From positions 682,001-746,000 of the forward strand of contig JACPIT010000005.1 in NCBI GenBank assembly GCA_016187945.1: a DNA stretch of 64,000 nucleotides, written 5' to 3'. Positions within the stretch are counted from its first letter, which is position 1; each line of letters begins with the position of its first letter. Position numbers and translations under genes: made by a program. Below are positions 1 to 64,000 of this stretch, one piece after another. This DNA comes from Opitutia bacterium. GTDB lineage: Bacteria > Verrucomicrobiota > Verrucomicrobiia > Opitutales > Opitutaceae. Below the pieces are notes generated by a model, which was not told where the DNA came from, did not search any database, and saw nothing but the letters and a program-made list of their open reading frames with translations.

Positions 1-185
1 CTGATTTGCTGATTGAGCTGATCTATCTGCGTTTTCAGATGCCCGATGCTTTCGATCCACTTCGCGACGTTTTCCGCGTGGGCAAATTGGTTGGCCGACA
101 AGTTGGCTACGTCCGTCACCGGGATTTGAGCGACGGCCCGAGCCGCCGTCATAATCCCGACTAGAAAGAAGAGGAGGCTTTTCAT
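1..185 (-). CDS. TrbJ/VirB5-like T4SS protein, N-terminal part (cut by window edge)
   Basis: Only the first 61 codons are in the window; the gene continues past position 1. The start is an ATG at 183-185 overlapping the stop of the upstream lipoprotein gene (ATGA-type coupling). The protein opens with a secretion signal (MKSLLFFLVGIMTAARAVA), followed by a helical, Gln-rich stretch ending in TQIDQLNQQI. The same layout is seen in the TrbJ-like protein at 49996-50805, which also follows a glycine-zipper lipoprotein gene. TrbJ/VirB5 proteins are periplasmic or minor-pilus components of conjugative channels. The assignment rests on signal peptide, coiled-coil character and gene order. Confidence 0.6.
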   Translation of the reverse strand, partial: MKSLLFFLVGIMTAARAVAQIPVTDVANLSANQFAHAENVAKWIESIGHLKTQIDQLNQQI

Positions 186-613
186 GGTTCAATGGGCACG
201 TAGGCCACGGTGGCATTGCGAAGAACGCCGTTGACGGTTGTTTCCGGGACTTGCACCGGCACTTGATTCGCAGGCCGCGAATCCCCGGCGGGCGCACGTT
301 GCTGGTTCTGAATGATCCAATACTGTTGCTTCACGGCTTGGTTCAGCGCTCGGTCGAATCCGCGTTTCTCGGCTTCGGTGTCCGACCGCTTCACTTCCGA
401 TTGGGCGACCTTGGAAGCGATGTAACCAGCAGCGGCACCCGCCGCCGCACCACCGATGCGATGGTCAGACACCTCGTAGCCAATCGCACCGCCTGCGCCC
501 GCCAGACCGAGGTCGGAGGCCGCGCCACCCACGGTGCCGCACCCGGCCAATCCGATAGCCATTGCCGCCAAGACGGCAGCCACCGCCGCACAATTACACC
601 GCTGCTTTTTCAT
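182..613 (-). CDS. Glycine-zipper lipoprotein of the conjugation operon
   Basis: 143-aa protein starting MKKQRCNC, with a lipobox (GLAGC at about residues 23-27) and then a Gly/Ala-rich zipper region (GGAIGYEVSDHRIGGAAAG). This suggests an outer-membrane lipoprotein that packs against membrane helices. A longer upstream reading frame exists, but the ATG at 613 gives a clean signal peptide. The gene overlaps the trbE-like gene by 20 bp and trbJ by 4 bp, so it is translationally coupled. The motif VKQQYWI is shared with the lipoprotein at 50802-51296, in the same position of the second conjugation cluster. Function in the channel is not established. Confidence 0.75.
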   Translation of the reverse strand: MKKQRCNCAAVAAVLAAMAIGLAGCGTVGGAASDLGLAGAGGAIGYEVSDHRIGGAAAGAAAGYIASKVAQSEVKRSDTEAEKRGFDRALNQAVKQQYWIIQNQQRAPAGDSRPANQVPVQVPETTVNGVLRNATVAYVPIEP

Positions 614-3215
614 GGGAGACCTCCTTGGATGCCTGAACGTTTCGCACCGTGCCGCACAACGGCGGGTCAGTGACCGGAGAATAAAAGCAAAGGCTGGAAA
701 ACTTATTCCCGTCCGGTTGTTGCTCCGGCATGGGGTAGTTCTGAATCGACGCGCACACCGATTCTGGGAGGCCGATGTCGCGCGCGATTTCGTCCACATC
801 GCTGCGGTCGAATTGGCGCATGAGGAAAAACTGTTTGCTGTTCCCGATGATAGCCGGGCGGAGCGCAGTGTTTTTCAGCCGGCCGAATTGCTGAAGAATC
901 GCCACGGCCCAACAACTGAACTTGCGCAACTGCGCCCAAGATTCGGCCATCACCTTCTCGCCGCCCGGCACATTGCGAAAGCGATCCGCTTCCTCGTAAA
1001 CAAGGCGTTTCCAAAGGTGTCGCGGCAGCGAAATGATATGCTGGCGCGCGTAGCCCGAAACGAGCAGCCCAGCGACCGTCTTGAGTTCGATGGCCTGCTC
1101 AGGGATCGATCCCAATTCGAAATGCGCAATCTTGCCGGTGAGTGAAACGTTGGTCGCGCCGTCGAAGAGCCGCCCATATTGCCCGTGTGCGCACCAGGCC
1201 GCGAGCAGCGTCGCGAGATGATCGATCTGCTCTTTTTTGTGCTCCTCGAAACGCGAAAACTGCATGAGCTCAACGAGGCTCGCGTGAACGGGATAGTCCT
1301 CCCGCCCATAGTCTGCATGTGCTGTCGCCATCACCATCCGCTCCGTCTGGGGATTTTTAAGAAAGCCCGTAATCTCGGCTTCGCCGATGCCGGCGACGAA
1401 CTGTTGCGCTTCGTCCTCGTTCGCCCGGATGCGGTCACGGAGATCGGCGAAGGCTTCGATTTCCGTCACGCCGAGGCCCATCTTTTCCAGCTTCCAGCGA
1501 TGTGTCGCGCAGGCCATGCGCTGAATCCGGGGAAGCTGCTCCCGATTGCGCTTTGACCACTCGTCAAACGCGTCCTCGTAAAGCTGATGAATGTAGCGGG
1601 CGAGGACCGCTTGGCGGGATTGCTGCGCTTCAACTTCGGCCGCTTCACCGATCATGCGCGACACCAACGCGACCGCCGTCGCGATTTGCAGTTGATTCAA
1701 CGGCATTCCGCCCGTGTCGAAATAGTTGATCGTCAGATCACCGTCGGGATGGAGAATGATGGGACGCTCGCCCAGCGCCTTCGTGAATTTCTCGTAGGAC
1801 AGCCCCTCCTCGATGATGACCGTGTAATGGTAGTAAGGCGCGGTCTGTTCCAAAAAGTCGCGCATGTGCATCGACTTTCCCGCCCCCGTCGCGCCGAGCA
1901 GCACCGTGTGCTGCGGCGTCGGCGGATTGCCGAGAAACGTGCGCAGGCCGACGAGGTTGTTCTGCGAGCCGTCGTAAAGCGCCTCGGCTTCCGCGAGGTG
2001 TCCCGTGAACGTCGCCGAGAATGGTAGGAGATCGGCAAGATAGCTGTCCTCCGCGTAGAGGCTGCGGTGTCGGTAGGTGCTGCCCGTCCAGCCGGGCCAG
2101 GAGGCAAAAAACAACTTCTTCGCCGTGCTCGGCAACGCACACTCGTAATACTGCGCGCCGCCGAGGTTGTTGATGGCATTTTTTATCGCCGCGCACTTGG
2201 CCGAAAGCGCCGGTTCGTTTTCGTCCCAAATGCGGATGATGAACGTCGCCGAAAACGCGCGGATGAAACCGGTCGAGAGCGAGTCGATCTTTCGTTCCTT
2301 CCTCCCAATGGCGACGAGCAGCGAATGGCGCTGCGTGTCCTCGTATTCACCGCGCAGTCGTTCGATAGCCTTTTCCTCTTTGTCCACCTCACGTTTCGCC
2401 GGCAACGGCTCGACATTGACGGTGATTTGATAGTCTAGGAACGGGAGGCCCGTCAGCCGGTAGATGATGCCGGGATAAGTTCGGCTCGGCCACCGCTTGA
2501 GGGTGAAAATCGTGTGGTAGCGTCCATCGAGGTAGAATCCGATTTTTTGCAGACCCACGCCGTCCGAGTTCCAGCAGTTTTCTTGGAGTGTCAGCGCAGG
2601 GTTGAACTGGCTCGCGAAATCCAGATCGAAACGCTCCGCCAGCGAGGGGTTGAGGAACTTCGAGCAATAGGTGAAGTTCTCCAGGTCATCCATCGGTGTT
2701 ACCGTCGTATCCGCGCCGAAGATGGTGCGGAGCGTCCCGGTCAGCTCTTCGAATTGGGCACGCAACTGACCGAGAAGTTTTTCGTAATATGCCTCCAGCC
2801 CACCGCGCGTTTTCAGGTTGGCGGAGTAACCAGCAATCTGTGTCGAGACGAAGAGCACGAGCTGTTCACGGCGTAGTTCGCGCCGGTGCATTTTCTCCCA
2901 ATAGCGGTCGAATCGTTCCTGCCGGGCGCGCTTGATATATGGATGCGTAACTTTTTCGGTTTCGCGGAAGTAGCGCGTGAGTTCCTGCCTATAGTCGGAA
3001 TTACACGTCCATTGGAATTGCGCACGCATCCCTTCGCCAAGATTCGCAAGCAGGCTCCGAATCTTGTCTTGGTAGCCGTTGAGGTGGGCAACGCTGCCGC
3101 CCCGGAGGTCGGGCGGTTGCAGCACGAAGCCCTTGGTCGCAACGCCACCCTTCTCCAATGCTCCGAAGAGCATCAGTCCTTCCGCGAAGTATCCATTAGG
3201 CGCGCGGCTGCTCAT
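594..3215 (-). CDS. trbE: TrbE/VirB4-family conjugation ATPase
   Basis: 873-aa cytoplasmic/inner-membrane ATPase that powers pilus assembly and substrate transfer in type IV secretion. The Walker A motif GATGAGKS lies near residues 441-448, and the C-terminal half has the usual VirB4 layout (LVYEEADRFRN, a Walker B-like segment, near residue 745). Length agrees with the family (about 800-900 aa). It is preceded by TrbD and TrbC genes with 20-bp or shorter spacing and followed by a lipoprotein and TrbJ. It is clearly related in architecture to the 900-aa protein at 51981-54683. The start overlaps the TrbD gene by 20 bp. Confidence 0.92.
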   Translation of the reverse strand: MSSRAPNGYFAEGLMLFGALEKGGVATKGFVLQPPDLRGGSVAHLNGYQDKIRSLLANLGEGMRAQFQWTCNSDYRQELTRYFRETEKVTHPYIKRARQERFDRYWEKMHRRELRREQLVLFVSTQIAGYSANLKTRGGLEAYYEKLLGQLRAQFEELTGTLRTIFGADTTVTPMDDLENFTYCSKFLNPSLAERFDLDFASQFNPALTLQENCWNSDGVGLQKIGFYLDGRYHTIFTLKRWPSRTYPGIIYRLTGLPFLDYQITVNVEPLPAKREVDKEEKAIERLRGEYEDTQRHSLLVAIGRKERKIDSLSTGFIRAFSATFIIRIWDENEPALSAKCAAIKNAINNLGGAQYYECALPSTAKKLFFASWPGWTGSTYRHRSLYAEDSYLADLLPFSATFTGHLAEAEALYDGSQNNLVGLRTFLGNPPTPQHTVLLGATGAGKSMHMRDFLEQTAPYYHYTVIIEEGLSYEKFTKALGERPIILHPDGDLTINYFDTGGMPLNQLQIATAVALVSRMIGEAAEVEAQQSRQAVLARYIHQLYEDAFDEWSKRNREQLPRIQRMACATHRWKLEKMGLGVTEIEAFADLRDRIRANEDEAQQFVAGIGEAEITGFLKNPQTERMVMATAHADYGREDYPVHASLVELMQFSRFEEHKKEQIDHLATLLAAWCAHGQYGRLFDGATNVSLTGKIAHFELGSIPEQAIELKTVAGLLVSGYARQHIISLPRHLWKRLVYEEADRFRNVPGGEKVMAESWAQLRKFSCWAVAILQQFGRLKNTALRPAIIGNSKQFFLMRQFDRSDVDEIARDIGLPESVCASIQNYPMPEQQPDGNKFSSLCFYSPVTDPPLCGTVRNVQASKEVSHEKAAV

Positions 3216-3546
3216 AACTGGCCTTTCCCGGCAAACGGGACTGCGTTCGCGGAGCGAACGACCAGCCTTCGGGGTTCACCAGATGGTCGAACAAATCCTC
3301 AGCATAGCCTTCGGGTTTGTTGTGCCGCAGCAGAACAACCCACGCGAGCGTGACCAGCAAGACCGGCAGCGAGAACACCAGCGCCGGCAATGTCGCGACG
3401 TGGAGAAGCGCGGTCAGCAGCAGGTAAAGACCGAGCGCGACCACGAAAGCAACGACCACGTAAATGAAGTCATTGCCTTCCAGCCCGAACGCCCGGCCCT
3501 TGGTGTCGTTCGCGCTGTTCGTGTCCGTGATGCGCAGCTCGTTCAT
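3196..3546 (-). CDS. TrbD/VirB3-like inner-membrane protein
   Basis: 116-aa protein with two closely spaced hydrophobic segments (about residues 27-50 and 53-72), then a conserved-looking tail NKPEGYAEDLFDHL. The same NKPExYxxDxF motif occurs in the larger protein at 54680-55285 in the second cluster. VirB3/TrbD proteins are small bitopic or hairpin membrane proteins that work with VirB4. The gene lies directly between trbC and trbE and overlaps trbE. Assignment is by size, membrane topology, motif and order. Confidence 0.75.
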   Translation of the reverse strand: MNELRITDTNSANDTKGRAFGLEGNDFIYVVVAFVVALGLYLLLTALLHVATLPALVFSLPVLLVTLAWVVLLRHNKPEGYAEDLFDHLVNPEGWSFAPRTQSRLPGKASYEQPRA

Positions 3547-3547
3547 G

Positions 3548-3874
3548 TTAGAACTGTGGCACCAGCGCGCCGTCGCTCATGCCGAAGATGGAGAACAGCG
3601 CACCCATGATGGCCGCCGCGCCCGCGATGATGATTCCGCCCACTACGCCCATTTTTCCGTCCGCGTCGCCCTTCGACATCCGATCAGCGCCACCCCAAAT
3701 TTTGATGACGCCCCAGAGAAAGCCGCCAAGGAAAAGAATGCCGAGCCCGTATTGGAACGACGTTTTGAGTGACGAGGGCACTTGCGCCAGCACCAGCGGC
3801 GAGGCAGACGCCTCCCGCGCTCCGAGGAGCAATCCTGCGATGCTCCCCACTATTCTTCCGATCTTTGTTTTCAT
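3548..3874 (-). CDS. TrbC/VirB2-like pilin
   Basis: 108-aa protein with an N-terminal signal segment ending near a probable cleavage site (EASASP), followed by two long hydrophobic helices separated by a short charged loop (GGADRMSKGDADGKMG). This is the layout of VirB2/TrbC major pilins. It is the first gene of the trbC-D-E-lipoprotein-J run and ends 2 bp before trbD starts. The counterpart in the second element is at 55307-55720. Confidence 0.78.
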   Translation of the reverse strand: MKTKIGRIVGSIAGLLLGAREASASPLVLAQVPSSLKTSFQYGLGILFLGGFLWGVIKIWGGADRMSKGDADGKMGVVGGIIIAGAAAIMGALFSIFGMSDGALVPQF

Positions 3875-3929
3875 GGGAATCGCATTCAGAGGCCGGAAGC
3901 CGCCGCCCTGCGGTGTGCAGAAATGCGGA

Positions 3930-3936
3930 CTACCGA
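3930..3936. promoter_or_regulatory. CTACCGA motif upstream of the left pilin operon
   Basis: The sequence reads TCGGTAG on the minus strand, 56 bp upstream of the trbC-like start. TCGGTA-containing motifs also occur upstream of the right trbC (palindrome at 55856-55871) and upstream of the right traD (60934-60942). A shared regulatory site is possible, but a 7-mer alone is weak evidence. Confidence 0.25.
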
Positions 3937-3951
3937 TACCTACGATTGACC

Positions 3952-4911
3952 CTATTTCGCGAAAACAGGCTGGAGGCGTTCGTCGGATTTTTTGGGACGT
4001 TCGGCGGATTTCAAACGCGCCTGCATCATCAAAAGCTTTGGCGTATATTTGAAAAAACTACGGAAGCGCCAGGTGAAGTGGCCTTGATCGTCGTAACCGA
4101 CCGCCCGCGCCACTTGACCCAAACGATATTCGCCGGTCGCCAGTAGCTCATGCGCCCGAAGCATTCGGCAGCGCGTGATATACTCATACGGCCCCAAGCC
4201 AGTGGTGTTTTTGAATACGGCGGTGAAATGCGGCACAGACTGCCCGACCTTCTTCGCGAGATCAGCCACGTGGATGTCGTAGCTCAGTTCCTTGCGAATG
4301 TAGTCATCCAAAATGCGGAGACGATTTGGCGAAAGCACACCACCAACCGTGTCCTTGGACTGTGGCGCGCCACAAAGCAGCTCCATGACCTGCAAAGCCA
4401 CCGCACCGGCAACCGTTTCGAGTAGCCGCGACGCACTTTGTCCCTCGTCGCAAAGTTGACGAAGGGTTGAGCAGAGCTGCCACAACACGAGATCGCGATT
4501 TGCGCGCGAATTGGGTTCGGCAAAAATCGCGCCTGAAACGTTGTTCATCTTCCGCCGCCAAAATCGTTCCTCGACATAAAGCACCATGATTTCTCCATTC
4601 GCCTCCCAGCGGCTGGCGTGAAAAACCCCGGGAGCGACGACGTAGAATTGCGGCCCGACTATTCGCTGCTCGCGCCATTCACCCGAGGGCGTGCGCCATG
4701 AAAATACCAGCTTCGCAGGCTCCAGCAGAATCGCGATCTGCAATTGCCGATGACGGTGCTCCGAGATATTTCTCGGAGAGAGCCGATCATAAAATAAGGT
4801 CACCTCACGCCCCCGCAGTAGGCCCCGCTGAAACGGCACAGAGGTGGGCGGGAGTTCCAACCGACGAATTGTCCCCCCATTGATCGCGTTGTATCCGTTT
4901 GGGTGGGGCAT
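3952..4911 (-). CDS. AraC-family transcriptional regulator
   Basis: 319-aa protein with an N-terminal cupin-like sensor half (ISEHRHRQLQIAILLEP, then VVAPGVFHASRWE) and a C-terminal AraC double helix-turn-helix (about residues 205-300: DIHVADLAKKVGQSVPHF ... LGQVARAVGYDDQGHF). The family binds DNA as an effector-responsive activator or repressor. It sits between the pilin gene and the AAA+/TraD genes in the same direction and is not a normal member of such operons, so it may be cargo or a local regulator. A 14-bp perfect palindrome lies 27 bp upstream of its start. The ligand cannot be predicted. Confidence 0.88.
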   Translation of the reverse strand: MPHPNGYNAINGGTIRRLELPPTSVPFQRGLLRGREVTLFYDRLSPRNISEHRHRQLQIAILLEPAKLVFSWRTPSGEWREQRIVGPQFYVVAPGVFHASRWEANGEIMVLYVEERFWRRKMNNVSGAIFAEPNSRANRDLVLWQLCSTLRQLCDEGQSASRLLETVAGAVALQVMELLCGAPQSKDTVGGVLSPNRLRILDDYIRKELSYDIHVADLAKKVGQSVPHFTAVFKNTTGLGPYEYITRCRMLRAHELLATGEYRLGQVARAVGYDDQGHFTWRFRSFFKYTPKLLMMQARLKSAERPKKSDERLQPVFAK

Positions 4912-4937
4912 AACCGAGCCTGTGGTTGGCTCAGTCA

Positions 4938-4951
4938 GAATAGGCCTATTC
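4938..4951. promoter_or_regulatory. Perfect 14-bp palindrome upstream of the AraC gene
   Basis: GAATAGGCCTATTC is a perfect palindrome in the 68-bp gap between the AraC-family gene (start 4911) and the end of the AAA+ gene (4980). Its position suggests an operator, perhaps for autoregulation. The AraC promoter would have to lie in this gap. No further copy was noticed. Confidence 0.5.
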
Positions 4952-4979
4952 GTGCGTTTTGCAAATCTCAGGCGATTAC

Positions 4980-5921
4980 CTATTCCGCCAATAGAACCAA
5001 GTTGTCGCGAGCGGAGTTAACTCCGATGCGACCGGGACTGGATCGGCCTTCGAGGAGACACGTCGCAATCGCATCCTGTAAATACCTCTCCACGGCTCCG
5101 CGCATGGGCCGCGCACCAAGGGTCTTGTGATAGCCCTCGCGGATGAGGAATTCGATTGCGTCGGGCTCGACCGTGATCGCATGACCCAACGTGCCCAAGC
5201 GATCCCGCTCACTCACGATTAACTGCTCACAAATTTCCCGCTGCGTCCGGTAGTCAAGGCGCGCAAAGACGATTTTTTCGGTGACGCGCCCGAACAACTC
5301 GGGCCGCAATTGCTGGCCCACCCGCATGAGCACGGTGCGCTCCACCGTCGCGAACGGCGCCGATACCATTCGCATGACTTCTGCCGAACCGATGTTGCTC
5401 GTGAAAACGACATAGAACCCCGATAAGTTCAACGTTTCGCCCGTGGCGAGCGTGATCCTGCCGTCCTCCAAAATTTGGAGAAACAGATCCAAAACGAGTG
5501 TGTGCGCTTTCTCGATTTCATCGAAGAGGAGCGTTCCGCGCGAAACACCGCGCAGCGCACGTCCGAGTAATCCGGGGTCGCCTGCGTTTTCTCCGATGAG
5601 TTTGTCCACCGATTTTTGAAGCTGATATTCCGACATGTCGAAACGTATGGGCTCGGCACCATCGAAGAGGTAGGCGGTGAAAACGTTCGTCGTTTCTGTT
5701 TTTCCGACGCCGGTAGGCCCCACAAAGAGGAACGAACCCTTGGGCCGGCGCGGATTCGCAAAACCCATTTCCCCGCGCGTGAGCACAGACGATACACGGC
5801 CCAACACGTGAGCCTGTCCTTTGATTCGCGCAGCGAGATGCGGCGGGAGTCCACGCAGCAGCGGCAGCGCCGAACCCGCTGCGCCGTTGCCGTTCGTGGA
5901 GGGCGTCAACTGCGATACCAT
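4980..5921 (-). CDS. ClpB/ClpA-like AAA+ ATPase of the conjugation cluster
   Basis: 313-aa single AAA+ module of the Clp/Hsp100 C-terminal type. It has Walker A GPTGVGKTE near residues 63-71, a Walker B segment LLFDEIEKAH, sensor TSNIG, and a Clp D2-small domain ending with HKTLGARPMRGAVE (arginine sensor-2 region). It lacks the N domain and D1 of true ClpB. The ATG at 5921 is favoured because it overlaps the traD stop by 16 bp; a longer frame upstream has no family similarity. A clear relative is at 44142-45056 in the second cluster, so this is probably a conserved conjugation component and not a general chaperone. Confidence 0.82.
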   Translation of the reverse strand: MVSQLTPSTNGNGAAGSALPLLRGLPPHLAARIKGQAHVLGRVSSVLTRGEMGFANPRRPKGSFLFVGPTGVGKTETTNVFTAYLFDGAEPIRFDMSEYQLQKSVDKLIGENAGDPGLLGRALRGVSRGTLLFDEIEKAHTLVLDLFLQILEDGRITLATGETLNLSGFYVVFTSNIGSAEVMRMVSAPFATVERTVLMRVGQQLRPELFGRVTEKIVFARLDYRTQREICEQLIVSERDRLGTLGHAITVEPDAIEFLIREGYHKTLGARPMRGAVERYLQDAIATCLLEGRSSPGRIGVNSARDNLVLLAE

Positions 5922-7378
5922 GACGGCACTCCTCCGTTGGCTCCGCGCGGCGGCAGCGTGACTTTGCGAAATCCTTTTTCGCAGTGCTGCACGACTGCCT
6001 GAAATTTTTTCAACCGGCGCAGCTCGTGCGGTTCGATGAAATATTTTTCCTCGTCCGTCCACGAGGTCGTGCGTCTTCCTGCCGTCCAGCCGTAAGTCCG
6101 TTTCTTCATTTTCCGCTTCCCGATGGTGTCGGCGGCGATCCTCGCGCTGTCCTCGTCGGCAGCCTTGAACGTGATCCGGTTCGCCATGTTCGCGATGAAG
6201 ACCTTCGCTTTCTTCTCATCCTCCATCGGCGGAATCAGCGACGTGTAAGCTTGGGTATCGCCGATGAACGTCGCCCTGGCCTCGCGAATCATGTCCACGA
6301 CGTTGTAATCGCTCAGACCGTCGGCGCTGGCGGTCACAACTTTTTGCGCTTCGCCCGCCCAAAAAATCAGCAGGTTGTCTCTCACGCGCGTTTCGGCCGG
6401 CCGATCAAACCGCCGCAGCGCATGGGAATAATAGACCAGCTTCAGCAGCGTGTGAATGTAGCGCCGCTCGACGGTGAACCGCTGGGGAACGGAAACGCAG
6501 ATCACCTTGCTGCGATCAATCTCGCTCAACGACACTGTTGATTTCGTCGGACAGAAAACGGCCGCGATGTCCGGGTCCGTGAAATATTTCAGGTAGTTCG
6601 CTACGGTCGTCTTTACGCCGCCGAGTTGTTCCGCCGGCTGTGCCTTGAAGTTGCTTTCGTAGTGGTCCCTCAACTCTTCAGCTTCGGGTGATGGATTCTT
6701 TTCGAGCCTTGCGATGAATTCTTTCAGCAAGCTATCCGAGGTCAGCAGGTCGTAAGCCTTCTCCAACGTAACCGGGAAGTTGGTCGCGGCGAGCACCCGG
6801 AATGCAAATTCCATCTGCACCTGAGCCTGAACCCGAAAGAAACTCTGCTGCGAACGCTGGCCGAGTGCGTCTGCCACGTCGCAAACGATTTTGGCCTTTC
6901 CTGAATAGGGGAGATACGGGTCTTCGAGAAAATTGATCGTGTAAGTCGGCTGCCAATCAACCGGCGCACCGTCCGGCTTCACCTGAAGAACAAGCAAATC
7001 GTTTTTCCGGCCAAGTTCGGTGAACATCGCCGACAGCGTCTCGGCATATAGTCCCTTGTCATCGACGCAGACGCCGCCCCACGTCGGGCAGTTCTTCGAG
7101 ACCTCCCAGAGCATCGCGTTTACGGCCCCAAGCGTTTTGCCGCTTCCGGTCTCGCCAGTGATCAACCAACCGCGACAGAAGTCTTCCATCGTCCACGTGA
7201 AACCGCCGAGCCGGAGCACCGCAGGCGACGGCCGAAGACGGCGATTAACCGCGCTGTAGAACTCCCAAACCGACAGGACCGCAAAGCCCACGGCCAATCC
7301 GCCGATAATGCCAGGTCCGGCCCACAGCACGCGGGCCGCGACAGCGCTCGTGACGGCAAGGCACAAATTGATCCACAT
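5906..7378 (-). CDS. traD: TraD/VirD4-type coupling protein
   Basis: 490-aa membrane-anchored ATPase that brings the relaxase-DNA complex to the T4SS channel. Two hydrophobic N-terminal segments lie in residues 1-45. Walker A ETGSGKTLGA is near residue 73, and the Walker B-like segment LLIFWAGEAQKVV is in the second half. Architecture and C-terminal part match the protein at 60997-62622 (shared KPHE/EPHELR.L-type ending and HCxxGF(R/K)KV). It is followed by the ClpB-like gene with a 16-bp overlap. Confidence 0.87.
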   Translation of the reverse strand: MWINLCLAVTSAVAARVLWAGPGIIGGLAVGFAVLSVWEFYSAVNRRLRPSPAVLRLGGFTWTMEDFCRGWLITGETGSGKTLGAVNAMLWEVSKNCPTWGGVCVDDKGLYAETLSAMFTELGRKNDLLVLQVKPDGAPVDWQPTYTINFLEDPYLPYSGKAKIVCDVADALGQRSQQSFFRVQAQVQMEFAFRVLAATNFPVTLEKAYDLLTSDSLLKEFIARLEKNPSPEAEELRDHYESNFKAQPAEQLGGVKTTVANYLKYFTDPDIAAVFCPTKSTVSLSEIDRSKVICVSVPQRFTVERRYIHTLLKLVYYSHALRRFDRPAETRVRDNLLIFWAGEAQKVVTASADGLSDYNVVDMIREARATFIGDTQAYTSLIPPMEDEKKAKVFIANMANRITFKAADEDSARIAADTIGKRKMKKRTYGWTAGRRTTSWTDEEKYFIEPHELRRLKKFQAVVQHCEKGFRKVTLPPRGANGGVPSWYRS

Positions 7379-7489
7379 ATCGACTCCTGACTATCAGGCA
7401 TCGACCGGCGGACGCGCTGTTCGGTTGCGCGGCGTTTTCGGACGAAACGCGCCTTTTTTGGGGCGTTCGTCGGATTGCGCGGCACTGGC

Positions 7490-7738
7490 CTAGTCAAACA
7501 GGGACTGGATGGGCACTTTGAGCGCCTTCGCGATGGCGGCCAGTTCGTAGTCCAGGATCGGGCGGTCACCGCTCTCGATCTTTGCCATTTGTGACTGATT
7601 AATCTGGATACCCAGCCTCGCCAGTCTCCCTACCATATCCTCCTGCGTGATCCTTGGAACCGCCGCCAGGCGGACGCGCTGAATGGCGTTACCGGTGAGG
7701 TTACGGCTGGTCTTATGGTTTTTAGGTGCGCGCTTCAA
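7490..7738 (-). CDS. XRE-family HTH regulator
   Basis: 82-aa protein consisting almost only of a Cro/C1-type helix-turn-helix: TQEDMVGRLARLGIQINQSQMAKIESGDRPILDYELAAIAKALKV. The hallmark KIESGxR segment is at about residues 52-58. It is divergently arranged with the receiver-domain gene at 7805, and the 66-bp gap contains an 8+8-bp inverted repeat. It is probably a repressor of itself and of the neighbour, possibly a master switch for transfer of the left element. Confidence 0.85.
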   Translation of the reverse strand: MKRAPKNHKTSRNLTGNAIQRVRLAAVPRITQEDMVGRLARLGIQINQSQMAKIESGDRPILDYELAAIAKALKVPIQSLFD

Positions 7739-7756
7739 GACGCGCTGATCTTACAG

Positions 7757-7791
7757 TTATTCGCAGGCAGAATTATTCTCTTGGCGAATAA
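7757..7791. promoter_or_regulatory. Inverted-repeat operator in the XRE/receiver divergent promoter
   Basis: TTATTCGC at 7757-7764 is repeated in inverse as GCGAATAA at 7784-7791 (perfect 8-bp arms). The internal palindrome GAATTATTC lies at 7770-7778. The core TTATTC therefore occurs several times in one 35-bp stretch between two divergent genes, one of which is an XRE repressor. This is the expected layout for a cooperative XRE operator. Confidence 0.68.
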
Positions 7792-7804
7792 ACGAGAAAC
7801 GCCA

Positions 7805-8209
7805 ATGTCCATCTATCTGCTGGAATTGATGCCCGAAAAAAGATCACTTCGCATCTTCTGCGCTGAGGACAACACGATCCTCGGCGAAATCATGGTTCGT
7901 CTATTCACGCAGGCCGGCCACACGGTCGAGCACGCGGCGGACGGCTTGGAGGCGTGGGAACGATTGTCCGAGGATGTCGGCCGTTTCGACCTTCTCGTCA
8001 CTGACAACCAGATGCCGGGGCTCAACGGACTGGAGCTGGTAGAGCTACTTCGTCAGGCCAACTATCGCGGCCGGATCATCGTCCACAGCTCCTCCCTCAC
8101 GCCGCGCGAAACCGAGAGCTACCGTGTTTTAGGCGTCGATTCCATCGTCCTCAAAACGACCCCAGCGGAGGTATTGTTAGGCCTCGTCAAGGCGTTCGCC
8201 GAGTCGTGA
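7805..8209 (+). CDS. Stand-alone response-regulator receiver protein
   Basis: 134-aa CheY-like receiver domain with no output domain. The acidic pocket (AEDN, near residues 19-22), the phospho-acceptor Asp in LLVTDNQMPG, the conserved Ser/Thr in HSSSLT and the Lys in LKTTP are all visible. The ATG at 7805 is chosen over an upstream in-frame start, because that one would run through the operator region. It is transcribed divergently from the XRE gene. No histidine kinase is seen in the window. It overlaps the 3' end of the convergent gene by 91 bp. Confidence 0.85.
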   Translation: MSIYLLELMPEKRSLRIFCAEDNTILGEIMVRLFTQAGHTVEHAADGLEAWERLSEDVGRFDLLVTDNQMPGLNGLELVELLRQANYRGRIIVHSSSLTPRETESYRVLGVDSIVLKTTPAEVLLGLVKAFAES

Positions 8210-8586
8210 GGTGCCGCCGCGACGGGCTGCACGTCGATACGCTCGACAAAGGGGCCAGCGCCAGAGGACTTGAGATATTTTTCCGCTGCCGCGCGCAACC
8301 GTTCGAGTCGCAGGCCTGCGGCCTCGTCTGCGAGTTGCCCGAGATTGACTCCGACAATCGTGACCTCGTGGGCCACAAATGTGAGAATCAATTGCTCGCG
8401 GTTATCCTCGGCAATGCGATGACGGCCAAAGATGAAATGTTGCCATGGCAAAAGCCAACACTCGTCACCCGACATTTCGACGACAAGCGTCGCGACCTGA
8501 CTCTTGGTGGAATAGCATGGGTGCGCCACCACCGCCGCCGCTTCCTGGGCTCGACGCTCGTCCAACATTTTTTGAAGTCCGCTCAT
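8119..8586 (-). CDS. Hypothetical protein coupled to the left relaxase gene
   Basis: 155-aa soluble protein, not recognised. Its start overlaps the relaxase stop (ATGA at 8583-8586), so the two are coupled. The centre (LLPWQHFIFGR ... VTIVGVNLGQLADEA ... LERLRAAAEKYL) resembles in order and spacing the small protein that follows the right relaxase (57569-57955: LPWMHYVEAR ... VVVRGHNLAPLFLAI ... LARVRAQPEL). A positional homologue is therefore likely. Its 3' end runs antisense through the last 91 bp of the receiver gene. Confidence 0.62.
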   Translation of the reverse strand: MSGLQKMLDERRAQEAAAVVAHPCYSTKSQVATLVVEMSGDECWLLPWQHFIFGRHRIAEDNREQLILTFVAHEVTIVGVNLGQLADEAAGLRLERLRAAAEKYLKSSGAGPFVERIDVQPVAAAPHDSANALTRPNNTSAGVVLRTMESTPKTR

Positions 8587-11372
8587 AAGTGAATCCTCAC
8601 GCGCGACGCCTGCCGCGTCTCTGATTGATAGTTTTCAACGAATCGCCTCCGCTGTGCTCCCCGAATGATCGCCCAGGCTTGGCGCGTCCATTCAGGCCAA
8701 TGTCCTAGGCGCGTGTTCGCCGTCTCGGCCGGCGCGATCGCTCCGGCCTTTAGTTCAAGCGCCAGTTCGCGCTCGCCGGTGCGGACGATATTCGCGCGCA
8801 GCTCATTCTTGTCCGAGGTGAAGACTATGACTCGTCTTCGTCCGCGTGAGATCGCGACATACCACTGATTGCGATTCGTTGCGGCCCGATTTTCCGCATC
8901 GGCGAACAGCACCGTGTCCACCGTCTTTCCTTGCGAGGCGTAGGACGTGACCGCGTAGCCCCGATTGAACAACCTTTGTGATGGGGCGAGCGTCTTACGG
9001 GCTCCGGTTTCGTCCTCGATGACCAGTGCCCCGCACTTGCGCACATGCCGCACCGTAACGAGTTCTCCGTTTACGAGCGGAGTGCCCTCCACCGATTTTC
9101 CGTTGAACTTCAGTTGCAGCCGGTCTCCGGGCGCGATGTCCATCGCGGTCGCGGTGGCCACGCTGATGCGTGCCGTGTAACGGTAGCTCAGTGTTGAGCG
9201 CCGCCCGTCTTTCACCAGCACAAGCCCGCGCTCGGTGGCACCCGCAATCTCGCAAACCTCGCCTTTCACGAAACGCCCATACCGCCGGACGAAATGCGCG
9301 AATTGGCCGGCCCGGTAAAAGCCGGGGTCGCGCTTCTGCGCCTCCGTGGCATCAATTCCCTGGTAAGCGATGACCGGACTGCTTTCGCCTAATTTTCCCT
9401 TCGCGCTCAGTTGAGCGCGGATGGCGTCATTGACCCCACGCACCTCGTCCCATGTTTGGGCGACGACCAATGCGCTTTCCTTCCGCGCCAGCGCAGCAAG
9501 GTAATCCCTCGCGAGTGCGTCCCGCCGCGCATCCGACGGCAACTCACGCACACATCCCAAAGCGTCCAACCGGTCGAATGATTCGACCACCTTGCCCGTG
9601 GCGGCTGCTTTTACGGCCGCGCGATACTGCCGGATGAACCTTCGTTCCGCTTGTGATCGACCGTGAGCCGGATTTTGCCGACGAATCACGCGAATTTCAG
9701 CCGGTTTGAGTCCTCCGTGTTCTTCGATGGCCCGCAGCGCGTCCGAGGCCGTCACTGCTCCATGCTGGCGCGTATCGCCCGATAAGATCAGCCGGCCTTG
9801 GTGCGCTTGCACAAGGAGCATGAGTGCGTGCAATTCCCGACCGCCAATCTGCCCGGCCTCATCGACCATCACGACCGCGCGCGGAGGAAGCTGCTTCGTG
9901 ACCAACACCTGAGCGACGGTCTGCGCGGCGAGCCCGTCCTTTTGCAGATCGCGCACTTGCTGGCGTTGAGGTGCCAGCACGACGACGGAATGGCCCGCCC
10001 CGGCCAGGCCGCGCTCCACTTCTTTCAGCGCGAAACTTTTCCCAGTGCCCGCGCCGCCGCGAAACAGCGTGACGAAATCACGGCTCGCGAGAATTTGACT
10101 CACGGCGGCCCGTTGCTCGGCCGACAACGCAGGCGACGCGGCGAAGTCAGCAGCGAGCGGAGCGAAGCGCCTCCGCCCTCCACGGGCCGCCATGACAAGG
10201 TCAAGTTCGCAACGCAGCACCTCCCGTGAAGTGATCTTGCGCGTGCCGTCCTCGCGGATGTAGGCGCGCTTTTCAATGGCTTCCCGTAGGGCTGCGAGAT
10301 CGTAATTTTCGCCGCGCCCGCGCGCCAGTGCCGCCGCCATCAATTCGTAGTCGTTGATCACCGAGCGCCGCTCAAACAAGTGCTCGTCCGCCCACGCGGT
10401 GATTCCAGCCACATCCGCCGGCCTCGCTCGATTTGGTTGAACGGAGTGCAATGCGCCCAGTGCCTTCGCCTCGTCCGTCGTCAACTGTTTCGCCCAAGAC
10501 GGGCGCAACCGGTCGGCGGTCGAGTCCTTGAGTTTGCGCCGCCGGTTGCCGTGCGCGATACGCTTGCGCAACTCGCCCACGTCGGCGACGTGTGACCCTA
10601 TTTCCAACTGTTGCTTGGCCTCCTCGTTGATTTGTTGGTTTCGCTTTGAAAACCGCGCAATAACCGACTGCGGGACGCCCTTGATCTCAAAGCCGCGCGC
10701 CGTGTTTTCGATTTCGTAGCCGAGCGCGCGGAGACCCTTGCAGAGTTCGTGCCGGTAGAAATTCGTGGCGAAATTTTGGGCGCGATACATGCCCGCCGGT
10801 TGCAGCCCCTTCCAGCGATTTTCCACCGGATCGAACGTCGCATTGAACACGACACAATGCGTGTGAAGGTGCGGGTCGAGTTCCCGGCTCGTGTCGTGCC
10901 GGAAACACGCCGTTACGAGGTTTCCGGTCGCGCGCTCGGTGTTCTGGCCTGATTTCCGCACGCGGGTTTCCGCGAACTTTTCCAGTTCGAGCATGGTTCG
11001 CCGGACGGCTTCGTTGTGCAGGGTCACAATACGATCATCCTGATAGAGGGCGACGACCGACACGCTCTTCGGTGGTGCAATCGCGAAGTCGAAAAAAATG
11101 CGTCGATTGGCGACCGCGTCCCTGTCCGCATCTTGCCGAACCGTGTTCATCCGCTGTCCGAGTTTCTGACCCGTCACAGGGTGCTTTCCTTCGCACAACG
11201 CCAGAAATGCCGCCTCGTTAACCGTGCCCTTTAGGCCCAGTCTATTCGCACCTTCACCGAGCCATTCGCCGGCGATTTTCTCACCCTGCGAATAGTAGTC
11301 GCCTACGCTCAAATGCTCGCGGAAATATTGCTTCGCATTCCCGAGATTGAATTGGATTCGCGGTTGAATCAT
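8583..11372 (-). CDS. traI: MobF (TrwC/TraI-like) relaxase-helicase, left element
   Basis: 929-aa protein. The N-terminal relaxase domain (residues about 1-300) carries the tyrosine pair in VGDYYSQGEK (residues 23-32) and the metal-binding histidine cluster DPHLHTHCV (about 165-173). The C-terminal half is a RecD-like superfamily 1 helicase with Walker A GGAGTGKSFA (about 439) and Walker B MVDEAGQIGG (about 499). A UvrD/RecD C-terminal motif YAVTSYASQGKTVD is near residue 805. It nicks oriT, stays covalently bound to the strand and unwinds it during transfer. The family is usually 900-1,700 aa, so this is a compact form. Architecture is shared with 57952-60675. Confidence 0.93.
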   Translation of the reverse strand: MIQPRIQFNLGNAKQYFREHLSVGDYYSQGEKIAGEWLGEGANRLGLKGTVNEAAFLALCEGKHPVTGQKLGQRMNTVRQDADRDAVANRRIFFDFAIAPPKSVSVVALYQDDRIVTLHNEAVRRTMLELEKFAETRVRKSGQNTERATGNLVTACFRHDTSRELDPHLHTHCVVFNATFDPVENRWKGLQPAGMYRAQNFATNFYRHELCKGLRALGYEIENTARGFEIKGVPQSVIARFSKRNQQINEEAKQQLEIGSHVADVGELRKRIAHGNRRRKLKDSTADRLRPSWAKQLTTDEAKALGALHSVQPNRARPADVAGITAWADEHLFERRSVINDYELMAAALARGRGENYDLAALREAIEKRAYIREDGTRKITSREVLRCELDLVMAARGGRRRFAPLAADFAASPALSAEQRAAVSQILASRDFVTLFRGGAGTGKSFALKEVERGLAGAGHSVVVLAPQRQQVRDLQKDGLAAQTVAQVLVTKQLPPRAVVMVDEAGQIGGRELHALMLLVQAHQGRLILSGDTRQHGAVTASDALRAIEEHGGLKPAEIRVIRRQNPAHGRSQAERRFIRQYRAAVKAAATGKVVESFDRLDALGCVRELPSDARRDALARDYLAALARKESALVVAQTWDEVRGVNDAIRAQLSAKGKLGESSPVIAYQGIDATEAQKRDPGFYRAGQFAHFVRRYGRFVKGEVCEIAGATERGLVLVKDGRRSTLSYRYTARISVATATAMDIAPGDRLQLKFNGKSVEGTPLVNGELVTVRHVRKCGALVIEDETGARKTLAPSQRLFNRGYAVTSYASQGKTVDTVLFADAENRAATNRNQWYVAISRGRRRVIVFTSDKNELRANIVRTGERELALELKAGAIAPAETANTRLGHWPEWTRQAWAIIRGAQRRRFVENYQSETRQASRVRIHL

Positions 11373-11406
11373 GATGAGGAAAACCGACTTGGCGGTAATG
11401 ATTTGT

Positions 11407-11424
11407 GTAACGTAGCCACGTTAC
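11407..11424. repeat. 7+7-bp inverted repeat near the relaxase start
   Basis: GTAACGT (11407-11413) and ACGTTAC (11418-11424) flank AGCC, followed by CTTTTTG-like sequence. It is 35 bp upstream of the relaxase ATG on the opposite reading side. It could be an operator for the relaxase promoter or part of the oriT region. Confidence 0.45.
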
Positions 11425-11482
11425 TTTTTGCCTGAGACACAGCACCCCTTAGCGCTGCGCGTAACGTTTCGATCTTCCTAAG

Positions 11483-11518
11483 TGCGACACACGGCGTGTC
11501 GCATGACGCGGAGCGTCA
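11483..11518. repeat. Two adjacent perfect inverted repeats
   Basis: TGCGACAC-ACGGC-GTGTCGCA occupies 11483-11503 and TGACGC-GGA-GCGTCA occupies 11504-11518, with no gap between them. A variant of the first hairpin (GCGACAC-GGCGT-GTGTCGC) is found at 33456-33474 in the same element. Confidence 0.6.
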
Positions 11519-11822
11519 ACCGGCGCAGACCTGCGCCCCGGAGGGAATACGGGCAGTCGCCCGGCTGGCAGTTGCGCCTATTCCCGACTTCCACGAAGAC
11601 ACGCCGCGCTGCGCTGTTTCGGCGTGCCCTCGTGGACCCGCGGAGCGTGCGGCACGCGCGCGGAGACTTGGGGACGCTCCTCGCTTTCGCCCGCCGTCTG
11701 CCTTCGCGGGCCGCCACCTGGCGAGCACGCTGCGGCTCCCGGCTCGGCTTCGCTCGTCGAGTCCCCAAGACTCCGCGCCGGCCGCCGGTTGTGGCGCACC
11801 CGCGCCACGTAACGAAATAGGA

Positions 11823-12707
11823 TCAGTCCGGCTTGGCTGCACCCGCCAGGTCGCGACTGGCGCGCACCGTCCGCACCTCGCGTTGGATGAATCCGTCGAG
11901 TGCCTTCAACTGAACAGGACCGAGTTCCTTGAGCGATGCGACGGCAGTTTTAAGGTTCAACTTTTCCGTCGCGAACCGATAGACCTGCTGGCCGCCCCAA
12001 CCGAGTTCGCGCGCACCGGCGAAGATCGCCCGGTAAAAATCGTTCTGGTAAGCGACGGGGTTGCGACCGCGCAGATGCGAACGATTGATGGCCCGTTGCT
12101 GCCGGAGAAAGCCAAGGGCTTCCTCATACCGGCTGCGCGGAATTAAAAGGTAGGACGCAACCTGAAACCGGCGCTGGAGCATCCGATGCACGGCCGCAAA
12201 ATTGGCCTCTCCTTCGTCACCGGCTAGCCGGTCGGCAAGTTCGCCGGCCACCTCGCGGATGCGCTCGCGTTGCTCAACGGTCAGGTGACGCTCATCGGGA
12301 GTGATCGTATTTCGACGGATGACCTTTTCCGTTCGGATTAGATCCCGCCCAGCGACCTGCACGACGTTTCGACAACCGTTCATACGGACGTTTTGATTTA
12401 CCGTGTTTGCCATCGGCGGCAGCAACGCCGCGAGGCTTTCGATCAGCCGAGCCAGTTCCGAATCGCGGTCCAAGCCGCTCGACGCGCTGTCCTCGACGAG
12501 CAGCGCTTTTCGGATCAGAGACTCCGGTTTTTCAGTCGCGAGTTCTAGCGCGCGTGTGGCGTCAGGATTCGCGGCGAATTTTTTCCGCAGGTAGGTTTTC
12601 GTGGCCTCGTAAGAATCGCGGACCGCCTGGCTGGCGACACCTTGAACTGCGTGTTTCAGAAAAGCCGCCGCCGCGAGCAGCGTGGAGAATATGGATTCTG
12701 TTTGCAT
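11823..12707 (-). CDS. Hypothetical protein with ORF6C-like region
   Basis: 294-aa protein. The N-terminal 95 residues are helical, of the kind seen in many bacterial conflict proteins (LRKKF ... ALELATEKPESLIRKALL ... DSELARLIESLAALLP). A short segment VNQNVRMNGCRNVVQVAGRD follows, then a C-terminal half (about 145-225: EQRERIREVAGELADRL ... VASYLLIPRSRYEEALGFL) that resembles the ORF6C domain of phage and element regulators. No catalytic motif is seen. It is divergent from the Argonaute operon, with a 280-bp gap. A regulatory or sensor role is possible; function unknown. Confidence 0.6.
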   Translation of the reverse strand: MQTESIFSTLLAAAAFLKHAVQGVASQAVRDSYEATKTYLRKKFAANPDATRALELATEKPESLIRKALLVEDSASSGLDRDSELARLIESLAALLPPMANTVNQNVRMNGCRNVVQVAGRDLIRTEKVIRRNTITPDERHLTVEQRERIREVAGELADRLAGDEGEANFAAVHRMLQRRFQVASYLLIPRSRYEEALGFLRQQRAINRSHLRGRNPVAYQNDFYRAIFAGARELGWGGQQVYRFATEKLNLKTAVASLKELGPVQLKALDGFIQREVRTVRASRDLAGAAKPD

Positions 12708-12987
12708 GACACCCGTGCGCCCACGTCAACGGCACAGGTAGCGCCGCTCGCTGCGGAAATGGGATCAGCACGCACCGAAGTAGCTGAACCTATTGACGAG
12801 TGTCTCAGCGCCGAAAATCCCTCGACTGGAAGCGATGGTAACTGCGCCTCCCGTAGAACTTGCGGCAAGACGTAACCTAATTCCCTCGAAAACTAGGTTG
12901 CACCTCAAAGTGTTGGAGTTAAAAGCAACCAACACTGTGACCCGCTACATTCCAGAGCGATACGCTACTATCTGATGCCCCCTTCCG

Positions 12988-13926
12988 ATGGCAATACTCG
13001 TAAACTGGTTTGAGGCCACATTTGAACGCAAGGACTGCACCTTACCGTTTCTTACTTCACCTTCGTGGGAAAAGTCTAACGACATCCTTGAGGCCCATCC
13101 GACCGCGGAAATTGTGAGGCTCCGGCAACCGGACGGCACCATCCGCCTGTATTTTATCGCCGGCCAATCCCCCGGCGATGCTCAATCCGCGACGGTCACG
13201 CTCGCCGCCGAACGATCTATCTCCGCCCGTCTCATAGAATACAACCTCGCGAAATTCTTCGAGAAGACGGGAGCGCGGGTTAATTTCAACCGCCATTGGG
13301 GCGTCGAAGTCACGAGCGAGGTCCAGCAGTATCCGCGCATTGGTCTTACCATCCATCAGGGTATGAGCGCGAAGTATTTCGCGGACACCGAATCGAAGTT
13401 TCGGCATGGACTGACGCTCAACTGGATTGTGCGCCCATTTTTCACGATGCCGGTGAGCGACCTCCCGACCACCCGCGACTACAACGGCTTCCCCGTTCTG
13501 CTCAAATGGCCGGATGCCCTCGGCGCCTGTCCTGAAGCGATTGCGCCGTTCAACGAACACTATCTCGGCACGATCATTGAAAAGCTCGACTGCCAGCGCT
13601 ATCGCGTTTCGCTGCGCGACCAAACTCAACAAGAGATCGATGGCCGCGCCTTGTTTTTGGAGGCTCGCACGGAAGTTCTAGCCGAAATGGAGCAAGTGCT
13701 TTCGCGCGAGTCCGGCCAAACGTCGATCCAACGCCGGATCCTGCAACTCACTCATTCACTCAAACCCGATGGGCGCCGCAATCCCGGAATTCTGCGGGAC
13801 CAACTCGCTTCTGCGCTCAAAGTGCTCGATCCGTCGGACCGCGGTCAGGTAAGCATTCCGCTGCTCCCGAACGGGACCGGCGAAGTCTGGGTCAACTGTT
13901 ACGCCACAGGCGTGCAACGGAGTTGA
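12988..13926 (+). CDS. APAZ/N-lobe-like partner of short Argonaute
   Basis: 312-aa protein, first gene of a three-gene operon ending in a SIR2 gene. It has no signal peptide and no catalytic motif. It is beta-rich in the first 200 residues (RIGLTIHQGMSAKYF, then RHGLTLNWIVRPFFTMPV). A helical stretch with ALFLEARTEVLAEMEQVL follows at about 215-232. Its size and position directly before a MID-PIWI gene match the APAZ region of known short Argonaute systems, which corresponds to the N and linker domains of long Argonautes. In characterised systems APAZ is fused to SIR2, TIR or a nuclease; here it stands alone. The domain call is inference and needs profile or structure comparison. Confidence 0.55.
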   Translation: MAILVNWFEATFERKDCTLPFLTSPSWEKSNDILEAHPTAEIVRLRQPDGTIRLYFIAGQSPGDAQSATVTLAAERSISARLIEYNLAKFFEKTGARVNFNRHWGVEVTSEVQQYPRIGLTIHQGMSAKYFADTESKFRHGLTLNWIVRPFFTMPVSDLPTTRDYNGFPVLLKWPDALGACPEAIAPFNEHYLGTIIEKLDCQRYRVSLRDQTQQEIDGRALFLEARTEVLAEMEQVLSRESGQTSIQRRILQLTHSLKPDGRRNPGILRDQLASALKVLDPSDRGQVSIPLLPNGTGEVWVNCYATGVQRS

Positions 13927-13927
13927 T

Positions 13928-15229
13928 ATGTTTACTTGCACTGTCCTTCATAAGTCCGGTTTCCGGTTTTCGCCCGATGACCCCCAAATGGTCCACGACG
14001 ACCGCCTGCGCGGCATCATTCGGTTCGGCCCGTATCGCAAAATCGACAAACCTGCCCCGCGCCTCGCGTTTGTTTTCCCCGAAGGAAGCCGCGATGCGGC
14101 CAACGCGCTCTACCTCGCGTTGCGCAATGGCATTGGCGCCTTCAAGGGGCTTCCCAGCGTTTTCAAAATTCCGCTCGAGCGGGACCAGGTTGCGGCAATC
14201 ACCGGATTCACGCTGCGTAACCGTTACGACCACCACGATTGCGCCCAGCGATACCGCGATGCCATTCAGTCGTGGATTCAAGCGAACAGGGAAACACCGG
14301 ACCTGTTCATCAATATTCATCCCAGGTCCATGACTTGGGAGGACGATTCGGCGTATGCTGCGACGAAAGCCGCCCTGCTGAAAGAGGGGTTGCTCTCCCA
14401 GAACGTGACGTTCGATCTCATCCAAAATTCCACCCAATTTGAATGGTCGGCCGCTAACATCGCGCTAGGGCTGTTCGTCAAACTTGGCGGGATTCCCTGG
14501 GCAGTAAATCGACCCAATGCCGAAACGGAAATCGTCATCGGAATGGGACGGTCGGAATCCTATCACCCGCGCACCCGCGAACGCGAAAGGGTCATCGCAT
14601 TTACCACCTGCCTTCAAAGCAACGGCATCTATCAGTTTGCCAATTTCGGCCGCGCGTGCGCGGCCAATGAAGATTATCTTCCTGAACTTGAACGCACCCT
14701 TCAACTCACTCTAAGCCGCGTGCAGGGTATGCGTCCCCAGCCTCGCACGCTCACGTTGCACTTTCCCAAAGACTTCAACTTCGAGGAGCGGGAACTCTGC
14801 AAAAAAGCGGTCGCCGCGGCCAACGCTGCATTTCAACGCATCGAGTTCGTCAAAATTACTGAGGAAGATCGGTTCTTTGCGATCGATGACGAGTCGCCGG
14901 ATCAGGTGCCTCGGCGCGGCACCTGCATTCGCCTGAGCAGGACTGACAGCCTCCTCTACACCGAGGGCTCCGAAGAACGTCAGCCGTGGGCCAATCGGCC
15001 CCCGTCGGCCGTCCGGATAAGGCACTTCAGCGAGCAACTGACCGATTTGGCGACACGGGATGTCATCGGGCAGGTTTACGATCTGAGCCTTTCGAATTGG
15101 CGAGCGTTCAATGCGCGGGGGTTTCCCGTCTCCATCTATTACAGCGAACTTATCAGCCGCATTTTAAGGAAGGCCGATCTCTCTCAAGTGCAGGGAGCAC
15201 TCATCCAAGATCGTCTTTGGTTCCTCTAG
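13928..15229 (+). CDS. Short prokaryotic Argonaute (MID-PIWI), catalytically inactive
   Basis: 433-aa protein with short-Argonaute layout. It opens with FGPY (residues 33-36). A Rossmann-like MID half carries FINIHPRS (about 126) and QNSTQFEWSAANIALGLF. The PIWI half begins with KLGGIPWAV (about 184-192) and ends with YYSELISRIL. Where active PIWI domains carry the first catalytic Asp after a VIG strand, this protein has EIVIGMGRS, with Gly in that place, so slicing is unlikely. Short Argonautes use guides to sense invader nucleic acid and then trigger a partner effector. It starts 2 bp after the upstream stop and is followed 2 bp later by the SIR2 gene. Confidence 0.82.
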   Translation: MFTCTVLHKSGFRFSPDDPQMVHDDRLRGIIRFGPYRKIDKPAPRLAFVFPEGSRDAANALYLALRNGIGAFKGLPSVFKIPLERDQVAAITGFTLRNRYDHHDCAQRYRDAIQSWIQANRETPDLFINIHPRSMTWEDDSAYAATKAALLKEGLLSQNVTFDLIQNSTQFEWSAANIALGLFVKLGGIPWAVNRPNAETEIVIGMGRSESYHPRTRERERVIAFTTCLQSNGIYQFANFGRACAANEDYLPELERTLQLTLSRVQGMRPQPRTLTLHFPKDFNFEERELCKKAVAAANAAFQRIEFVKITEEDRFFAIDDESPDQVPRRGTCIRLSRTDSLLYTEGSEERQPWANRPPSAVRIRHFSEQLTDLATRDVIGQVYDLSLSNWRAFNARGFPVSIYYSELISRILRKADLSQVQGALIQDRLWFL

Positions 15230-15230
15230 C

Positions 15231-16298
15231 ATGGCCGACAAAAGCTCAGTTGCGTATCTGACTGGCGCGGGGCTTTCCGTGGACGCCGGACTTCCGCATT
15301 CGGTGAAACTCGCGGAGAAACTAAAGGAATACCTGATCGCGCAAGCCGCCGAACCGAAGAACGAGGAGGCGAAGGTTCTCTTGGGGCTGCTCTACTTTAT
15401 TCTCGGAGGGATTCGATTTCAATGGGGCCGGCTCGGCCTAGATCCCGATCAGCCCGTCAACATCGAGCAAATCGCGACCGCCGCATTGCGCCTGCGGCAT
15501 CGCCATAAAGATCCGCTCGCGCCGTATGTCTCGGCGTGGACGGACCGCATCGTAAGCCTGGAGGCCCAGCAGGAGGGGGCGCTAGAACGATTCAGCGATA
15601 CCATTTTTGCTCGACTCAAGGAGTGGCTAGCTACGCCCGCCAAAGAAAAGATCGAATACATCAACCGCATGGGCGACCTCCATGATAAGGACGCCGCCGT
15701 CAGCATCTTCTCCCTCAACTATGATCTTTTGGTCGAGACGGCGCTCGCTAATGCGAATCGCGTATTGGTTAATGGCTTCAAAGAGGGCCGGTGGAATCCC
15801 GAGCTTTTCAACCAGAAATCCGACATCCGGCTCTACAAGCTTCACGGGAGCCTGGATTGGGTGGATGACGAAATGCACGGTATCTGCTCGTTGACTTTTG
15901 ATCGCCATCCCAAGGCGGAAGATTTCGAGGTGCAAAAGTCACCGCTGCTGATCTTCGGCACCGATTCAAAGCTTTCCGGCAAAGATCCCTTTCTCACCTT
16001 GGTTCATGCGTTCTCGGATCAACTCCGCTCCACCCAGGTGTTGGTCGCCATCGGCTACAGTTTCTCCGACCAATATATTAACGATATAGTCGAGCAACGC
16101 ATGCGCGATAATCTGCAATTGCGGATCGTGATCGTGTCACGCACGGCAGACAAAATTAAACAACGGGTGCTTTTTTTGGAGAACAGTCCTCGTGTGACAA
16201 CAATCAACGGTAACGCGCAAGATGCACTCAACAGCGGCGCGGTGCGGAATGAAATTCTACGGGTGCTTAAAGAGGCCAAACAAGAGGCGCCGTTCTGA
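15231..16298 (+). CDS. SIR2-family NADase-like effector of the Argonaute operon
   Basis: 355-aa SIR2_2-type protein. The NAD-binding motif TGAGLSVDAGLP is at residues 11-22, the Asn-Tyr-Asp motif LNYDLL near 160, LHGSLDW near 202 and the GYSFSD segment near 273. Defence SIR2 proteins hydrolyse NAD+ when activated, killing or arresting the infected cell. In known SPARSA systems the SIR2 domain is fused to APAZ; here it is a separate third gene with its own ATG 2 bp after the Argonaute stop. No APAZ-like extension is present, since its length is used up by the SIR2 fold. Confidence 0.85.
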   Translation: MADKSSVAYLTGAGLSVDAGLPHSVKLAEKLKEYLIAQAAEPKNEEAKVLLGLLYFILGGIRFQWGRLGLDPDQPVNIEQIATAALRLRHRHKDPLAPYVSAWTDRIVSLEAQQEGALERFSDTIFARLKEWLATPAKEKIEYINRMGDLHDKDAAVSIFSLNYDLLVETALANANRVLVNGFKEGRWNPELFNQKSDIRLYKLHGSLDWVDDEMHGICSLTFDRHPKAEDFEVQKSPLLIFGTDSKLSGKDPFLTLVHAFSDQLRSTQVLVAIGYSFSDQYINDIVEQRMRDNLQLRIVIVSRTADKIKQRVLFLENSPRVTTINGNAQDALNSGAVRNEILRVLKEAKQEAPF

Positions 16299-16664
16299 GC
16301 ACTTGAAGCGCCGGTCCGACGTCGCTCAGGTCTCAATCAGTTAACAATTGCAGTTGAAAGCCTGTCGGCAAAAGCGGCTTGGTATCGACTAACCTGCTCA
16401 GTGTCATGAGCGTGAACGTAGTCACGGGCCGAAAGAATTCTCCGCCTCCGCTCGCTGCCCTATTCTGTCACACCCGCCATGGAGTTCTCGCTTCGCTGCG
16501 CTCCTCCATTCCGTCCTTCGGCCTTCCCCCTCGCGAGGAGCGACTAGGCTCCTCACTCGGCGGCCTCGGCCGTGGCTGGGTGTGCCTTCAAGGGCCAGCG
16601 CGCGGAGTGCGCCTGATAACCGGGCACGAGGCCCGGACGGGTTGCGCAACGGGCGCATGGCAAC
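16299..16664. other. 366-bp non-coding spacer between the SIR2 and radC genes
   Basis: No gene with plausible composition is seen on either strand. The sequence is GC-rich with many short self-complementary stretches (for example CGGCCTCGGCCG near 16561-16572), similar in style to the non-coding blocks at 11.5-11.8 kb and 42.7-43.0 kb. It probably separates the Argonaute operon from the radC transcription unit. Confidence 0.4.
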
Positions 16665-17393
16665 ATGCAACAATCCACGTTAGACTTCTACGACCAGCAC
16701 CAGTCGCCGCCCATCGCCTGCGGCGAGCAACCGCAGCAGCGGTTTGAAATGTTCGGGGCCGCGGCACTCAGCGACACCGAACTGATCGCCATCATGCTTC
16801 ACACAGGAATCCAAGGACACTCAGTTCTTGGACTCGCCTCACAATTGATCGCCCAGGCCGGGTCCATCGCCGGACTCGCCAGTTGGCAGCCGGAAGACTT
16901 CCGACGACTGAAAGGGATCGGCCGAGCCAAAGGGCAGCAACTGGCCGCACTAATCGAAATCGGCCGGCGCATGATCAAACAGCCAACCGGGCAAGCGCCC
17001 GTGCTCAACCGCCCCGAATTGGTCGCAGCCCACATGGCCCCATACGCACGGGGCTTGGAGGTCGAAAAGTTCTGGGTTTTGTGCCTCAACCGGAAGAGCC
17101 GGCTAAAGAAATTGGTGGAGGTCACGTCGGGCACCGCGACCGCAGCCTTGGCGCATCCACGCGAGGTGTTCCGCCAAGCCGTCCAGCATGGAGCAACCGG
17201 CATCGCCTGCGTCCACAATCACCCCTCGGGTGATCCAGCACCTTCAAGTGCAGACGTCCAAGTCACGCGCCAGCTCCGGGAGGCGTCTAAGGCCATCGAC
17301 ATCGAGTTGATGGATCATGTGGTCATTGGCACCGCCGCCGCCGACCCGGTTGGCCTGGGCTACTACAGCTTCCGCAGTGCGGGACTTATCTAA
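16665..17393 (+). CDS. radC: RadC/JAB-domain protein
   Basis: 242-aa complete RadC family protein. It has an N-terminal helix-hairpin-helix region (LKGIGRAKGQQLAALIEIGRR, about 85-105). The C-terminal JAB/MPN metalloprotease-like domain has the full zinc motif HNHPSGDPAPSSAD at about residues 184-197 and LMDHVVIG. RadC homologues are very common on integrative elements and in defence islands; their biochemical role is still unclear. It is followed 10 bp later by a degenerate paralogue. Confidence 0.93.
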   Translation: MQQSTLDFYDQHQSPPIACGEQPQQRFEMFGAAALSDTELIAIMLHTGIQGHSVLGLASQLIAQAGSIAGLASWQPEDFRRLKGIGRAKGQQLAALIEIGRRMIKQPTGQAPVLNRPELVAAHMAPYARGLEVEKFWVLCLNRKSRLKKLVEVTSGTATAALAHPREVFRQAVQHGATGIACVHNHPSGDPAPSSADVQVTRQLREASKAIDIELMDHVVIGTAAADPVGLGYYSFRSAGLI

Positions 17394-17403
17394 GGAGGAC
17401 GCC

Positions 17404-17853
17404 ATGCAAACATTTGAAACGTCCTTACACTACCGACTCGTGCGTCTGGGCGACTCCGACCCGCTGACGAAGCCGATGACCTTTGTGGAATACATGCTCG
17501 GCGCTTTCGCGGACTGCGCCCGAGAAGAAAGCCTATGGCTCATCACCATGAATCCGAAGCACCGGCCGATCAGCCGAACGTTGCTCCGGTCGGGACCAAT
17601 GGCGGCAGCTATGACGCCGCCGCGAGACCTCTTCAGAGTCGCACTACTCGCGGACGCAAACGCCATCGCCATAGTGCGGGGCGAACCCAGCGAGAACGTG
17701 GCGATGACCAAGCACGACTACCGCGTAGTGAAACGATTCGGCGAGACCGCTGGATGGCTCGGGATCGAGTTCGTGGATTACCTCATCGTCAGCACGCGCG
17801 ACGACCTAAAAAGCCATATATTCAATTCATGGCGACAGGCCATCGCCGGCTGA
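17404..17853 (+). CDS. RadC-like JAB domain without zinc ligands
   Basis: 149-aa protein whose order of elements follows the JAB domain of RadC: SLWLITMNPKHRP, TPPRDLFRVALLADANAIAIV, then LGIEFVDYLIVSTRDDLKSH. Where RadC has the zinc ligands HNHPSG, this protein reads VRGEPSE, so both histidines are lost. It is therefore predicted to be a non-catalytic paralogue. The start at 17404 follows a good ribosome-binding site (AAGGAGG at 17392-17398, partly inside the radC stop). Translational coupling with radC is likely. Confidence 0.75.
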   Translation: MQTFETSLHYRLVRLGDSDPLTKPMTFVEYMLGAFADCAREESLWLITMNPKHRPISRTLLRSGPMAAAMTPPRDLFRVALLADANAIAIVRGEPSENVAMTKHDYRVVKRFGETAGWLGIEFVDYLIVSTRDDLKSHIFNSWRQAIAG

Positions 17854-18028
17854 TTGGCTCGTGGCCGAACTTCGGGCGCCTGTTTGGGCCGGCCGGGCCA
17901 TCTTCAGTCTCGCCCGCGGACGACCAGCGGTTTAAGTCATGTAGCCAGCAATCTTATCCGCAAACTCCAGCCCCCGAGAAACAAACCTCGTCTGCGCGCA
18001 CAGCGCCGACGCCTGAAATCCTATCTCT

Positions 18029-19258
18029 GTGAAGGTCATCCCAGCGCTCCAAGACGAAGCCAACCTTAAGCGTAGAATCCGTGCCCACCTCAAGTCCTTG
18101 GGGTTCACAAAATCAGAAGACGGTTCACTACATCCGCCTGATTCATCCAAGGACACCTATCGCCATCTCCACCGGAAGCAAAAGAAGGCCAAGCTTGATC
18201 GCACCGATCGCTGGTTCAAAAAAAAGTTTGAGGAACTGAAAATCCATTTTGCGGCGGGCGCGGAAATCAATCCCGAGAACATCGTCGCGGAGTTGGAGGA
18301 AATTCCGCCAAGCAAAAAGAGCAAAGAGGACTGGCGGGGATACCTGTTTCGTCTCGCCAGTCTCACCTGGAGCGTCCCCGTGTCTTCCGGTTACGGCCGC
18401 CGGATGCGCTTCCTCGTGTGGGACCGGAGTAATAACAAGCTCATGGGCATTATCGCCCTTGGCGATCCCGTCTTCAACATGACGGCGCGCGACAGCCACC
18501 TCGGTTGGAATGCGAAGCAGCGCAGCAAAGGGCTCGTCAACGTGATGGATGCCTACGTGCTCGGAGCGATTCCGCCTTACAATCAGCTTCTCGGCGGCAA
18601 ACTCGTGGCGTGCCTCGTCCGCACGAAGGAAGTCGCGGAAGCCTTCGAGAGGAAATACGGCAAAACGAAAGGCATCATTTCGGGCAAACGGAAGCACGCG
18701 CGCCTGTTTGTCGTCACGACCACATCGTCCTTGGGGCGTTCGTCGCTCTACAATCGCCTGCGCCTCGGGAGCACCCACTACTTCCAGCCAATTGGATTCA
18801 CAGCGGGCTGGGGCCATTTCCAAATCAACGACCGACTGTTCGCCGACCTCCGAAATTTCCTTGCCCGCAAGCGCGGCAAGTATGCAAAGCGGGCCAAGGC
18901 CCATCAATTTGGCCAGGGTCCGAATTTCCGCATCCGCGTGGTTCGCCTGGCACTCGAATCCCTGAGCATGAATCCTGACATCCTCCGGCACAATCTCCGG
19001 CGGGAAGTGTTTCTGTGCGCGTTGGCCAAGAATGCCTCGAAGCTTCTCACCGGCCGAGCAGTCAGGCCGAATGTGCGCGACGTCGTCTCGGCCGCAGAGG
19101 TTTCGGTCGCCGCCCGCCAGCGGTGGCTAATTCCCCGTGCGGAACGCCGGCCCGAATTTCGGAATTGGACCTTAGAGGATACACTCCGCGTCATCAAAGG
19201 CCAGATGCCCCAGCCCGTGGCCGAGCCAGCACCGGCAGTCGCCGCCGCGAACATGTAG
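18029..19258 (+). CDS. druA: Druantia protein DruA (DUF4338)
   Basis: 409-aa protein with the DUF4338 core at about residues 110-260. It includes RMRFLVWDRSNNKLMGI, HLGWNAKQRSKGLVNVMD, LVACLVRTKEVAEAF and HYFQPIGFTAGWGHFQI. DUF4338 is the hallmark of DruA in the Druantia anti-phage system. It is the first of five collinear genes whose last member is a giant DUF1998 helicase, which is the type I Druantia order. druB starts 5 bp after the stop. The molecular action of DruA is not established by sequence. The start is the first ATG after a 175-bp gap. Confidence 0.88.
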   Translation: MKVIPALQDEANLKRRIRAHLKSLGFTKSEDGSLHPPDSSKDTYRHLHRKQKKAKLDRTDRWFKKKFEELKIHFAAGAEINPENIVAELEEIPPSKKSKEDWRGYLFRLASLTWSVPVSSGYGRRMRFLVWDRSNNKLMGIIALGDPVFNMTARDSHLGWNAKQRSKGLVNVMDAYVLGAIPPYNQLLGGKLVACLVRTKEVAEAFERKYGKTKGIISGKRKHARLFVVTTTSSLGRSSLYNRLRLGSTHYFQPIGFTAGWGHFQINDRLFADLRNFLARKRGKYAKRAKAHQFGQGPNFRIRVVRLALESLSMNPDILRHNLRREVFLCALAKNASKLLTGRAVRPNVRDVVSAAEVSVAARQRWLIPRAERRPEFRNWTLEDTLRVIKGQMPQPVAEPAPAVAAANM

Positions 19259-19263
19259 CCGAT

Positions 19264-20838
19264 ATGAACACTGGCCGCGAAAGGATTACGGGACGAATCG
19301 TGACCGCGACTGCGGCCGCCAAAACCCCGAATCGTCAGTTCGCGTGCCCGATTTGTGCGGCCTCTTTGTTCTATCACCCCGTCAGCGACTATCGGGTCGC
19401 TTTTTTTGGGCACCGTCCGCACCAGGCCGAGCCCGACTGCCCGCTGTATTTCGCGCCGCACGACAGCGACGTTGAACACGTCGTCAATGATCGCGCGTAT
19501 CGAATCCGGGAGCCGGCACTGCGCCTGCAATTGTTGAATCGGCAAAATAACGGCCACCGGTGGCAAGCGTGCATCCTGATCCCGAAATTTGACCGGGCTA
19601 CTTCATTCACCATCGAAAACTCGACGGTCTATGGCCGCGTCAACGTTTCCGCCATCCGGGAGGGCGGAAATCCCTTCCCCGTAGCCGTCCAGAAAGCAGA
19701 CTACCTGATTACCGTCTTCGAGCCCGACGAACCGCCCGAACAGATCGCCGTGGAAGGCTTTGCTTCTGTCACTCTATTCCGGCTTTCGCCGCAGCTTTGC
19801 AGCCGTGTTGAACGTCGCGCCCCGCTCACGCCGGGCGAGGCGTATGTCGTCATTCACCACGGTGTCGCCAATCTCGCTCCGCCTTCTGGACTGCTGCCCA
19901 CACAACCGCTCGTAACCGCGGACGGCTGGTCGGGATTCGCCTTCGCCCTTCCGACCTCGCCGACGAGGGACATCAGGAAATGGATCGCGACGAAGCTCGA
20001 CCGAAGTATCGCCGAGCAGGAGTTCAGCGCCGCGGTCGTCGCTCCCATCGATGCCTACCGGCTTAATGACGGCACTTGGATGGTGGCCACGCCGGTGGAT
20101 GCGATCACCGCATCCTTTGCCTTTGGTGCCGATGGTGCCAGCCCGTCAACCCTCACCGTCGTTCACAACACCGCCGGTAAATCGCAATCGGTGAGTCTCG
20201 GTTCCGCTCGACAAGCCCATCTTCGACTCCCCAATCCACATTCTGGTTTGTATCAGGTTAAGCGTGCCGACAATGGCACGATCCTCTTGACCATCGCCGT
20301 GGCTCCACCGGCACGAGAGTCCAAGCAGGCCGGCGTCTACTTTCTTTTCAGCGTTAACGGACGTGTGGAAAAGCAATACCTCTGGAGCACCGAACTCACG
20401 TCCCGCTTCCATGGCATGTCCGTCGGACTTGCCGACCTCATTGAGGCTTCGATTCCACTCGGCATCCGCCTCTCGATCTCGACCGGCGTCGGACCCAAGC
20501 AGCAACGGCAGACCATCGACAGCGGAGATTCCCTCACCCAGAGCGAAAACGCCGGTGCGGGCCTGAAACGTGCTATCGAACAAGCCCTCAAGAGCGCCCG
20601 GCCGACATTTGAAATCGATGCGGCTGGATTCGGTAAGTTTGCATTTCCCTCCAGGCCGACAGAGCGACTGCAAGGCCCGGCCAGAGTGTCACCTGCCGCA
20701 GCCGCCCGCCAAGCCTGGATCGCGGTTGCAACGCAGGCGCTCTTGCGACGCAACCCCGCGCGTCCGAGCGATACCACGGCCCAACTCCGCGCTCACGCCC
20801 GTCAACTTCTGAATCGACCCGGAGGCGTGCAGACATGA
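19264..20838 (+). CDS. druB: Druantia type I protein DruB
   Basis: 524-aa protein with no familiar enzymatic motif. Near the N-terminus there is a zinc-ribbon-like cluster, CPIC followed by FFGHRPH and DCPLYF (residues about 26-64). The rest is beta-rich. The ATG at 19264 is preferred over a longer upstream frame that would overlap druA by more than 240 bp. Identified mainly by position between a DUF4338 gene and the DruC/D/E genes, and by size. It overlaps druC by 4 bp. Confidence 0.75.
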   Translation: MNTGRERITGRIVTATAAAKTPNRQFACPICAASLFYHPVSDYRVAFFGHRPHQAEPDCPLYFAPHDSDVEHVVNDRAYRIREPALRLQLLNRQNNGHRWQACILIPKFDRATSFTIENSTVYGRVNVSAIREGGNPFPVAVQKADYLITVFEPDEPPEQIAVEGFASVTLFRLSPQLCSRVERRAPLTPGEAYVVIHHGVANLAPPSGLLPTQPLVTADGWSGFAFALPTSPTRDIRKWIATKLDRSIAEQEFSAAVVAPIDAYRLNDGTWMVATPVDAITASFAFGADGASPSTLTVVHNTAGKSQSVSLGSARQAHLRLPNPHSGLYQVKRADNGTILLTIAVAPPARESKQAGVYFLFSVNGRVEKQYLWSTELTSRFHGMSVGLADLIEASIPLGIRLSISTGVGPKQQRQTIDSGDSLTQSENAGAGLKRAIEQALKSARPTFEIDAAGFGKFAFPSRPTERLQGPARVSPAAAARQAWIAVATQALLRRNPARPSDTTAQLRAHARQLLNRPGGVQT

Positions 20839-22964
20839 CCCACGTCTTTGGCACCTGCGTCTATGTCGATCCCGCCGGGATCTTCGCGTTCTATCGCGTC
20901 GAAGGCACGGTCAACGGCGACGGAGCGTGGAGCCACGTCGCTCACGCAAAGGAGCGATACCCCAATCGCGGAACGATCCGCATCATTCATTCGGCCCTTA
21001 ACGTCGCTCCCTCGCGGATCGGGAACCTGGGCGTCTTTGAAGTGAGCGAAGCGCCGAACTTCGACCAGATCGCCAACGATCCCAATGCGGCGAAATACCG
21101 CGCCGTTCGAATCATTCCCTGCATCTTTCAGGTGTATCCCCTGAAGTTGTCATCCCAGCAAACGACCGAAATCGCGGCTCTTCTCAAGAACGGCGTTAAC
21201 GCGTTGGGCGAGTTGACCGCGAAAACGAAGCTCTACGTCCAACTGAACGACGGCGTCGTTTCGGGGCCACTGGAAATGAAGCTCAAGGACCCCGACAACC
21301 CGGAGAGCACGTTGTATGTCCTGGATGAAACCTCCGCCCTGACCGTGAAACCGGCGTGGCGAAACCTCGCAGCGCTGCGCTCCTTCGAAGTGCGAGTCAA
21401 CCAGCGCTATGACGCGACGTTCGTCGGACCGGCAATTCCGGCGCCTGAATTCCACCTCGATTTCGCCCCACTCGAATACTCCCTCAAGAAAGTCCTCGAC
21501 GCCCTCCACGATCAAAAACTTCTTGAGGCGACCCTGACGAAAGCGAAACGAGCCGCGCTTGCCCACGCGCTCGCGTCGATCCAGTCCGATTCGGAAACCA
21601 AAGGCCGCATTGATACCGTCCTGCGTCAGCTCACTCGGGCTGCGCACCTCGACACGGAGTTCACCCGGCTGATTCAAGAAGCATTATTGCATCCTGCGGT
21701 CGCCGCACGAGTCGCGACGGCTGTCGAACAGGCCAAGACCGACGCCACCGCCGAAATCGGCCGCACCCAAACGGAGGCCCGTGCAACCGTCGCCCGACTG
21801 CAAAACGAGGCCGAATCCATCCAAGCCCGGCTCCGGGAGTTGGAGGGCAAAAAGACGGCGCTCGGCTTGGAAATCCAAACTCTCGAATCGGACCGCGCCG
21901 CGGCAGCGGCAAAAATCGACGAAGCAATCCGCCAGCAATTTGAGCAAGCGGCGAAGAACTCCGTCGCGCTACTCTCAGAAATCACGGTTTTGCGGCCGTT
22001 TCTCAGCGCCCCACCCGTTGCGCCGGCGATGCCGGCTCCCATCGGCGCGCCCATCCCAGCCCAGCCATTTTCTGTTTCCAAGGCCGAGGCCGTTCCGTTG
22101 CGCGAGCCCAAGGCCGCGCAGCAACATCTGGCCCGCAACCTCCAAACGCTGGGCCTGACTCCGCCGCGCGCGAACCAATGGAGCTGCGAAATTCTCGCCG
22201 CGGTTCTCGTCGGACAGGCGGTGTCCTTTCGCGGTTCGATGTCCAGCATGGTCGCGAATGCCGTCGGGCTTTCACTTTTCGGAAACGCGATGGTCACGCT
22301 CGACGTGACGGTTGGCCTGATCGAACTCATCCGACTCCAGCCATTGCGAGAGGCGCTGCCGGCCGTTGACGCGTGGGGCGTGGTCGCGCAGGGGGCAAAC
22401 CGATCCTGTTTGGATGCGTTCGGCGGCGAACTCGTCGAACGGGTCCTCAATCGTTCCTGGGGAGCAATGGGCAAGGAACTTTCTCCGTTCACCGTATTCA
22501 GCCTGCGCGAGGGTCCGAGCGCGCTCGTTCCGACGCCAAAATTTTCCGAACTCGGTCCCGTATTTCATACCGACGCCGTTTCGTGGCGGCCCTGCACGGG
22601 AAATCCAATGACGCCCGGTTCCCTGTCATGCTCCCGAATCACGGCCGATCCCGCGATTGAAACCGACCTCGACTTCCTGCGCAGCGCCTTGATCGGCCGC
22701 AACTCCGCCGTATTCTTGGCCAACGCGAAAAGCGCCCTGACGGCTTTGCATAGTCTGCGCAGACTCGCCCTGCCGACTGCCACCCCAGCCGACACGCTGG
22801 CGAAGCAAGCCCTCCAATCGCTGGCCTGCTGGTGGGTGCTGCCCTTCCTCGCCGCCACGCATTGCCCGCCGGAGGAACTCGCGGCGGTTGAAGCCGTGGC
22901 CCAGGCGGACGACGTTTTTGCCGCCCATCGCAGCCTCCTCTTTCCCCCGGAGGCCCAAGCGTGA
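20835..22964 (+). CDS. druC: Druantia type I protein DruC
   Basis: 709-aa protein. A long coiled coil runs at about residues 290-380 (KTDATAEIGRTQTEARATVA and further heptads). It is followed by a Pro/Ala-rich linker (VAPAMPAPIGAPIPAQ) and a C-terminal domain with no recognised motif and no Walker A. Both ends overlap neighbours with ATGA coupling (druB and druD). Assigned by gene order in a type I Druantia operon. Confidence 0.75.
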   Translation: MTHVFGTCVYVDPAGIFAFYRVEGTVNGDGAWSHVAHAKERYPNRGTIRIIHSALNVAPSRIGNLGVFEVSEAPNFDQIANDPNAAKYRAVRIIPCIFQVYPLKLSSQQTTEIAALLKNGVNALGELTAKTKLYVQLNDGVVSGPLEMKLKDPDNPESTLYVLDETSALTVKPAWRNLAALRSFEVRVNQRYDATFVGPAIPAPEFHLDFAPLEYSLKKVLDALHDQKLLEATLTKAKRAALAHALASIQSDSETKGRIDTVLRQLTRAAHLDTEFTRLIQEALLHPAVAARVATAVEQAKTDATAEIGRTQTEARATVARLQNEAESIQARLRELEGKKTALGLEIQTLESDRAAAAAKIDEAIRQQFEQAAKNSVALLSEITVLRPFLSAPPVAPAMPAPIGAPIPAQPFSVSKAEAVPLREPKAAQQHLARNLQTLGLTPPRANQWSCEILAAVLVGQAVSFRGSMSSMVANAVGLSLFGNAMVTLDVTVGLIELIRLQPLREALPAVDAWGVVAQGANRSCLDAFGGELVERVLNRSWGAMGKELSPFTVFSLREGPSALVPTPKFSELGPVFHTDAVSWRPCTGNPMTPGSLSCSRITADPAIETDLDFLRSALIGRNSAVFLANAKSALTALHSLRRLALPTATPADTLAKQALQSLACWWVLPFLAATHCPPEELAAVEAVAQADDVFAAHRSLLFPPEAQA

Positions 22965-23989
22965 GCGCGACCCTGACGAGACCGAACGTGTTCGCCGCGA
23001 TCGGCGTAAGAACCGGTGAGACCATCCCCGCGGCCATCATGGCAGATTACGCCCGCACCGCGATGTTCTCGTTGTGCGACGGGCCTCCCGTTACCACCCA
23101 AAAACTCACCGGGAGCATCGAGGAACGTCTGAGCCCTTTGATCCGCTTTCGCTCTCGCGCCATTGAAACGTTCTTCGCCAACGAAGACACCGAAGATGAA
23201 CTTTCCCCCGTCAAGCAGGCGGTCGATGACCTCGTGGAGATCGGCGATTTTGTCTCGATTGGAAATGGCTACCATTACCCTGCGCCGCCACGAATCGTGA
23301 CGCTCGATCCCCGCACGGCCTTTGTCATTGGCGGCGCACCGGGCCGTTATTTGGGACCTCACTTTGACGTCGATACGTCCCGACCGACCGTGGCCAGGCT
23401 CGCCGCGTTACCCTTGTCGCCCGGCCTTCCGCGACAGAACTTGGAATCATGGTTGGGCGCGCCAAACATCGAACTCAAGGAATGGTCCCACGGCCAACTG
23501 CACGCGCCTTTGGAGCAGGCGAACATTGCAGCGGACGAATGGGAAGTAGCGACCTTTCGCGATAGCGCGCCGTGGGCCAAGGCGACTCAGCTCACGGACC
23601 TTCGCCCCACCTACATTTGTCGGGAGCCCCGCGAAAACGTGAACGGCTCGCGAAAATTTATCGCTCGCTTCGAGCGGAAAGGCGGCGTCTTCACCGCCAT
23701 TGCGGTGCGACCTATTTCCAACGTCGATTGCCGCCGTTTGATCCACGGTCAAAAGCTGACGCTCGGAATCAACCGCCGTGTCTTCGCCGTCGAGCACGGC
23801 GTTTTTTTCGCGATCCGACTTAGCCGATACTCACTGCCCGAGGTGCTGCGGCTGCTGAAAGCACTCTGCCACGATTGGACCCTGCTGGAATCCGGCCAAC
23901 TCGAATTCCTGATCTCGGCCGCTCTGCGCGACTCCACGCGAAACTTTCTCACCCGCTACGCCATGCACCTTCCACACTCCGCCCCATGA
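22961..23989 (+). CDS. druD: Druantia type I protein DruD
   Basis: 342-aa protein of unknown fold, coupled by 4-bp overlaps to druC and druE. No transmembrane segment or catalytic motif is evident. A helical N-terminal half and a segment YPAPPRIVTLDPRTAFVIGG at about residues 106-125 are visible. It is called DruD only because it is the fourth gene of the operon and has the expected size. Confidence 0.72.
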   Translation: MSATLTRPNVFAAIGVRTGETIPAAIMADYARTAMFSLCDGPPVTTQKLTGSIEERLSPLIRFRSRAIETFFANEDTEDELSPVKQAVDDLVEIGDFVSIGNGYHYPAPPRIVTLDPRTAFVIGGAPGRYLGPHFDVDTSRPTVARLAALPLSPGLPRQNLESWLGAPNIELKEWSHGQLHAPLEQANIAADEWEVATFRDSAPWAKATQLTDLRPTYICREPRENVNGSRKFIARFERKGGVFTAIAVRPISNVDCRRLIHGQKLTLGINRRVFAVEHGVFFAIRLSRYSLPEVLRLLKALCHDWTLLESGQLEFLISAALRDSTRNFLTRYAMHLPHSAP

Positions 23990-26900
23990 ACCAGGACTAC
24001 GGCGTAACCGCGGTTGTCAGCGGCCTAAAAGAGGCCCTCAGCTCATATCTCCAGGCACAGTATCACATCCGGGACGAAGCGCTGGTCGAGGAACGGCGCA
24101 AGCTGTTCGACACGCCGGGAATCATCGCACAGCGAGCCTACGTCGAGGCTACGCCGTCCTATGCCAGCGAGAAGCGACTCGCCGATTTGAAGATTCCCCA
24201 AGCGGCGCGGGATTTACTCCTCGAATTAGCGCCCCTCAAGGTCGGCGTGTTTCCCGAGCCCTACAACCACCAAGCCGACGCACTGGAGGCGTTTCTCGGC
24301 AGGGGAAAGGACGTGCTTGCCGCCACCGGCACCGGCTCCGGCAAGACGGAAATTTTTCTGCATAACATCATCGGGTCGCTCGCGATTGAAGCGGCGGCGA
24401 AGCGCAACGACTCCGTGAACATGAGCGGGTGCCGGGCCTTGCTGCTCTATCCGATGAACGCGCTGGTGACCGATCAATTGGGGCGTATCCGCCGCCTGTT
24501 CGGCGATGACCGCGTCGCGGCCCTGTTCCAGTCGAGGTTTGGCCGTCGCATCCGCTTTGGCATGTATACCAGCCGCACCCCTTATCCGGGGGAGCAAAAC
24601 AGCAAGAAGGCCGCCGCCCAGATCAAGCCGTTGTTCGAAAAATTCTATCTGAAGCTCGATCAGCAATCCGCACTCAAGCGGCAGTTGGAGGAAAAAGGAC
24701 GCTGGCCGAAAAAAGATTTGCACGGGTTCTACGGCGAACCGGGAAGCAATTGGGAACGTCGCCTCAAGACCCAACCGGGAGACACCGAACTTTTCACGCG
24801 CCACGAAATGCAGCGCGAGTGCCCGGACATTCTCATCACCAACTATTCGATGCTGGAGTATATGCTGCTCCGGCCCATTGAGCGCACAATTTTCGACCAG
24901 ACCAAGGCGTGGCTCGAGGAACACGAGGACAACTACCTCACCTTGGTCCTGGACGAAGCCCACATGTATCGCGGGACCGGCGGCGCGGAAGTGGCGATGC
25001 TCATTCGTCGCCTCATGGCCCGTCTGGAGATTCCTCGCGAACGCCTGCGCTGCATCCTCACCAGCGCGAGCATGGGGCGCGACCGAGCCGCGCAAATTGA
25101 TGCGCTCAAGTTTGCCGATGAACTCACCGGGTTGAAGCAGGGTCGAAAGCCGGGCTTCGAACTTATCACCGGCAAGTTTGCTCCGCTCGCCGCCGCGTCC
25201 CCGGCGTCCCCCGATCAAACTGCGGCGCTGGCGGGATTCCGGCTGAACGAATTCCTCTGTTTTGGAGAAGACAAGCCCCGGGCGCTTGCGGCCGTGACTG
25301 CGCTGGCACCGAAGCTTGGTTGGAATGCGAGCGGGGTGACGACGGACACACTCGCCGATTGGCTTTATACCCAACTCTCCGGCTTGCCGGTCGCCAACTT
25401 GCTGGTGGGGGAAGCGACCGCCGGTGCGAAAGAATTCTCGGTTCTCGCGCGCACGGTCTTTCCCCACGCCCCCGCCGACACCGCCGCACAAGCCACCGAA
25501 GCTTTGTTGTCGCTGGCGAATTTTGCGCGCTCCGCCGCGAAGGACAAAATCTTCCTGCCGGCGAGGCTCCATCTGTTCTTTCGCGGCCTGCAAGGTTTCT
25601 ACGCCTGCATCAACCCCGACTGCGCCCATCGCCAGGTGACCTCCCGCCGCACTCTGCTCGGTGCCTTGTGGCCGGAACCCCGCGAAACCTGTAAGTGCGG
25701 CTCGCGCGTGTATGAACTCCTGACCCACCGCGATTGCGGCATCGAGTATCTGCGCGGCTACATTTCGTCCCGCGGCCGGCCCGACTATCTGTTTCACGAG
25801 AAAGAATCGCCGGTCGGAATCTCCGAACTTCAGAATCAGGCTCGCCTCCGCGAAATTCACCTGTTGGTCGGGGGACAGCCCCACCCGAAGGCCCAGCCCA
25901 CTCAGGAGGTTTGGATCGACATCAAGTCTGGCCAATTAACGTGGCAGCCTCCGGCCGATCCTGACCATTTTCTACCAGCTCGCGCAGCGATCCCCAATTT
26001 GGTCAATCCGCTCGCGGCGCATTCCTTCGACCGATGTCCCGTTTGCCTTGGCCGCTGGCGGGCCGGACACACCAAGATCATGGACTTGAAGACCAAGGGC
26101 GAGCAGCCGTTTGCCGCATTGGTCAAGAGCCAGACCTTCCTCCAGCCGCCCACCCGCGCCGACAAGGAAGCCTTTCCGAACCAAGGGCGCAAAGTTTTGT
26201 TGTTTTCCGATGGCCGTCAGAAGGCCGCCCGGCTGGCGCGCAACATTCCACTCGAAGTGGAATACGATTCGTTCCGGGAAAGCCTCGTCCTCGCCACCCA
26301 GCGCCTGCAAAAAATCGGGAAGGAATCCACGCTTTCCGATAAGCGCATCTACCTGGCGTTCCTCGATGTCGTTTGCGAATTCAACCTCTCGTATTTTGAC
26401 AAGAGCGACCACCAGCTCCTGCTAAATCACGTCCAGAAATATCGGGAGACTTACCAGCGCGACCTTCTCACGGCACACGACGAGTGGAATCAGATCAACC
26501 CGCCCGCCCGCTTCCACCAAGCGCTTCTCCGCCAGCTTTGCAGTCCCTACTATTCGATTCCGTTTGTCACCGCCGGCTGGCTCGAACCGGCCCGCAACGC
26601 CTCGCGGATGTTTGCGGAAGGGCTGGCGGCGGATGCGATTCCTCTGCCCGCCGCGCAGGCGCGCGATCTTGCCATCGCCTGGATGGCGGAACTCGCCGCC
26701 GACTTCGCCATTGGCACATTCCCGGATCGCACCCGAGAACTCGCGGAGGGCTGGCCTCGCGATCATTGGGGCGTCCTGCCCAACCTGCCGGAAAACCTCC
26801 GGGCCATCCTGGTTGCCGAGGGTTTCACCGCCGACGTAATCGACAAGATCAGTGGCCACCTTTTCCGGGCTTTTGCCCAACCCAATACAACGGGGCGCCA

Positions 26901-29427
26901 TTTCCTCGATCAGGACCGGGTGATTCTCCGCGTTGATCTGGACGCGAATTGGTTTGAATGCACCCGCTGTCACAATCTGAGCCCGGTCGCTCCCTTCGGG
27001 CATTGTCCGACCTGCAATCTGACGGATTTGGCGGTCATTAAACCCGATTCCAACGCCTACATCGCGTCGAGAAAAGGGCTGTGGCGAAATGCGCTGAAGG
27101 AGTGTCTGGCCGGCGTCCGACAGCCGCGGTGCATCAGTGCGGAGGAACACACCGCTCAACTATCGTATCGCGACGCTGGCACGGTCTTGGCCACGACCGA
27201 AATGCACGAGTTGCTCTTTCAAGACATCATCATCGACACCAAAAAGGAGAGCCCGGTCGATGTCCTGAGTTGCACGACAACGATGGAGGTGGGTGTCGAT
27301 ATTGGATCGTTGGTCGCGGTCGGTCTCCGCAACGTTCCGCCCCAGCGCGAAAACTACCAGCAACGGGCGGGCCGCGCAGGTCGCCGCGGATCGGCGGTCT
27401 CCACCGTCGTGACCTACTGTCATGGCGGACCGCACGACAGTCACTATTTCCACAACGTTGCCAAGATGGTGTCCGGTCCGCCCCGCACGCCGGTCGTGAA
27501 AACGGACAACGAAAAGATCGTCCGCCGCCACATTCACGCCTTTCTCATTCAAACCTATTTCCAGGGATTTCCGGGCAATCTCACCGGCGTCATCACGTCG
27601 GCGTTGGGGCGCACCACCGAGTTTTTCGCGCCTTACGTGGGACTGCCGTGTTTCGAGCATTTCCGCTCTTGGATCGAAACCGAGATTGTTCAACCCCCTC
27701 ACGCTCTGGTCAAAAGGATCACCGCTTGGTTGCCCGAAGCGGCCAGCGCCAACCCGGCGGCACTTGTGACCAAGGTCGCGAAAGACTTCGTGCAGGATCT
27801 CGCTGGCGCTGGCGAAGATTTCATCGCGAGCCTAAGCCAACCGCCATCGACTGACTCGCCCGAGGATGAGGAGGAAGACGACGATCAGGAGGATAAGCTG
27901 CTCGATTTTCTTTTCGCGCAGGGAATGCTCCCGACCTACGCCTTTCCGACCGACCTTTGCAGCTTTAACGTCGAATACCTCGACAACACCCTGGTGCGAA
28001 TCCGGGAAAAGCCGCAGCAGTCCGTCACGAAAGCGCTCAGTGAATACGCCCCCGGTCGGATCGTCGTCATCGACAAGAAGAATTATCGGTGCACCGCCGT
28101 CACCGCCAACACGAGTCCCTTCGAGCGCGACCGCGCGGCGCCGCTTTTCGCGAAGAAGCTGAAAAATTACATTTTCTGCGCCAACCCCCTTTGCTCATTC
28201 GTGCAGGAGACCGATGCCCAACGCACGGCGCCACAAACGGCCTGCCCGCTCTGCAACTCCCCGCTCGCGCTCGGCGACATCCTCAAGCCCGAGGTTTTTC
28301 TCCCGCATTGCGGCAAGGAAGCCGACGAGACCGACGACGACCAAGAATTTTCTTATGCCTCCCCGGCGCAATTTCCCATTCCGTTGCGGCAGGAGAAAGA
28401 GGATTGGAGTCCGCTCGGCAAAAACGCCCTCAAGACCTTTGCCGAAAATCGTCATCTGGTTGTGGTGAACAAAGGCGACCCGGATTTGCTCCACGGTTTC
28501 CAGGTCTGCACCCTTTGCGGAAAGGCCGTCATCGATCAGGACACCGGCGGCCTCGCGAGTCACAAGCGACCTTACCAAACGAGCTACATTCCCGGTCGCG
28601 GGAGTCGCCCCGGCCCGACCTGCGACGGCGTTTCCCGGCAGGTTCTTTTGGGCAACGATTTCAAGTCCGACCTGATGATCATGCGGGTCAAAGCGCTGGC
28701 CCCCCTTGAAACCACGTCCGATCCCGGCAAGGCGGCGTTCATGGCGATGCAACACGCCATGAAAACGCTAGCGGAGGCCCTCAACCTCGCGGCGAGCCGC
28801 CGTCTCGACCTCGACCCCTCGGAATTCAGCAGCGGGTTTCGAGTGTATCCAACCGATCCCCAGAATCAGGAGATCATTGGGGAAATCTATCTTTTCGACA
28901 CGCTTTCCGGCGGAGCAGGCTATGCGAGCCAGATTGGCAATGAACTGAGGGAAGTTCTCGACGACGAAGTCCGTCAGCTCCTCGCCCATTGTCCGGCCGG
29001 TTGTGATCGTTCCTGCTACGAATGTCTCCGGCATTACGGGAATCAATACTTTCACAATCAACTCGACCGGCATCTCGCGCTTGCGCTTCTCGATTATGCC
29101 GTTCTCGGCACGCTGCCCTTGCTCGACAACTGGGCGCAGCAGATGACCGCAGTCGATCCTCTGGCACGGATGCTTCAAAAGTCTGGCGTGAACATCCGTC
29201 TCGGGGTCAAGGCCGGTCCGATCACGATACCGCTCGTGGCGGAGCGACAGGGACGACGCCTTCTCATTGGCACGGCTCACGGCCTCTATGCCAAATCTAC
29301 CAACGACTCGCATCCACTCGTGAAGCATTTTCAGAACGACCCCGCCTCTCCGGTGGAAATCATCAACGAGTTTCTCCTCTCCCGGAATCGACCGGCAGTT
29401 CATCAAGAGATTCTGACGAAGCTCTGA
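23986..29427 (+). CDS. druE: Druantia helicase DruE (DUF1998)
   Basis: 1,813-aa superfamily 2 helicase. The start at 23986 overlaps druD (ATGA); a 37-codon upstream extension lies inside druD. Walker A TGTGSGKTE is near residue 115, the DEAH box (LVLDEAHMY) near 322, and the motif VI region QQRAGRAGRRG near 1124. An acidic linker (DEEEDDDQED) is near 1295. The C-terminal DUF1998 segment (LSGGAGYASQI, then CPAGCDRSCYECLRHYGN) is near 1645-1690. At least four Cys clusters that could bind zinc lie near 540-570, 991-1010, 1398-1420 and 1507. This is the universal component of Druantia systems and probably acts on invading DNA. Confidence 0.92.
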   Translation: MNQDYGVTAVVSGLKEALSSYLQAQYHIRDEALVEERRKLFDTPGIIAQRAYVEATPSYASEKRLADLKIPQAARDLLLELAPLKVGVFPEPYNHQADALEAFLGRGKDVLAATGTGSGKTEIFLHNIIGSLAIEAAAKRNDSVNMSGCRALLLYPMNALVTDQLGRIRRLFGDDRVAALFQSRFGRRIRFGMYTSRTPYPGEQNSKKAAAQIKPLFEKFYLKLDQQSALKRQLEEKGRWPKKDLHGFYGEPGSNWERRLKTQPGDTELFTRHEMQRECPDILITNYSMLEYMLLRPIERTIFDQTKAWLEEHEDNYLTLVLDEAHMYRGTGGAEVAMLIRRLMARLEIPRERLRCILTSASMGRDRAAQIDALKFADELTGLKQGRKPGFELITGKFAPLAAASPASPDQTAALAGFRLNEFLCFGEDKPRALAAVTALAPKLGWNASGVTTDTLADWLYTQLSGLPVANLLVGEATAGAKEFSVLARTVFPHAPADTAAQATEALLSLANFARSAAKDKIFLPARLHLFFRGLQGFYACINPDCAHRQVTSRRTLLGALWPEPRETCKCGSRVYELLTHRDCGIEYLRGYISSRGRPDYLFHEKESPVGISELQNQARLREIHLLVGGQPHPKAQPTQEVWIDIKSGQLTWQPPADPDHFLPARAAIPNLVNPLAAHSFDRCPVCLGRWRAGHTKIMDLKTKGEQPFAALVKSQTFLQPPTRADKEAFPNQGRKVLLFSDGRQKAARLARNIPLEVEYDSFRESLVLATQRLQKIGKESTLSDKRIYLAFLDVVCEFNLSYFDKSDHQLLLNHVQKYRETYQRDLLTAHDEWNQINPPARFHQALLRQLCSPYYSIPFVTAGWLEPARNASRMFAEGLAADAIPLPAAQARDLAIAWMAELAADFAIGTFPDRTRELAEGWPRDHWGVLPNLPENLRAILVAEGFTADVIDKISGHLFRAFAQPNTTGRHFLDQDRVILRVDLDANWFECTRCHNLSPVAPFGHCPTCNLTDLAVIKPDSNAYIASRKGLWRNALKECLAGVRQPRCISAEEHTAQLSYRDAGTVLATTEMHELLFQDIIIDTKKESPVDVLSCTTTMEVGVDIGSLVAVGLRNVPPQRENYQQRAGRAGRRGSAVSTVVTYCHGGPHDSHYFHNVAKMVSGPPRTPVVKTDNEKIVRRHIHAFLIQTYFQGFPGNLTGVITSALGRTTEFFAPYVGLPCFEHFRSWIETEIVQPPHALVKRITAWLPEAASANPAALVTKVAKDFVQDLAGAGEDFIASLSQPPSTDSPEDEEEDDDQEDKLLDFLFAQGMLPTYAFPTDLCSFNVEYLDNTLVRIREKPQQSVTKALSEYAPGRIVVIDKKNYRCTAVTANTSPFERDRAAPLFAKKLKNYIFCANPLCSFVQETDAQRTAPQTACPLCNSPLALGDILKPEVFLPHCGKEADETDDDQEFSYASPAQFPIPLRQEKEDWSPLGKNALKTFAENRHLVVVNKGDPDLLHGFQVCTLCGKAVIDQDTGGLASHKRPYQTSYIPGRGSRPGPTCDGVSRQVLLGNDFKSDLMIMRVKALAPLETTSDPGKAAFMAMQHAMKTLAEALNLAASRRLDLDPSEFSSGFRVYPTDPQNQEIIGEIYLFDTLSGGAGYASQIGNELREVLDDEVRQLLAHCPAGCDRSCYECLRHYGNQYFHNQLDRHLALALLDYAVLGTLPLLDNWAQQMTAVDPLARMLQKSGVNIRLGVKAGPITIPLVAERQGRRLLIGTAHGLYAKSTNDSHPLVKHFQNDPASPVEIINEFLLSRNRPAVHQEILTKL

Positions 29428-29465
29428 ACTTTAGAACCGTGGCGCAATTTTATCCCGTAACGGAC

Positions 29466-29897
29466 TTAATTTCGGAAGCTACCTATCTTCGTCGTGACTT
29501 TCGGAGGCAAAATTCCATCGCACCCCATAACTGGATTAGCGCTGAATCCCCATGTCTCCACAAGGAACCAACGCAATAGATCCGTGCGCTTAGTTTTGCG
29601 CGAAGGCACCAGTCGCGGATCACCACGTCCGGGAGACATCAGTATAAGCAAAAGAAGTTGTGCAGCGGAAAACCGGTGTCCTGCGAACCACCGTTCACGC
29701 TCGGTCATTTCAGGCCACTTTCCTGTCTTGATCCATTCAAGGCAGAGCCTGTCGATATTGGTTCGCATGCGTTTTTCAATTCTACGCATGTTCGCCGTGG
29801 CGTCCGATTGAGAAGCACCGAATTCGGGCAACGGCCCTAATTCGAGGGGTTGTCGGGCTTCGCGGAAAAAATTAAACCAGTCTGTCCAGTTCTTCAT
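29466..29897 (-). CDS. Hypothetical protein downstream of Druantia
   Basis: 143-aa protein, rich in Trp and Arg (MKNWTDWFNFFREARQ at the start, RWFLVETWGF near the end), not recognised. The ATG at 29897 avoids overlap with the AbiEii gene; a longer frame would overlap it. It is convergent with druE (38 bp apart) and runs in the same direction as, and just downstream of, the AbiE operon, so it could be co-transcribed with it. Confidence 0.5.
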   Translation of the reverse strand: MKNWTDWFNFFREARQPLELGPLPEFGASQSDATANMRRIEKRMRTNIDRLCLEWIKTGKWPEMTERERWFAGHRFSAAQLLLLILMSPGRGDPRLVPSRKTKRTDLLRWFLVETWGFSANPVMGCDGILPPKVTTKIGSFRN

Positions 29898-29916
29898 ATG
29901 AAAATGCCACCAGGAC

Positions 29917-30831
29917 TCATTCAGATGGCAGCCAGCCTTTCGGGGGCGTCCACCGTTCATTGAATTCAGTAGCATTGACGGCTGCCTCCATCACAGGCCA
30001 CGCGAAAATGCGAATGGCGGCCAATGTTGCGGTCATTTCAACGGGCGCGAGGGCATTGCGGCGGATGAAGACCGCCCAAGTCGCGGCTTTCAGTGCAGCG
30101 AACTCCGGGGTCAGCGCGACAGGCACCGTCGCCGGCAATGGCATCTCGCGCCGGGCGAATGTCCGGGTGATGGCGGCCTTCAGCAGTTCGCCTTCAAACG
30201 GGAATTTCCGGCTGAGGAACCAGATGTCGAAAAAGTCCTTCATCCGCGTGTTCGCCTCGCCCAAGCGAACGCTCGCTTCGAGTTTTTCGGCCACGACGGT
30301 GTAGATCGGATACGCGCGCAGGTGCGGGGCGGGAAAATCCAGCAGCGCGGGGAATTCAACTTCGTCCGGCTCGGGTGTGACGACATCACCAAACCCGATG
30401 TCCACCTGAACCCGAATCCGGGCATTTTCCAACCGTGCTTCCAGCGTAATGCGCGTGCCAGGATATGCGGCTTCTTCGCGAATCGGCGCCGCCGCCACAC
30501 TCTCGGGCAAGAAGGTGAGGCCGTCCGGCTCAATTTCGAGCCGACACAGCTCCGTGAAGATCGTCTTCAACGTCTCGTCATCATGCGGGCCGGAGCCGAG
30601 AAGGTCCACGTCACGGGTCGGCCGATGGGTTCCGTCCGCCCAGATCGCGAATAGCATCGCGCCTTTGAGCAGGAAATTCTCCGCGTGGGACGAGCGACTG
30701 AGGCGGTAGAGCAGCCGCTCAATGCCGTAACGCACCAGCACGAGGTCAAAGGGCTCTTTGCGGCGCTCGCTCAAGGTGAGCAGCCGTTGCCGGACGGACG
30801 CCGGCAGATTCCGCTTCGGTTCGGGCTTCAT
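29917..30831 (-). CDS. abiEii: AbiEii-family nucleotidyltransferase toxin (left copy)
   Basis: 304-aa toxin of the type IV AbiE toxin-antitoxin family. It carries the nucleotidyltransferase signature KGAMLFAIW followed by RPTRDVDLLG (residues about 55-80), with the Asp pair needed for catalysis. The later conserved segment VVAEKLEASVRLG ... RMKDFFDIWFL is near 185-210. AbiEii transfers nucleotides to cellular RNA targets and blocks growth, which can abort phage infection or stabilise mobile DNA. It overlaps the antitoxin gene by 4 bp. Confidence 0.88.
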   Translation of the reverse strand: MKPEPKRNLPASVRQRLLTLSERRKEPFDLVLVRYGIERLLYRLSRSSHAENFLLKGAMLFAIWADGTHRPTRDVDLLGSGPHDDETLKTIFTELCRLEIEPDGLTFLPESVAAAPIREEAAYPGTRITLEARLENARIRVQVDIGFGDVVTPEPDEVEFPALLDFPAPHLRAYPIYTVVAEKLEASVRLGEANTRMKDFFDIWFLSRKFPFEGELLKAAITRTFARREMPLPATVPVALTPEFAALKAATWAVFIRRNALAPVEMTATLAAIRIFAWPVMEAAVNATEFNERWTPPKGWLPSE

Positions 30832-31430
30832 GTCAGGCTTTCGAAATAGGGACGCATCACCTTGGCCACACGGTCAACCCGCGCATAGTGTTCCAGGTCT
30901 TTCATCGTGGCGCGGCGCGCACGCCACGTTTCGCGCAGGGCTTCGAGCGCCACATCGAGGCCGATCTTGTGACGGAATTTGAAACAGTCCGCCACGGTCT
31001 TGGCGGGGTTGTAAACCCGCAGGGGCACGCCCTCAACCGTATGGGTTTCGACGCCCTCATTCAGAGCGGGGCCGGAGAGGCGGACGATTCGCAGGCCAAC
31101 GCGGCGCGCTCGTGGACTCCAACTCTTGTGGCCGAGGGCCAGCCAGACCTCATGCGGATTCTGTGTCGTCAGGCGATGGTAGTTGAGAGCCGAGAGCAGG
31201 CAGACGATGCCGTTGGGAATCTGTTTGCCGACTTCGGCCAGCGTGTGGTTTTCGGTGATGTCCGCACCGGGCGGACGATAAAGCCCGCGACCGGCGCGTT
31301 CCAGCAGCCCGGCTTGCACTGCTTCCCGCAGATGAACACGGTTGAACCCTTGGGCGGTCAGGTCGCGTGAGCGCAGGAGGGTGGTGCCGTGAAAGGCTTC
31401 TTTGAGGCGCTTTTGGGTGGTCGCGGTCAT
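30828..31430 (-). CDS. abiEi: AbiEi-family antitoxin (left copy)
   Basis: 200-aa protein. An N-terminal winged-helix segment (LLRSRDLTAQGFNRVHLREA, then GLLERAGRGLYRPP) is followed by an AbiEi C-terminal region (VYNPAKTVADCFKFRHKIG). The ATG at 31430 has a good upstream GAGG; an in-frame ATG at 31454 lies inside the probable operator, so the internal start is preferred. AbiEi represses its own promoter by binding inverted repeats, and one is present (31438-31465). Confidence 0.85.
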   Translation of the reverse strand: MTATTQKRLKEAFHGTTLLRSRDLTAQGFNRVHLREAVQAGLLERAGRGLYRPPGADITENHTLAEVGKQIPNGIVCLLSALNYHRLTTQNPHEVWLALGHKSWSPRARRVGLRIVRLSGPALNEGVETHTVEGVPLRVYNPAKTVADCFKFRHKIGLDVALEALRETWRARRATMKDLEHYARVDRVAKVMRPYFESLT

Positions 31431-31437
31431 AACAGAA

Positions 31438-31465
31438 CCTCGGCATTTATTCATATTCTCCGAGG
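31438..31465. promoter_or_regulatory. Inverted repeat upstream of the left abiEi, probable operator
   Basis: CCTCGG (31438-31443) and CCGAGG (31460-31465) flank an AT-rich centre containing a TATGAATAAAT-like -10 region on the minus strand. The layout fits autorepression by AbiEi. Confidence 0.55.
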
Positions 31466-31748
31466 TCTTGTAAATCCCATTCGCCCCTGCCTCTCGACTT
31501 GCCGCAAGGCTTGTCCGGTGGATTGGCGTCGTATCTAGCTTACGAGCGGTCAGTTCCGATGTTCGGCCTAGAACCCGTTCTATGCTCTTCGGAATTGCTG
31601 GTGAAGGGGCTCTTTTGCGGGGTGCGCTGGGCTTGGTGGGTGTCGCCGGAGCTCCGCGCGCCGTTCCCTGCGGCGCTTTGCCACGGCGCGCGCGGCCCCG
31701 AACGCCGCCAGCGCCTAACTGGGGTCGAGTCCGGCCCCAGCCCCCGGT
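31466..31748. other. Non-coding stretch between the AbiE and DUF3102-type operons
   Basis: 283 bp that start AT-rich and become GC-rich toward 31740. No gene, tRNA or clear terminator was seen on either strand. Confidence 0.35.
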
Positions 31749-32519
31749 TTAGCCGACAGCTCGCGCGGCGGTGCGAACGCGAGGGCGGCCGGCGCGTTCG
31801 TCGCGGCGGATGCCGTGACGTTTGCAGAAGCGGCGGAAATCGAGCGAACTGATCCGCAGACCGAGTGTGGCGAGATGCGCCCGCACTTCGCGGGTGCGGT
31901 AGGCTTCGCGGGGATACCGCAGCATGTAAACCAAGGCGTGCAGCTTCCACCAATCAGCATAGCCGAAAGCGGCGCGCAATCGGCGCGGATCGAGTCCGGC
32001 GAGCAATTCGACGGCGTGGCCGAGTTCGGCGAGTTGGCGGGTTTCACCCGAGCGGATCGCTGCGTCCAATAAATCGGCCCCAGCTTGGAGGAGCTTGGGC
32101 GATGCCTTGGCCGCCTCGCCGGCTTTGCGCCAGTCACGGGCGAGGAGAAAGACGTTCAGGCCGAGCGTGCGCGCCTCGTAGCGTCGCACCAGCACCTCCA
32201 TTTCCTCCCATGTAAGCCCACCAAACGGGCGCGCCGCCTGCGCGGGCAACTGTGCTTTCATCCGGCGTTTTTCCTCAAGCCACCCGTCGAGTTCGCCCGC
32301 CAGTTCGGCGAAGCCGTTGGACATGGCCTCGCCGTTGAGGTCGCCACGCTCCACGAGGGCGAGGAAGTTCGCGCGGGTGTCGGCATCCTGCCCGAAATCT
32401 TCCATCAGCCATGTCAGCAGATCGGGAAACTGCCGGCACATGCTCGCCAGCAGCCGCAGGAAGGCGCGGCTGCGGCGTTCCGAGGTCCGGACGGACGACG
32501 CTAAGGCGACGGCAGTCAT
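31749..32519 (-). CDS. Hypothetical protein, third gene of the DUF3102-type operon
   Basis: 256-aa mostly helical protein rich in Arg and Leu (FGGLTWEEMEVLVRRYEA, then GETRQLAELGHAVELL). The C-terminal third (FRRFCKRHGIRRDERAGRPR) is basic and looks like DNA-binding helices. The ATG at 32519 overlaps the previous stop (ATGA). Function unknown; it is part of a three-gene run with two other small basic proteins and may belong to element maintenance. Confidence 0.6.
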   Translation of the reverse strand: MTAVALASSVRTSERRSRAFLRLLASMCRQFPDLLTWLMEDFGQDADTRANFLALVERGDLNGEAMSNGFAELAGELDGWLEEKRRMKAQLPAQAARPFGGLTWEEMEVLVRRYEARTLGLNVFLLARDWRKAGEAAKASPKLLQAGADLLDAAIRSGETRQLAELGHAVELLAGLDPRRLRAAFGYADWWKLHALVYMLRYPREAYRTREVRAHLATLGLRISSLDFRRFCKRHGIRRDERAGRPRVRTAARAVG

Positions 32520-33073
32520 GACTTGTGAGAACGCACCGGGCCGGAAAAGTTCGCCGCCGGAGGGGCAGGCTCGAACCATAGGCGGAGCTTTTCATACAGG
32601 AGGCGCAGGTCTCGCCGGTAGGCTTCGCGCTGTTCCTCGTCGGTCTGCCCGGGCCGGCGTTTGAGTGTGCGGACGAGCCGGTTGGCGAGAACGACATGCG
32701 CCGGGAGGGTATGCCGCAGCCGGCGCTTGCCCGGTGTTTTCGGCTCGGTGGCGATGCCGAGCCGGGCATACGCCTGTCGCAGGCTCATGCCCTGTAAAAA
32801 CGCCGCGTCGGTCACGCAGTGAGCGAGCCGGATGTAACGCTGGGCGGTCCGGGCGGTGCCGCGAAAGTTGGCTTTCAGCCAGAGGAGCCAGGCACCCGGC
32901 CCCATGTCGCGAAACACCCGTTTTCTTTCCTCAACGAGCAGGTGTCCGGCGTGCCAGGCGGCGACGAGCGCCCGGTGTAGCGCTTCGCGCGAAGCGATCG
33001 CGCACCGCTTGGCCTCTTCATGGAGGCGGTTGATTTCCGCCACGACGGGCGGCGTGGACGGGGCCGGGTTCAT
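32516..33073 (-). CDS. DUF3102-like protein
   Basis: 185-aa helical protein. The segment EINRLHEEAKRCAIASREAL, followed by AWHAGHLLVEERKRV, GPGAWLLWLKANFRGT and ARTAQRYIRLA (about residues 12-85), fits the DUF3102 pattern seen in plasmid and phage proteins. It probably binds DNA or acts in element copy or maintenance; not established. It overlaps both neighbours by 4 bp. Confidence 0.65.
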   Translation of the reverse strand: MNPAPSTPPVVAEINRLHEEAKRCAIASREALHRALVAAWHAGHLLVEERKRVFRDMGPGAWLLWLKANFRGTARTAQRYIRLAHCVTDAAFLQGMSLRQAYARLGIATEPKTPGKRRLRHTLPAHVVLANRLVRTLKRRPGQTDEEQREAYRRDLRLLYEKLRLWFEPAPPAANFSGPVRSHKS

Positions 33074-33351
33074 GACGCCATCCCTGTGGTTTCGCGGAAG
33101 CTGTCCGCAAGTTGATGCACCGCCTGTTTCGTGCGACCGGCCACGTGGCCGATTTCCTCCAGCGTCGCCTCGTTGATCAGATCGGGCCGCACGCAGTAGA
33201 GCGCGACCGTTGCACGCACGCCGCGCTCGTCGAGCGACGCGGCTTCCGCCATCCAGACCAAGAGCCGGCAGACCACTTCCAGGGCGAGGAAGCGCGCTTC
33301 CTGCTTGGGATCGACCGGCTCCGCGAAGAACGAATCATGGTTGGTTTTCAT
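33070..33351 (-). CDS. Small hypothetical HTH-like protein
   Basis: 93-aa protein, first gene of the three-gene operon. The C-terminal segment DLINEATLEEIGHVAGRTKQAVHQLADSF has the look of a helix-turn-helix (residues about 57-85). Unrecognised otherwise. It is coupled to the DUF3102-like gene by a 4-bp overlap. Confidence 0.55.
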   Translation of the reverse strand: MKTNHDSFFAEPVDPKQEARFLALEVVCRLLVWMAEAASLDERGVRATVALYCVRPDLINEATLEEIGHVAGRTKQAVHQLADSFRETTGMAS

Positions 33352-33423
33352 TGTGGGATTGAGTTCGCTCCCACGATACGCCGCGCCCGCGATTCCTAAT
33401 AGATACAGCGTGCGCTCTCCGTT

Positions 33424-33474
33424 CTGATCCTATTTCGCACTCGTTCTGCCTGCGTGCGACACGGCGTGTGTCGC
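33424..33474. repeat. Copy of the CTGATCCTATTTCG / GCGACAC-hairpin module
   Basis: CTGATCCTATTTCG (33424-33437) is followed 18 bp later by the hairpin GCGACAC-GGCGT-GTGTCGC (33456-33474). The same 14-mer (inverted, 11813-11826) and nearly the same hairpin (11483-11503) bracket the non-coding block beside the left relaxase gene. Confidence 0.6.
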
Positions 33475-33483
33475 TTCGCCTGA

Positions 33484-33521
33484 AAACGAAAACACCGCGC
33501 TGGACAAAACCAGCGCGGTGT
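33484..33521 (-). terminator. Strong rho-independent terminator of the excisionase-like gene
   Basis: A perfect 12-bp stem, ACACCGCGCTGG (33492-33503) and CCAGCGCGGTGT (33510-33521), has a 6-nt loop. Read on the minus strand, it is followed by a T-rich tract (TTTTCGTTTTC). It lies 23 bp downstream of the stop of the gene at 33544. Confidence 0.88.
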
Positions 33522-33543
33522 CAGGATTTGCCACGGTGCGGAC

Positions 33544-33771
33544 TCAGCCGCGCGCCGGCACTTTCAGCCGGGTGCGGATGTGGGTCGCGACCTCGGAGGC
33601 GTCATAATAGACGAAATGACCGACGCGGTGATGCGGGATGCGCCGAAGCTTGGTCCAATTCCGCAGGGTGGCGATGGAGGGCTCTTTGTTTTTGGGAAAA
33701 ATCCCGCTGGCGCGCAGGCCGATGATGTCCGTGAGCTGGCTTTCGGTGGAGGGAGAGATGTGCGTTTCCAT
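33544..33771 (-). CDS. Excisionase-like HTH protein
   Basis: 75-aa protein with a MerR/excisionase-type winged helix: ASGIFPKNKEPSIATLRNW, then HRVGHFVYYDASEVATHI. The ATG at 33771 is chosen because upstream in-frame codons are antisense to another gene and not protein-like. Small proteins of this type direct excision by a tyrosine recombinase; one is encoded 1.4 kb away on the same strand. A strong terminator follows. Confidence 0.68.
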   Translation of the reverse strand: METHISPSTESQLTDIIGLRASGIFPKNKEPSIATLRNWTKLRRIPHHRVGHFVYYDASEVATHIRTRLKVPARG

Positions 33772-33846
33772 ACCCCTGACCGCCGGGTCAATTGCGGCGC
33801 CCCTGCACGCTCGCCATCCCGGCCCGGCGGCGCTAGGCTTCCCCGC

Positions 33847-34530
33847 ATGTCCATTCCCGAATACAAGGGACGGTCGGCGGACGACATCGCCGCGGGGAAG
33901 TTCGTCAACGACTCCGCCTGGCAGGTGTATACGAGCCTTTCGTGGTGCGACTATGCCGAGCGCCGCAACGCGCCCACAGCACTGCACTACGCTGGCCTTC
34001 ATTTGCGGACTGGCGTCGAGCAACTCTGGTTCGAGGTCCTGTTCGCAGCCTCGGGTGGTTCGATCACCGCAAACGAATACGAGCAGGCGCTGCGCAGCAC
34101 CACCAAGCTATATAAGATGATCGACGCCGCCGAGCCGCACTACATTAAGTTTGCCGAGTTCGTCCAATTGCTGGCCGCGGTGGACAGCCGCGCGCATCCG
34201 CCGACCGTAGTGTGGGACATCGCCCGCCTGAAACGCATCCACGGCGGTTGCGGCGAACTGCTGCTGCATTTTCAAGGCGTGCCAGAGAAGGGCTATCGCA
34301 GCGATGCGTGGAACGAGAGCCGGCTGAAATTCCTGCGCGAAGCGGCCGCGTGGATGTGGAATGAAATGACCACGCGTGGCAGCCTCGCGGTTTATTCCCC
34401 CGAGGGCCTCAAGAAGCCCGAGGTGTTTTCATTGTGGGAACGCTACCGCGACGGCACGAACTCCGCAGAGGATGTGCGGCTCGGCCTCCGCATCATCCAG
34501 CCCATCGTGCGGGGCCGCCCGCCCGCTTAG
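33847..34530 (+). CDS. Hypothetical protein
   Basis: 227-aa mostly helical soluble protein (ALHYAGLHLRTGVEQLWFEV, then SRLKFLREAAAWMWNEM). No family recognised and no catalytic motif. The ATG at 33847 gives a protein-like start; an upstream frame is antisense to the excisionase-like gene. It is divergent from that gene with a 75-bp gap and convergent with the gene at 34543. It may be cargo. Confidence 0.6.
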   Translation: MSIPEYKGRSADDIAAGKFVNDSAWQVYTSLSWCDYAERRNAPTALHYAGLHLRTGVEQLWFEVLFAASGGSITANEYEQALRSTTKLYKMIDAAEPHYIKFAEFVQLLAAVDSRAHPPTVVWDIARLKRIHGGCGELLLHFQGVPEKGYRSDAWNESRLKFLREAAAWMWNEMTTRGSLAVYSPEGLKKPEVFSLWERYRDGTNSAEDVRLGLRIIQPIVRGRPPA

Positions 34531-34542
34531 TCCTCGGCGCGC

Positions 34543-35076
34543 CTAATACGGCTTCTCGCTGCACTGGCAGCCGGGCGGGAGAGGAAAAATGTCCCCGAGC
34601 GAGTGCGAGATGGAACGGCGCAGGATTTCCGGATTGCGGATGAAGCGCGTGAGCATGAAGCGCGTGAATTTCCACGGGTTGATCGCGATGATCTTCCGCC
34701 CGTTGTTCACGCAGAGCGAGGGCCGCTCCCCAAATTCCGCCCCGATCATCCATTTGTAGCGGTAGGTTTTTCCGCCGAGCTGGTAGTCTTTGATCTTTTT
34801 TTTCGGCTGCCCTTGGTGCTGCATCCCGTGGCGGAAAAGAAACCAGAAGTGGCGAAACAACTTCAGGTCGCAGTCGAAATCCCACGCCGCCTTTTTCAGG
34901 AAGGGCTCGGTCTTGTTGTGCTGGGTAATGGTGTTCGACTTGATCCGATAATATCGCTCGCAAAGGAAGAAACCCATCGAGAGCGCGACGAACGCCCCGT
35001 CGCCGCGCGGAATCTGTTTCAGCCGGTTGTAGGGCGACACATACCACCGAATGAACTTCGTCCGGTCTGTGAGCAT
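34543..35076 (-). CDS. Hypothetical basic protein
   Basis: 177-aa basic, aromatic-rich protein (RWYVSPYNRLKQIPRG, then FRHFWFLFRHGMQHQGQPKK). No recognised family and no membrane segment. Its base use is more AT-rich than the neighbours' (LKKAAWDFDCDLKLF region), which suggests a separate origin. It is convergent with 33847-34530 (12 bp apart) and lies downstream of the recombinase gene. Confidence 0.6.
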   Translation of the reverse strand: MLTDRTKFIRWYVSPYNRLKQIPRGDGAFVALSMGFFLCERYYRIKSNTITQHNKTEPFLKKAAWDFDCDLKLFRHFWFLFRHGMQHQGQPKKKIKDYQLGGKTYRYKWMIGAEFGERPSLCVNNGRKIIAINPWKFTRFMLTRFIRNPEILRRSISHSLGDIFPLPPGCQCSEKPY

Positions 35077-35096
35077 GGCGCATCATACCCGATGCG

Positions 35097-35133
35097 GGCG
35101 GCCAGCGGCAGTGAAAAAATGCCGCCGACCGCC
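35097..35133. repeat. Imperfect hairpin downstream of the left recombinase gene
   Basis: GGCGG-CCA-GCGGCA (35097-35110) pairs with TGCCGC-CGA-CCGCC (35120-35133) around an A-rich loop. There is no T tract, so it is a weak terminator candidate at best. Confidence 0.35.
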
Positions 35134-35146
35134 TGACTTCTGAGCC

Positions 35147-36340
35147 TCACGCCGCGTGCGCGAGGGACGGGACCGCGCCGAACAGCGCTTTTCGCGGGCG
35201 AATCGCGAAGAACGCCTCGGCCTCTTTCGTCGTTTTCAAATCGAGGTAGTGCTTGCGGATGATGCTTTCGGAGTTGCCCGCCTGAATCGCCGCCTCGCCG
35301 ATGGAGCGGAATTTGGCCACGAACATCGAAATGAACGTGTGCCGCAGCACGTCGTGCGTGAGGTTGAAATTCTTGGCGAAGCGGTCGCGCCGCTTCTTGA
35401 AATTCCCGAGGATGATCGGCCCTTTGTCCAACGGGTAGGCTTTGAGCCACGCGGCGAGATTCGGCTGAATCGTCACCTTGCGTGGCTCGCGCACCTTCGA
35501 GACTTCGGCCGAGACGTGAATCACGCCCTCGTCGAGTTTCACCGCGTCCGGCTTGAGCTTGGTGATCTCGCCGTAAGGCACACCCGGACGGATGCCGGCG
35601 AAAAGGCACAGCGCGAAATACGGCACCCAACGGCCTCCGTCGTAAGTCTCCATGTGCTCCATGAGCTTCGCCGCCTGCTCCGCCGTGAACGTTTGCGCCA
35701 CGCCGCGCTTCCGGCGAATGCGGTAGTGCGGCACTTTCAGAATCGGATTCTCCGCGATCCAGCCCCGCTGGAACGAGTATTTGAAAAATGTGGAGAGGAT
35801 GCCGCGCCGGTTGTTGTGGGTCTTCATTCCGGGCCGGTCTTTCTCCAAAAATTCCGTCAGGGCCGTCGCGGTGAGTTCAGCGACCGCTTTCTTGGGAAAT
35901 GCCGTCACCAACCGTTTCAGGTCTTCCCGAATCCGGTTCATCTGCGGCGGCGAAAGCTGGTCCTGGGCGAACTCGTGTTCCTTGGCCGTGACGTATTCGG
36001 CCACGGCGTCGGCCAGCGGCTTTTGCTTTTCCGGCTCGCGGTAATTCGCGAGTGCGAAGTCCAGATAGAACGACAGCGAGCGCGGCAGGTTCGCCAGTCG
36101 CCGAAAGGCCGCCTCGGCTTCGTGGAGCTGATCCTCGTTTAAGCGGGTGACGGCGGCACGCGTGCCGGTGTCCCGCTGAAGCCAACTGACCTCTTGAACC
36201 TGACGCTCTGCCTCCGCCTCCGTGCGGGTCTGAAAATTCTTGCGGAAGCGTTGACCGTCGATGCGAGCGTAGAGCTGAAAAACGATTTTCCCGGAGGGAT
36301 TCGTGAACTCTGAGATGACGAATGGAGTGACTGTCTTCAT
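35147..36340 (-). CDS. int: Tyrosine recombinase (integrase), left element
   Basis: 397-aa phage-type integrase. The C-terminal catalytic domain has the first Arg in CLFAGIRPG (about residue 250) and the LTHDVLRHTF box (His and second Arg, about 330). GNSESIIRKHYLDL carries the nucleophilic Tyr; the residue usually His in box II is Asn here. The N-terminal arm-binding (FQLYARIDGQRFRKNFQTR) and core-binding domains are visible. It probably mediates integration at the tRNA-derived site 70 bp away. A perfect inverted repeat ends 2 bp before its ATG. Confidence 0.88.
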   Translation of the reverse strand: MKTVTPFVISEFTNPSGKIVFQLYARIDGQRFRKNFQTRTEAEAERQVQEVSWLQRDTGTRAAVTRLNEDQLHEAEAAFRRLANLPRSLSFYLDFALANYREPEKQKPLADAVAEYVTAKEHEFAQDQLSPPQMNRIREDLKRLVTAFPKKAVAELTATALTEFLEKDRPGMKTHNNRRGILSTFFKYSFQRGWIAENPILKVPHYRIRRKRGVAQTFTAEQAAKLMEHMETYDGGRWVPYFALCLFAGIRPGVPYGEITKLKPDAVKLDEGVIHVSAEVSKVREPRKVTIQPNLAAWLKAYPLDKGPIILGNFKKRRDRFAKNFNLTHDVLRHTFISMFVAKFRSIGEAAIQAGNSESIIRKHYLDLKTTKEAEAFFAIRPRKALFGAVPSLAHAA

Positions 36341-36341
36341 G

Positions 36342-36372
36342 ACCGATTTGGCCGGTCAACGGCCAAATCGGT
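36342..36372. promoter_or_regulatory. 13-bp perfect inverted repeat abutting the left integrase start
   Basis: ACCGATTTGGCCG (36342-36354) and CGGCCAAATCGGT (36360-36372) are separated by 5 bp and end directly before the integrase ATG (36338-36340). In the mRNA this would fold over the ribosome-binding region; as DNA it could be an operator or recombinase/excisionase site. No separate Shine-Dalgarno sequence is visible outside the repeat. Confidence 0.7.
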
Positions 36373-36411
36373 TATCGAAAAATCTAACCTCCTATTGCTA
36401 AGAAGTTAAGT

Positions 36412-36441
36412 TGGCGTCCCCACGGGGATTCGAACCCCGGT
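36412..36441 (-). other. att: Attachment-site core: 3' end of a tRNA gene (tRNA-Glu-like)
   Basis: On the minus strand the sequence reads CCGGGGTTCGAATCCCCG, then TGGGGACG CCA: a complete T-arm (36423-36439), the 3' acceptor strand, discriminator G and encoded CCA. The acceptor strand TGGGGAC plus G and CCA is what tRNA-Glu genes typically end with. No matching 5' half (a GTCCCCA start) or anticodon arm lies upstream, so it is a fragment and not a tRNA gene. It sits between two divergent integrases and is best explained as an attachment site left by integration into a tRNA 3' end. Confidence 0.72.
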
Positions 36442-36462
36442 CTCCACCGATGCTGTTTTCAT

Positions 36463-36545
36463 GGAATGACTTACGTTAGTAGGAAATGACTTATGAAATC
36501 GGCGTCACTCACAAAACTCGGCGTCATTCTTACTGTCATTCTTAC
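36463..36545. repeat. Short repeats between the att core and the right integrase
   Basis: AATGACTTA occurs at 36465-36473 and 36485-36493. GTCATTCTTAC occurs twice in tandem at 36523-36533 and 36535-36545 (12-bp period), and its complement again contains AATGAC. TCGGCGTCA occurs at 36499-36507 and 36518-36526. Such clustered short repeats beside an att core are typical arm-type recombinase sites, and the last copy touches the integrase start. Confidence 0.55.
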
Positions 36546-36547
36546 CT

Positions 36548-37705
36548 ATGGCCTCCCTTTGGAAACACCCGAAAAGCCAGTTCTGGACCGCGTGCTTCAC
36601 TGACGACAACGGGCGTCAGCTCAAGCGCTCCACGAAACTTACCGACCGCAACAAGGCCACGCTGATGGCCCAGAAATTCGAGGCGGCCTACCGCATGAAG
36701 CTCACCGAGGCGCAGGCCCGCAAGGTCGTCTCCGACATCTTCGAGCAGATCCACGGCGAGCAGCTCTACCATGCCACGGTCCGAAAATTCCTCACGGATT
36801 GGATGACCAACAAGAAAAGCGAAACCAGTCCGGGCACCCACAAGCGGTATCAGAACGCCGTGGACAAGCTCCTCGCTTTTCTTGGCGACCGGGCCGACCG
36901 GGACATCGCCTACGTCCACAAACGCGATCTCGCGGCACTGCGGGACAAGACCGCCGCAGAATTGTCGGTTTCGACGGCTAACACGGACTTGAAGATTCTG
37001 CGCGTAGCGTTCCACCAGGCCGTCATCGACGGCCTGCGGCTCGACAATCCCGGTGCGGCCGTGCGCACGCTCGAGGAACACAAGTCCTCCGACGCCCCCG
37101 AGCGTCGCCCGTTTACCGAGAAGGAACTAAAGACGCTGTTCGCCGTGGCTGAGGGCGAATGGGAAGGCCTCCTCCTCGGCGGTCTCTACACCGGCCAGCG
37201 CCTGGGCGACCTGGCGTCGTTGACCGGACGCCGGATCGATCTCGGAGAAGAGTTGCTCACGTTCCGTTCGCAGAAGACGGGACGTGATATGGTCATTCCC
37301 ATCGCGGCCCCGTTCTTGGCTTACCTGAAAAAGAATATGCCGCGTGACCCCGATGCCCCTCTCTTTCCGAAAGCCCACGAAGAACGAAAGGAAGCCGATG
37401 GTGAATCGCGCCGGCTTTCAGCGCAATTTCACGCGCTCCTCGTGAAGGCAAAGCTCGTCGATGCCCGGCCCAAAGACAAGAACAGTGGGCGCGGGCATTC
37501 GGTGAAGCGCACCGTCAGCGAGCTAACTTTCCACAGCCTGCGGCACAATACCACGTCCTGGCTCAAAAAAGCCGGTGTGCCGGAGTCCGTGGTTCGCGAC
37601 ATCATCGGTCACGAATCGGAACTCGTCAGCCGCAACTATACTCATGTGGACGATGCGACCAAACGGAAGGCCATCCGCAACCTGCCCAATATCACCGCAG
37701 CATGA
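36548..37705 (+). CDS. int: Tyrosine recombinase (integrase), right element
   Basis: 385-aa integrase with all catalytic residues in recognisable boxes: Arg in YTGQRLGDLASL (about 215-226), HSLRHNTTSWL (about 325), IGHES (His, about 351) and NYTHVDD (Tyr nucleophile, about 360). N-terminal SAM-like core-binding domain LSVSTANTDLKILRVAFHQA. It is clearly different from the left recombinase. It is the first gene of the right element and is transcribed away from the att core. Confidence 0.92.
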   Translation: MASLWKHPKSQFWTACFTDDNGRQLKRSTKLTDRNKATLMAQKFEAAYRMKLTEAQARKVVSDIFEQIHGEQLYHATVRKFLTDWMTNKKSETSPGTHKRYQNAVDKLLAFLGDRADRDIAYVHKRDLAALRDKTAAELSVSTANTDLKILRVAFHQAVIDGLRLDNPGAAVRTLEEHKSSDAPERRPFTEKELKTLFAVAEGEWEGLLLGGLYTGQRLGDLASLTGRRIDLGEELLTFRSQKTGRDMVIPIAAPFLAYLKKNMPRDPDAPLFPKAHEERKEADGESRRLSAQFHALLVKAKLVDARPKDKNSGRGHSVKRTVSELTFHSLRHNTTSWLKKAGVPESVVRDIIGHESELVSRNYTHVDDATKRKAIRNLPNITAA

Positions 37706-37785
37706 GGATGTGACGCATACCGAGGCAGCGAGCGCATTGTCGCTTCACGGCCTCCGGCATCGCACCACCTTGCGTCCCGGGCGTT

Positions 37786-39399
37786 CTAGGGTTCCGGCGT
37801 CGGCCGTGTGGGATACGGCCACTCACCCTTCGCTCGATAGTCGAGCATGAACTCGGCGAGCGAGACGCAGGGAAAATCGGCGATGAATTCGGCGGCGATA
37901 CAGGGATAGAGGGTCACCATCGCTGGAGCTACCCGCAAACATACACCGCGGTGTCCCAGCGCCGATGAAATCTCGTGTGCGCGGCTGCGCACCCAATCGA
38001 TCTTTTTTCGAAACTTGGCCGCGTAGGAGTTATTGCCGGAAACGAAAGTTGAAACGTCGTCACGCCAGTATTTCGCCTCTAGTCCTGTGTTCACCATTTT
38101 TGCTTCCAGCACAACCAACAGCCCCTTCCCGGAATCAACACCAAGAAGGTCGATTTCGCCGACTTCGGGTGGAATTTGGACAGCACCAGACCCGTTTCCG
38201 ATCTGGTCCTTGGCTCGCCCTCCTTGAATCCCAAGTTTACGAGCGTTCTGTGCAACGACATCCTCGAACCAAACGCTTGCTTGCCTGGAGAGTCGCTCGA
38301 GGGCGGCTTTCACGCGAGGATCACTCCATTCCATAGGTAGACGCTTGTAGCAGACTCCGTGAACGAGATGGGTCATGCTCTCCATGGCCATCTGCCGAGA
38401 GAATGCTATGTGCGGGCCGGTTTCGTGTGGAAACGCGAGAAACCCGCGACGAAACGCACGATGCTCCTGCTTTGGGTTCCAAACGACGCGGCCTTCTGCG
38501 CGCATGTTTTCCGGAAAGACGGTGAACCCGGACAAGGCGCGCTCCACTGCCGCAAGTGGCGCGCCTTGGCTGATGAGCTGATCTACGATGCTTTGCCGAT
38601 GGATAAACAGCGTCGGGAAGCCACCCGGCGCCGGCTGACAGCTATTGATGATCAACCGCAATAAATAGATGAAGTGCCCGTAGCTCCATCCAAATGCGGA
38701 TTCGAATGCCGGATCGAGTTCGGGCTGATGCCTGACGGTGTGGTAATCAAATTGGTGTCCGCTGATGAACTCCGCACGATGTTGCCGATCTCGCGCCAGC
38801 CGCTGCTGCATTCTCAAGTCATAGCCTTCATGCTTGCCGGTGACGTGAACTTCATAGTCCACCGCATTACCGGGCTTATGAATCGTCGCTTCGCTGTCAT
38901 TTGGAAAGACGCCATGCACCCGATTGCTCATTTCCGCCATGTCAACAAGCGTCTCGGCCGCAAGCAGGGCCTGATCCATTGCTCGCCAGGATTGCTCCTT
39001 TGTGGCCTTCGATGGTGCCGTCGGCTCATGAAGTGCGATAAGCTCGGCGATGAACTTCATCGCCCGGCGATAATCGCCTTCAATACGAAGCCAATTCTCC
39101 CGCTGCTGGGGATCACGAATCTGAGCGCCATGTAGAATCGTTGCCGATTCTTCGTATTGCGTGAGAATAAACTCTAGAGAATCGCGTGAGGCCAACACCG
39201 GAATCGCTGCCATTAACTGCTCTGAGAAATAGGCGAATTGATGCTGAAGAACTGAATTGGCGATACCTGCATCTTTGTAACGACCGACCCGAAACTTCAA
39301 AAGCAGATGGGCGCGCGCCTCCGTGCGCATTCGATGTGCAGTTTCGAGCGACCACCGAAATATTCGGGCCGGGCCATATTGCTCTACACGCATCGGCAC
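37786..39399 (-). CDS. Large hypothetical protein with PD-(D/E)XK-like nuclease motif
   Basis: 537-aa soluble protein. The first 350 residues are mainly helical and not recognised. Near residues 428-446 the motif GEIDLLGVDSGKGLLVVLEAK has an acidic residue and Asp before a beta hairpin and an ExK after it, which is the active-site pattern of PD-(D/E)XK nucleases. It stands alone next to the right integrase, a typical slot for defence cargo. It could be a restriction-like nuclease with its own sensor region, or a repair enzyme. No methylase partner is adjacent. Start: ATG at 39399; an upstream in-frame codon was not needed. Confidence 0.6.
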   Translation of the reverse strand: MPMRVEQYGPARIFRWSLETAHRMRTEARAHLLLKFRVGRYKDAGIANSVLQHQFAYFSEQLMAAIPVLASRDSLEFILTQYEESATILHGAQIRDPQQRENWLRIEGDYRRAMKFIAELIALHEPTAPSKATKEQSWRAMDQALLAAETLVDMAEMSNRVHGVFPNDSEATIHKPGNAVDYEVHVTGKHEGYDLRMQQRLARDRQHRAEFISGHQFDYHTVRHQPELDPAFESAFGWSYGHFIYLLRLIINSCQPAPGGFPTLFIHRQSIVDQLISQGAPLAAVERALSGFTVFPENMRAEGRVVWNPKQEHRAFRRGFLAFPHETGPHIAFSRQMAMESMTHLVHGVCYKRLPMEWSDPRVKAALERLSRQASVWFEDVVAQNARKLGIQGGRAKDQIGNGSGAVQIPPEVGEIDLLGVDSGKGLLVVLEAKMVNTGLEAKYWRDDVSTFVSGNNSYAAKFRKKIDWVRSRAHEISSALGHRGVCLRVAPAMVTLYPCIAAEFIADFPCVSLAEFMLDYRAKGEWPYPTRPTPEP

Positions 39400-39459
39400 A
39401 TGCCCAGATGCGCACCGCAGAAGGTCAAGCTCCCGATGAACGGGCGCAAAGCGTCTTCT

Positions 39460-40320
39460 TTATGGGTGTTCAAACATGGCTTTCATGTATTCACGCAACG
39501 CGACCACTACCTCGGCAAATACCCCAGGCAGGCCGGTGAGGCTGTTCCGTCGAATGAACGCAGCCCACTGCGTTTGCTTGGTCGCATTGTTGGCGAACGC
39601 GTCGCTCAACGGGTCCGGCCACACGGGCAGCGGCGTCTGCCGGCGGGCGAAGGTCGCCTCGATTGCGCGGCGGAGCGTGGGGCCATCGAGCTGGAAACGT
39701 CGCGTGAGAAACCACACGTCGTGAAAGTCCTTCATCCGCGTGTTGGCGATGCCCAGCTTCGCCATCGCCTCGAATTTCTCCGCCACGACCGTGTAAACGG
39801 GATAGGTGCGCACCTGCGGCGCCGGGAAATCCAGCAGCGTGGGAAAACTCGCCGTCTCCGGCGCGGGCGTGACCGCGTCGCCGACACCGACATCGATTTG
39901 GACAGGCACCTCCGCCGGTCCGAGTTTGGCCAGGATCCGGACGCGGACACCACCATAGGTGTTGTCCTCCCGTATATCCTCGGCGCGAACGGAAGCGGGA
40001 TCGAACACCAGGCCGTCATCGACCACCGGCAGCGTCACCACCTCCTTAAACAGTTTTTGGAGGTCCTCTTTCTCCGAGGGGCCGAAGCCCAGCAAATCGA
40101 GATCCCGCGTCGGGCGATGCGTCTTCTCGTCCCAGACGACGAACAGCATCGCTCCCTTCAGCAAGAAGCGGTCGGCGTAGGCTGACTGACTCAGTCGGAA
40201 CAGCAGCCGCTCGATCCCGTAGCGCAGAAGCAGCAGGTTGAAATCGTCACGGCGTCGGGCGGCTTCGTTCTGCAATCGCGCCTTCACCGATGCCGCCAGA
40301 TTCTTCGGTGCGGCACTCAT
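39460..40320 (-). CDS. abiEii: AbiEii-family nucleotidyltransferase toxin (right copy)
   Basis: 286-aa toxin with the same signature as the left copy: KGAMLFVVW, RPTRDLDLLG (about residues 54-78), and VVAEKFEAMAKLG followed by RMKDFHDVWFL near 190-215. The start at 40320 overlaps the antitoxin stop by 4 bp; a longer upstream frame lies within abiEi and is discarded. The sequence is clearly diverged from the left copy, so the two were probably acquired with their own elements. Confidence 0.87.
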   Translation of the reverse strand: MSAAPKNLAASVKARLQNEAARRRDDFNLLLLRYGIERLLFRLSQSAYADRFLLKGAMLFVVWDEKTHRPTRDLDLLGFGPSEKEDLQKLFKEVVTLPVVDDGLVFDPASVRAEDIREDNTYGGVRVRILAKLGPAEVPVQIDVGVGDAVTPAPETASFPTLLDFPAPQVRTYPVYTVVAEKFEAMAKLGIANTRMKDFHDVWFLTRRFQLDGPTLRRAIEATFARRQTPLPVWPDPLSDAFANNATKQTQWAAFIRRNSLTGLPGVFAEVVVALREYMKAMFEHP

Positions 40321-40913
40321 GTCAGCATCTCCAGATACGGCTGCATGATTCGGCTGACGCGGCACACCGCCGCTGCCGCCGCGAGATCCTTCATGGAGAA
40401 TTTCTTTCCCCGCCAGCCTTCCCGCAGCGCCTCGACCGCAACATCGAGACCATATTTCTGCCGATACTTGAAGCAGTCGGCCACCGTCTTCGCCGGCGAG
40501 TAAACCCGCACGGTTCCCCCGGTGAGGGTGTGCTCTTCGATCCCGAAGGTGTAGGCCGAACCGGAAAACTGGGCGAAGCGCAGCGGCAGGCTCACGCCAC
40601 GCGGACGATTGCTGCCGCGCGGCAGCGCGAGCCACACCTGATGCGGCGATTGCGTCCCGATCCCGTGGAATTGCAGCGCAGAGACCAGGCAGACGACACC
40701 ACGCGGCACCCGCTTGGCCGCTTCCACCAGAGATTGGTTTTGGTCGCCGTCGAAGCCCGCCGAGGCGTAGAGCCCACGTCCAAGCTGGCGGACTTGCTCC
40801 TGGCTCACCAGACGACGCAGATACTCGCGAGGGTAACCGGCCACGACCATGTCGCGGGCACGGAACACCCCCAGACGGCTGGCGTGGTCGCCGGCAGCCT
40901 TGAGGAGAGTCAT
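40317..40913 (-). CDS. abiEi: AbiEi-family antitoxin (right copy)
   Basis: 198-aa antitoxin: winged-helix N-terminus (VFRARDMVVAGYPREYLRRL, GRGLYASAGF) and AbiEi region (VYSPAKTVADCFKYRQKYG). The ATG at 40913 is selected because it follows the operator-like repeat directly and matches the left homologue; a 98-codon upstream extension has no family likeness. Confidence 0.85.
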   Translation of the reverse strand: MTLLKAAGDHASRLGVFRARDMVVAGYPREYLRRLVSQEQVRQLGRGLYASAGFDGDQNQSLVEAAKRVPRGVVCLVSALQFHGIGTQSPHQVWLALPRGSNRPRGVSLPLRFAQFSGSAYTFGIEEHTLTGGTVRVYSPAKTVADCFKYRQKYGLDVAVEALREGWRGKKFSMKDLAAAAAVCRVSRIMQPYLEMLT

Positions 40914-40916
40914 GGT

Positions 40917-40962
40917 GTTACGTTCTATTTTCACTTCCTCATTTATGGTGTGAATACGTAAC
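40917..40962. promoter_or_regulatory. Inverted repeat upstream of the right abiEi, probable operator
   Basis: GTTACGT (40917-40923) and ACGTAAC (40956-40962) form perfect 7-bp arms around an AT-rich 32-bp centre, just upstream of the abiEi start at 40913. The sequence differs from the left operator, which suggests that the two antitoxins do not cross-regulate. Confidence 0.58.
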
Positions 40963-41032
40963 AATGACTCAAGGCGAAAACCCCGCCATGAGGATACGAG
41001 GGTTCTCAGGGATGGCTTGTCCATAAACGACT

Positions 41033-41296
41033 TCAGGCCAATTCGTTGAGGTAACCCATCAGGCTGTCGTAGCTGATCAGCCGGATGCCCCGGAGCGCAC
41101 CCCGCTTGCGAAGGACGACGCTTTTGACGGGAGGAGTCCCGGCGTTGGCCGGGCCGGGTATCGTCAGCTCGTTGAGGGTGCTCCGGGACAGTCCCGTGAA
41201 CCGGCACCGGCTACCGGGAGCCGGCAGACGGAGCCATTCAGGCTTCAGCGATTCGCCAGCCATGGCCGCGGAGGGAGAAGGAAGGGTCGCGTTCAT
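41033..41296 (-). CDS. Small HTH/excisionase-like DNA-binding protein
   Basis: 87-aa protein with a probable helix-turn-helix (RCRFTGLSRSTLNELTIPG) followed by a wing (KSVVLRKRGALRGIRLISY) and a recognition tail (DSLMGYLNELA). The pattern fits small excisionase or MerR-like proteins of integrative elements. It may serve the right integrase. Not tightly linked to neighbours. Confidence 0.6.
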   Translation of the reverse strand: MNATLPSPSAAMAGESLKPEWLRLPAPGSRCRFTGLSRSTLNELTIPGPANAGTPPVKSVVLRKRGALRGIRLISYDSLMGYLNELA

Positions 41297-41328
41297 GATT
41301 CTTCGTTTCGGTTGAGATTGAGTTGGGT

Positions 41329-41712
41329 TCAGACGCTCACCGTCACGGTGGCCTCATGACGGAGTTCCATGCGCATGGCCGCGCGCGCCTGCACCTCGCC
41401 CGCGAGTTGTTCGATCATCGCGTCATGAAACCGGTTCGCGCGGTGGTGCACGGGAAAACCGAAGTCGGTCTTCTCTGTGCGCCACTCCACCGATGCGACC
41501 ATGCGCTGATCACGGTGATCGAGGAGGCGAACGCCGCCGCCCTCGAAAGCTGGTGCCTGATTCAGGAACGCCTCGACCGCCTCCGGTGCTGAGTCGGTTC
41601 GATAGCCAGGAAGGAAAAGCCCGGCGCGATTCTGCCGATAGATTTGATACCGTGCCACCGTCGCTACCGCGTCGGGGCCCGTGATGGATGATGTCGTGTG
41701 GTTCGTTTTCAT
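41329..41712 (-). CDS. Hypothetical protein
   Basis: 127-aa protein (start MKTNHTTSSI at 41712) with an alpha/beta look: ARYQIYRQNRAGLFLPGY, then RMVASVEWRT. No recognised family. It lies 33 bp upstream of the small HTH gene on the same strand and is probably co-transcribed with it. Confidence 0.5.
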   Translation of the reverse strand: MKTNHTTSSITGPDAVATVARYQIYRQNRAGLFLPGYRTDSAPEAVEAFLNQAPAFEGGGVRLLDHRDQRMVASVEWRTEKTDFGFPVHHRANRFHDAMIEQLAGEVQARAAMRMELRHEATVTVSV

Positions 41713-42368
41713 GGATGAGTTGGGTTTCGCTGTATCCATCTCTGCGCTTCCCGGCGACATCCTCAATCGAGCGGCCCTGCCGAAATCGCGGGGCCAATCC
41801 TACACCGGATTCGGTAGGCCCAGAGCATCGGGCGAAGCACGCCGATCCATCACCGTGGAGTCATGCGACTCCCCACAAACCGAGCGGTGCCTGCGGACCC
41901 AAAGCGGCCGGCACCAGCCGACCGTCAGGCGAGGTCACTCCGGACTTCAGCTCCGCGAGTCGCGCTGGTCGTGTGGCTCGTCCTCGTCGGCGTAAGTCAT
42001 CACCGCCGGCAGGGTCGTGAAATGTCGTCGCCCCGGACCGGGCGAGACCGTTGCGGAATTTCTCAGGCATCACTCTCCCACGTTCTGATCCGGTGGCGGC
42101 ATGGAGCACCCCGGCCGCGCTGCATGCGTTCATGGCTGCGAGCGGTCCGCGTTCTTCCGGGCAACGCCGCCAAAGCGGCACGTTCCTTTTTCCGGGATCG
42201 TTTTCGCTCTCTCTGGCGGCCCCTCCGGCCGGCCCGCCGCTGCGCGGACGGGGAACGTTTGGTTCCCCCTTGAAAGGAATCCTCCCAACCGCCCCCTCGT
42301 CCCGGCCGGCACCCCCGCCTTGGGGCGAGAGAGCAACTCCGCTCCCTCAAAATCAAAAAAGGAACTAT
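41713..42368. other. 656-bp region without a supported gene
   Basis: Open frames exist on both strands, but none has a plausible protein composition. Contents: an inverted repeat GGAGTC/GACTCC (41857-41872), the 13-mer TTCGGTAGGCCCA at 41810-41822 (identical at 55865-55877), GC-rich self-complementary sequence to about 42330, and a ribosome-binding site AGGAAC just before the ATG at 42369. It probably carries the promoter and leader of the 42369 gene. Confidence 0.45.
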
Positions 42369-42665
42369 ATGCCCTCCAAGACCGCTCAACCCGCCTCGTC
42401 TGCCAAGCCCACCACCAGCGCCAAGCTGCCGGTGAAAACCTTCCGCCTCGGCCGCATCAAAGCCGCCGTGTGGGAGAACGAAGCCGATCAGAAGAAATTC
42501 TACAACGTGACCTTCGCCCGGACCTACGTGGACGACGCCAAGAACTATCACGACACCGACAGCTTCGGCCGTGATGACCTCCCGCTCGTCGCCAAGCTGG
42601 CCGACCAGGCCCACACGTTCATCTTCGACCGCCTCGCGGAACTGAAGTCCGAACAGAGCGAGTGA
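42369..42665 (+). CDS. Small hypothetical protein
   Basis: 98-aa protein: Ala/Thr/Lys-rich disordered start (about 24 residues), then a compact region FRLGRIKAAVWENEADQKKF and YVDDAKNYHDTDSFGRDDL, ending in LADQAHTFIFDRL. It resembles small element-borne proteins of unknown function. A GGA-rich ribosome-binding site (AAAAAAGGAAC) precedes the ATG, and a strong terminator follows the stop, so it is probably well expressed as a single gene. Confidence 0.7.
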   Translation: MPSKTAQPASSAKPTTSAKLPVKTFRLGRIKAAVWENEADQKKFYNVTFARTYVDDAKNYHDTDSFGRDDLPLVAKLADQAHTFIFDRLAELKSEQSE

Positions 42666-42679
42666 CTCCTCGCCACCAC

Positions 42680-42709
42680 GGCGGCCGGTAACCCCGGCCG
42701 CCTTTTTTG
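42680..42709 (+). terminator. Rho-independent terminator
   Basis: Perfect 9-bp stem GGCGGCCGG (42680-42688) and CCGGCCGCC (42694-42702) with loop TAACC, followed by TTTTTTG. It is 15 bp after the stop of the 98-aa gene. Confidence 0.9.
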
Positions 42710-43002
42710 TGTCCTCTGGCGCCGCTCCCGACCACCGAACCGACGCTCGCTTCGCTCGAATCTTCTAGCGACTGCCAGCCGCTGGTTTCGCCATTTTACA
42801 CCCGGTCAAGGTAGTCCGCTGCGCGGCTCCACCTCGCGGGATCACTCCGCTTCCCCCTCGTTGGTCCTGCTACGCAGGACACGGCCTCGGCGCTCCGTCC
42901 ACCGCTTTGACTTTCGGGTGTGGGGCGAAAATCGCCAATCGGCAGTAGGCGATAAGGTCACGAAACGTGACGCACGCCCCACGGGCCGAACGGCATGAAA
43001 CC
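42710..43002. other. GC-rich palindromic leader before the DUF6573-like gene
   Basis: No gene is seen. It contains the hairpin GTCCTGC-TAC-GCAGGAC (42864-42880) and longer imperfect inverted similarity between the segments near 42788-42812 (ACACCCGGTCAAGG) and 42905-42930 (CTTTGACTTTCGGGTGT). It could be a folded leader, a regulatory region or a transfer-related site. Confidence 0.4.
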
Positions 43003-43371
43003 ATGTCCTGTGAAAATCCGTTCGGGGAAACGATCTACTCCTACTCCCGCGCCCAAGCCATCGAGGACGGCGTCCTCGTTGACCTGAGCCAGGCCGACTC
43101 CATCCGCCAACACTGGAAATACCCCTTCGCCTGCACGTCGGCGGTGTGGGCCATCATCGAGGATGCGTTGCAACAGCCCGGCCAGGATGTCTCCGGCATC
43201 TGCCACGACATCTCCACCATGGCCAAGCTCGCCATCCGCAGCACGACGGCCCCGGAGCTGGTCCGGTTCAGCGTCATCATCACCGGGCGGACGCATGCCC
43301 TGAAACTGCACATCGGCCCGGGCGACACCGCGGCCCCGGTCCTCACTCTCATGCTTCCTTACGAGGACTGA
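43003..43371 (+). CDS. DUF6573-like small protein
   Basis: 122-aa protein with the typical opening NPFGETIYSYSRAQAIEDGVLVDLS, a family often found on plasmids and conjugative elements (its name is given from memory of the motif). The rest is alpha/beta (ISTMAKLAIRSTT, HALKLHIGPGD). A GTG at 42967 would add 12 residues; the ATG at 43003 begins right at the conserved motif and is preferred. A terminator follows. Confidence 0.72.
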   Translation: MSCENPFGETIYSYSRAQAIEDGVLVDLSQADSIRQHWKYPFACTSAVWAIIEDALQQPGQDVSGICHDISTMAKLAIRSTTAPELVRFSVIITGRTHALKLHIGPGDTAAPVLTLMLPYED

Positions 43372-43374
43372 ACG

Positions 43375-43396
43375 AAGGGGGTTCGGCCCCTTTTTT
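43375..43396 (+). terminator. Rho-independent terminator
   Basis: AAGGGG (43375-43380), loop GTTCGG, CCCCTT (43387-43392), running into TTTTTT. It is 4 bp after the stop of the 122-aa gene and just before the convergent LuxR-type gene. Confidence 0.82.
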
Positions 43397-43410
43397 GCGC
43401 CTTCGCAAGC

Positions 43411-44139
43411 TCACGCACTGGCGCGCTCCGTTGGCGGAACTTTCGCCACGGCTGCCGTCGCCAGAAGACGGCGCTGGAATCCGGGATACTGAATCCGCTG
43501 AGGCGACACCCAGATATACCCGTGCTGAAGCGCATACAGCATGAGCTGACCTTTGTGATGCAGCTTCATCTTCGCCATGATCGCCTTCCGGTGCGTGTTC
43601 ACCGTGTAGGGTGAAAGCCCGAGCCGTTCCGCCGCCTGCTGATCGTCTGAGCCGTCCCCGATGACCGAGAGCACCATTTGTTCCTTCTCCGTGAGGGCAT
43701 CGAGTGTGATGTTCTTCGGCCGTTTCAAATTCGGTAGCATCGTCGTGCTTACGTAGAGCCGGCGTTGCATCACCTCCTGCAACGCGGTCGGGAGATTCTC
43801 CATGCCCTCCGCGTGTCCATCATAAAGACCATCGTAGCGGATACTGCGCAGCAGATCGAAGGTGCGGGCGTCCTTGCGCGACGTGAGCACGAGGATTGGC
43901 AGCGCCGTTTCGATGAACGGCTCCAGGTGCTCCAATCCATCCATGTCGTCGATCTTCACGCCGGTAATGAACAGGTCCGGCACCCGTGCCTGAATCGAAT
44001 CGAGCGCGTCGAACCCGAGCTGAAACACCTGCACGTCGGCGTTCCGCCACAGGTCTTTGATATGTCGGCTGATCAAATCCCCGTAAAGTCTATCGCCCTT
44101 CAGGACCACGATGCGTGGCGCGGCGTTTTTGGGCAACAT
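43411..44139 (-). CDS. LuxR-type regulator with degenerate receiver domain
   Basis: 242-aa protein with an N-terminal receiver-like domain (1-125) and a C-terminal LuxR/GerE helix-turn-helix (LTEKEQMVLSVIGDGSDDQQ, then GLSPYTVNTHRKAIMAKM, about 148-195). The receiver is unusual. The acidic pair after the first strand is replaced by LKGD, and the phospho-acceptor Asp in the usual PDLxxxD context is Gly (PDLFITGVKIDDMDG). It may act without phosphorylation. It starts 2 bp after the ClpB-like gene's stop and is the last gene of the T4SS operon. Confidence 0.82.
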   Translation of the reverse strand: MLPKNAAPRIVVLKGDRLYGDLISRHIKDLWRNADVQVFQLGFDALDSIQARVPDLFITGVKIDDMDGLEHLEPFIETALPILVLTSRKDARTFDLLRSIRYDGLYDGHAEGMENLPTALQEVMQRRLYVSTTMLPNLKRPKNITLDALTEKEQMVLSVIGDGSDDQQAAERLGLSPYTVNTHRKAIMAKMKLHHKGQLMLYALQHGYIWVSPQRIQYPGFQRRLLATAAVAKVPPTERASA

Positions 44140-44141
44140 GG

Positions 44142-45056
44142 CTATGAGGCGGCAGGGTTCAGGTGCAGTTTCATTCCATCCGAATGCGGCAGCAGGCGGC
44201 CTGAGCCGTCGCCCCCGCGCAGTAACTCGCGAGCGAGCGCGTTCCGAACCAGAAGCTCGGCGGCGTCACGCATCGGCCTGGCCCCAAGCCGCTCGTGATA
44301 CCCCCGACTAACGACAATTCCTTGCACGGATGGTTCCGGGGAAACCCGATAGCCCAGCCCGGCTAGCGTCCGACACTCCTTCTCCACCAGCCCGGAAGCG
44401 ATGGCGCACTGCGCCTCGTAGTCGAGTTTGTTGAACACCACGGTCAGCGTGATGCGGGCGAAGATTTCCGGCCGCAGTTCCCGCTGCGCATCCTGCCGCA
44501 CAAGGCGCTCCATTGTCTCATACTTCGACTTCCGGAGCGTCATGATGCGTTGCGCGCCGATGTTGCTCGTAAGCACCACATACCAGGCCGAGAAATCCAG
44601 CACACGGTTGCGGCCCGTCGTCAGCCGGGCCGCATCGAGTAACTGAAGGAGCACGTCCAAGACCCGCGGATGCGCCTTCTCGATTTCATCGAAGAGCAGC
44701 GTGCCGCAGCCGGCGCACGCATCAAACCCCTCCGCGATCCGGCCCGGCTCATCGGCGGTCCCGAGCAACAACCCGAGGCGATCCGCCGTCTGGTATTCCG
44801 ACATGTCGAGCCGGACGACACGATCCGGGCCAAGCAGGTCTTCCGTGAAGCGCAGTGTCAGCTCCGTCTTGCCGACGCCGGTCGGGCCGAGAAACAGGAA
44901 GCTCGCCTTCGGCCGACCGGGCACGGTGAGTCCAAGCTCACCGTGTTGCAGCCGCTCGGCGACCAAATCGATAGCCGTATCCTGTCCCGTGAGCATCGCC
45001 TTCAAGCGATCCGGCAAGGTCCGGAGCTTTTCGAGGTGTTCGGCGGCGATACTCAT
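44142..45056 (-). CDS. ClpB/ClpA-like AAA+ ATPase of the right conjugation cluster
   Basis: 304-aa AAA+ protein: Walker A GPTGVGKTELTLRF (about 54-67), Walker B TLLFDEIEKAHPR, sensor LTSNIGA, and Clp-type small domain HERLGARPMRDAAE. It is the counterpart of 4980-5921. As no VirB11-type ATPase is seen in either cluster, it may provide assembly or disassembly power there. It ends 9 bp upstream of the LuxR-type gene direction and follows the lipoprotein gene. Confidence 0.82.
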   Translation of the reverse strand: MSIAAEHLEKLRTLPDRLKAMLTGQDTAIDLVAERLQHGELGLTVPGRPKASFLFLGPTGVGKTELTLRFTEDLLGPDRVVRLDMSEYQTADRLGLLLGTADEPGRIAEGFDACAGCGTLLFDEIEKAHPRVLDVLLQLLDAARLTTGRNRVLDFSAWYVVLTSNIGAQRIMTLRKSKYETMERLVRQDAQRELRPEIFARITLTVVFNKLDYEAQCAIASGLVEKECRTLAGLGYRVSPEPSVQGIVVSRGYHERLGARPMRDAAELLVRNALARELLRGGDGSGRLLPHSDGMKLHLNPAAS

Positions 45057-45065
45057 GACGCGCTC

Positions 45066-45611
45066 TCACCATTTCGCTTCCGTGGCGGCCGTGGCGTTCG
45101 CCACCACCGGTTCCGACGCGGCAGGCGGCACCCCGGAACGGAGCCGGCCGCGCTCGGCTTCGAGTTGCTCGCGGAGCTTCGCCGCTTCCGCACTCTGGCG
45201 CACCAGTTGCGCATACTGAGCCTGCATTCGACGCTCGGTTTCGGCCATCGAGGACTGCATCGCACGCAGCTCCCCCGTGATGGCCTTTTGCGTGGCGAGT
45301 TCCGCCGCAAGTTCGGCGTCGCCGGAAAGCGGAGCATGGCTCGCCGGGGCATAGCCCGTGCGCGGCACGGTTCCCGTGTCGTCGGCAGCGTTCGCCGGGA
45401 CGATGGTGCGGCGATAGACGGCGTGCGCTTCATGGCGAATCGAGGGATTCACCGCCTCGCGATAACCGCGCACATCGTAACGCGTCTCGACCGCTTTGGT
45501 CGGAACGAAGGCGGCCACGGGCGCGACCGGGGGCGGCTGGATCGCGACGGGCTGCTTGGTCGCGCAACCGGCGAGGAGAACCGCGGGGAGAATATACCAG
45601 AGGGTTCGCAT
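45066..45611 (-). CDS. Lipoprotein with coiled coil in the T4SS operon
   Basis: 181-aa protein with a lipobox (AVLLAGCA, Cys about residue 16), a Pro-rich region (AIQPPPVAPVAAF) and a C-terminal coiled coil (TERRMQAQYAQLVRQSAEAA). In position it could play the VirB7/TrbH lipoprotein role between VirB10 and the ATPase gene, but sequence alone does not show this. Confidence 0.7.
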   Translation of the reverse strand: MRTLWYILPAVLLAGCATKQPVAIQPPPVAPVAAFVPTKAVETRYDVRGYREAVNPSIRHEAHAVYRRTIVPANAADDTGTVPRTGYAPASHAPLSGDAELAAELATQKAITGELRAMQSSMAETERRMQAQYAQLVRQSAEAAKLREQLEAERGRLRSGVPPAASEPVVANATAATEAKW

Positions 45612-45613
45612 AG

Positions 45614-46738
45614 TTATCCTTGTGATGGGTGTTGAGGAGCTGGCCGAGGAGCCACGGGTTCAGGCGGCGCGGGCTGAGGGGATTTCACTCCCGCCACGCT
45701 CGCCTTCTGCGGATCGACCGACTCGAGAACGTAAACGTAGAATTCCTTACCGGCCGCCACGCGGACGAAGTAGCCGTTTTCCTCAATGTCCTTCAGCGTG
45801 CGCTTCGCGTAGAGATCGAACACGTCGCCCACGCCTTCACGCACACCGTTGGAGACCGAACCGGTGATGGTCGTCCCCAAGGCGGTCTGCGTCCGGTCCT
45901 GCGTGCCGCGCGCGAAACCGCTGAGCGCGGCGGACGCCAGCACCTTCAATTCCTGCAAGTCATCCGTCGCCATCAGACGGCCTTTGATGCCGCCGGACCC
46001 ATCGGTGATTCCGTAGCCGTCAATGTCGTGTTCGTATTCGCGATCCAATGCCACGCCGTTGAACGCCAGCTCGCGGCCATCCTGCCAGACGAAACGCCAG
46101 GTGCCGGATGCGTTCACGCGGTCGCGCAGCCGACCCGCGCGCGCCGTGCCATGCACGAGCGTGTTGGCCGGAATGACCTTCTTGCCGTTCTGCCAAACGT
46201 CTTCGAGCAGAACCGCGATGACCGGCGTCTCCAGATTCGCGCTATCGATCGTGTTCACGAGTTTGCACTTCAAGAGCGTGCCGAACGGCATGAACTTCTC
46301 TGGCGGTGGCGGAACCGCGCGCTCGGACCGAACCGGCGGCGCTTCATACGAGGCAAGCAATGAGGCGTAGCGAATCTTGCGCGGTTTTGGTTCTGCGGCC
46401 GGCGTCGCCGTGTGCGGTTTCTGGCCCGCCGCGCCCGTGGCCACGGGTGCAGCCGGACGGAAGGGCACAATACCGCCGGCGGTGGTGGCCTCGCCTGCCT
46501 GGGCGACTACCTGCAGACGCGCTTGCTGTGGCAACCCGCTTTCGAGGCCTTGATCCAACGGCACCCGCACCTGACCGAGTTCGACCTTCTTCGTGCTCTG
46601 CGCGGCGAGCTTTGCCGCCTCGCGCTCCTGCGATTGCTGGCGTCCGTAAATCGCCAGACCGGAAAACAGCACGACGACGAACACGATGAACAACCCGAAC
46701 TTACTCTTGAAGAAATTGCCGATGTTGCGCGGGTTCAT
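45614..46738 (-). CDS. trbI: TrbI/VirB10-family channel protein
   Basis: 374-aa bitopic inner-membrane protein: short cytoplasmic start, transmembrane helix (GLFIVFVVVLFSGLAIYG, about 15-32), and a Pro-rich periplasmic linker. The C-terminal VirB10 beta-barrel domain has FMPFGTLLKCKLVNTID (about 150) and VIPANTLVHGTARAGRL. It spans both membranes in T4SS and senses ATP energy. A 4-bp overlap with the upstream VirB9-like gene supports the operon. Confidence 0.9.
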   Translation of the reverse strand: MNPRNIGNFFKSKFGLFIVFVVVLFSGLAIYGRQQSQEREAAKLAAQSTKKVELGQVRVPLDQGLESGLPQQARLQVVAQAGEATTAGGIVPFRPAAPVATGAAGQKPHTATPAAEPKPRKIRYASLLASYEAPPVRSERAVPPPPEKFMPFGTLLKCKLVNTIDSANLETPVIAVLLEDVWQNGKKVIPANTLVHGTARAGRLRDRVNASGTWRFVWQDGRELAFNGVALDREYEHDIDGYGITDGSGGIKGRLMATDDLQELKVLASAALSGFARGTQDRTQTALGTTITGSVSNGVREGVGDVFDLYAKRTLKDIEENGYFVRVAAGKEFYVYVLESVDPQKASVAGVKSPQPAPPEPVAPRPAPQHPSQG

Positions 46739-47643
46739 GACTTCGGTGCCTCCGCTACTGCCGGTGCCGTGGACTCCGTTGTCGCGACGGCCTCACGTCG
46801 CGAGGTATTGACCAGAATGGTGAACGCGTTGTCGGCGCTGAGATCGTTGCGCGTGCCATCCGGCATACCGACGACGGCGAACTCAGCGTCGGCGCTCTCG
46901 CCAGGAGCGAGACTGCGCGGACCGTTGGCGATGGACTGCTCAAATTTCTCTGCGGCGACCCGGGCCGCAAACGTGCTCGGGGCAAGATCGAGGGTTCGGT
47001 CCGTGGTATTCTTCAGCCGCAGCAAAAACACCACCGCGTCCTCCTTGGAGAAGCGATAGACTTCCTGCACGGTCACCTCCACGTCGGGCAGGGTGACGGT
47101 GCGGTTTTGAGCACGGAGCGTCACGCCCTCGACAGCCTTCGGCAGCGACTTGGCCAGGACGGGATAGGCCCGCGCACGATCCAACAGGCTGAGCCCGATG
47201 CGCGGCGAAAATTTCACGGGCTCCGGCGGCGCTTCCACCCGGATGGCCGTCGCCTGAGTCGCGGGCTGGAAGATCACGCTGGCGACCGAATCCGCCGCGA
47301 CCGTGCGAAGGTTGAGAACGTAGGCAGAGCCTTCGTAAATCGCCGTCAGCCTCGCGGCGGCGTCGGGCTGGAGACTGCGGACAAGGATGAAGTTCGATCC
47401 GGGCGCATGGGATACATGGAATCGCAGGGGCGTCCCTTCCTCGACCTCCACCGATTGCTTACCACCCTCGATCAACATGTCCGCTCCCGCCACGGCGGTG
47501 ATCGGACCGGGGAACATGACGGTGGTGACCTCGCGGGACACCGGCAGGTCCACCGCCTGCTTCGGATCAAGCCGGGCCTCGCGAATCGTTTGCGCCGCGA
47601 GCGCCGAGGCGAGGCCGATGAAGAGTAAGAGGGATTTCATCAT
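46735..47643 (-). CDS. VirB9/TrbG-like secreted T4SS protein
   Basis: 302-aa protein with a signal peptide (MMKSLLLFIGLASALAAQ) and a beta-rich body (REVTTVMFPGPITAVAGAD, FILVRSLQPDAA). It resembles the VirB9/TraK type of outer-membrane-complex partner in its N-terminal strand pattern and in its place between VirB8 and VirB10. The second half (LKNTTDRTLDLAPSTF) looks like an immunoglobulin-type beta domain. Moderate certainty. Confidence 0.65.
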   Translation of the reverse strand: MMKSLLLFIGLASALAAQTIREARLDPKQAVDLPVSREVTTVMFPGPITAVAGADMLIEGGKQSVEVEEGTPLRFHVSHAPGSNFILVRSLQPDAAARLTAIYEGSAYVLNLRTVAADSVASVIFQPATQATAIRVEAPPEPVKFSPRIGLSLLDRARAYPVLAKSLPKAVEGVTLRAQNRTVTLPDVEVTVQEVYRFSKEDAVVFLLRLKNTTDRTLDLAPSTFAARVAAEKFEQSIANGPRSLAPGESADAEFAVVGMPDGTRNDLSADNAFTILVNTSRREAVATTESTAPAVAEAPKS

Positions 47644-47652
47644 GGCGCGTCC

Positions 47653-48318
47653 TCACGTCTTGATGGGCTCCACTTGGAACGCGGCGACCGCGGTCGGAAA
47701 CCGCCCGTTGCGGGTCAGGTCCGGGTTGACCAGGAACTTGAATTTCACCCGGTAGCGGAGCACCTCTGTGATCGGGGCGCCCTGATAGGAGCCGACTCGG
47801 ATCAACTGAACGTCGGCTGACGTGTAGAAGGCGTTGTCGCGCGTGCTCAGAATCTCCGGCACCCCGACCTCCACTTTCTGATGGAGGGATTTGGCTTCGA
47901 ACTCGGGTTTGGTCCGGTTGAGCGATGCCTGTGCAGTCTGTGCGGCCTCCCGGAGGAAGAGCTGTTTGAACAACTCGGGGTTGTCCAAGCCCGCCGGGTT
48001 GCGTTCGAACAGCGCCTTGCACGCGAGCTTCGTTTGCATCGCGTGCAGGTCTTTCGCTTCCTGAATGTCCACCACAGGCGACACGTAGTAGGTGCCAAGA
48101 CTGTCGATCATGACGACCTCGCGCTTGCGGGTCAGTTGCTCGACCAGTTGATGGCGGTCCCAGACCGCCCAGACCCACGCCATGACGGCGACGAGGAACC
48201 AGATTAACGACTGACGACGCTGCCGGTCAAAAATGGCCAGCAGTGACGACTTCGGTTTCCCGAACTGCGGCGCAATGCGTGAAGCGGGCGCGGAAGCGGT
48301 TTCGGCGTTGGCGACCAT
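47653..48318 (-). CDS. VirB8/TrbF-like inner-membrane protein
   Basis: 221-aa protein with a single transmembrane helix (LIWFLVAVMAWVWAVW, about 38-53) and a periplasmic domain of the size and pattern of VirB8 (NTF2-like; ILSTRDNAFYTSADVQLIRVG, then LRYRVKFKFLVNPDLT). VirB8 nucleates the inner-membrane complex. It lies between VirB6/TrbL and VirB9, the usual neighbourhood. Confidence 0.72.
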   Translation of the reverse strand: MVANAETASAPASRIAPQFGKPKSSLLAIFDRQRRQSLIWFLVAVMAWVWAVWDRHQLVEQLTRKREVVMIDSLGTYYVSPVVDIQEAKDLHAMQTKLACKALFERNPAGLDNPELFKQLFLREAAQTAQASLNRTKPEFEAKSLHQKVEVGVPEILSTRDNAFYTSADVQLIRVGSYQGAPITEVLRYRVKFKFLVNPDLTRNGRFPTAVAAFQVEPIKT

Positions 48319-48323
48319 GGCAG

Positions 48324-48530
48324 TTACCTCCGGGGGTTGTCTTGGTTTGGATGCGTGGCAGGGCGTGACGCATTCCGCCGCTTATTCGCACCCTCTCCTT
48401 CATCTTGACGCATCGTTTCAAGCATCGCCTTGGCCATGTCGTCCTCGGCTTGGGCGAGACGGTCTGTCTCGCGGGCAAGGTCCTTGAGCGCCTTGGGATA
48501 CTTCCGATGAAAGTTAAATATCGGGCTCAT
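48324..48530 (-). CDS. Small hypothetical protein in the T4SS operon
   Basis: 68-aa hydrophilic protein (KDLARETDRLAQAEDDMAKA, Arg/Asn-rich end). It overlaps the TrbL gene's stop by 4 bp and ends 6 bp before virB8. No recognised family; translational coupling suggests it is real. Confidence 0.6.
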   Translation of the reverse strand: MSPIFNFHRKYPKALKDLARETDRLAQAEDDMAKAMLETMRQDEGEGANKRRNASRPATHPNQDNPRR

Positions 48531-49708
48531 ATGTCGATGGCAGCTTGGTTGGGATTGTCCTCGTGGGGTTGTTTATCAAAGCCGCTACGGCTTTGCCGTT
48601 TTCGTTTCGAATGCTCCCGGAACTCTTCGGCCATGCTTTCTGCGGCGCCGGCACGGCGTGCCTGCGCGGAGGCCATCTCCTGAGTGGCCGCAACCTGGCT
48701 TCGCATAAGTCGCCCGGCATAAAGTCCCGAGACCCCACCGATGGCAGCGCCGGTCGTCCGAGCAGATCCTCCACCCCGAACCGCAGATTCAGTGCCGCTC
48801 GCCATGGCCCCGGTAGCTGCGGCAGCAATCACGCCGGCCGCACCAACACCGCCCGTGGCCGCGGCTACACCTGCACCGACACCACCGGCAAAGACCGACT
48901 GTGCCACTCCTCCTACACCGCGAGCAAACTCTGCGGCGGGATTCGCGCCCATGAGCAAAACCTTAGTTGTGACATAGGGAGCCAATACCGAGCTGACCAG
49001 CATCCACGCACCGATGAGCAACACCGTGAGCGCGGGCGCCGCAATTGGTGCTCCGACAATGAACAGGGGCACAAGGCTGGCCGTTGCGGCGGCATCCAAC
49101 ATCGCTTTCGTTACCACCGCGGCAATGATCCAGCCGAACGGCCAGCAAACCAGGGCGGCGAGACCGATAACAAACTTCTGTGCGACGCCGGTCATCGGAC
49201 GGAGCATAAAGAAGGAAAGAAAGATCGGACTAATGGCCCAGCCAGCCGTGAGTAGAATGTCGCCGACGAGTTTGACCACGTATTGAACGCCCCATGAGAG
49301 CCAACCGAACAACCAAAGGAGCGCATAACAGATCGCAGTCCCAACCGATTTGGTGCCCCAAATGATGTCCCACATGCTGGCATCAGGTTCAGTCGCAGCC
49401 TTGCCGGCGATGAACTGCACGAACTGTTCATCAACTGCAGTCGGATCGACGCCCAACATGCTCCCAAATGCGCTCACAATGTCGTTGAGGCGCATCAGCC
49501 ATTCACGGAGGAAGAGCGTCGAGATTCCGATCAAGAACACCTTCGCAATCAGCCAGGCATATGCACCGGCCTCGGGACGACTCCGAATGGCGTGAAACGC
49601 CATCCCGGCGGCCACAATCGCACTACCGATGTAAGCGCATCCGCCCCACAACGACGAGAGACCGTCAAAGTAGGAAGATGGGAGAATGCTGCCTGTGGGC
49701 GCGGCCAT
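48527..49708 (-). CDS. trbL: TrbL/VirB6-family polytopic membrane protein
   Basis: 393-aa protein with about six hydrophobic segments (for example LWLFGWLSWGVQYVVKLVG, FFMLRPMTGVAQKFVIG, LTVLLIGAWMLVSSVLA). A Gly/Ala-rich region follows (GVGAGVAAATGGVGAAGVI), then a charged C-terminal tail. This is the layout of TrbL/VirB6, the inner-membrane channel component. It lies between TrbJ-side lipoproteins and VirB8. Confidence 0.85.
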   Translation of the reverse strand: MAAPTGSILPSSYFDGLSSLWGGCAYIGSAIVAAGMAFHAIRSRPEAGAYAWLIAKVFLIGISTLFLREWLMRLNDIVSAFGSMLGVDPTAVDEQFVQFIAGKAATEPDASMWDIIWGTKSVGTAICYALLWLFGWLSWGVQYVVKLVGDILLTAGWAISPIFLSFFMLRPMTGVAQKFVIGLAALVCWPFGWIIAAVVTKAMLDAAATASLVPLFIVGAPIAAPALTVLLIGAWMLVSSVLAPYVTTKVLLMGANPAAEFARGVGGVAQSVFAGGVGAGVAAATGGVGAAGVIAAAATGAMASGTESAVRGGGSARTTGAAIGGVSGLYAGRLMRSQVAATQEMASAQARRAGAAESMAEEFREHSKRKRQSRSGFDKQPHEDNPNQAAIDI

Positions 49709-49722
49709 AAGATTTCCAGCGA

Positions 49723-49956
49723 TTATTTCTTCGGTGTTTCGGGCGCATTCGGTGCCACCGTGTCATCGACTTTCTTGAGATAGTCCCGGTTCTTAAAGAC
49801 CTTCGGTAGCGCCTCCATCTCCTTGCGGGCAGCCTCGGCGCGCGCCTTGGCCTCAGCCTCTTCACGGACGCGCCGGGCTTCCGCCTCACGGTCCACGCAT
49901 CCGCTCGCGACCAACACCGCCATCAGCAAAACTCCGGTGATCGTAGGTGCTTTCAT
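49723..49956 (-). CDS. Small lipoprotein (entry-exclusion/TrbK-like by position)
   Basis: 77-aa protein with a lipobox (AVLVASGCVD, Cys about residue 20) and a highly charged helix (REAEARRVREEAEAKARAEA). The position between TrbJ and TrbL is that of TrbK entry-exclusion lipoproteins in other Trb operons. The role here is inference from position only. Confidence 0.6.
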   Translation of the reverse strand: MKAPTITGVLLMAVLVASGCVDREAEARRVREEAEAKARAEAARKEMEALPKVFKNRDYLKKVDDTVAPNAPETPKK

Positions 49957-49995
49957 AGGACCGTTTTGACCGATTTTTTCCGGGGGTGTTCGCCG

Positions 49996-50805
49996 TTAGG
50001 GTGTGAAACGTTTTTCAAACACATACCGGAGCATGGACTCGTATTGCGGCTTAAACGTTGTCGATAGCTTCCGGGCCTCCTGCTGGGCGAGGCGGCGGCG
50101 GGCCTCGGCATCGGCTTCGGTCTGGGCATTGGTCATGGCCGTGGACTCGGCCGCCTTGACCTGCACCTGGGCTGCACTCATGGCGACCTCAGCATCGACC
50201 GCGGTAAGCTGCCCATACTGGGCGTTGAGCACCGCCTCCAACTTCTTCTGCTCCGCCTCCGTTTCGGCCGCCCGGAGGGCTTCGCTGGTTTGGGCGATGG
50301 CCCGCTTCAAGTCCTCCCGGCGCGTGTAAACGTCGCTCTGCACGGCCTTGAATTCATCTACCGTGACGGCCATGTCGTGAGACTCTTTGTAAACGGTCGG
50401 GTCGCGTTCAATCACGGCACCATCGAAGTCGCGGAAGTCTGCCCGGACTTCGCGGAAGATGCCGCCCCGCGTGTCGCCGAACAACCCCCGGCCATCGACG
50501 CGGGCGATGCCCTGCGCCCAGGTCTTGACCTGTGTCGGGAGGCTCAGGTCGGCACGGAACTCCGCAAAGCCGACGAGATCCTTCACGTTGGCCATGTCAC
50601 CCATGCGCTTGAGCTGGGTCTCGAACTGTTGAATCTGCCGAATCTGATTGGTGATCTGCGTGGCCTGATTCGCCAACTGCTCCACCATCGCAGCGTAATT
50701 CACGGCGCTTTGCTGGAGGTTTGCGGCATCGATCACCGCCCATTGCGCGAGGCCTGAACTCGCGCCCATCGTCAGCACCGAGGCCAATAGGAGCGTCGTT
50801 TTCAT
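49996..50805 (-). CDS. trbJ: TrbJ/VirB5-family T4SS protein
   Basis: 269-aa secreted protein with a signal peptide (LLLASVLTMGASSGLAQW) and a long helical body with coiled coils (EQLANQATQITNQIRQIQQ, SAAQVQVKAAESTAMTNA). The Gln-rich opening matches the truncated protein at 1-185. TrbJ/VirB5 proteins are minor pilus components. It overlaps the upstream lipoprotein gene by 4 bp. Confidence 0.8.
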   Translation of the reverse strand: MKTTLLLASVLTMGASSGLAQWAVIDAANLQQSAVNYAAMVEQLANQATQITNQIRQIQQFETQLKRMGDMANVKDLVGFAEFRADLSLPTQVKTWAQGIARVDGRGLFGDTRGGIFREVRADFRDFDGAVIERDPTVYKESHDMAVTVDEFKAVQSDVYTRREDLKRAIAQTSEALRAAETEAEQKKLEAVLNAQYGQLTAVDAEVAMSAAQVQVKAAESTAMTNAQTEADAEARRRLAQQEARKLSTTFKPQYESMLRYVFEKRFTP

Positions 50806-51296
50806 GAACCGGTTTCCTCCTTCGGCATGACCACGCGAATGACTCGCTTGGTCGGCTCGCGCCTGACCCCGTCACGATCCGTTTGGGGCACGTCGATTTC
50901 GTAATAGGTCTCCTCGTAGCCGTCATCGAGCGACCGGCGTTGGTTGTCCCGGGCGATCCAGTATTGCTGCTTCACGGCGTTCGACTGGCCCTTTTCGTAG
51001 CCGGCCAGATACGCCTCCCGCTGGGCCTTGTTATTGAAGTAGTTGATGGTTTCGCCGACCACGAAGCCCGCCGCCGCCCCGACCGCGGCATTCTTGGCTT
51101 TGCCGTCGCCCTCCCGGGCGCCGATGTAAGCTCCGCCCGCCGTTGTGGCTGCGGTCGTGGCAAAGTTGCGCGTGCGCCCGGCCGACTCGGCGCTGGCAGT
51201 CGCACAGCCCGGCATGAAGAGGACAACCACCACCATGAACAGCAGGCCGACCAGATACGGCTGCGAGAACGAGAGACTGTCCAGGAATCGTTGCAT
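50802..51296 (-). CDS. Glycine-zipper lipoprotein (right cluster)
   Basis: 164-aa protein with a long hydrophobic start (YLVGLLFMVVVVLFMPGCA, lipobox Cys), a Gly/Ala zipper (TTAGGAYIGARE, VGAAAGFVVG), and the motif VKQQYWIARDNQRR shared with the left lipoprotein (VKQQYWI). The ATG at 51296 gives the proper lipoprotein signal; the upstream in-frame extension is discarded. Conserved in place between trbE-side genes and TrbJ. Confidence 0.74.
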   Translation of the reverse strand: MQRFLDSLSFSQPYLVGLLFMVVVVLFMPGCATASAESAGRTRNFATTAATTAGGAYIGAREGDGKAKNAAVGAAAGFVVGETINYFNNKAQREAYLAGYEKGQSNAVKQQYWIARDNQRRSLDDGYEETYYEIDVPQTDRDGVRREPTKRVIRVVMPKEETGS

Positions 51297-51316
51297 GGGT
51301 AGCCTTGGGTTGAGGA

Positions 51317-51976
51317 TCAGGATTCGTTGATTGTGAGTTTGAGTTCGTGACGTTGCGCGTGGCCCTGACGCTGGCCCTCGCGTGCACACAGCCGGTCAAT
51401 CGCATGGGCGATGAAAACGCCTGCCTCCAACCGCCCTTCGAGGAATTCAACAATGTCCGCCTTCATCCGCAGGCGGTCGGAAGGCGGAAGCAGATGGGTT
51501 TCAAGGACCGCCTCGACTTCGGCGACCTCACTCTCATCCAATGGATCGCGACCGTCCCGTTCCTCAATACGCTCCGAAAAGGGCGCGAGGCGTTCGAACA
51601 AGCGGTCTTCCTCGACCATCTCGTATCCCGCGTGAAGGAGATCGAACCCGGAGCGGCTGACCATGACTTCGGTTGGCTCACCGGACCGCACCAAGGTCGC
51701 AGCGTCTCCCGTTGCCGTCTCCCGCTCCATGAGCCGGAAGATCAGAGCGTCATCTTCAAAGGCGGCTTCGATATGTCGGTGACGGCTCACGCGCTGAGAT
51801 TCCGAACCCGGCACGCCGGTCTCGGCTTTGCGTGTGACCTGCACATCGGGAAGCTGCACCAGAACACGCGGCAGAGGAACGACCCCGCCGGCGGTGCCGC
51901 GATGCTCGTCCCGGTAGCTGCGGCCCGCCACAACCATGCGCTGCGCCTCGCGTTGGATTTCCTCGTTGGTCTTCAT
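51317..51976 (-). CDS. Hypothetical acidic protein between trbE and the lipoprotein gene
   Basis: 219-aa protein rich in Glu and Arg (RLMERETATGDAATLVR, DPLDESEVAEVEAVLETHL). No signal peptide or membrane segment, so cytoplasmic. Not found between the corresponding genes of the left cluster, where trbE and the lipoprotein overlap. The start (ATG 51976) is 5 bp after the trbE stop. Function unknown. Confidence 0.6.
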   Translation of the reverse strand: MKTNEEIQREAQRMVVAGRSYRDEHRGTAGGVVPLPRVLVQLPDVQVTRKAETGVPGSESQRVSRHRHIEAAFEDDALIFRLMERETATGDAATLVRSGEPTEVMVSRSGFDLLHAGYEMVEEDRLFERLAPFSERIEERDGRDPLDESEVAEVEAVLETHLLPPSDRLRMKADIVEFLEGRLEAGVFIAHAIDRLCAREGQRQGHAQRHELKLTINES

Positions 51977-51980
51977 GGCA

Positions 51981-54683
51981 TCAGGCGTTGGCGATGATGG
52001 CATCCACCACGTTGCCGTTTCCACGGAGCGCCTTCTCGCGCTGGTCGAAATGCGCGCCGGAGCTCGACGCGCAGTAGAGCATTTCGCGCGAGGCGACGTT
52101 GCGCATCGTCACGATCAACGGACGGCGTTCGTCCGTGTGGTAGTAGGTGAACTGAGAATACTTCGTCCCGACCAGCTTCTCCGGTTCGGGGTGACTCATG
52201 ACGGCATCCTTGGCCGCATCCGGGATCGGAAAATCCCGGCTCAGGTCCTCGATGTCGGACCGGTCGCTCTGGCGGAGCAGGAACAGGATGCGGCTGTTGC
52301 CCAGGACGGCACCCCGGATGTCAGACGATTTGAACTGCTCGTAATTCTGAACGGTCGCGACGTTCCAGACATTGTATTTGCGGAGCTGCTGGTAGGACTC
52401 GCGCAGCACCTTCTTGCCGGACGGCACGAGCGAGAAGCGCGCGACTTCCTCAAAGATGTTTCGCTTCCGCAGCGCGCGCGGCAGCCGCATCATGTGCGAC
52501 CGGGTATAGTTCGCGATCAGGAAGGCCGCCGCCGCTTTGAGTTCCTCCGCCGACTCCGGGATATATCCGAGTTCAAAGTGAGCGACCTTGCCCGTGAGCG
52601 ACACATTCGAAACGCCATCGAAGAGTTCGCCGTAGCTGCCACCCGCCGACCACGGCTCCAGGAGCGTGGCAAGGTAGCGCATTTCCTCGGCATGGGGCCC
52701 GGAGGCCTCGGCAGAAAGCAGTTCCTGCAACTGTCCATGCTGCGGCATCTCGGCCGGGCTGAGCCGGGCGAACACGAGGTCGCGGATTTGCTGCGCACCT
52801 GCACCGTCCTTCGCGAAACGGACCACGTCTCCTTCGTCGGCTGAGGCCGCGAAGGTCGACGCTTCATCTCCGCGACGTTGCTCCCATTCGGCGAACTCGA
52901 GGAACGCATCGAGCCCAGTCGCCTGCGGCCCCATTCGGGTCCGGCGATACTGGTCGAGGACGTAGGCCCGACGCGCCATGACCGCCGTTTCCTCCGGGTG
53001 ACGATTGAAATACCACCGCGCGAAATCCTCGTAGAGGCGGCCAATGGCGTTCGCCAGGAGCGCCTGCCTGAGCTTGTTGCGGTCCTCGTCTTTCGACTGC
53101 CCGACCATGAGCATTGGGAGCGCCGCCGCCGCACTGAGGTGCAACCCGGACAACGGCAGACCCCGCGTGTCGAGGTAGTTCATGGTTAGCTTGCCGTTCG
53201 CTTGGACGATGATCGGCTCTGCGGCCGGATCGACCGTCTTGGCGTAGGTGGTGTAGGACTCACCTTCCTCCACGATCATCGTGTAGGCGTAGAACGGTTC
53301 CGTCTGGGTCAGAATATCGATGACGTTGACGCTCTTGCCGGAACCCGTGGTCCCGATGACGACCGCGTTTTGCGGCGTCTGGTTGTTGCCCTCGCCGACA
53401 AACGTCCGTCCGCCGACAAGGTTGCCGTTGGGGCCTTCGAAAATGAACTCCGCCTGATCCAGGTGACCCACCGGCGTTGACGAGAACGGCAGGATGTTCG
53501 CTACGAGCGCGTCATCGTAGTCATGCCAGAGCGAATCGTAGCGACTGAACGACCAGCCTGGCCACGTGCAGTAGAAGAAGTTTCGCGCGGAGGGTTCGAG
53601 GGCGGGCTCGTAAGCCTGCGCCCGCTCCATGCCGCCGACCGCGGCCTTGAGCGCGGTCAGCTTCGCCCGAAGGTCTTCCCGATTCCGATCCCACGCGCGG
53701 ATGATGTATTGGATGCGGTAGGGTGAGCTGTCGCCGTTGCTATAGCGGGCGATCTTCGCGGCCTTCGTCCGCATCGCCGCGAGGAGCTTCACCTTCTTCA
53801 GGCTCTCATAGTCGCCTTCGACGCGGTTCAGCTCCTTCTGCTCTTTCTCGATCAGCTCGTCCACATCGACCGACTCGACGTTGACGGTGATGGCGTAGTC
53901 CCGGAAGCCGAGCTTCGTCAGGAGGTAGGCGAGGCTTGGGCGGGTCCGTTTCGGCAGCGACTTGAGCACCAGCATCCCGTGGTAACAGCCATCGAGATAA
54001 AAACCGGTGTCGGGCTTCTCCAGCGGGCGGCCTTCGCCGAGCCAGCAGTTTTCCTGAATGGATTTCTGGGGATCGAAGAACTCCAGCGGATCGGTGACCT
54101 TCTGCTCCGGCAGCGACGGATTGAGAAACTCCAGGTAGTGTAAGAAGTGATCGGCATCGGTCATCGGCCGCACCTGACCGCCGCTTCCCCCAAAGAGCGC
54201 CTGCAGGAACTGCCCGATTTGGTTGAACTGCTCGGCATAGGTGCCAAGCAGCGCCTCCCGCGTGAGTCGGCCGGCGTTCTTGCCGAGCACCGCCGCATCG
54301 ACCGGCGTCGTGAAATACAGGCGGAGACGCTCCCGCCGGAGTGCGCCAGACTCGACCATGCGCCAGTAACGCACGAACCGCTCGTTGCGCTGGCGCTTGC
54401 TCCATTCGTTGGTCGCGAGCGTGGCCGTGTCTTCCCGGTAGCGCTGGAGCGGCTTCCGGAAGTCGGAATCGTTCGTCCACTGCACCTGCATCCGCCAACC
54501 GGGCTTCAGCACCGACAGCAGCGCGACCAGGTCGGACTCGAATGCGTTGTGATGGATCGGATCGGCATGTTCCAAGTCGGGGGCGATAATTTCAAACCCA
54601 CGCGCGATAAAACCACCGCGATGGAGGCCTTCGAAGACAATCATGTCTTCGCCAAAGTAGCCGTCTGCGGGTTCGGTTCTCAT
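51981..54683 (-). CDS. trbE: TrbE/VirB4-family conjugation ATPase (right cluster)
   Basis: 900-aa ATPase with Walker A GTTGSGKSVNV (about residues 443-453) and a Walker B-like segment NIFEEVARF (about 745). It is similar in length and domain order to 594-3215. It overlaps trbD by 4 bp and powers pilus assembly and transfer. Confidence 0.92.
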   Translation of the reverse strand: MRTEPADGYFGEDMIVFEGLHRGGFIARGFEIIAPDLEHADPIHHNAFESDLVALLSVLKPGWRMQVQWTNDSDFRKPLQRYREDTATLATNEWSKRQRNERFVRYWRMVESGALRRERLRLYFTTPVDAAVLGKNAGRLTREALLGTYAEQFNQIGQFLQALFGGSGGQVRPMTDADHFLHYLEFLNPSLPEQKVTDPLEFFDPQKSIQENCWLGEGRPLEKPDTGFYLDGCYHGMLVLKSLPKRTRPSLAYLLTKLGFRDYAITVNVESVDVDELIEKEQKELNRVEGDYESLKKVKLLAAMRTKAAKIARYSNGDSSPYRIQYIIRAWDRNREDLRAKLTALKAAVGGMERAQAYEPALEPSARNFFYCTWPGWSFSRYDSLWHDYDDALVANILPFSSTPVGHLDQAEFIFEGPNGNLVGGRTFVGEGNNQTPQNAVVIGTTGSGKSVNVIDILTQTEPFYAYTMIVEEGESYTTYAKTVDPAAEPIIVQANGKLTMNYLDTRGLPLSGLHLSAAAALPMLMVGQSKDEDRNKLRQALLANAIGRLYEDFARWYFNRHPEETAVMARRAYVLDQYRRTRMGPQATGLDAFLEFAEWEQRRGDEASTFAASADEGDVVRFAKDGAGAQQIRDLVFARLSPAEMPQHGQLQELLSAEASGPHAEEMRYLATLLEPWSAGGSYGELFDGVSNVSLTGKVAHFELGYIPESAEELKAAAAFLIANYTRSHMMRLPRALRKRNIFEEVARFSLVPSGKKVLRESYQQLRKYNVWNVATVQNYEQFKSSDIRGAVLGNSRILFLLRQSDRSDIEDLSRDFPIPDAAKDAVMSHPEPEKLVGTKYSQFTYYHTDERRPLIVTMRNVASREMLYCASSSGAHFDQREKALRGNGNVVDAIIANA

Positions 54684-55285
54684 GCCACTTCCTCCCCACG
54701 TTCTGCCAACGCTTCTTCCAGCATGTCCTCCGTGACCGTGAGTTGCTCCTGCAACCGATCATAGTCGGCGCGCGCCACCACGGGTTGCCCACGCTTCTTC
54801 TGTTCGGCTTCCTTGTGGCCGGTCATCTCCCCAACCGGGCGAGCGTTCGCGCCGAAATGACGGGCCGTTCCGAGACTCGCGCGGTGTGAGCGCACCGCCG
54901 GCTCGGGCGCGTCCGCCTCAGGGGCCAGCGGCGACCCAGCGGCGGCGAAGGGGTTCGCCGGCCGCCGGGCGCGCGGGCCGAATTGGAAGGAGAGCAGACC
55001 TGACTCGACCAACGCGGATTCGAAGAAATCGGTATCGTAGTGCTCCGGCTTGTTGTTTTTCAGCGTGAACACATACGTGACCGACAGCGCGCAGAGCACG
55101 ACGCCCACCAGCAGGCACAACAGCAGCGACACCCCAAAGATCCCCCAGAGGAAGATCACCATCAGGATCGTCGCGCCGCCGGAGCCCAGTAGATACCAAC
55201 CGGAATTCCCGGTCATGCCGAGGAACTCGCCGGAGGACTGTGCGCCCTGATTGGCGTCGTGCTCGTTGAGATGCGTCGAGTGCAT
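54680..55285 (-). CDS. TrbD-like inner-membrane protein with extended tail
   Basis: 201-aa protein. Two adjacent hydrophobic stretches (YLLGSGGATILMVIFLWGI, VSLLLCLLVGVVLCALS) are followed by NKPEHYDTDFFESAL, matching the NKPEGYAEDLF motif of the left TrbD. A charged C-terminal tail of about 90 residues (coiled-coil YDRLQEQLTVTEDML) is not present in the left copy. It is coupled to trbE by a 4-bp overlap. Confidence 0.75.
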   Translation of the reverse strand: MHSTHLNEHDANQGAQSSGEFLGMTGNSGWYLLGSGGATILMVIFLWGIFGVSLLLCLLVGVVLCALSVTYVFTLKNNKPEHYDTDFFESALVESGLLSFQFGPRARRPANPFAAAGSPLAPEADAPEPAVRSHRASLGTARHFGANARPVGEMTGHKEAEQKKRGQPVVARADYDRLQEQLTVTEDMLEEALAERGEEVA

Positions 55286-55306
55286 GGGACGCGGAACCGG
55301 TTTCGA

Positions 55307-55720
55307 TCAGGGCGAGAAGGTGCCGACGTTGGAGGCTTCGATCCCCATGTTGCTCCACATCGTCCGCACGATGGCGAAGGCGAGCCCGCTCACCATGGCG
55401 CCCGCGAAGGCCCATTTCGCGATGGACTGCCGGCCCATCATCATGGCGACACCGGCTGCCACGATGCCGACCGCGGCGAACGTCCCGCTCAGATACATGA
55501 TGATCGCGTTGCCCGCCTCCGTGGCGGTGCGCAGATCGACCGCTTGCGCGTGGGCGAGCGTCGGCCAGGCCAGCATGGCCCCGAACCACACCGCAAGTTT
55601 CTGCAACGAGCTGACCGGCGCGTGCGGCCGGCTTTCCGAATACAGGTGCAGCGCCCTCATCATCATCGCCACACCAAGACAGAACGCCACATAGGGCGTT
55701 AGGTGGACCAAGGTTGTCAT
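55307..55720 (-). CDS. TrbC/VirB2-like pilin (right cluster)
   Basis: 137-aa protein with N-terminal hydrophobic segments, a probable cleavage site (TLAHAQA, about 55-61) and two later hydrophobic helices (IIMYLSGTFAAVGIVAAGVA, WAFAGAMVSGLAFAIV), the VirB2/TrbC layout. The ATG at 55720 is preferred; an upstream in-frame extension is not protein-like. It is the promoter-proximal gene of the T4SS operon. Confidence 0.74.
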   Translation of the reverse strand: MTTLVHLTPYVAFCLGVAMMMRALHLYSESRPHAPVSSLQKLAVWFGAMLAWPTLAHAQAVDLRTATEAGNAIIMYLSGTFAAVGIVAAGVAMMMGRQSIAKWAFAGAMVSGLAFAIVRTMWSNMGIEASNVGTFSP

Positions 55721-55855
55721 GTTGCTCTCCGTTTTTGATGCCGGCGCTTGTGGGGGCCGAATCCCGCGAAGTTCACCCGGCACTCAATGCGTGACGGGAA
55801 ACCCCATGGGCAAAGAAACAAAATCCCTTCCCGCCTATCGCAATGCGGCGGTCAT

Positions 55856-55877
55856 ACCGAGATTTCGGTAGGCCCAA
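55856..55877. promoter_or_regulatory. TACCGA-TCGGTA palindrome and shared 13-mer upstream of the pilin operon
   Basis: TACCGA (55856-55861) and TCGGTA (55866-55871) flank GATT. The overlapping 13-mer TTCGGTAGGCCCA (55865-55877) is identical to 41810-41822. It lies about 140 bp upstream of the trbC-like start. It may be a common regulator site of the right element. Confidence 0.4.
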
Positions 55878-55954
55878 CTGTGGAACCGAAACCGAGTTTA
55901 TTCCCAGCAGGACGGGGTGACAACGACCCCTCTCCATGCAGGGTTCTCTGTTAT

Positions 55955-56443
55955 TCAGGAACCGTGGGCTACCAGCGCCGCCTTAACCACAGCTTTCACG
56001 TTGCCCAAACAACATGAGCCCTGTGGATTGCGAATTTCACAGGCGCAAAGACCGGCCTTCATTTCGCTGGCGATGCGCTCAACAACGGTGGACTTCCCCG
56101 AGGCCGCAATTTCCTCCCGCACCATCGCCGGCGTAAAGCCGAAGCAGTAACACACAGGGGCGTTCTCCGCGTCCTTCTGAGTTATGGGCCGCCGCACGTT
56201 AGCTTTCGTCAAAGTAAGCCCGCCGACTGAAAAATAAACGACCTGGCACTCCGGCGTTCCGCAAAAATAGAACGCCCCATGATTTACCGCCGTAAGAAAC
56301 TCCGGGCGGACCTGATGTTTGAGGGTGAGCGTGGAAACGGTCCGGCCCGGACGTTTGCACTGTGGGCAGAACGCCTTGGTCTTAGCTTGAGGGGCTCCCT
56401 CCGTCGCTGAAGCGCTCTTTTCGGGTGAACAACAATCGGACAT
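55955..56443 (-). CDS. Fe-S cluster-type metallochaperone of the mercury module
   Basis: 162-aa Cys-rich protein: N-terminal DCCSPEKSA, a zinc-ribbon-like pair (FCPQCKRPG, then FCGTPECQV), and a C-terminal BFD-like segment (VCYCFGFTPAMVREEI, LCACEIRNPQGSCCLGN) expected to hold a [2Fe-2S] cluster. Such proteins occur next to merT in many mercury operons as putative metallochaperones. It follows the MerT gene by 12 bp on the same strand. Confidence 0.72.
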   Translation of the reverse strand: MSDCCSPEKSASATEGAPQAKTKAFCPQCKRPGRTVSTLTLKHQVRPEFLTAVNHGAFYFCGTPECQVVYFSVGGLTLTKANVRRPITQKDAENAPVCYCFGFTPAMVREEIAASGKSTVVERIASEMKAGLCACEIRNPQGSCCLGNVKAVVKAALVAHGS

Positions 56444-56455
56444 TGCTGGAATGAG

Positions 56456-57049
56456 TTATTTGAGCGGCTCGGCTTTGAATCCCGTGCCGTCGATATGGGC
56501 GATCAGCGTTGCTTGCGAGACCACGGCGGCGTCGTAAGTGATTTCGGCTTCCTTGGTGGCGTAGCGCACCGCAGCGGAGCGAACCCCCGCGACCCGCTGC
56601 AATGTGCCCTCAATCCCGACCGCACATGCCGCACAATCCATACTTGGAATTCGCACCCGGAGCACCGACCCACCTGCTGTGGTGGTCGAAGCGGGACGCG
56701 CTCGATCAGCTACGCTACGCGCCGCTTCGGGGAATAGCGCGACTCCGGCGACGACAAGCGTGCAAAAGCTCAGAAGCACCAACGGCCAGCGCTTCGCCGG
56801 TAGCCTCGCACACGCAGCGTCAGCGGCGCATTGCAGCCGTCGAGCGCGGATGGCCAGAAACCATGCGACTATCAGCAATCCCACCGTGACTCCCAGGAAA
56901 ATGGGGCGTGAAGCCGCAAACCAACCCGCGGCGGCAAAACTCCCAAGCCCTAAAGCGACGGCGGCCAGCGGACCAATGCAACACAACGAAGCGGCCAGAG
57001 CGGACAGGAGCCCGCCTGCCAGAATCCACGATTGCTTTGCCGATTTCAT
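56456..57049 (-). CDS. merT: Mercuric ion transporter MerT fused to an HMA (MerP-like) domain
   Basis: 197-aa protein. The MerT part has SALAASLCCIGPL (paired cysteines in helix 1, about 16-28), two further transmembrane helices and a second Cys pair region (LQCAADAACARL). The C-terminal heavy-metal-associated domain carries SMDCAACAVGIE (CxxC, about 136-147). The fusion would hand Hg(II) directly between carrier domains. It is divergent from merR with a MerR-type promoter between them. Confidence 0.85.
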   Translation of the reverse strand: MKSAKQSWILAGGLLSALAASLCCIGPLAAVALGLGSFAAAGWFAASRPIFLGVTVGLLIVAWFLAIRARRLQCAADAACARLPAKRWPLVLLSFCTLVVAGVALFPEAARSVADRARPASTTTAGGSVLRVRIPSMDCAACAVGIEGTLQRVAGVRSAAVRYATKEAEITYDAAVVSQATLIAHIDGTGFKAEPLK

Positions 57050-57055
57050 GAACGC

Positions 57056-57087
57056 AGCTTACACCCTATACCATAGTATAAGGTCAA
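57056..57087 (-). promoter_or_regulatory. MerR-type merT promoter with dyad operator
   Basis: On the minus strand, TTGACC (plus 57082-57087) and TAAGCT (plus 57056-57061) are 20 bp apart, the overlong spacing typical of MerR-activated promoters. The dyad ACCCTATAC (57063-57071) and GTATAAGGT (57076-57084) (8 of 9 matching) lies in the spacer, where MerR binds and untwists DNA. Confidence 0.75.
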
Positions 57088-57098
57088 CCCACACCATC

Positions 57099-57515
57099 AT
57101 GACCATCGGAGAACTTGCCAAACAGGCGGGAGTGAACGTCCAGACGGTGAGGTATTACGAACGCGTAAAGCTGTTCCCCGCAACCCACCGGTGGCCAGGG
57201 TCCGGTTACCGTGACTTTGACGACGACGCGTTGCGGCGCCTCCGCTTCATCCTATCAGTCAAGGAACTCGGCTTCACCCTCCGCGAGATCAAGGAGTTGA
57301 TCGACCTGCAAATTCTTCCCGGCGAATCGTGCGCCGAAGTGAAACAACTGCTCGAATCAAAACGGGACGAAATCGACCGACGAATGAAGGAAATGAAGCG
57401 GTTGCGTCGCAATTTGGATGAACTTGTCGACGCGTGCCAGGCGCGTAGCACAGATGCGACCTGCCCCGCACTCTGGGCAATGATGACTCGCGCGGAAAAA
57501 GCACCGAAGCGCTGA
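57099..57515 (+). CDS. merR: Mercury-responsive regulator MerR
   Basis: 138-aa MerR protein. N-terminal winged helix (MTIGELAKQAGVNVQTVRYY), dimer helix, and three cysteines at residues 78, 113 and 122. Their spacing (35 and 9) equals that of the Hg-binding cysteines of classic MerR (82, 117, 126). The ATG at 57099 is chosen by the family start MTIGELA. It represses and, with Hg(II), activates the divergent merT promoter. Confidence 0.93.
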   Translation: MTIGELAKQAGVNVQTVRYYERVKLFPATHRWPGSGYRDFDDDALRRLRFILSVKELGFTLREIKELIDLQILPGESCAEVKQLLESKRDEIDRRMKEMKRLRRNLDELVDACQARSTDATCPALWAMMTRAEKAPKR

Positions 57516-57568
57516 AATCAACCAACCGTGTCCAATCCCTCCCACCCACGGGTGAGAACGCCCGGCCG

Positions 57569-57955
57569 TTATCGATCCAGATCTAACTCGATTTGTCCGC
57601 GTCGATTTCTCTCCATGCAGGTGAGCGGTTTGGTAAACCGAATTTCGACGGCGAACGTATCGGCTTCGTGCTCACGATCCGCTTGCAGCTCCGGTTGCGC
57701 GCGCACGCGCGCCAAGGTGTGTTCCTCAATCGCCAAGAACAGAGGCGCGAGGTTGTGGCCGCGCACGACCACCAACCAATCGCCGACCTCGATCTTGATC
57801 GTGTCCGGCTCCGCGTAATCCCAGCGCGCCTCGACATAGTGCATCCACGGCAGATTCCGGCGCTGATCCTTGCCATCGTCGAACGTGACGTGGCTCGGGT
57901 TCGCGCCCGCATCGAAATACAGCTTCGGTTTTCTGAGCGGAGCGCGTTCCATCAC
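57569..57955 (-). CDS. Hypothetical protein coupled to the right relaxase gene
   Basis: 128-aa protein, overlapping the relaxase stop by 4 bp. Segments LPWMHYVEARWDYAEPD, WLVVVRGHNLAPLFLAI and LARVRAQPEL line up with the protein after the left relaxase (8119-8586). A conserved accessory factor of this MobF group is suggested; no known family recognised. Confidence 0.66.
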   Translation of the reverse strand: MMERAPLRKPKLYFDAGANPSHVTFDDGKDQRRNLPWMHYVEARWDYAEPDTIKIEVGDWLVVVRGHNLAPLFLAIEEHTLARVRAQPELQADREHEADTFAVEIRFTKPLTCMERNRRGQIELDLDR

Positions 57956-60675
57956 GCCTTCCTCCCTTCACCCTGAGCCGTTGCGAGCCCGCGCAGCTTC
58001 CTGACGGTGTTGTGCCAGGCCTCGCGCATGCCGGCCCGTAGGCCACGCGTCGCGCGCGGAGCAAGACGCTCATCGAGCGTGAGCCGATGCCGAGCCATGA
58101 ATTCCGTGGCCAGTTCCCGACCCGGATCGGGCCGCGCGAGCCGGCTCAGGATTTCCGCCTTGTTGGAAAGATAGATGGCATGAGCGCCACGATAGCGGGT
58201 GTTGCCGACGTAGAATTGGCGACGGGCCAGCGCCCGCATGGCGACCTCGCCCAAGACCAGCAGCGATTCCTCCGACGTGCTGCCCTGCGAACGGTAGGAC
58301 GTAAGCGCGTGACCGTAGGTCCACGCGGCAAACGTGCGAGGCAGCTCCCGCCCATCGGTGAACACGATGCGATCCGCTTTCGGATCGACCTGCGCCACCT
58401 CCTTGAAATCGCCGTTCGCGAATCCCGCATCGTCTTCCCGCCCGCGAATCAAGAGCCGGTCGCCCACGGACACGGCGAGCGATTGCGCCCGGCCCACTTC
58501 GAACGCCGCCCGTTGCTTGCGGGTGATCTTCGCCTCTCGACCCTTGGGACCGCGCACCCGCAGACCATCGGGCAGGACGGCGATGACCTCGGCCGCGACG
58601 CCTCGCTTGAAGAAGCGCGTATCCCGCGCGAACAGCAGCCGGTCGCCGGGGCGGTATTGGTCCCAGTGGATTTTCTGCTCCTCCGTCCACGTGAGCGGTT
58701 TCACGGCCTCGCGCGTGACCTCGACTTCGCCCAGCAGACCCGCCTGACGGAGCGCGGGCCGCACCTGCGCATTGAAGCGCTCGATTTCCTCCCAGAACGG
58801 AATCACCACGAGCGTTTCGATCCCACGCACCCGATTGCCCACGTAGTGCTCCGCCGCCTGGGCAAACATGGCGTTGTCGTCCGCCGACTCACGGATCAAG
58901 CCGCGCCGGTCGGCGAATCCGAAGGCCTCGGCGACGGCTCCGGTGGCGAGGAGGCGGCTGAAGCGCCGGTCCGCCTCGTTGCGCTGGCGCAGGACTTCAG
59001 CGAGCCTCACAATCGGCGTCCCGGAATGCCGGATGATGTTTCGGAGCGCGTCACCCCGCTGCACGCTGTAATGCTGCTTCGTATCCCCCACGAGGAGCAG
59101 CCGCGCGCGGACCTCGGTCGCGATCCGCGTGACCTGATCCAATTGCTGCGTCGAAAGGAGCCCGGCTTCGTCGATCAGCACGACCCGGCCCGCCGCCTGT
59201 GCCTGCATCGTTTCGCTGACGAGGAAGCGTTGCACCGTGTCCGCCTGTTCCAGGCCACTGGCCAGCATGGCATCCCGCGCCCGGGTGGTCGGGGCGAGCG
59301 GAAGGAACCGAGTGCCGCCGGCCCCGAGGTGTGCGCGTTCGATGGCGGTCAACACGGTCGTCTTGCCCGTGCCGGCGTCGCCGATCAGGACGCTCAGAAA
59401 GTCCCGGCTTTCGAGCAGCGCGGTCGCGGCCGAACGCTGGCCGGCGGTCAGTTCTGGCGGAAGCTGCGTCGGATCGCCCAAAGGGAAGCGTTGGTTGCGG
59501 CCGACGCGCACGCGCTGCACCGCCGCGTCCTCTTCGCGCCGGATTGGCCGCAGGCTCATCTCGCCGTCCTTACGAATCGCATCCGGGTGGACTTCGAGCG
59601 CCTCGCGCAGTTCGCGCCAGCGGTAGAAATCCGGGTGCAGTTCGAGCGCGGCGTTCAGCACCTCACCCTCGCGGACGACACTGCTGCGCTCGTAAACATG
59701 GCGCAGCGCCGCTTCGAGAACCGAACGTGTGTTGCCGTGCGACCATTGCATGCGCGGTGCTTGTTGGCGTGCGGCGCGGACAAGACCGTCGAGCGCGCGT
59801 GCTTCGTCGGCGTTCAACTCCGCGCGTTGCTTCGCTCGCACGGCCGGGGTGGAGATTTCCGTGAGTTTATCCTCGCGCGATTCGCGGACGAGAATCTCGA
59901 CCTCCCGCTTCGTGGGCTTGCGCCCCTTGTTCGCCGCGAACTCCTCCGCCAGGCGTTGCACCTGCCGGGTGCGCTTCGAGAAGCGCTCGCGCAGGTGCTC
60001 GACCCCGCGCACGGCAAAGCCCTTCGAGTTCATTTCATACGGTTCGTAGCCCAGCGACCGCAGCCGCGAGGCTAGCTCGCGATACATGACCTGCCGCAGA
60101 TACGCCGAGGCGCGCAGCATCTCGACCGGTTGTAGCGCGAGCCATTCGTTGCGCGCGGCGTCCCACGTCGCATTCGCGAGCACCGCATGCCCATGCAACT
60201 GCGGATCGAGGTCGCGACTCGCATCATGGAAAAACAACGCCCCGACGAAATTTCCCGTGAGACGGAAGGCTTCCGTTCCGGCCGCTTCGCCGCGACGCTC
60301 ACGCACCGCCGCGAAGCGCTCCATTTCGGCGAGCGCCGTTTTCACGGATTCCACGAACGCTTCGCGGACCCTCTCATCGCCCCCGACCATCGCCAGCACA
60401 CTCACGTCCTTCGGCGCGGAGAGTTGCACATCGAAGAACGCGACCCGGTTGGCCTGATCCCGTGCGGTGAGTGCTTCGCCGGTCCCCGGGTGCCGATTCT
60501 GCCGCAAGGCCTCGAATGATTTGTCGGTGACCGGTCCCGTCAGTCCGAGCGCTCGGGCACCTTCGCCGATCCACTCGCCGCGCACCTCCTTTTCGCCTTC
60601 CGACCAGTAATCGTTCTTCCGCAGGTGATGCGAAAGGTAAGTGGCTCCGTTCCGAATGACTCCCACGGTGATCAT
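57952..60675 (-). CDS. traI: MobF (TrwC/TraI-like) relaxase-helicase, right element
   Basis: 907-aa relaxase-helicase. Start MITVGVIRNG at 60675, matching the start position of the left relaxase; the longer frame upstream is discarded. The relaxase motif NDYWSEGEK (about 22-30) has one Tyr replaced by Trp compared with YY in the left protein. Histidine cluster DPQLHGHAV (about 152-160). Helicase Walker A GDAGTGKTTVL (about 430) and Walker B LIDEAGLLST, and the C-terminal RecD motif ALTSYRSQGST. Coupled to the small downstream gene. Confidence 0.92.
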   Translation of the reverse strand: MITVGVIRNGATYLSHHLRKNDYWSEGEKEVRGEWIGEGARALGLTGPVTDKSFEALRQNRHPGTGEALTARDQANRVAFFDVQLSAPKDVSVLAMVGGDERVREAFVESVKTALAEMERFAAVRERRGEAAGTEAFRLTGNFVGALFFHDASRDLDPQLHGHAVLANATWDAARNEWLALQPVEMLRASAYLRQVMYRELASRLRSLGYEPYEMNSKGFAVRGVEHLRERFSKRTRQVQRLAEEFAANKGRKPTKREVEILVRESREDKLTEISTPAVRAKQRAELNADEARALDGLVRAARQQAPRMQWSHGNTRSVLEAALRHVYERSSVVREGEVLNAALELHPDFYRWRELREALEVHPDAIRKDGEMSLRPIRREEDAAVQRVRVGRNQRFPLGDPTQLPPELTAGQRSAATALLESRDFLSVLIGDAGTGKTTVLTAIERAHLGAGGTRFLPLAPTTRARDAMLASGLEQADTVQRFLVSETMQAQAAGRVVLIDEAGLLSTQQLDQVTRIATEVRARLLLVGDTKQHYSVQRGDALRNIIRHSGTPIVRLAEVLRQRNEADRRFSRLLATGAVAEAFGFADRRGLIRESADDNAMFAQAAEHYVGNRVRGIETLVVIPFWEEIERFNAQVRPALRQAGLLGEVEVTREAVKPLTWTEEQKIHWDQYRPGDRLLFARDTRFFKRGVAAEVIAVLPDGLRVRGPKGREAKITRKQRAAFEVGRAQSLAVSVGDRLLIRGREDDAGFANGDFKEVAQVDPKADRIVFTDGRELPRTFAAWTYGHALTSYRSQGSTSEESLLVLGEVAMRALARRQFYVGNTRYRGAHAIYLSNKAEILSRLARPDPGRELATEFMARHRLTLDERLAPRATRGLRAGMREAWHNTVRKLRGLATAQGEGRKA

Positions 60676-60996
60676 GCCATCATCACGCCCGAACAAGCCG
60701 TCCACCTCAACGGAGCGCCCCTCCCGATTCCGGGGTAGCGGGCCTACCGGTCGCACGGTAGTCCTCCGCTTCGTGGGCGGACATCAGCGGCTACGATGAG
60801 CTGGGAAGGTCGGCGAAAATCCCCCACGCTTGTTTGGCCACAGACGCAATACCCTAACGAGTTCGTTGGGATCGGGCCATCGAGCTTTCACAGATCGGCC
60901 AAACGCGCGCGGGACCGGCCGAACTACCCTTTTTTCGGTAGGGTCGCTGCCTCGCGGATTCGGCGAAAGCGCGCTTCGTTCTCCGCACGATCGGTG
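60676..60996. other. 321-bp intergenic region between divergent traI and traD, candidate oriT/promoters
   Basis: It contains the inverted repeat CTACCG/CGGTAG (60744-60761), CTACC/GGTAG around a T-rich loop (60924-60941), and TTCGGTAGG at 60934-60942. No gene is seen. It must hold promoters for both genes and is a reasonable place for the oriT of the right element; no nic sequence could be assigned. Confidence 0.45.
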
Positions 60997-62622
60997 ATGA
61001 AAACGCTCCCGGCACCTCACGTTTTGATGCGCCAATGGCTGCACGATCCGCAAGCCATCACGGTAGCTGCGTTCGCAGTTTCCGCCCTGTTTCTGGGCAT
61101 CGCAGGATGGCTGATTCAGCGGAATCTTCGCCACAACGAGCCGGGGCTGCGCCTCCCGCTGGCGCTCCCTTTTGCCCTCGCGATCTCCGCCTCCGGTCTG
61201 TTCGGGGCAATCCGGTTGCCCTCACCTTGGGGATACGTTGTCGGGGCCGTCCTGTGCGCGCTGGCGGGCGGATTATTCTACTACGCCGACCATCGCCGCT
61301 ACGTGCGCGACCCCGCTGGCAAGGTGGTGGCGGACCGGTGGCAAATCGTGCTGGCGTTCGCCGGATTCAAGTGGACACGGGACAAGGCCAACCGGCACTT
61401 CTTCTTCTCCGGTGACACCGGTTCCGGCAAAACCTCAGGCATGAACGGCCTGCTCGCCGACCTGATGCGGCGCAATCCCACGCTCGGCGGCGTGGTCATG
61501 GCGAACAAGGGCGACGAGTGGTTTTACCTCGAATGGCTCGCGAAGAAGTATGGCCGCGAGCACGACATCATCCGCCTGCGTCCGCGGTTGGTCGGCGAGC
61601 CGGGCAAGGCAATCCACCGTCTGAACGTCACGGGCGACGCCCGGTTGCCGTTCACGACCCGGGCGCGGATTTTGGTCGATACGGCCGCCGCCCTGAATCC
61701 GAAGGACGAAAAGGGCTTCTTCAAAGTGAAGGGAGCGGCCCACATCGGGCGGGCCTTTGAATTGCTCGCCGACATCGGCCGACCTACGACCGCGACCAAC
61801 GCCTACGACCTGCTGACCTCGGAGCGGGAGTTGAAGGCCGCGTTGGAGAAGCTCACGGAACTGGAGCCGACCGAGCGCCGTATCCGCCTCGCCGAGACCT
61901 TGGAGCAAACCTACCTGAAGCATGAGGCGAAGGAGCAACGGGCTGGCGAGATCGGCACCTCCCAGAACTACCTCGAATACCTCGGCACGGCCGAGATTGC
62001 TGAAATTTTCAGCTCCAACGAGCCTGACACCTGCACCATGGCCGACGTCGATAGGGGCAAAATCTTCTGCATCGACGTGCCCCAGGACTACACCACGGAG
62101 CGGCAGTATGTGTTCACCGTCATCAAGCTTCTCCTCTACCGGCACGCCCTCCGGCGCTACGCGCTGCCTCCTTGGCAGAAGTATGCCCTGAACCAGCTTG
62201 TCTACGTCGGCGACGAGTTCCAGAACGCCATCACCGCCAGCCACGACGGCACCAGCGACTTCAACGTCATCGACCGGCTCCGCGACTGCATGCTCATGCT
62301 CGTGGTGTCCGCCCAGGCATTCGAATCGCTGATTCCGCCTCAAACCAAGGAACAAGCCGAGGTTCTGGCCCTCAATCTTAAGAACCTCGTGATGTATCGG
62401 GCCGCGTCCGAGGCCGACGCTCTCCGGTGTGCGAACGCGCTGGGTAAACACTGGGTTGAGCGTGCCACCCGGACCGTGCATTTGGACCATACGGCCCACA
62501 CGTATCAGCGGGTGGAGGAGTATCGGATCAAGCCGCACGAATTCCGGAGCCTGCCCGACCACACCGCCGTGGTGCGTCATTGCACGAACGGTTTCAAAAA
62601 AGTCTCCCTCCGGCCGCGCTAA
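60997..62622 (+). CDS. traD: TraD/VirD4-type coupling protein (right element)
   Basis: 541-aa membrane ATPase with three hydrophobic N-terminal segments (ITVAAFAVSALFLGIAGWLI, LPLALPFALAISASGLFG, VVGAVLCALAGGLFYYA), Walker A GDTGSGKTSG (about residue 138), and Walker B LVYVGDEFQNAI (about 402). Start MKTLPAPHVL; an upstream extension lies in the divergent control region. It links relaxosome and channel. The C-terminus EYRIKPHEFRSLPD resembles the left TraD. Confidence 0.88.
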   Translation: MKTLPAPHVLMRQWLHDPQAITVAAFAVSALFLGIAGWLIQRNLRHNEPGLRLPLALPFALAISASGLFGAIRLPSPWGYVVGAVLCALAGGLFYYADHRRYVRDPAGKVVADRWQIVLAFAGFKWTRDKANRHFFFSGDTGSGKTSGMNGLLADLMRRNPTLGGVVMANKGDEWFYLEWLAKKYGREHDIIRLRPRLVGEPGKAIHRLNVTGDARLPFTTRARILVDTAAALNPKDEKGFFKVKGAAHIGRAFELLADIGRPTTATNAYDLLTSERELKAALEKLTELEPTERRIRLAETLEQTYLKHEAKEQRAGEIGTSQNYLEYLGTAEIAEIFSSNEPDTCTMADVDRGKIFCIDVPQDYTTERQYVFTVIKLLLYRHALRRYALPPWQKYALNQLVYVGDEFQNAITASHDGTSDFNVIDRLRDCMLMLVVSAQAFESLIPPQTKEQAEVLALNLKNLVMYRAASEADALRCANALGKHWVERATRTVHLDHTAHTYQRVEEYRIKPHEFRSLPDHTAVVRHCTNGFKKVSLRPR

Positions 62623-62646
62623 TCCCCTATAATTGAATTTCGTTCG

Positions 62647-62922
62647 ATGAACCCCGAAAAGAGCCCAGAACTCACCGTCCAAACCCTGCTCGCCCTCCGC
62701 AAGGAAGACGACGCCGTCCGGCTCATCACCGAGCGCCTCCGGGTGAAGGAAATGGGTCCGGCCGACCACATCCGCACGAAGCACGAAGTGAAGGCGTTCG
62801 TGGAGTCGGGTGATACCGCTGCCGCGAATAAGCTGCTACTCTCGGGAAAGGAGCGGGTGGCCCTGAACCAAGCAATGGCTGAAAAGATCGCGATTACTCA
62901 GTCGCAGAAGCAACGGCCGTGA
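62647..62922 (+). CDS. Small hypothetical protein after traD
   Basis: 91-aa charged helical protein (LLALRKEDDAVRLITERL, EVKAFVESGDTAAANKLL). It starts 25 bp after the traD stop in the same direction and is probably in the same transcript. No recognised family; it may be a relaxosome accessory factor. Confidence 0.6.
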   Translation: MNPEKSPELTVQTLLALRKEDDAVRLITERLRVKEMGPADHIRTKHEVKAFVESGDTAAANKLLLSGKERVALNQAMAEKIAITQSQKQRP

Positions 62923-62926
62923 GTCC

Positions 62927-64000
62927 TCAGATGTGGAGCGCCGGTAAGCCCCTAACGATCTTCATCGTTTCCAGGCTCACGGTGACAACCCGAAGAAAAA
63001 GCTCTAAGGGATACTTGGCGTTTCCCATCGTTTCCGTGGCCCAGAGATTGGCGTCGTTGACGATGCCACTGTCTTTGTCGGTGGTCACGGCTTGGCGTTC
63101 CATCACCCATTCGAGGGCTGGTTTTCCGTTCACCTCGTATTCATAGGCATCTAACGGGATGTCACGAATGGTGATATGCTCATTGTAAATTACCGTGGTC
63201 TTGTCGGCGATGGATTTCTTGGTCTCCGGGTCGCTGGTCTTGGCAAATTTCATCTTCGTCACCCGGTAGTCAGCCCCTGTTAGGGCGGCGCGGGGCACTT
63301 TGCCGGTGTCGAGCTTGGCACCGGGGTAGACGTCTACGGTTTCGTAGTGCAGGTGCCAGTAGGCCAGTTCGCGCCCGGCCTTAGAATAGGCGCGAAAGTC
63401 CGCGGCGGTCTTAACGGCAGGGATGCGCGGTAGTTCTTTGCCCAAGTTGTCGGCATAGCGGCTGCGGTAGTCGGGCGAATGTAGCAGCCCGTAGATGTAG
63501 TAAAAGAGATCTTCCTTGGTGATCGCCTCGCCTGGATACGCGGCTTGAAAATGCGCCAGCCCTGCGTCGGTGATAGCATCGCGCCGCGTGTAGGTGGGCT
63601 CGGTCGCGCCCTTTCCATCGTCGAAGAGTCCGCTGTCTTCGGTCTCCCCAGCCTTTTCGTAGAGGTAAAGGGGGAAGCATTGGCCGCCACCGTCGGGAAG
63701 AAGGCAAACCGGGTTGGCGATCATCAGCGCGAACTGGCCTTCACCGCGCCAGTTTCCCTTCACCATAATCGCGAGGTTCTCAGAGTCCGGCTCCGGATAG
63801 AGCCGAAGCATCTGGTAGACCATCTCGTTGAACGACCGATCAAAATACAACCACTGCTTTGTGAAAGGGCGGTAAAGCGCCCGCGTGATTCGCTCCGAAT
63901 GAAATGCGAACCGCTTGTCTTTTGCGAAGTCAGCCTTCAGCGCCCTCGTCCAACTGATTCGCGAGGGATCGGTGTTAATGAATCCATCGACCACTTGCTC
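62927..64000 (-). CDS. Type ISP-like restriction-modification enzyme, C-terminal part (cut by window edge)
   Basis: 358 codons of the 3' end; the frame is open beyond 64000 and no start is visible. The sequence (RALYRPFTKQWLYFDRSFNE, LFYYIYGLLHSPDYRSRYAD, LPRIPAVKTAADFRAYSKAG) matches the C-terminal specificity region of single-chain type ISP enzymes, which combine nuclease, helicase, methyltransferase and target recognition. It is convergent with the 91-aa gene, 5 bp apart. Completeness of the enzyme cannot be judged. Confidence 0.75.
   Translation of the reverse strand, partial: EQVVDGFINTDPSRISWTRALKADFAKDKRFAFHSERITRALYRPFTKQWLYFDRSFNEMVYQMLRLYPEPDSENLAIMVKGNWRGEGQFALMIANPVCLLPDGGGQCFPLYLYEKAGETEDSGLFDDGKGATEPTYTRRDAITDAGLAHFQAAYPGEAITKEDLFYYIYGLLHSPDYRSRYADNLGKELPRIPAVKTAADFRAYSKAGRELAYWHLHYETVDVYPGAKLDTGKVPRAALTGADYRVTKMKFAKTSDPETKKSIADKTTVIYNEHITIRDIPLDAYEYEVNGKPALEWVMERQAVTTDKDSGIVNDANLWATETMGNAKYPLELFLRVVTVSLETMKIVRGLPALHI

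Follow-up and report, generated by a model that had tools for sequence, protein, structure and literature searches.

Two different conjugative-type elements in apparent tandem at the 3′ end of one tRNA-Glu gene, with the two integrase genes diverging from the shared core, in an Opitutaceae bacterium

Tandem accretion of integrated elements is known from Streptococcus agalactiae, where elements with very different integrases occupy a tRNA-Lys gene and share a chimeric attI site (PMC5704250), and the Islander database, with 3919 islands, includes 125 tandems of at least two (PMC4383910). Two Streptococcus integrases with 21% identity both target the rpmG gene, in different orientation and location (PMC4701971). 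As for regulation, int is transcribed from the tRNA promoter in ICEKp1, ICEclc and ICEEc1, and in ICEKp1 and its relatives the co-oriented int is attenuated by leader stem-loops (PMC13023037); negative autoregulation has been measured for IntS of KplE1 and other E. coli integrases (PMC2951348).

The locus described here, in an Opitutaceae bacterium, is an array of a known kind because the available portions of three of these reports (PMC5704250, PMC4383910 and PMC4701971) cover its parts; tandem accretion with divergent integrases is already published, and the array is a well-resolved new example of it. It differs from the S. agalactiae tandem, which in the available text combines an IME with a slightly decayed ICE (PMC5704250), in that relaxase and VirB4 genes are found in both of its elements, in its Verrucomicrobiota-type host and in the occurrence of both orders among its relatives; around the shared core its int genes are placed back to back, the published tandem being compared apart from its int layout. 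Like the Islander tandems, it has a tRNA fragment and an integrase for each island, although that source is a catalogue, compared here apart from integrase layout and regulation (PMC4383910), whereas the rpmG target is a protein-coding gene and the available passage contains no tandem (PMC4701971). Among the papers listed for the Opitutaceae lineage, titles and abstract beginnings contained no recognisable elements of this type, most subscription journals lying outside the search. We consider three points worth carrying forward, namely the back-to-back layout, the finding of it in either order among relatives, and the chance that one integrase gene has been orphaned.

The window, by which we mean the whole stretch of DNA that was analysed (64,000 nucleotides, C9:682001-746000), contains the junction of the two elements, named A and B, and its principal features are as follows.

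36411..36441, minus strand: middle chimeric att core, consisting of the tRNA-Glu 3′ end (36412-36441, 30 bp) and one further matching base
C9:771721-771797 (window 89721-89797, outside), minus strand: intact tRNA-Glu(TTC), 53 kb right of the middle core, with matching 3′ end
1..36410, no strand assigned: in-window part of element A; its left core is beyond the window, at C9:674362 (window -7638)
36442..64000, no strand assigned: in-window part of element B, whose right end, outside, is the intact tRNA-Glu
35147..36340, minus strand: intA, tyrosine recombinase of element A, 397 aa (PHROG integrase, E 1.3e-27; family alignment)
36548..37705, plus strand: intB, tyrosine recombinase of element B, 385 aa (Pfam Phage_integrase, E 3.3e-17; PHROG integrase)

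A preliminary description of this DNA had reported a 30-bp tRNA 3′ end flanked by two divergently transcribed recombinases, and this end is present at 36412-36441: read from base 36441 to base 36412 on the minus strand, it comprises the T-arm, the acceptor strand and the CCA (TGG on the forward strand), and base 36411 adds one match to the flank of the intact tRNA-Glu, for a repeat of 31 bp in total. A search of the whole genome (5.47 Mb, 16 contigs) with a 24-mer of the core, at up to one mismatch, returned three forward copies and no reverse copy, at C9:674363, 718413 and 771722, all in one orientation on a single 1.5-Mb contig. The left core (C9:674362), 44 kb from the middle core, has 25 bp identical to the end of the intact tRNA-Glu, and the middle core (C9:718412) has 31 bp in common with it. 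Within the window, a 28-mer of the core at up to three mismatches had no second copy, nor did one occur in 100 shuffles, and neither ARAGORN nor Rfam found a whole tRNA, as expected since only a tRNA fragment is present.

The resulting order is left flank, core, A, core, B and intact tRNA-Glu, with element A covering 44 kb (C9:674362 to 718411) and element B 53 kb (718412 to 771720). Three cores of the same orientation, the right one belonging to an intact tRNA-Glu, indicate that A and B are tandem occupants of one tRNA gene and that the middle core is chimeric, and we hold it to be very probable that two different conjugative-type integrated elements stand in tandem at the 3′ end of one tRNA-Glu(TTC) gene. 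A tandem array on one target gene had been proposed in the preliminary description, and the proposal is supported by core copies in the same orientation at both outer ends (C9:674362 and C9:771721), by the identity of the right copy as a minus-strand tRNA-Glu(TTC) gene with the same 3′ end, by the presence, to either side of the junction, of one integrase and one set of conjugation genes, and by relatives in which A-type and B-type elements are found separately or in a different order at this tRNA. Of the four ORFs predicted immediately to the left of element A, three have a third-position GC of 0.86-0.93 and the fourth, which may be spurious (309 aa), has 0.70; within elements A and B the values are mostly 0.6-0.8. 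The search for an empty tRNA-Glu with the left flank of element A yielded none: a gene of that flank occurs in 9 of 24 genomes (the window's own included) and adjoins tRNA-Glu only in the window's own.

The two recombinases are clearly different, as had been stated at the outset, their sole BLASTP match covering 10 residues (E 3.1). In Pfam, intA matches Phage_int_M only, under the cut-off of that family. Alignments that kept 28 of 30 B-family and 27 of 30 A-family proteins showed that R218, K243, H329, R332, H355 and Y364 are each conserved in 28/28 members of the B family, and that the A family keeps R251, K282 and R333 in 27/27 and Y365 in 26/27. Where the B family has H329 and H355, the A family has D330 and N356 (26/27 each). 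Histidine (or tryptophan) is usual at these positions in tyrosine recombinases, so the A integrase would count, by its residues, as a somewhat unusual member of the group. The eight relatives of intB that carry names are all from metagenome-assembled genomes labelled Verrucomicrobia/Verrucomicrobiota, Akkermansiaceae, Opitutaceae or Verrucomicrobiaceae. The genome also encodes a second A-type integrase, which shares 59% identity with intA. Located outside the window from C9:1107564 onwards (L168 2564-2648 and following), it lies behind an intact tRNA-Leu(CAG) and is preceded by a similar palindrome. The 7.9-Mb genome G265 has 22 matches to intA at E ≤ 1e-15, at several places on C1, some of them fragments.

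Conjugation and defence genes lie on both sides of the junction.

594..3215, minus strand: VirB4/TraC-type ATPase, element A
5906..7378, minus strand: coupling protein (TraD/VirD4 type), element A
8583..11372, minus strand: TrwC/MobF relaxase-helicase, element A
29917..31454, minus strand: AbiE pair, element A (AbiEii 29917-30831, AbiEi 30828-31454)
39460..41207, minus strand: AbiE pair, element B (AbiEii 39460-40635, AbiEi 40317-41207)
45614..46738, minus strand: VirB10/TrbI, element B
51981..54683, minus strand: VirB4/TraC-type ATPase, element B
57952..60756, minus strand: TrwC/MobF relaxase-helicase, element B
60796..62622, plus strand: coupling protein, element B (weak TrwB match; 36% identical to that of element A)

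The window thus has the two relaxases, two coupling proteins (TraD), two VirB4 genes and two AbiE pairs that had been counted beforehand. Both elements encode a TrwC/MobF relaxase, a coupling protein, a VirB4/TraC-like ATPase, a VirB10 and a ClpX-like AAA protein, and these five proteins are 34-43% identical between A and B; the AbiEii proteins are 56% identical. Matches to mating-pair formation proteins include VirB10 in both elements and a VirB5-like protein and a weak TraK_C match in B, while several genes adjoining the transfer genes, and many transfer genes in all, are without a family match in A and B alike. The best plasmid match of the VirB4 of B, at 29.8%, is from Opitutaceae bacterium TAV5. 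The defence cargo of element A comprises a short pAgo/SIR2 pair, Druantia genes and the AbiE pair, and the part of element B outside the window contains ThiF/DUF6791, OLD-like, HD-CE, P-type ATPase and RND efflux genes. In the first of these clusters (region 12988-16298), a short prokaryotic Argonaute (13928-15229) is followed by a SIR2 protein (15231-16298), and directly upstream of the Argonaute lies a 312-aa protein without a Pfam or PADLOC match. The Druantia cluster (18029-29427) has DruA1, DruB1 (weak, E 2.2e-6), DruC1, DruD1 and DruE1 as its best PADLOC models. Two neighbouring RadC-like JAB proteins are encoded in element A at 16665-17853, and a RadC also lies at the right end of element B (C9:770779-771423). 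An IS110-type transposase (C9:675069-676067; window -6931, outside) is found just within the left end of element A.

A match to the core is present in 115 of 150 genomes of the family, and at least 13 contigs have two or more cores, the orientation being common to all cores in each of the 13 listed. The same A-core-B junction recurs in G331, with an intA 63% and an intB 40% identical to those of the window and the tRNA-Glu 69 kb further on. This bears on the idea that the assembly wrongly joined two unconnected loci through the tRNA repeat that they share, an error that a repeated core and an assembly in 16 contigs might favour; with an independent instance of the junction between integrases this far diverged, and with only three cores in the window's genome, which have a common orientation and lie on a single 1.5-Mb contig, we regard such an artefact as extremely improbable. 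The opposite order, namely tRNA-Glu, A-type element, core and then B, is found in G264, whose intB is 98% identical to that of the window and whose middle core has the right repeats of B on one side and the left end of A on the other; the rule that B is always tRNA-proximal is ruled out by this genome, in which A is proximal and B distal. A relative of B is the sole occupant of tRNA-Glu in G019, which belongs to another genus. It shares 94% DNA identity with the B of the window over 39484-48335 and 48531-62810 (the conjugation region), but identity falls to 73.5% in int and to 87.8% near the right end, and this uneven identity argues that parts have been exchanged.

Single B-type elements are also present in G015 and G073, and in six genomes (G013, G184, G264, G265, G293 and G340) an A-type int lies directly behind an intact tRNA-Glu. 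Two A-type integrases, each adjoining a core, occur in G340, where the second core has one mismatch; three cores each are found in G147 and G184; and in G021, an A-type element lies beyond another element, the middle core being degraded with ten bases left. In G147, 18 kb separate a B-like integrase from the closest core on its left. Elsewhere in that genome, two cores 56 kb apart (G147:C1:3018818 and 3074772) have near-identical flanks on both sides, as if from a B-type tandem duplication, and neither has an integrase directly adjoining. In G019, an additional degraded core about 170 bp past the left core of B (G019:C7:104215) is a trace of an earlier occupant, and in G058 (C1:3995240) the sequence downstream of tRNA-Glu resembles the right end of element B, a genome in which no relative of intB was found at E ≤ 1e-10.

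An alternative interpretation of the window is that the whole 97 kb between the outer cores moves as a single composite and that the middle core is left over from an earlier fusion. The outer cores could recombine, and excision of an entire composite is on record, in the available part of that report, for the S. agalactiae tandem (PMC5704250), but we consider this highly unlikely here because A and B are each equipped with an integrase, a relaxase, a coupling protein and a VirB4 gene of their own, and because close relatives of B are found with no A (G019) or with an A-type element between them and the tRNA (G264). Two separate elements sharing a middle core are the reading that we follow below.

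The position of each int gene relative to the tRNA was surveyed in 30 loci per integrase family, drawn from searches that covered 223 genomes of the order, among them that of the window, and gave an integrase match in 90/223 genomes for the A family and 38/223 for the B family; the loci are those returned by the searches, mainly the best per genome. In the A family, a tRNA/tmRNA 3′-end pattern lay within 250 nt upstream of int in the sense orientation at 21/30 loci and in the antisense orientation at 3/30, whereas in the B family it was sense at 0/30 and antisense at 19/30. Control windows downstream of int gave 2/134 sense and 1/134 antisense for A loci and 0/127 and 0/127 for B loci. The pattern found no tRNA end at 6/30 A loci (L043, L045, L046, L054, L057 and L059) and 11/30 B loci, a count in which L097 of the B family, whose upstream region falls off its contig, is scored as a miss; at L057, ARAGORN reports an intact tRNA-Leu that the pattern missed. 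By ARAGORN, 21 of the 30 A loci have an intact tRNA or tmRNA that ends within 180 nt upstream of int in the same sense, and the genes upstream of A-type int are of the types Glu, Ser, His, Leu, Pro, Asp, Val, Gly and tmRNA. B-type int adjoins the partial tRNA copy and reads into its own element. The intA of the window follows only a tRNA fragment rather than an intact gene. With A distal and B proximal at one tRNA, and the two families laid out differently, the int genes come to lie back to back at the shared core.

Both int genes are directly preceded by repeats, and a further stem-loop lies between the repeats of A and the core.

36342..36372, minus strand: palindrome of 13 bp whose end lies 1 nt ahead of the intA start codon, a strong RNA stem and a candidate inverted arm-type pair
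36376..36409, minus strand: terminator-like stem-loop with a U-run, which would follow the tRNA if A were tRNA-proximal
36525..36545, plus strand: direct pair CATTCTTAC with a 12-bp period, just before intB, candidate arm-type sites

The CATTCTTAC unit is found again as a pair near the tRNA end of element B. Relative to base 36413 and its equivalents, the B-type 7-mers of G000 lie at +114/+126 and -80/-68 and account for four of the seven same-strand copies in 184 kb. In G019 (TTGTCAC), G073 (TTCTTAG) and G147 (TTGTCA), the repeats are at most three bases from the positions in G000, and in G015 (GTCTTAC) they lie at +105/+116 with a single exact copy at -80. The unit thus varies among elements, as these genomes carry different ones, while matching between both ends of the same element in five elements. 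On the A side, the unit of the palindrome is present as a direct pair at the far end of A in G184, G293 and G265, and as one full and one cut-off copy in G264; in G000, the left (far-end) repeat is two bases off the unit at the right end. This agreement between the ends of A was judged by eye from the sequences, apart from any chance comparison.

Across loci, inverted pairs matching at 8/9 or better precede int in 22 of 30 A loci (shuffle null 3.0%) and direct pairs at the same threshold in 22 of 29 B loci (null 2.6%; L097 left out), the null resting on 20 single-base shuffles per locus. A single repeat type common to both families was rejected, as direct pairs reached the threshold of 8/9 in 1/30 A loci (null 2.2%) and inverted pairs did so in 2/29 B loci (null 4.0%). 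Judged by their position, their pairing and their matched change, the repeats are probably arm-type sites of the integrases.

When RNA was folded as read out of the tRNA, a strong stem appeared at the right end of B (z -5.95); at the right end of A (36338-36411), the U-run stem and the 13-bp stem abutting the intA start together gave z -7.09, and the chromosomal left flank gave a stem of z -4.15, values each reached in 0/200 shuffles. From the stems at their right ends, A and B each seem to bring a replacement terminator along with their copy of the tRNA end. A consensus scan of 36200-36700 called no terminator, the stem-loop at 36376-36409 included. An ordinary sigma-70 promoter or a consensus terminator at the junction was likewise discarded as a candidate, with none of either in 36200-36700.

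The drifted left repeats of A, together with the IS110-type transposase at its left end and the many transfer genes without a family match, could also be taken to mean that A and B are decayed, immobile islands with fossil att sites. This is unlikely in our view because neither element shows an interruption in the reading frame of its integrase, relaxase or VirB4 gene, and because the 94% identity of the B conjugation region in another genus and the 98% identity of intB in G264 suggest recent movement.

Each integrase would recombine its own attP with the tRNA 3′ end, restoring the tRNA and leaving a partial copy at the far end, with the crossover presumably falling within the core, and the element that arrived second may have targeted either the intact tRNA end or the fragment. 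Excision of A would join the left and middle cores and excision of B the middle core and the tRNA end, so that the middle core would serve both, with the right arm of A on one side and the left arm of B on the other. The integrases would bind the repeats before their int genes, which could allow autoregulation through repeats abutting int, and in both families these repeats would be compatible with negative autoregulation as in KplE1. The likeness to that system, as far as the available text goes, lies in candidate arm-type sites directly before int and in A-type loci having the shape termed STI there (PMC2951348), and the difference in that B-type int adjoins a partial tRNA copy rather than the intact gene.

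Element A resembles the ICEKp1 type, by the portion of that source available, in an int co-oriented just downstream of the tRNA and in leader stem-loops, and is unlike it in having a terminator-like stem of its own and, in the window, B between the tRNA and intA (PMC13023037). Given this ICEKp1-like layout, insertion of B between the tRNA and A would cut intA off from tRNA-promoter read-through, and it is a possibility that element B cuts intA off from the tRNA promoter on which it depends. A further step, which we put forward tentatively and are inclined to doubt, is that the layout makes accretion asymmetric, such that insertion between the tRNA and A orphans intA and immobilises A whereas a B-type element, which carries the needed parts beside its partial tRNA copy, stays mobile. 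We caution against the notion that an orphaned intA decays fast: among the five intA genes that lie beyond another element, those of G000, G021, G331 and G340 are uninterrupted over their length and that of G293 is a fragment, which leaves rapid decay unsupported (4/5 uninterrupted). If the asymmetry were real, a chimeric att site would be one conjugative element's way to switch off a rival without damage, and the silencing of A would be reversible, A becoming mobile again after B leaves.

The locus offers a naturally replicated test case for unrelated integrated elements that use one attachment site, since within one bacterial family the same tRNA-Glu is found with B alone, with an A-type int directly behind it, and in A-B, B-A and A-A arrangements. 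The mapped cores, candidate arm sites and int layouts make it possible to predict which junctions would excise and which integrase would be silent, and the locus lets the stacking of defence cargo, such as the short Argonaute with SIR2, Druantia and AbiE, be followed in this family.
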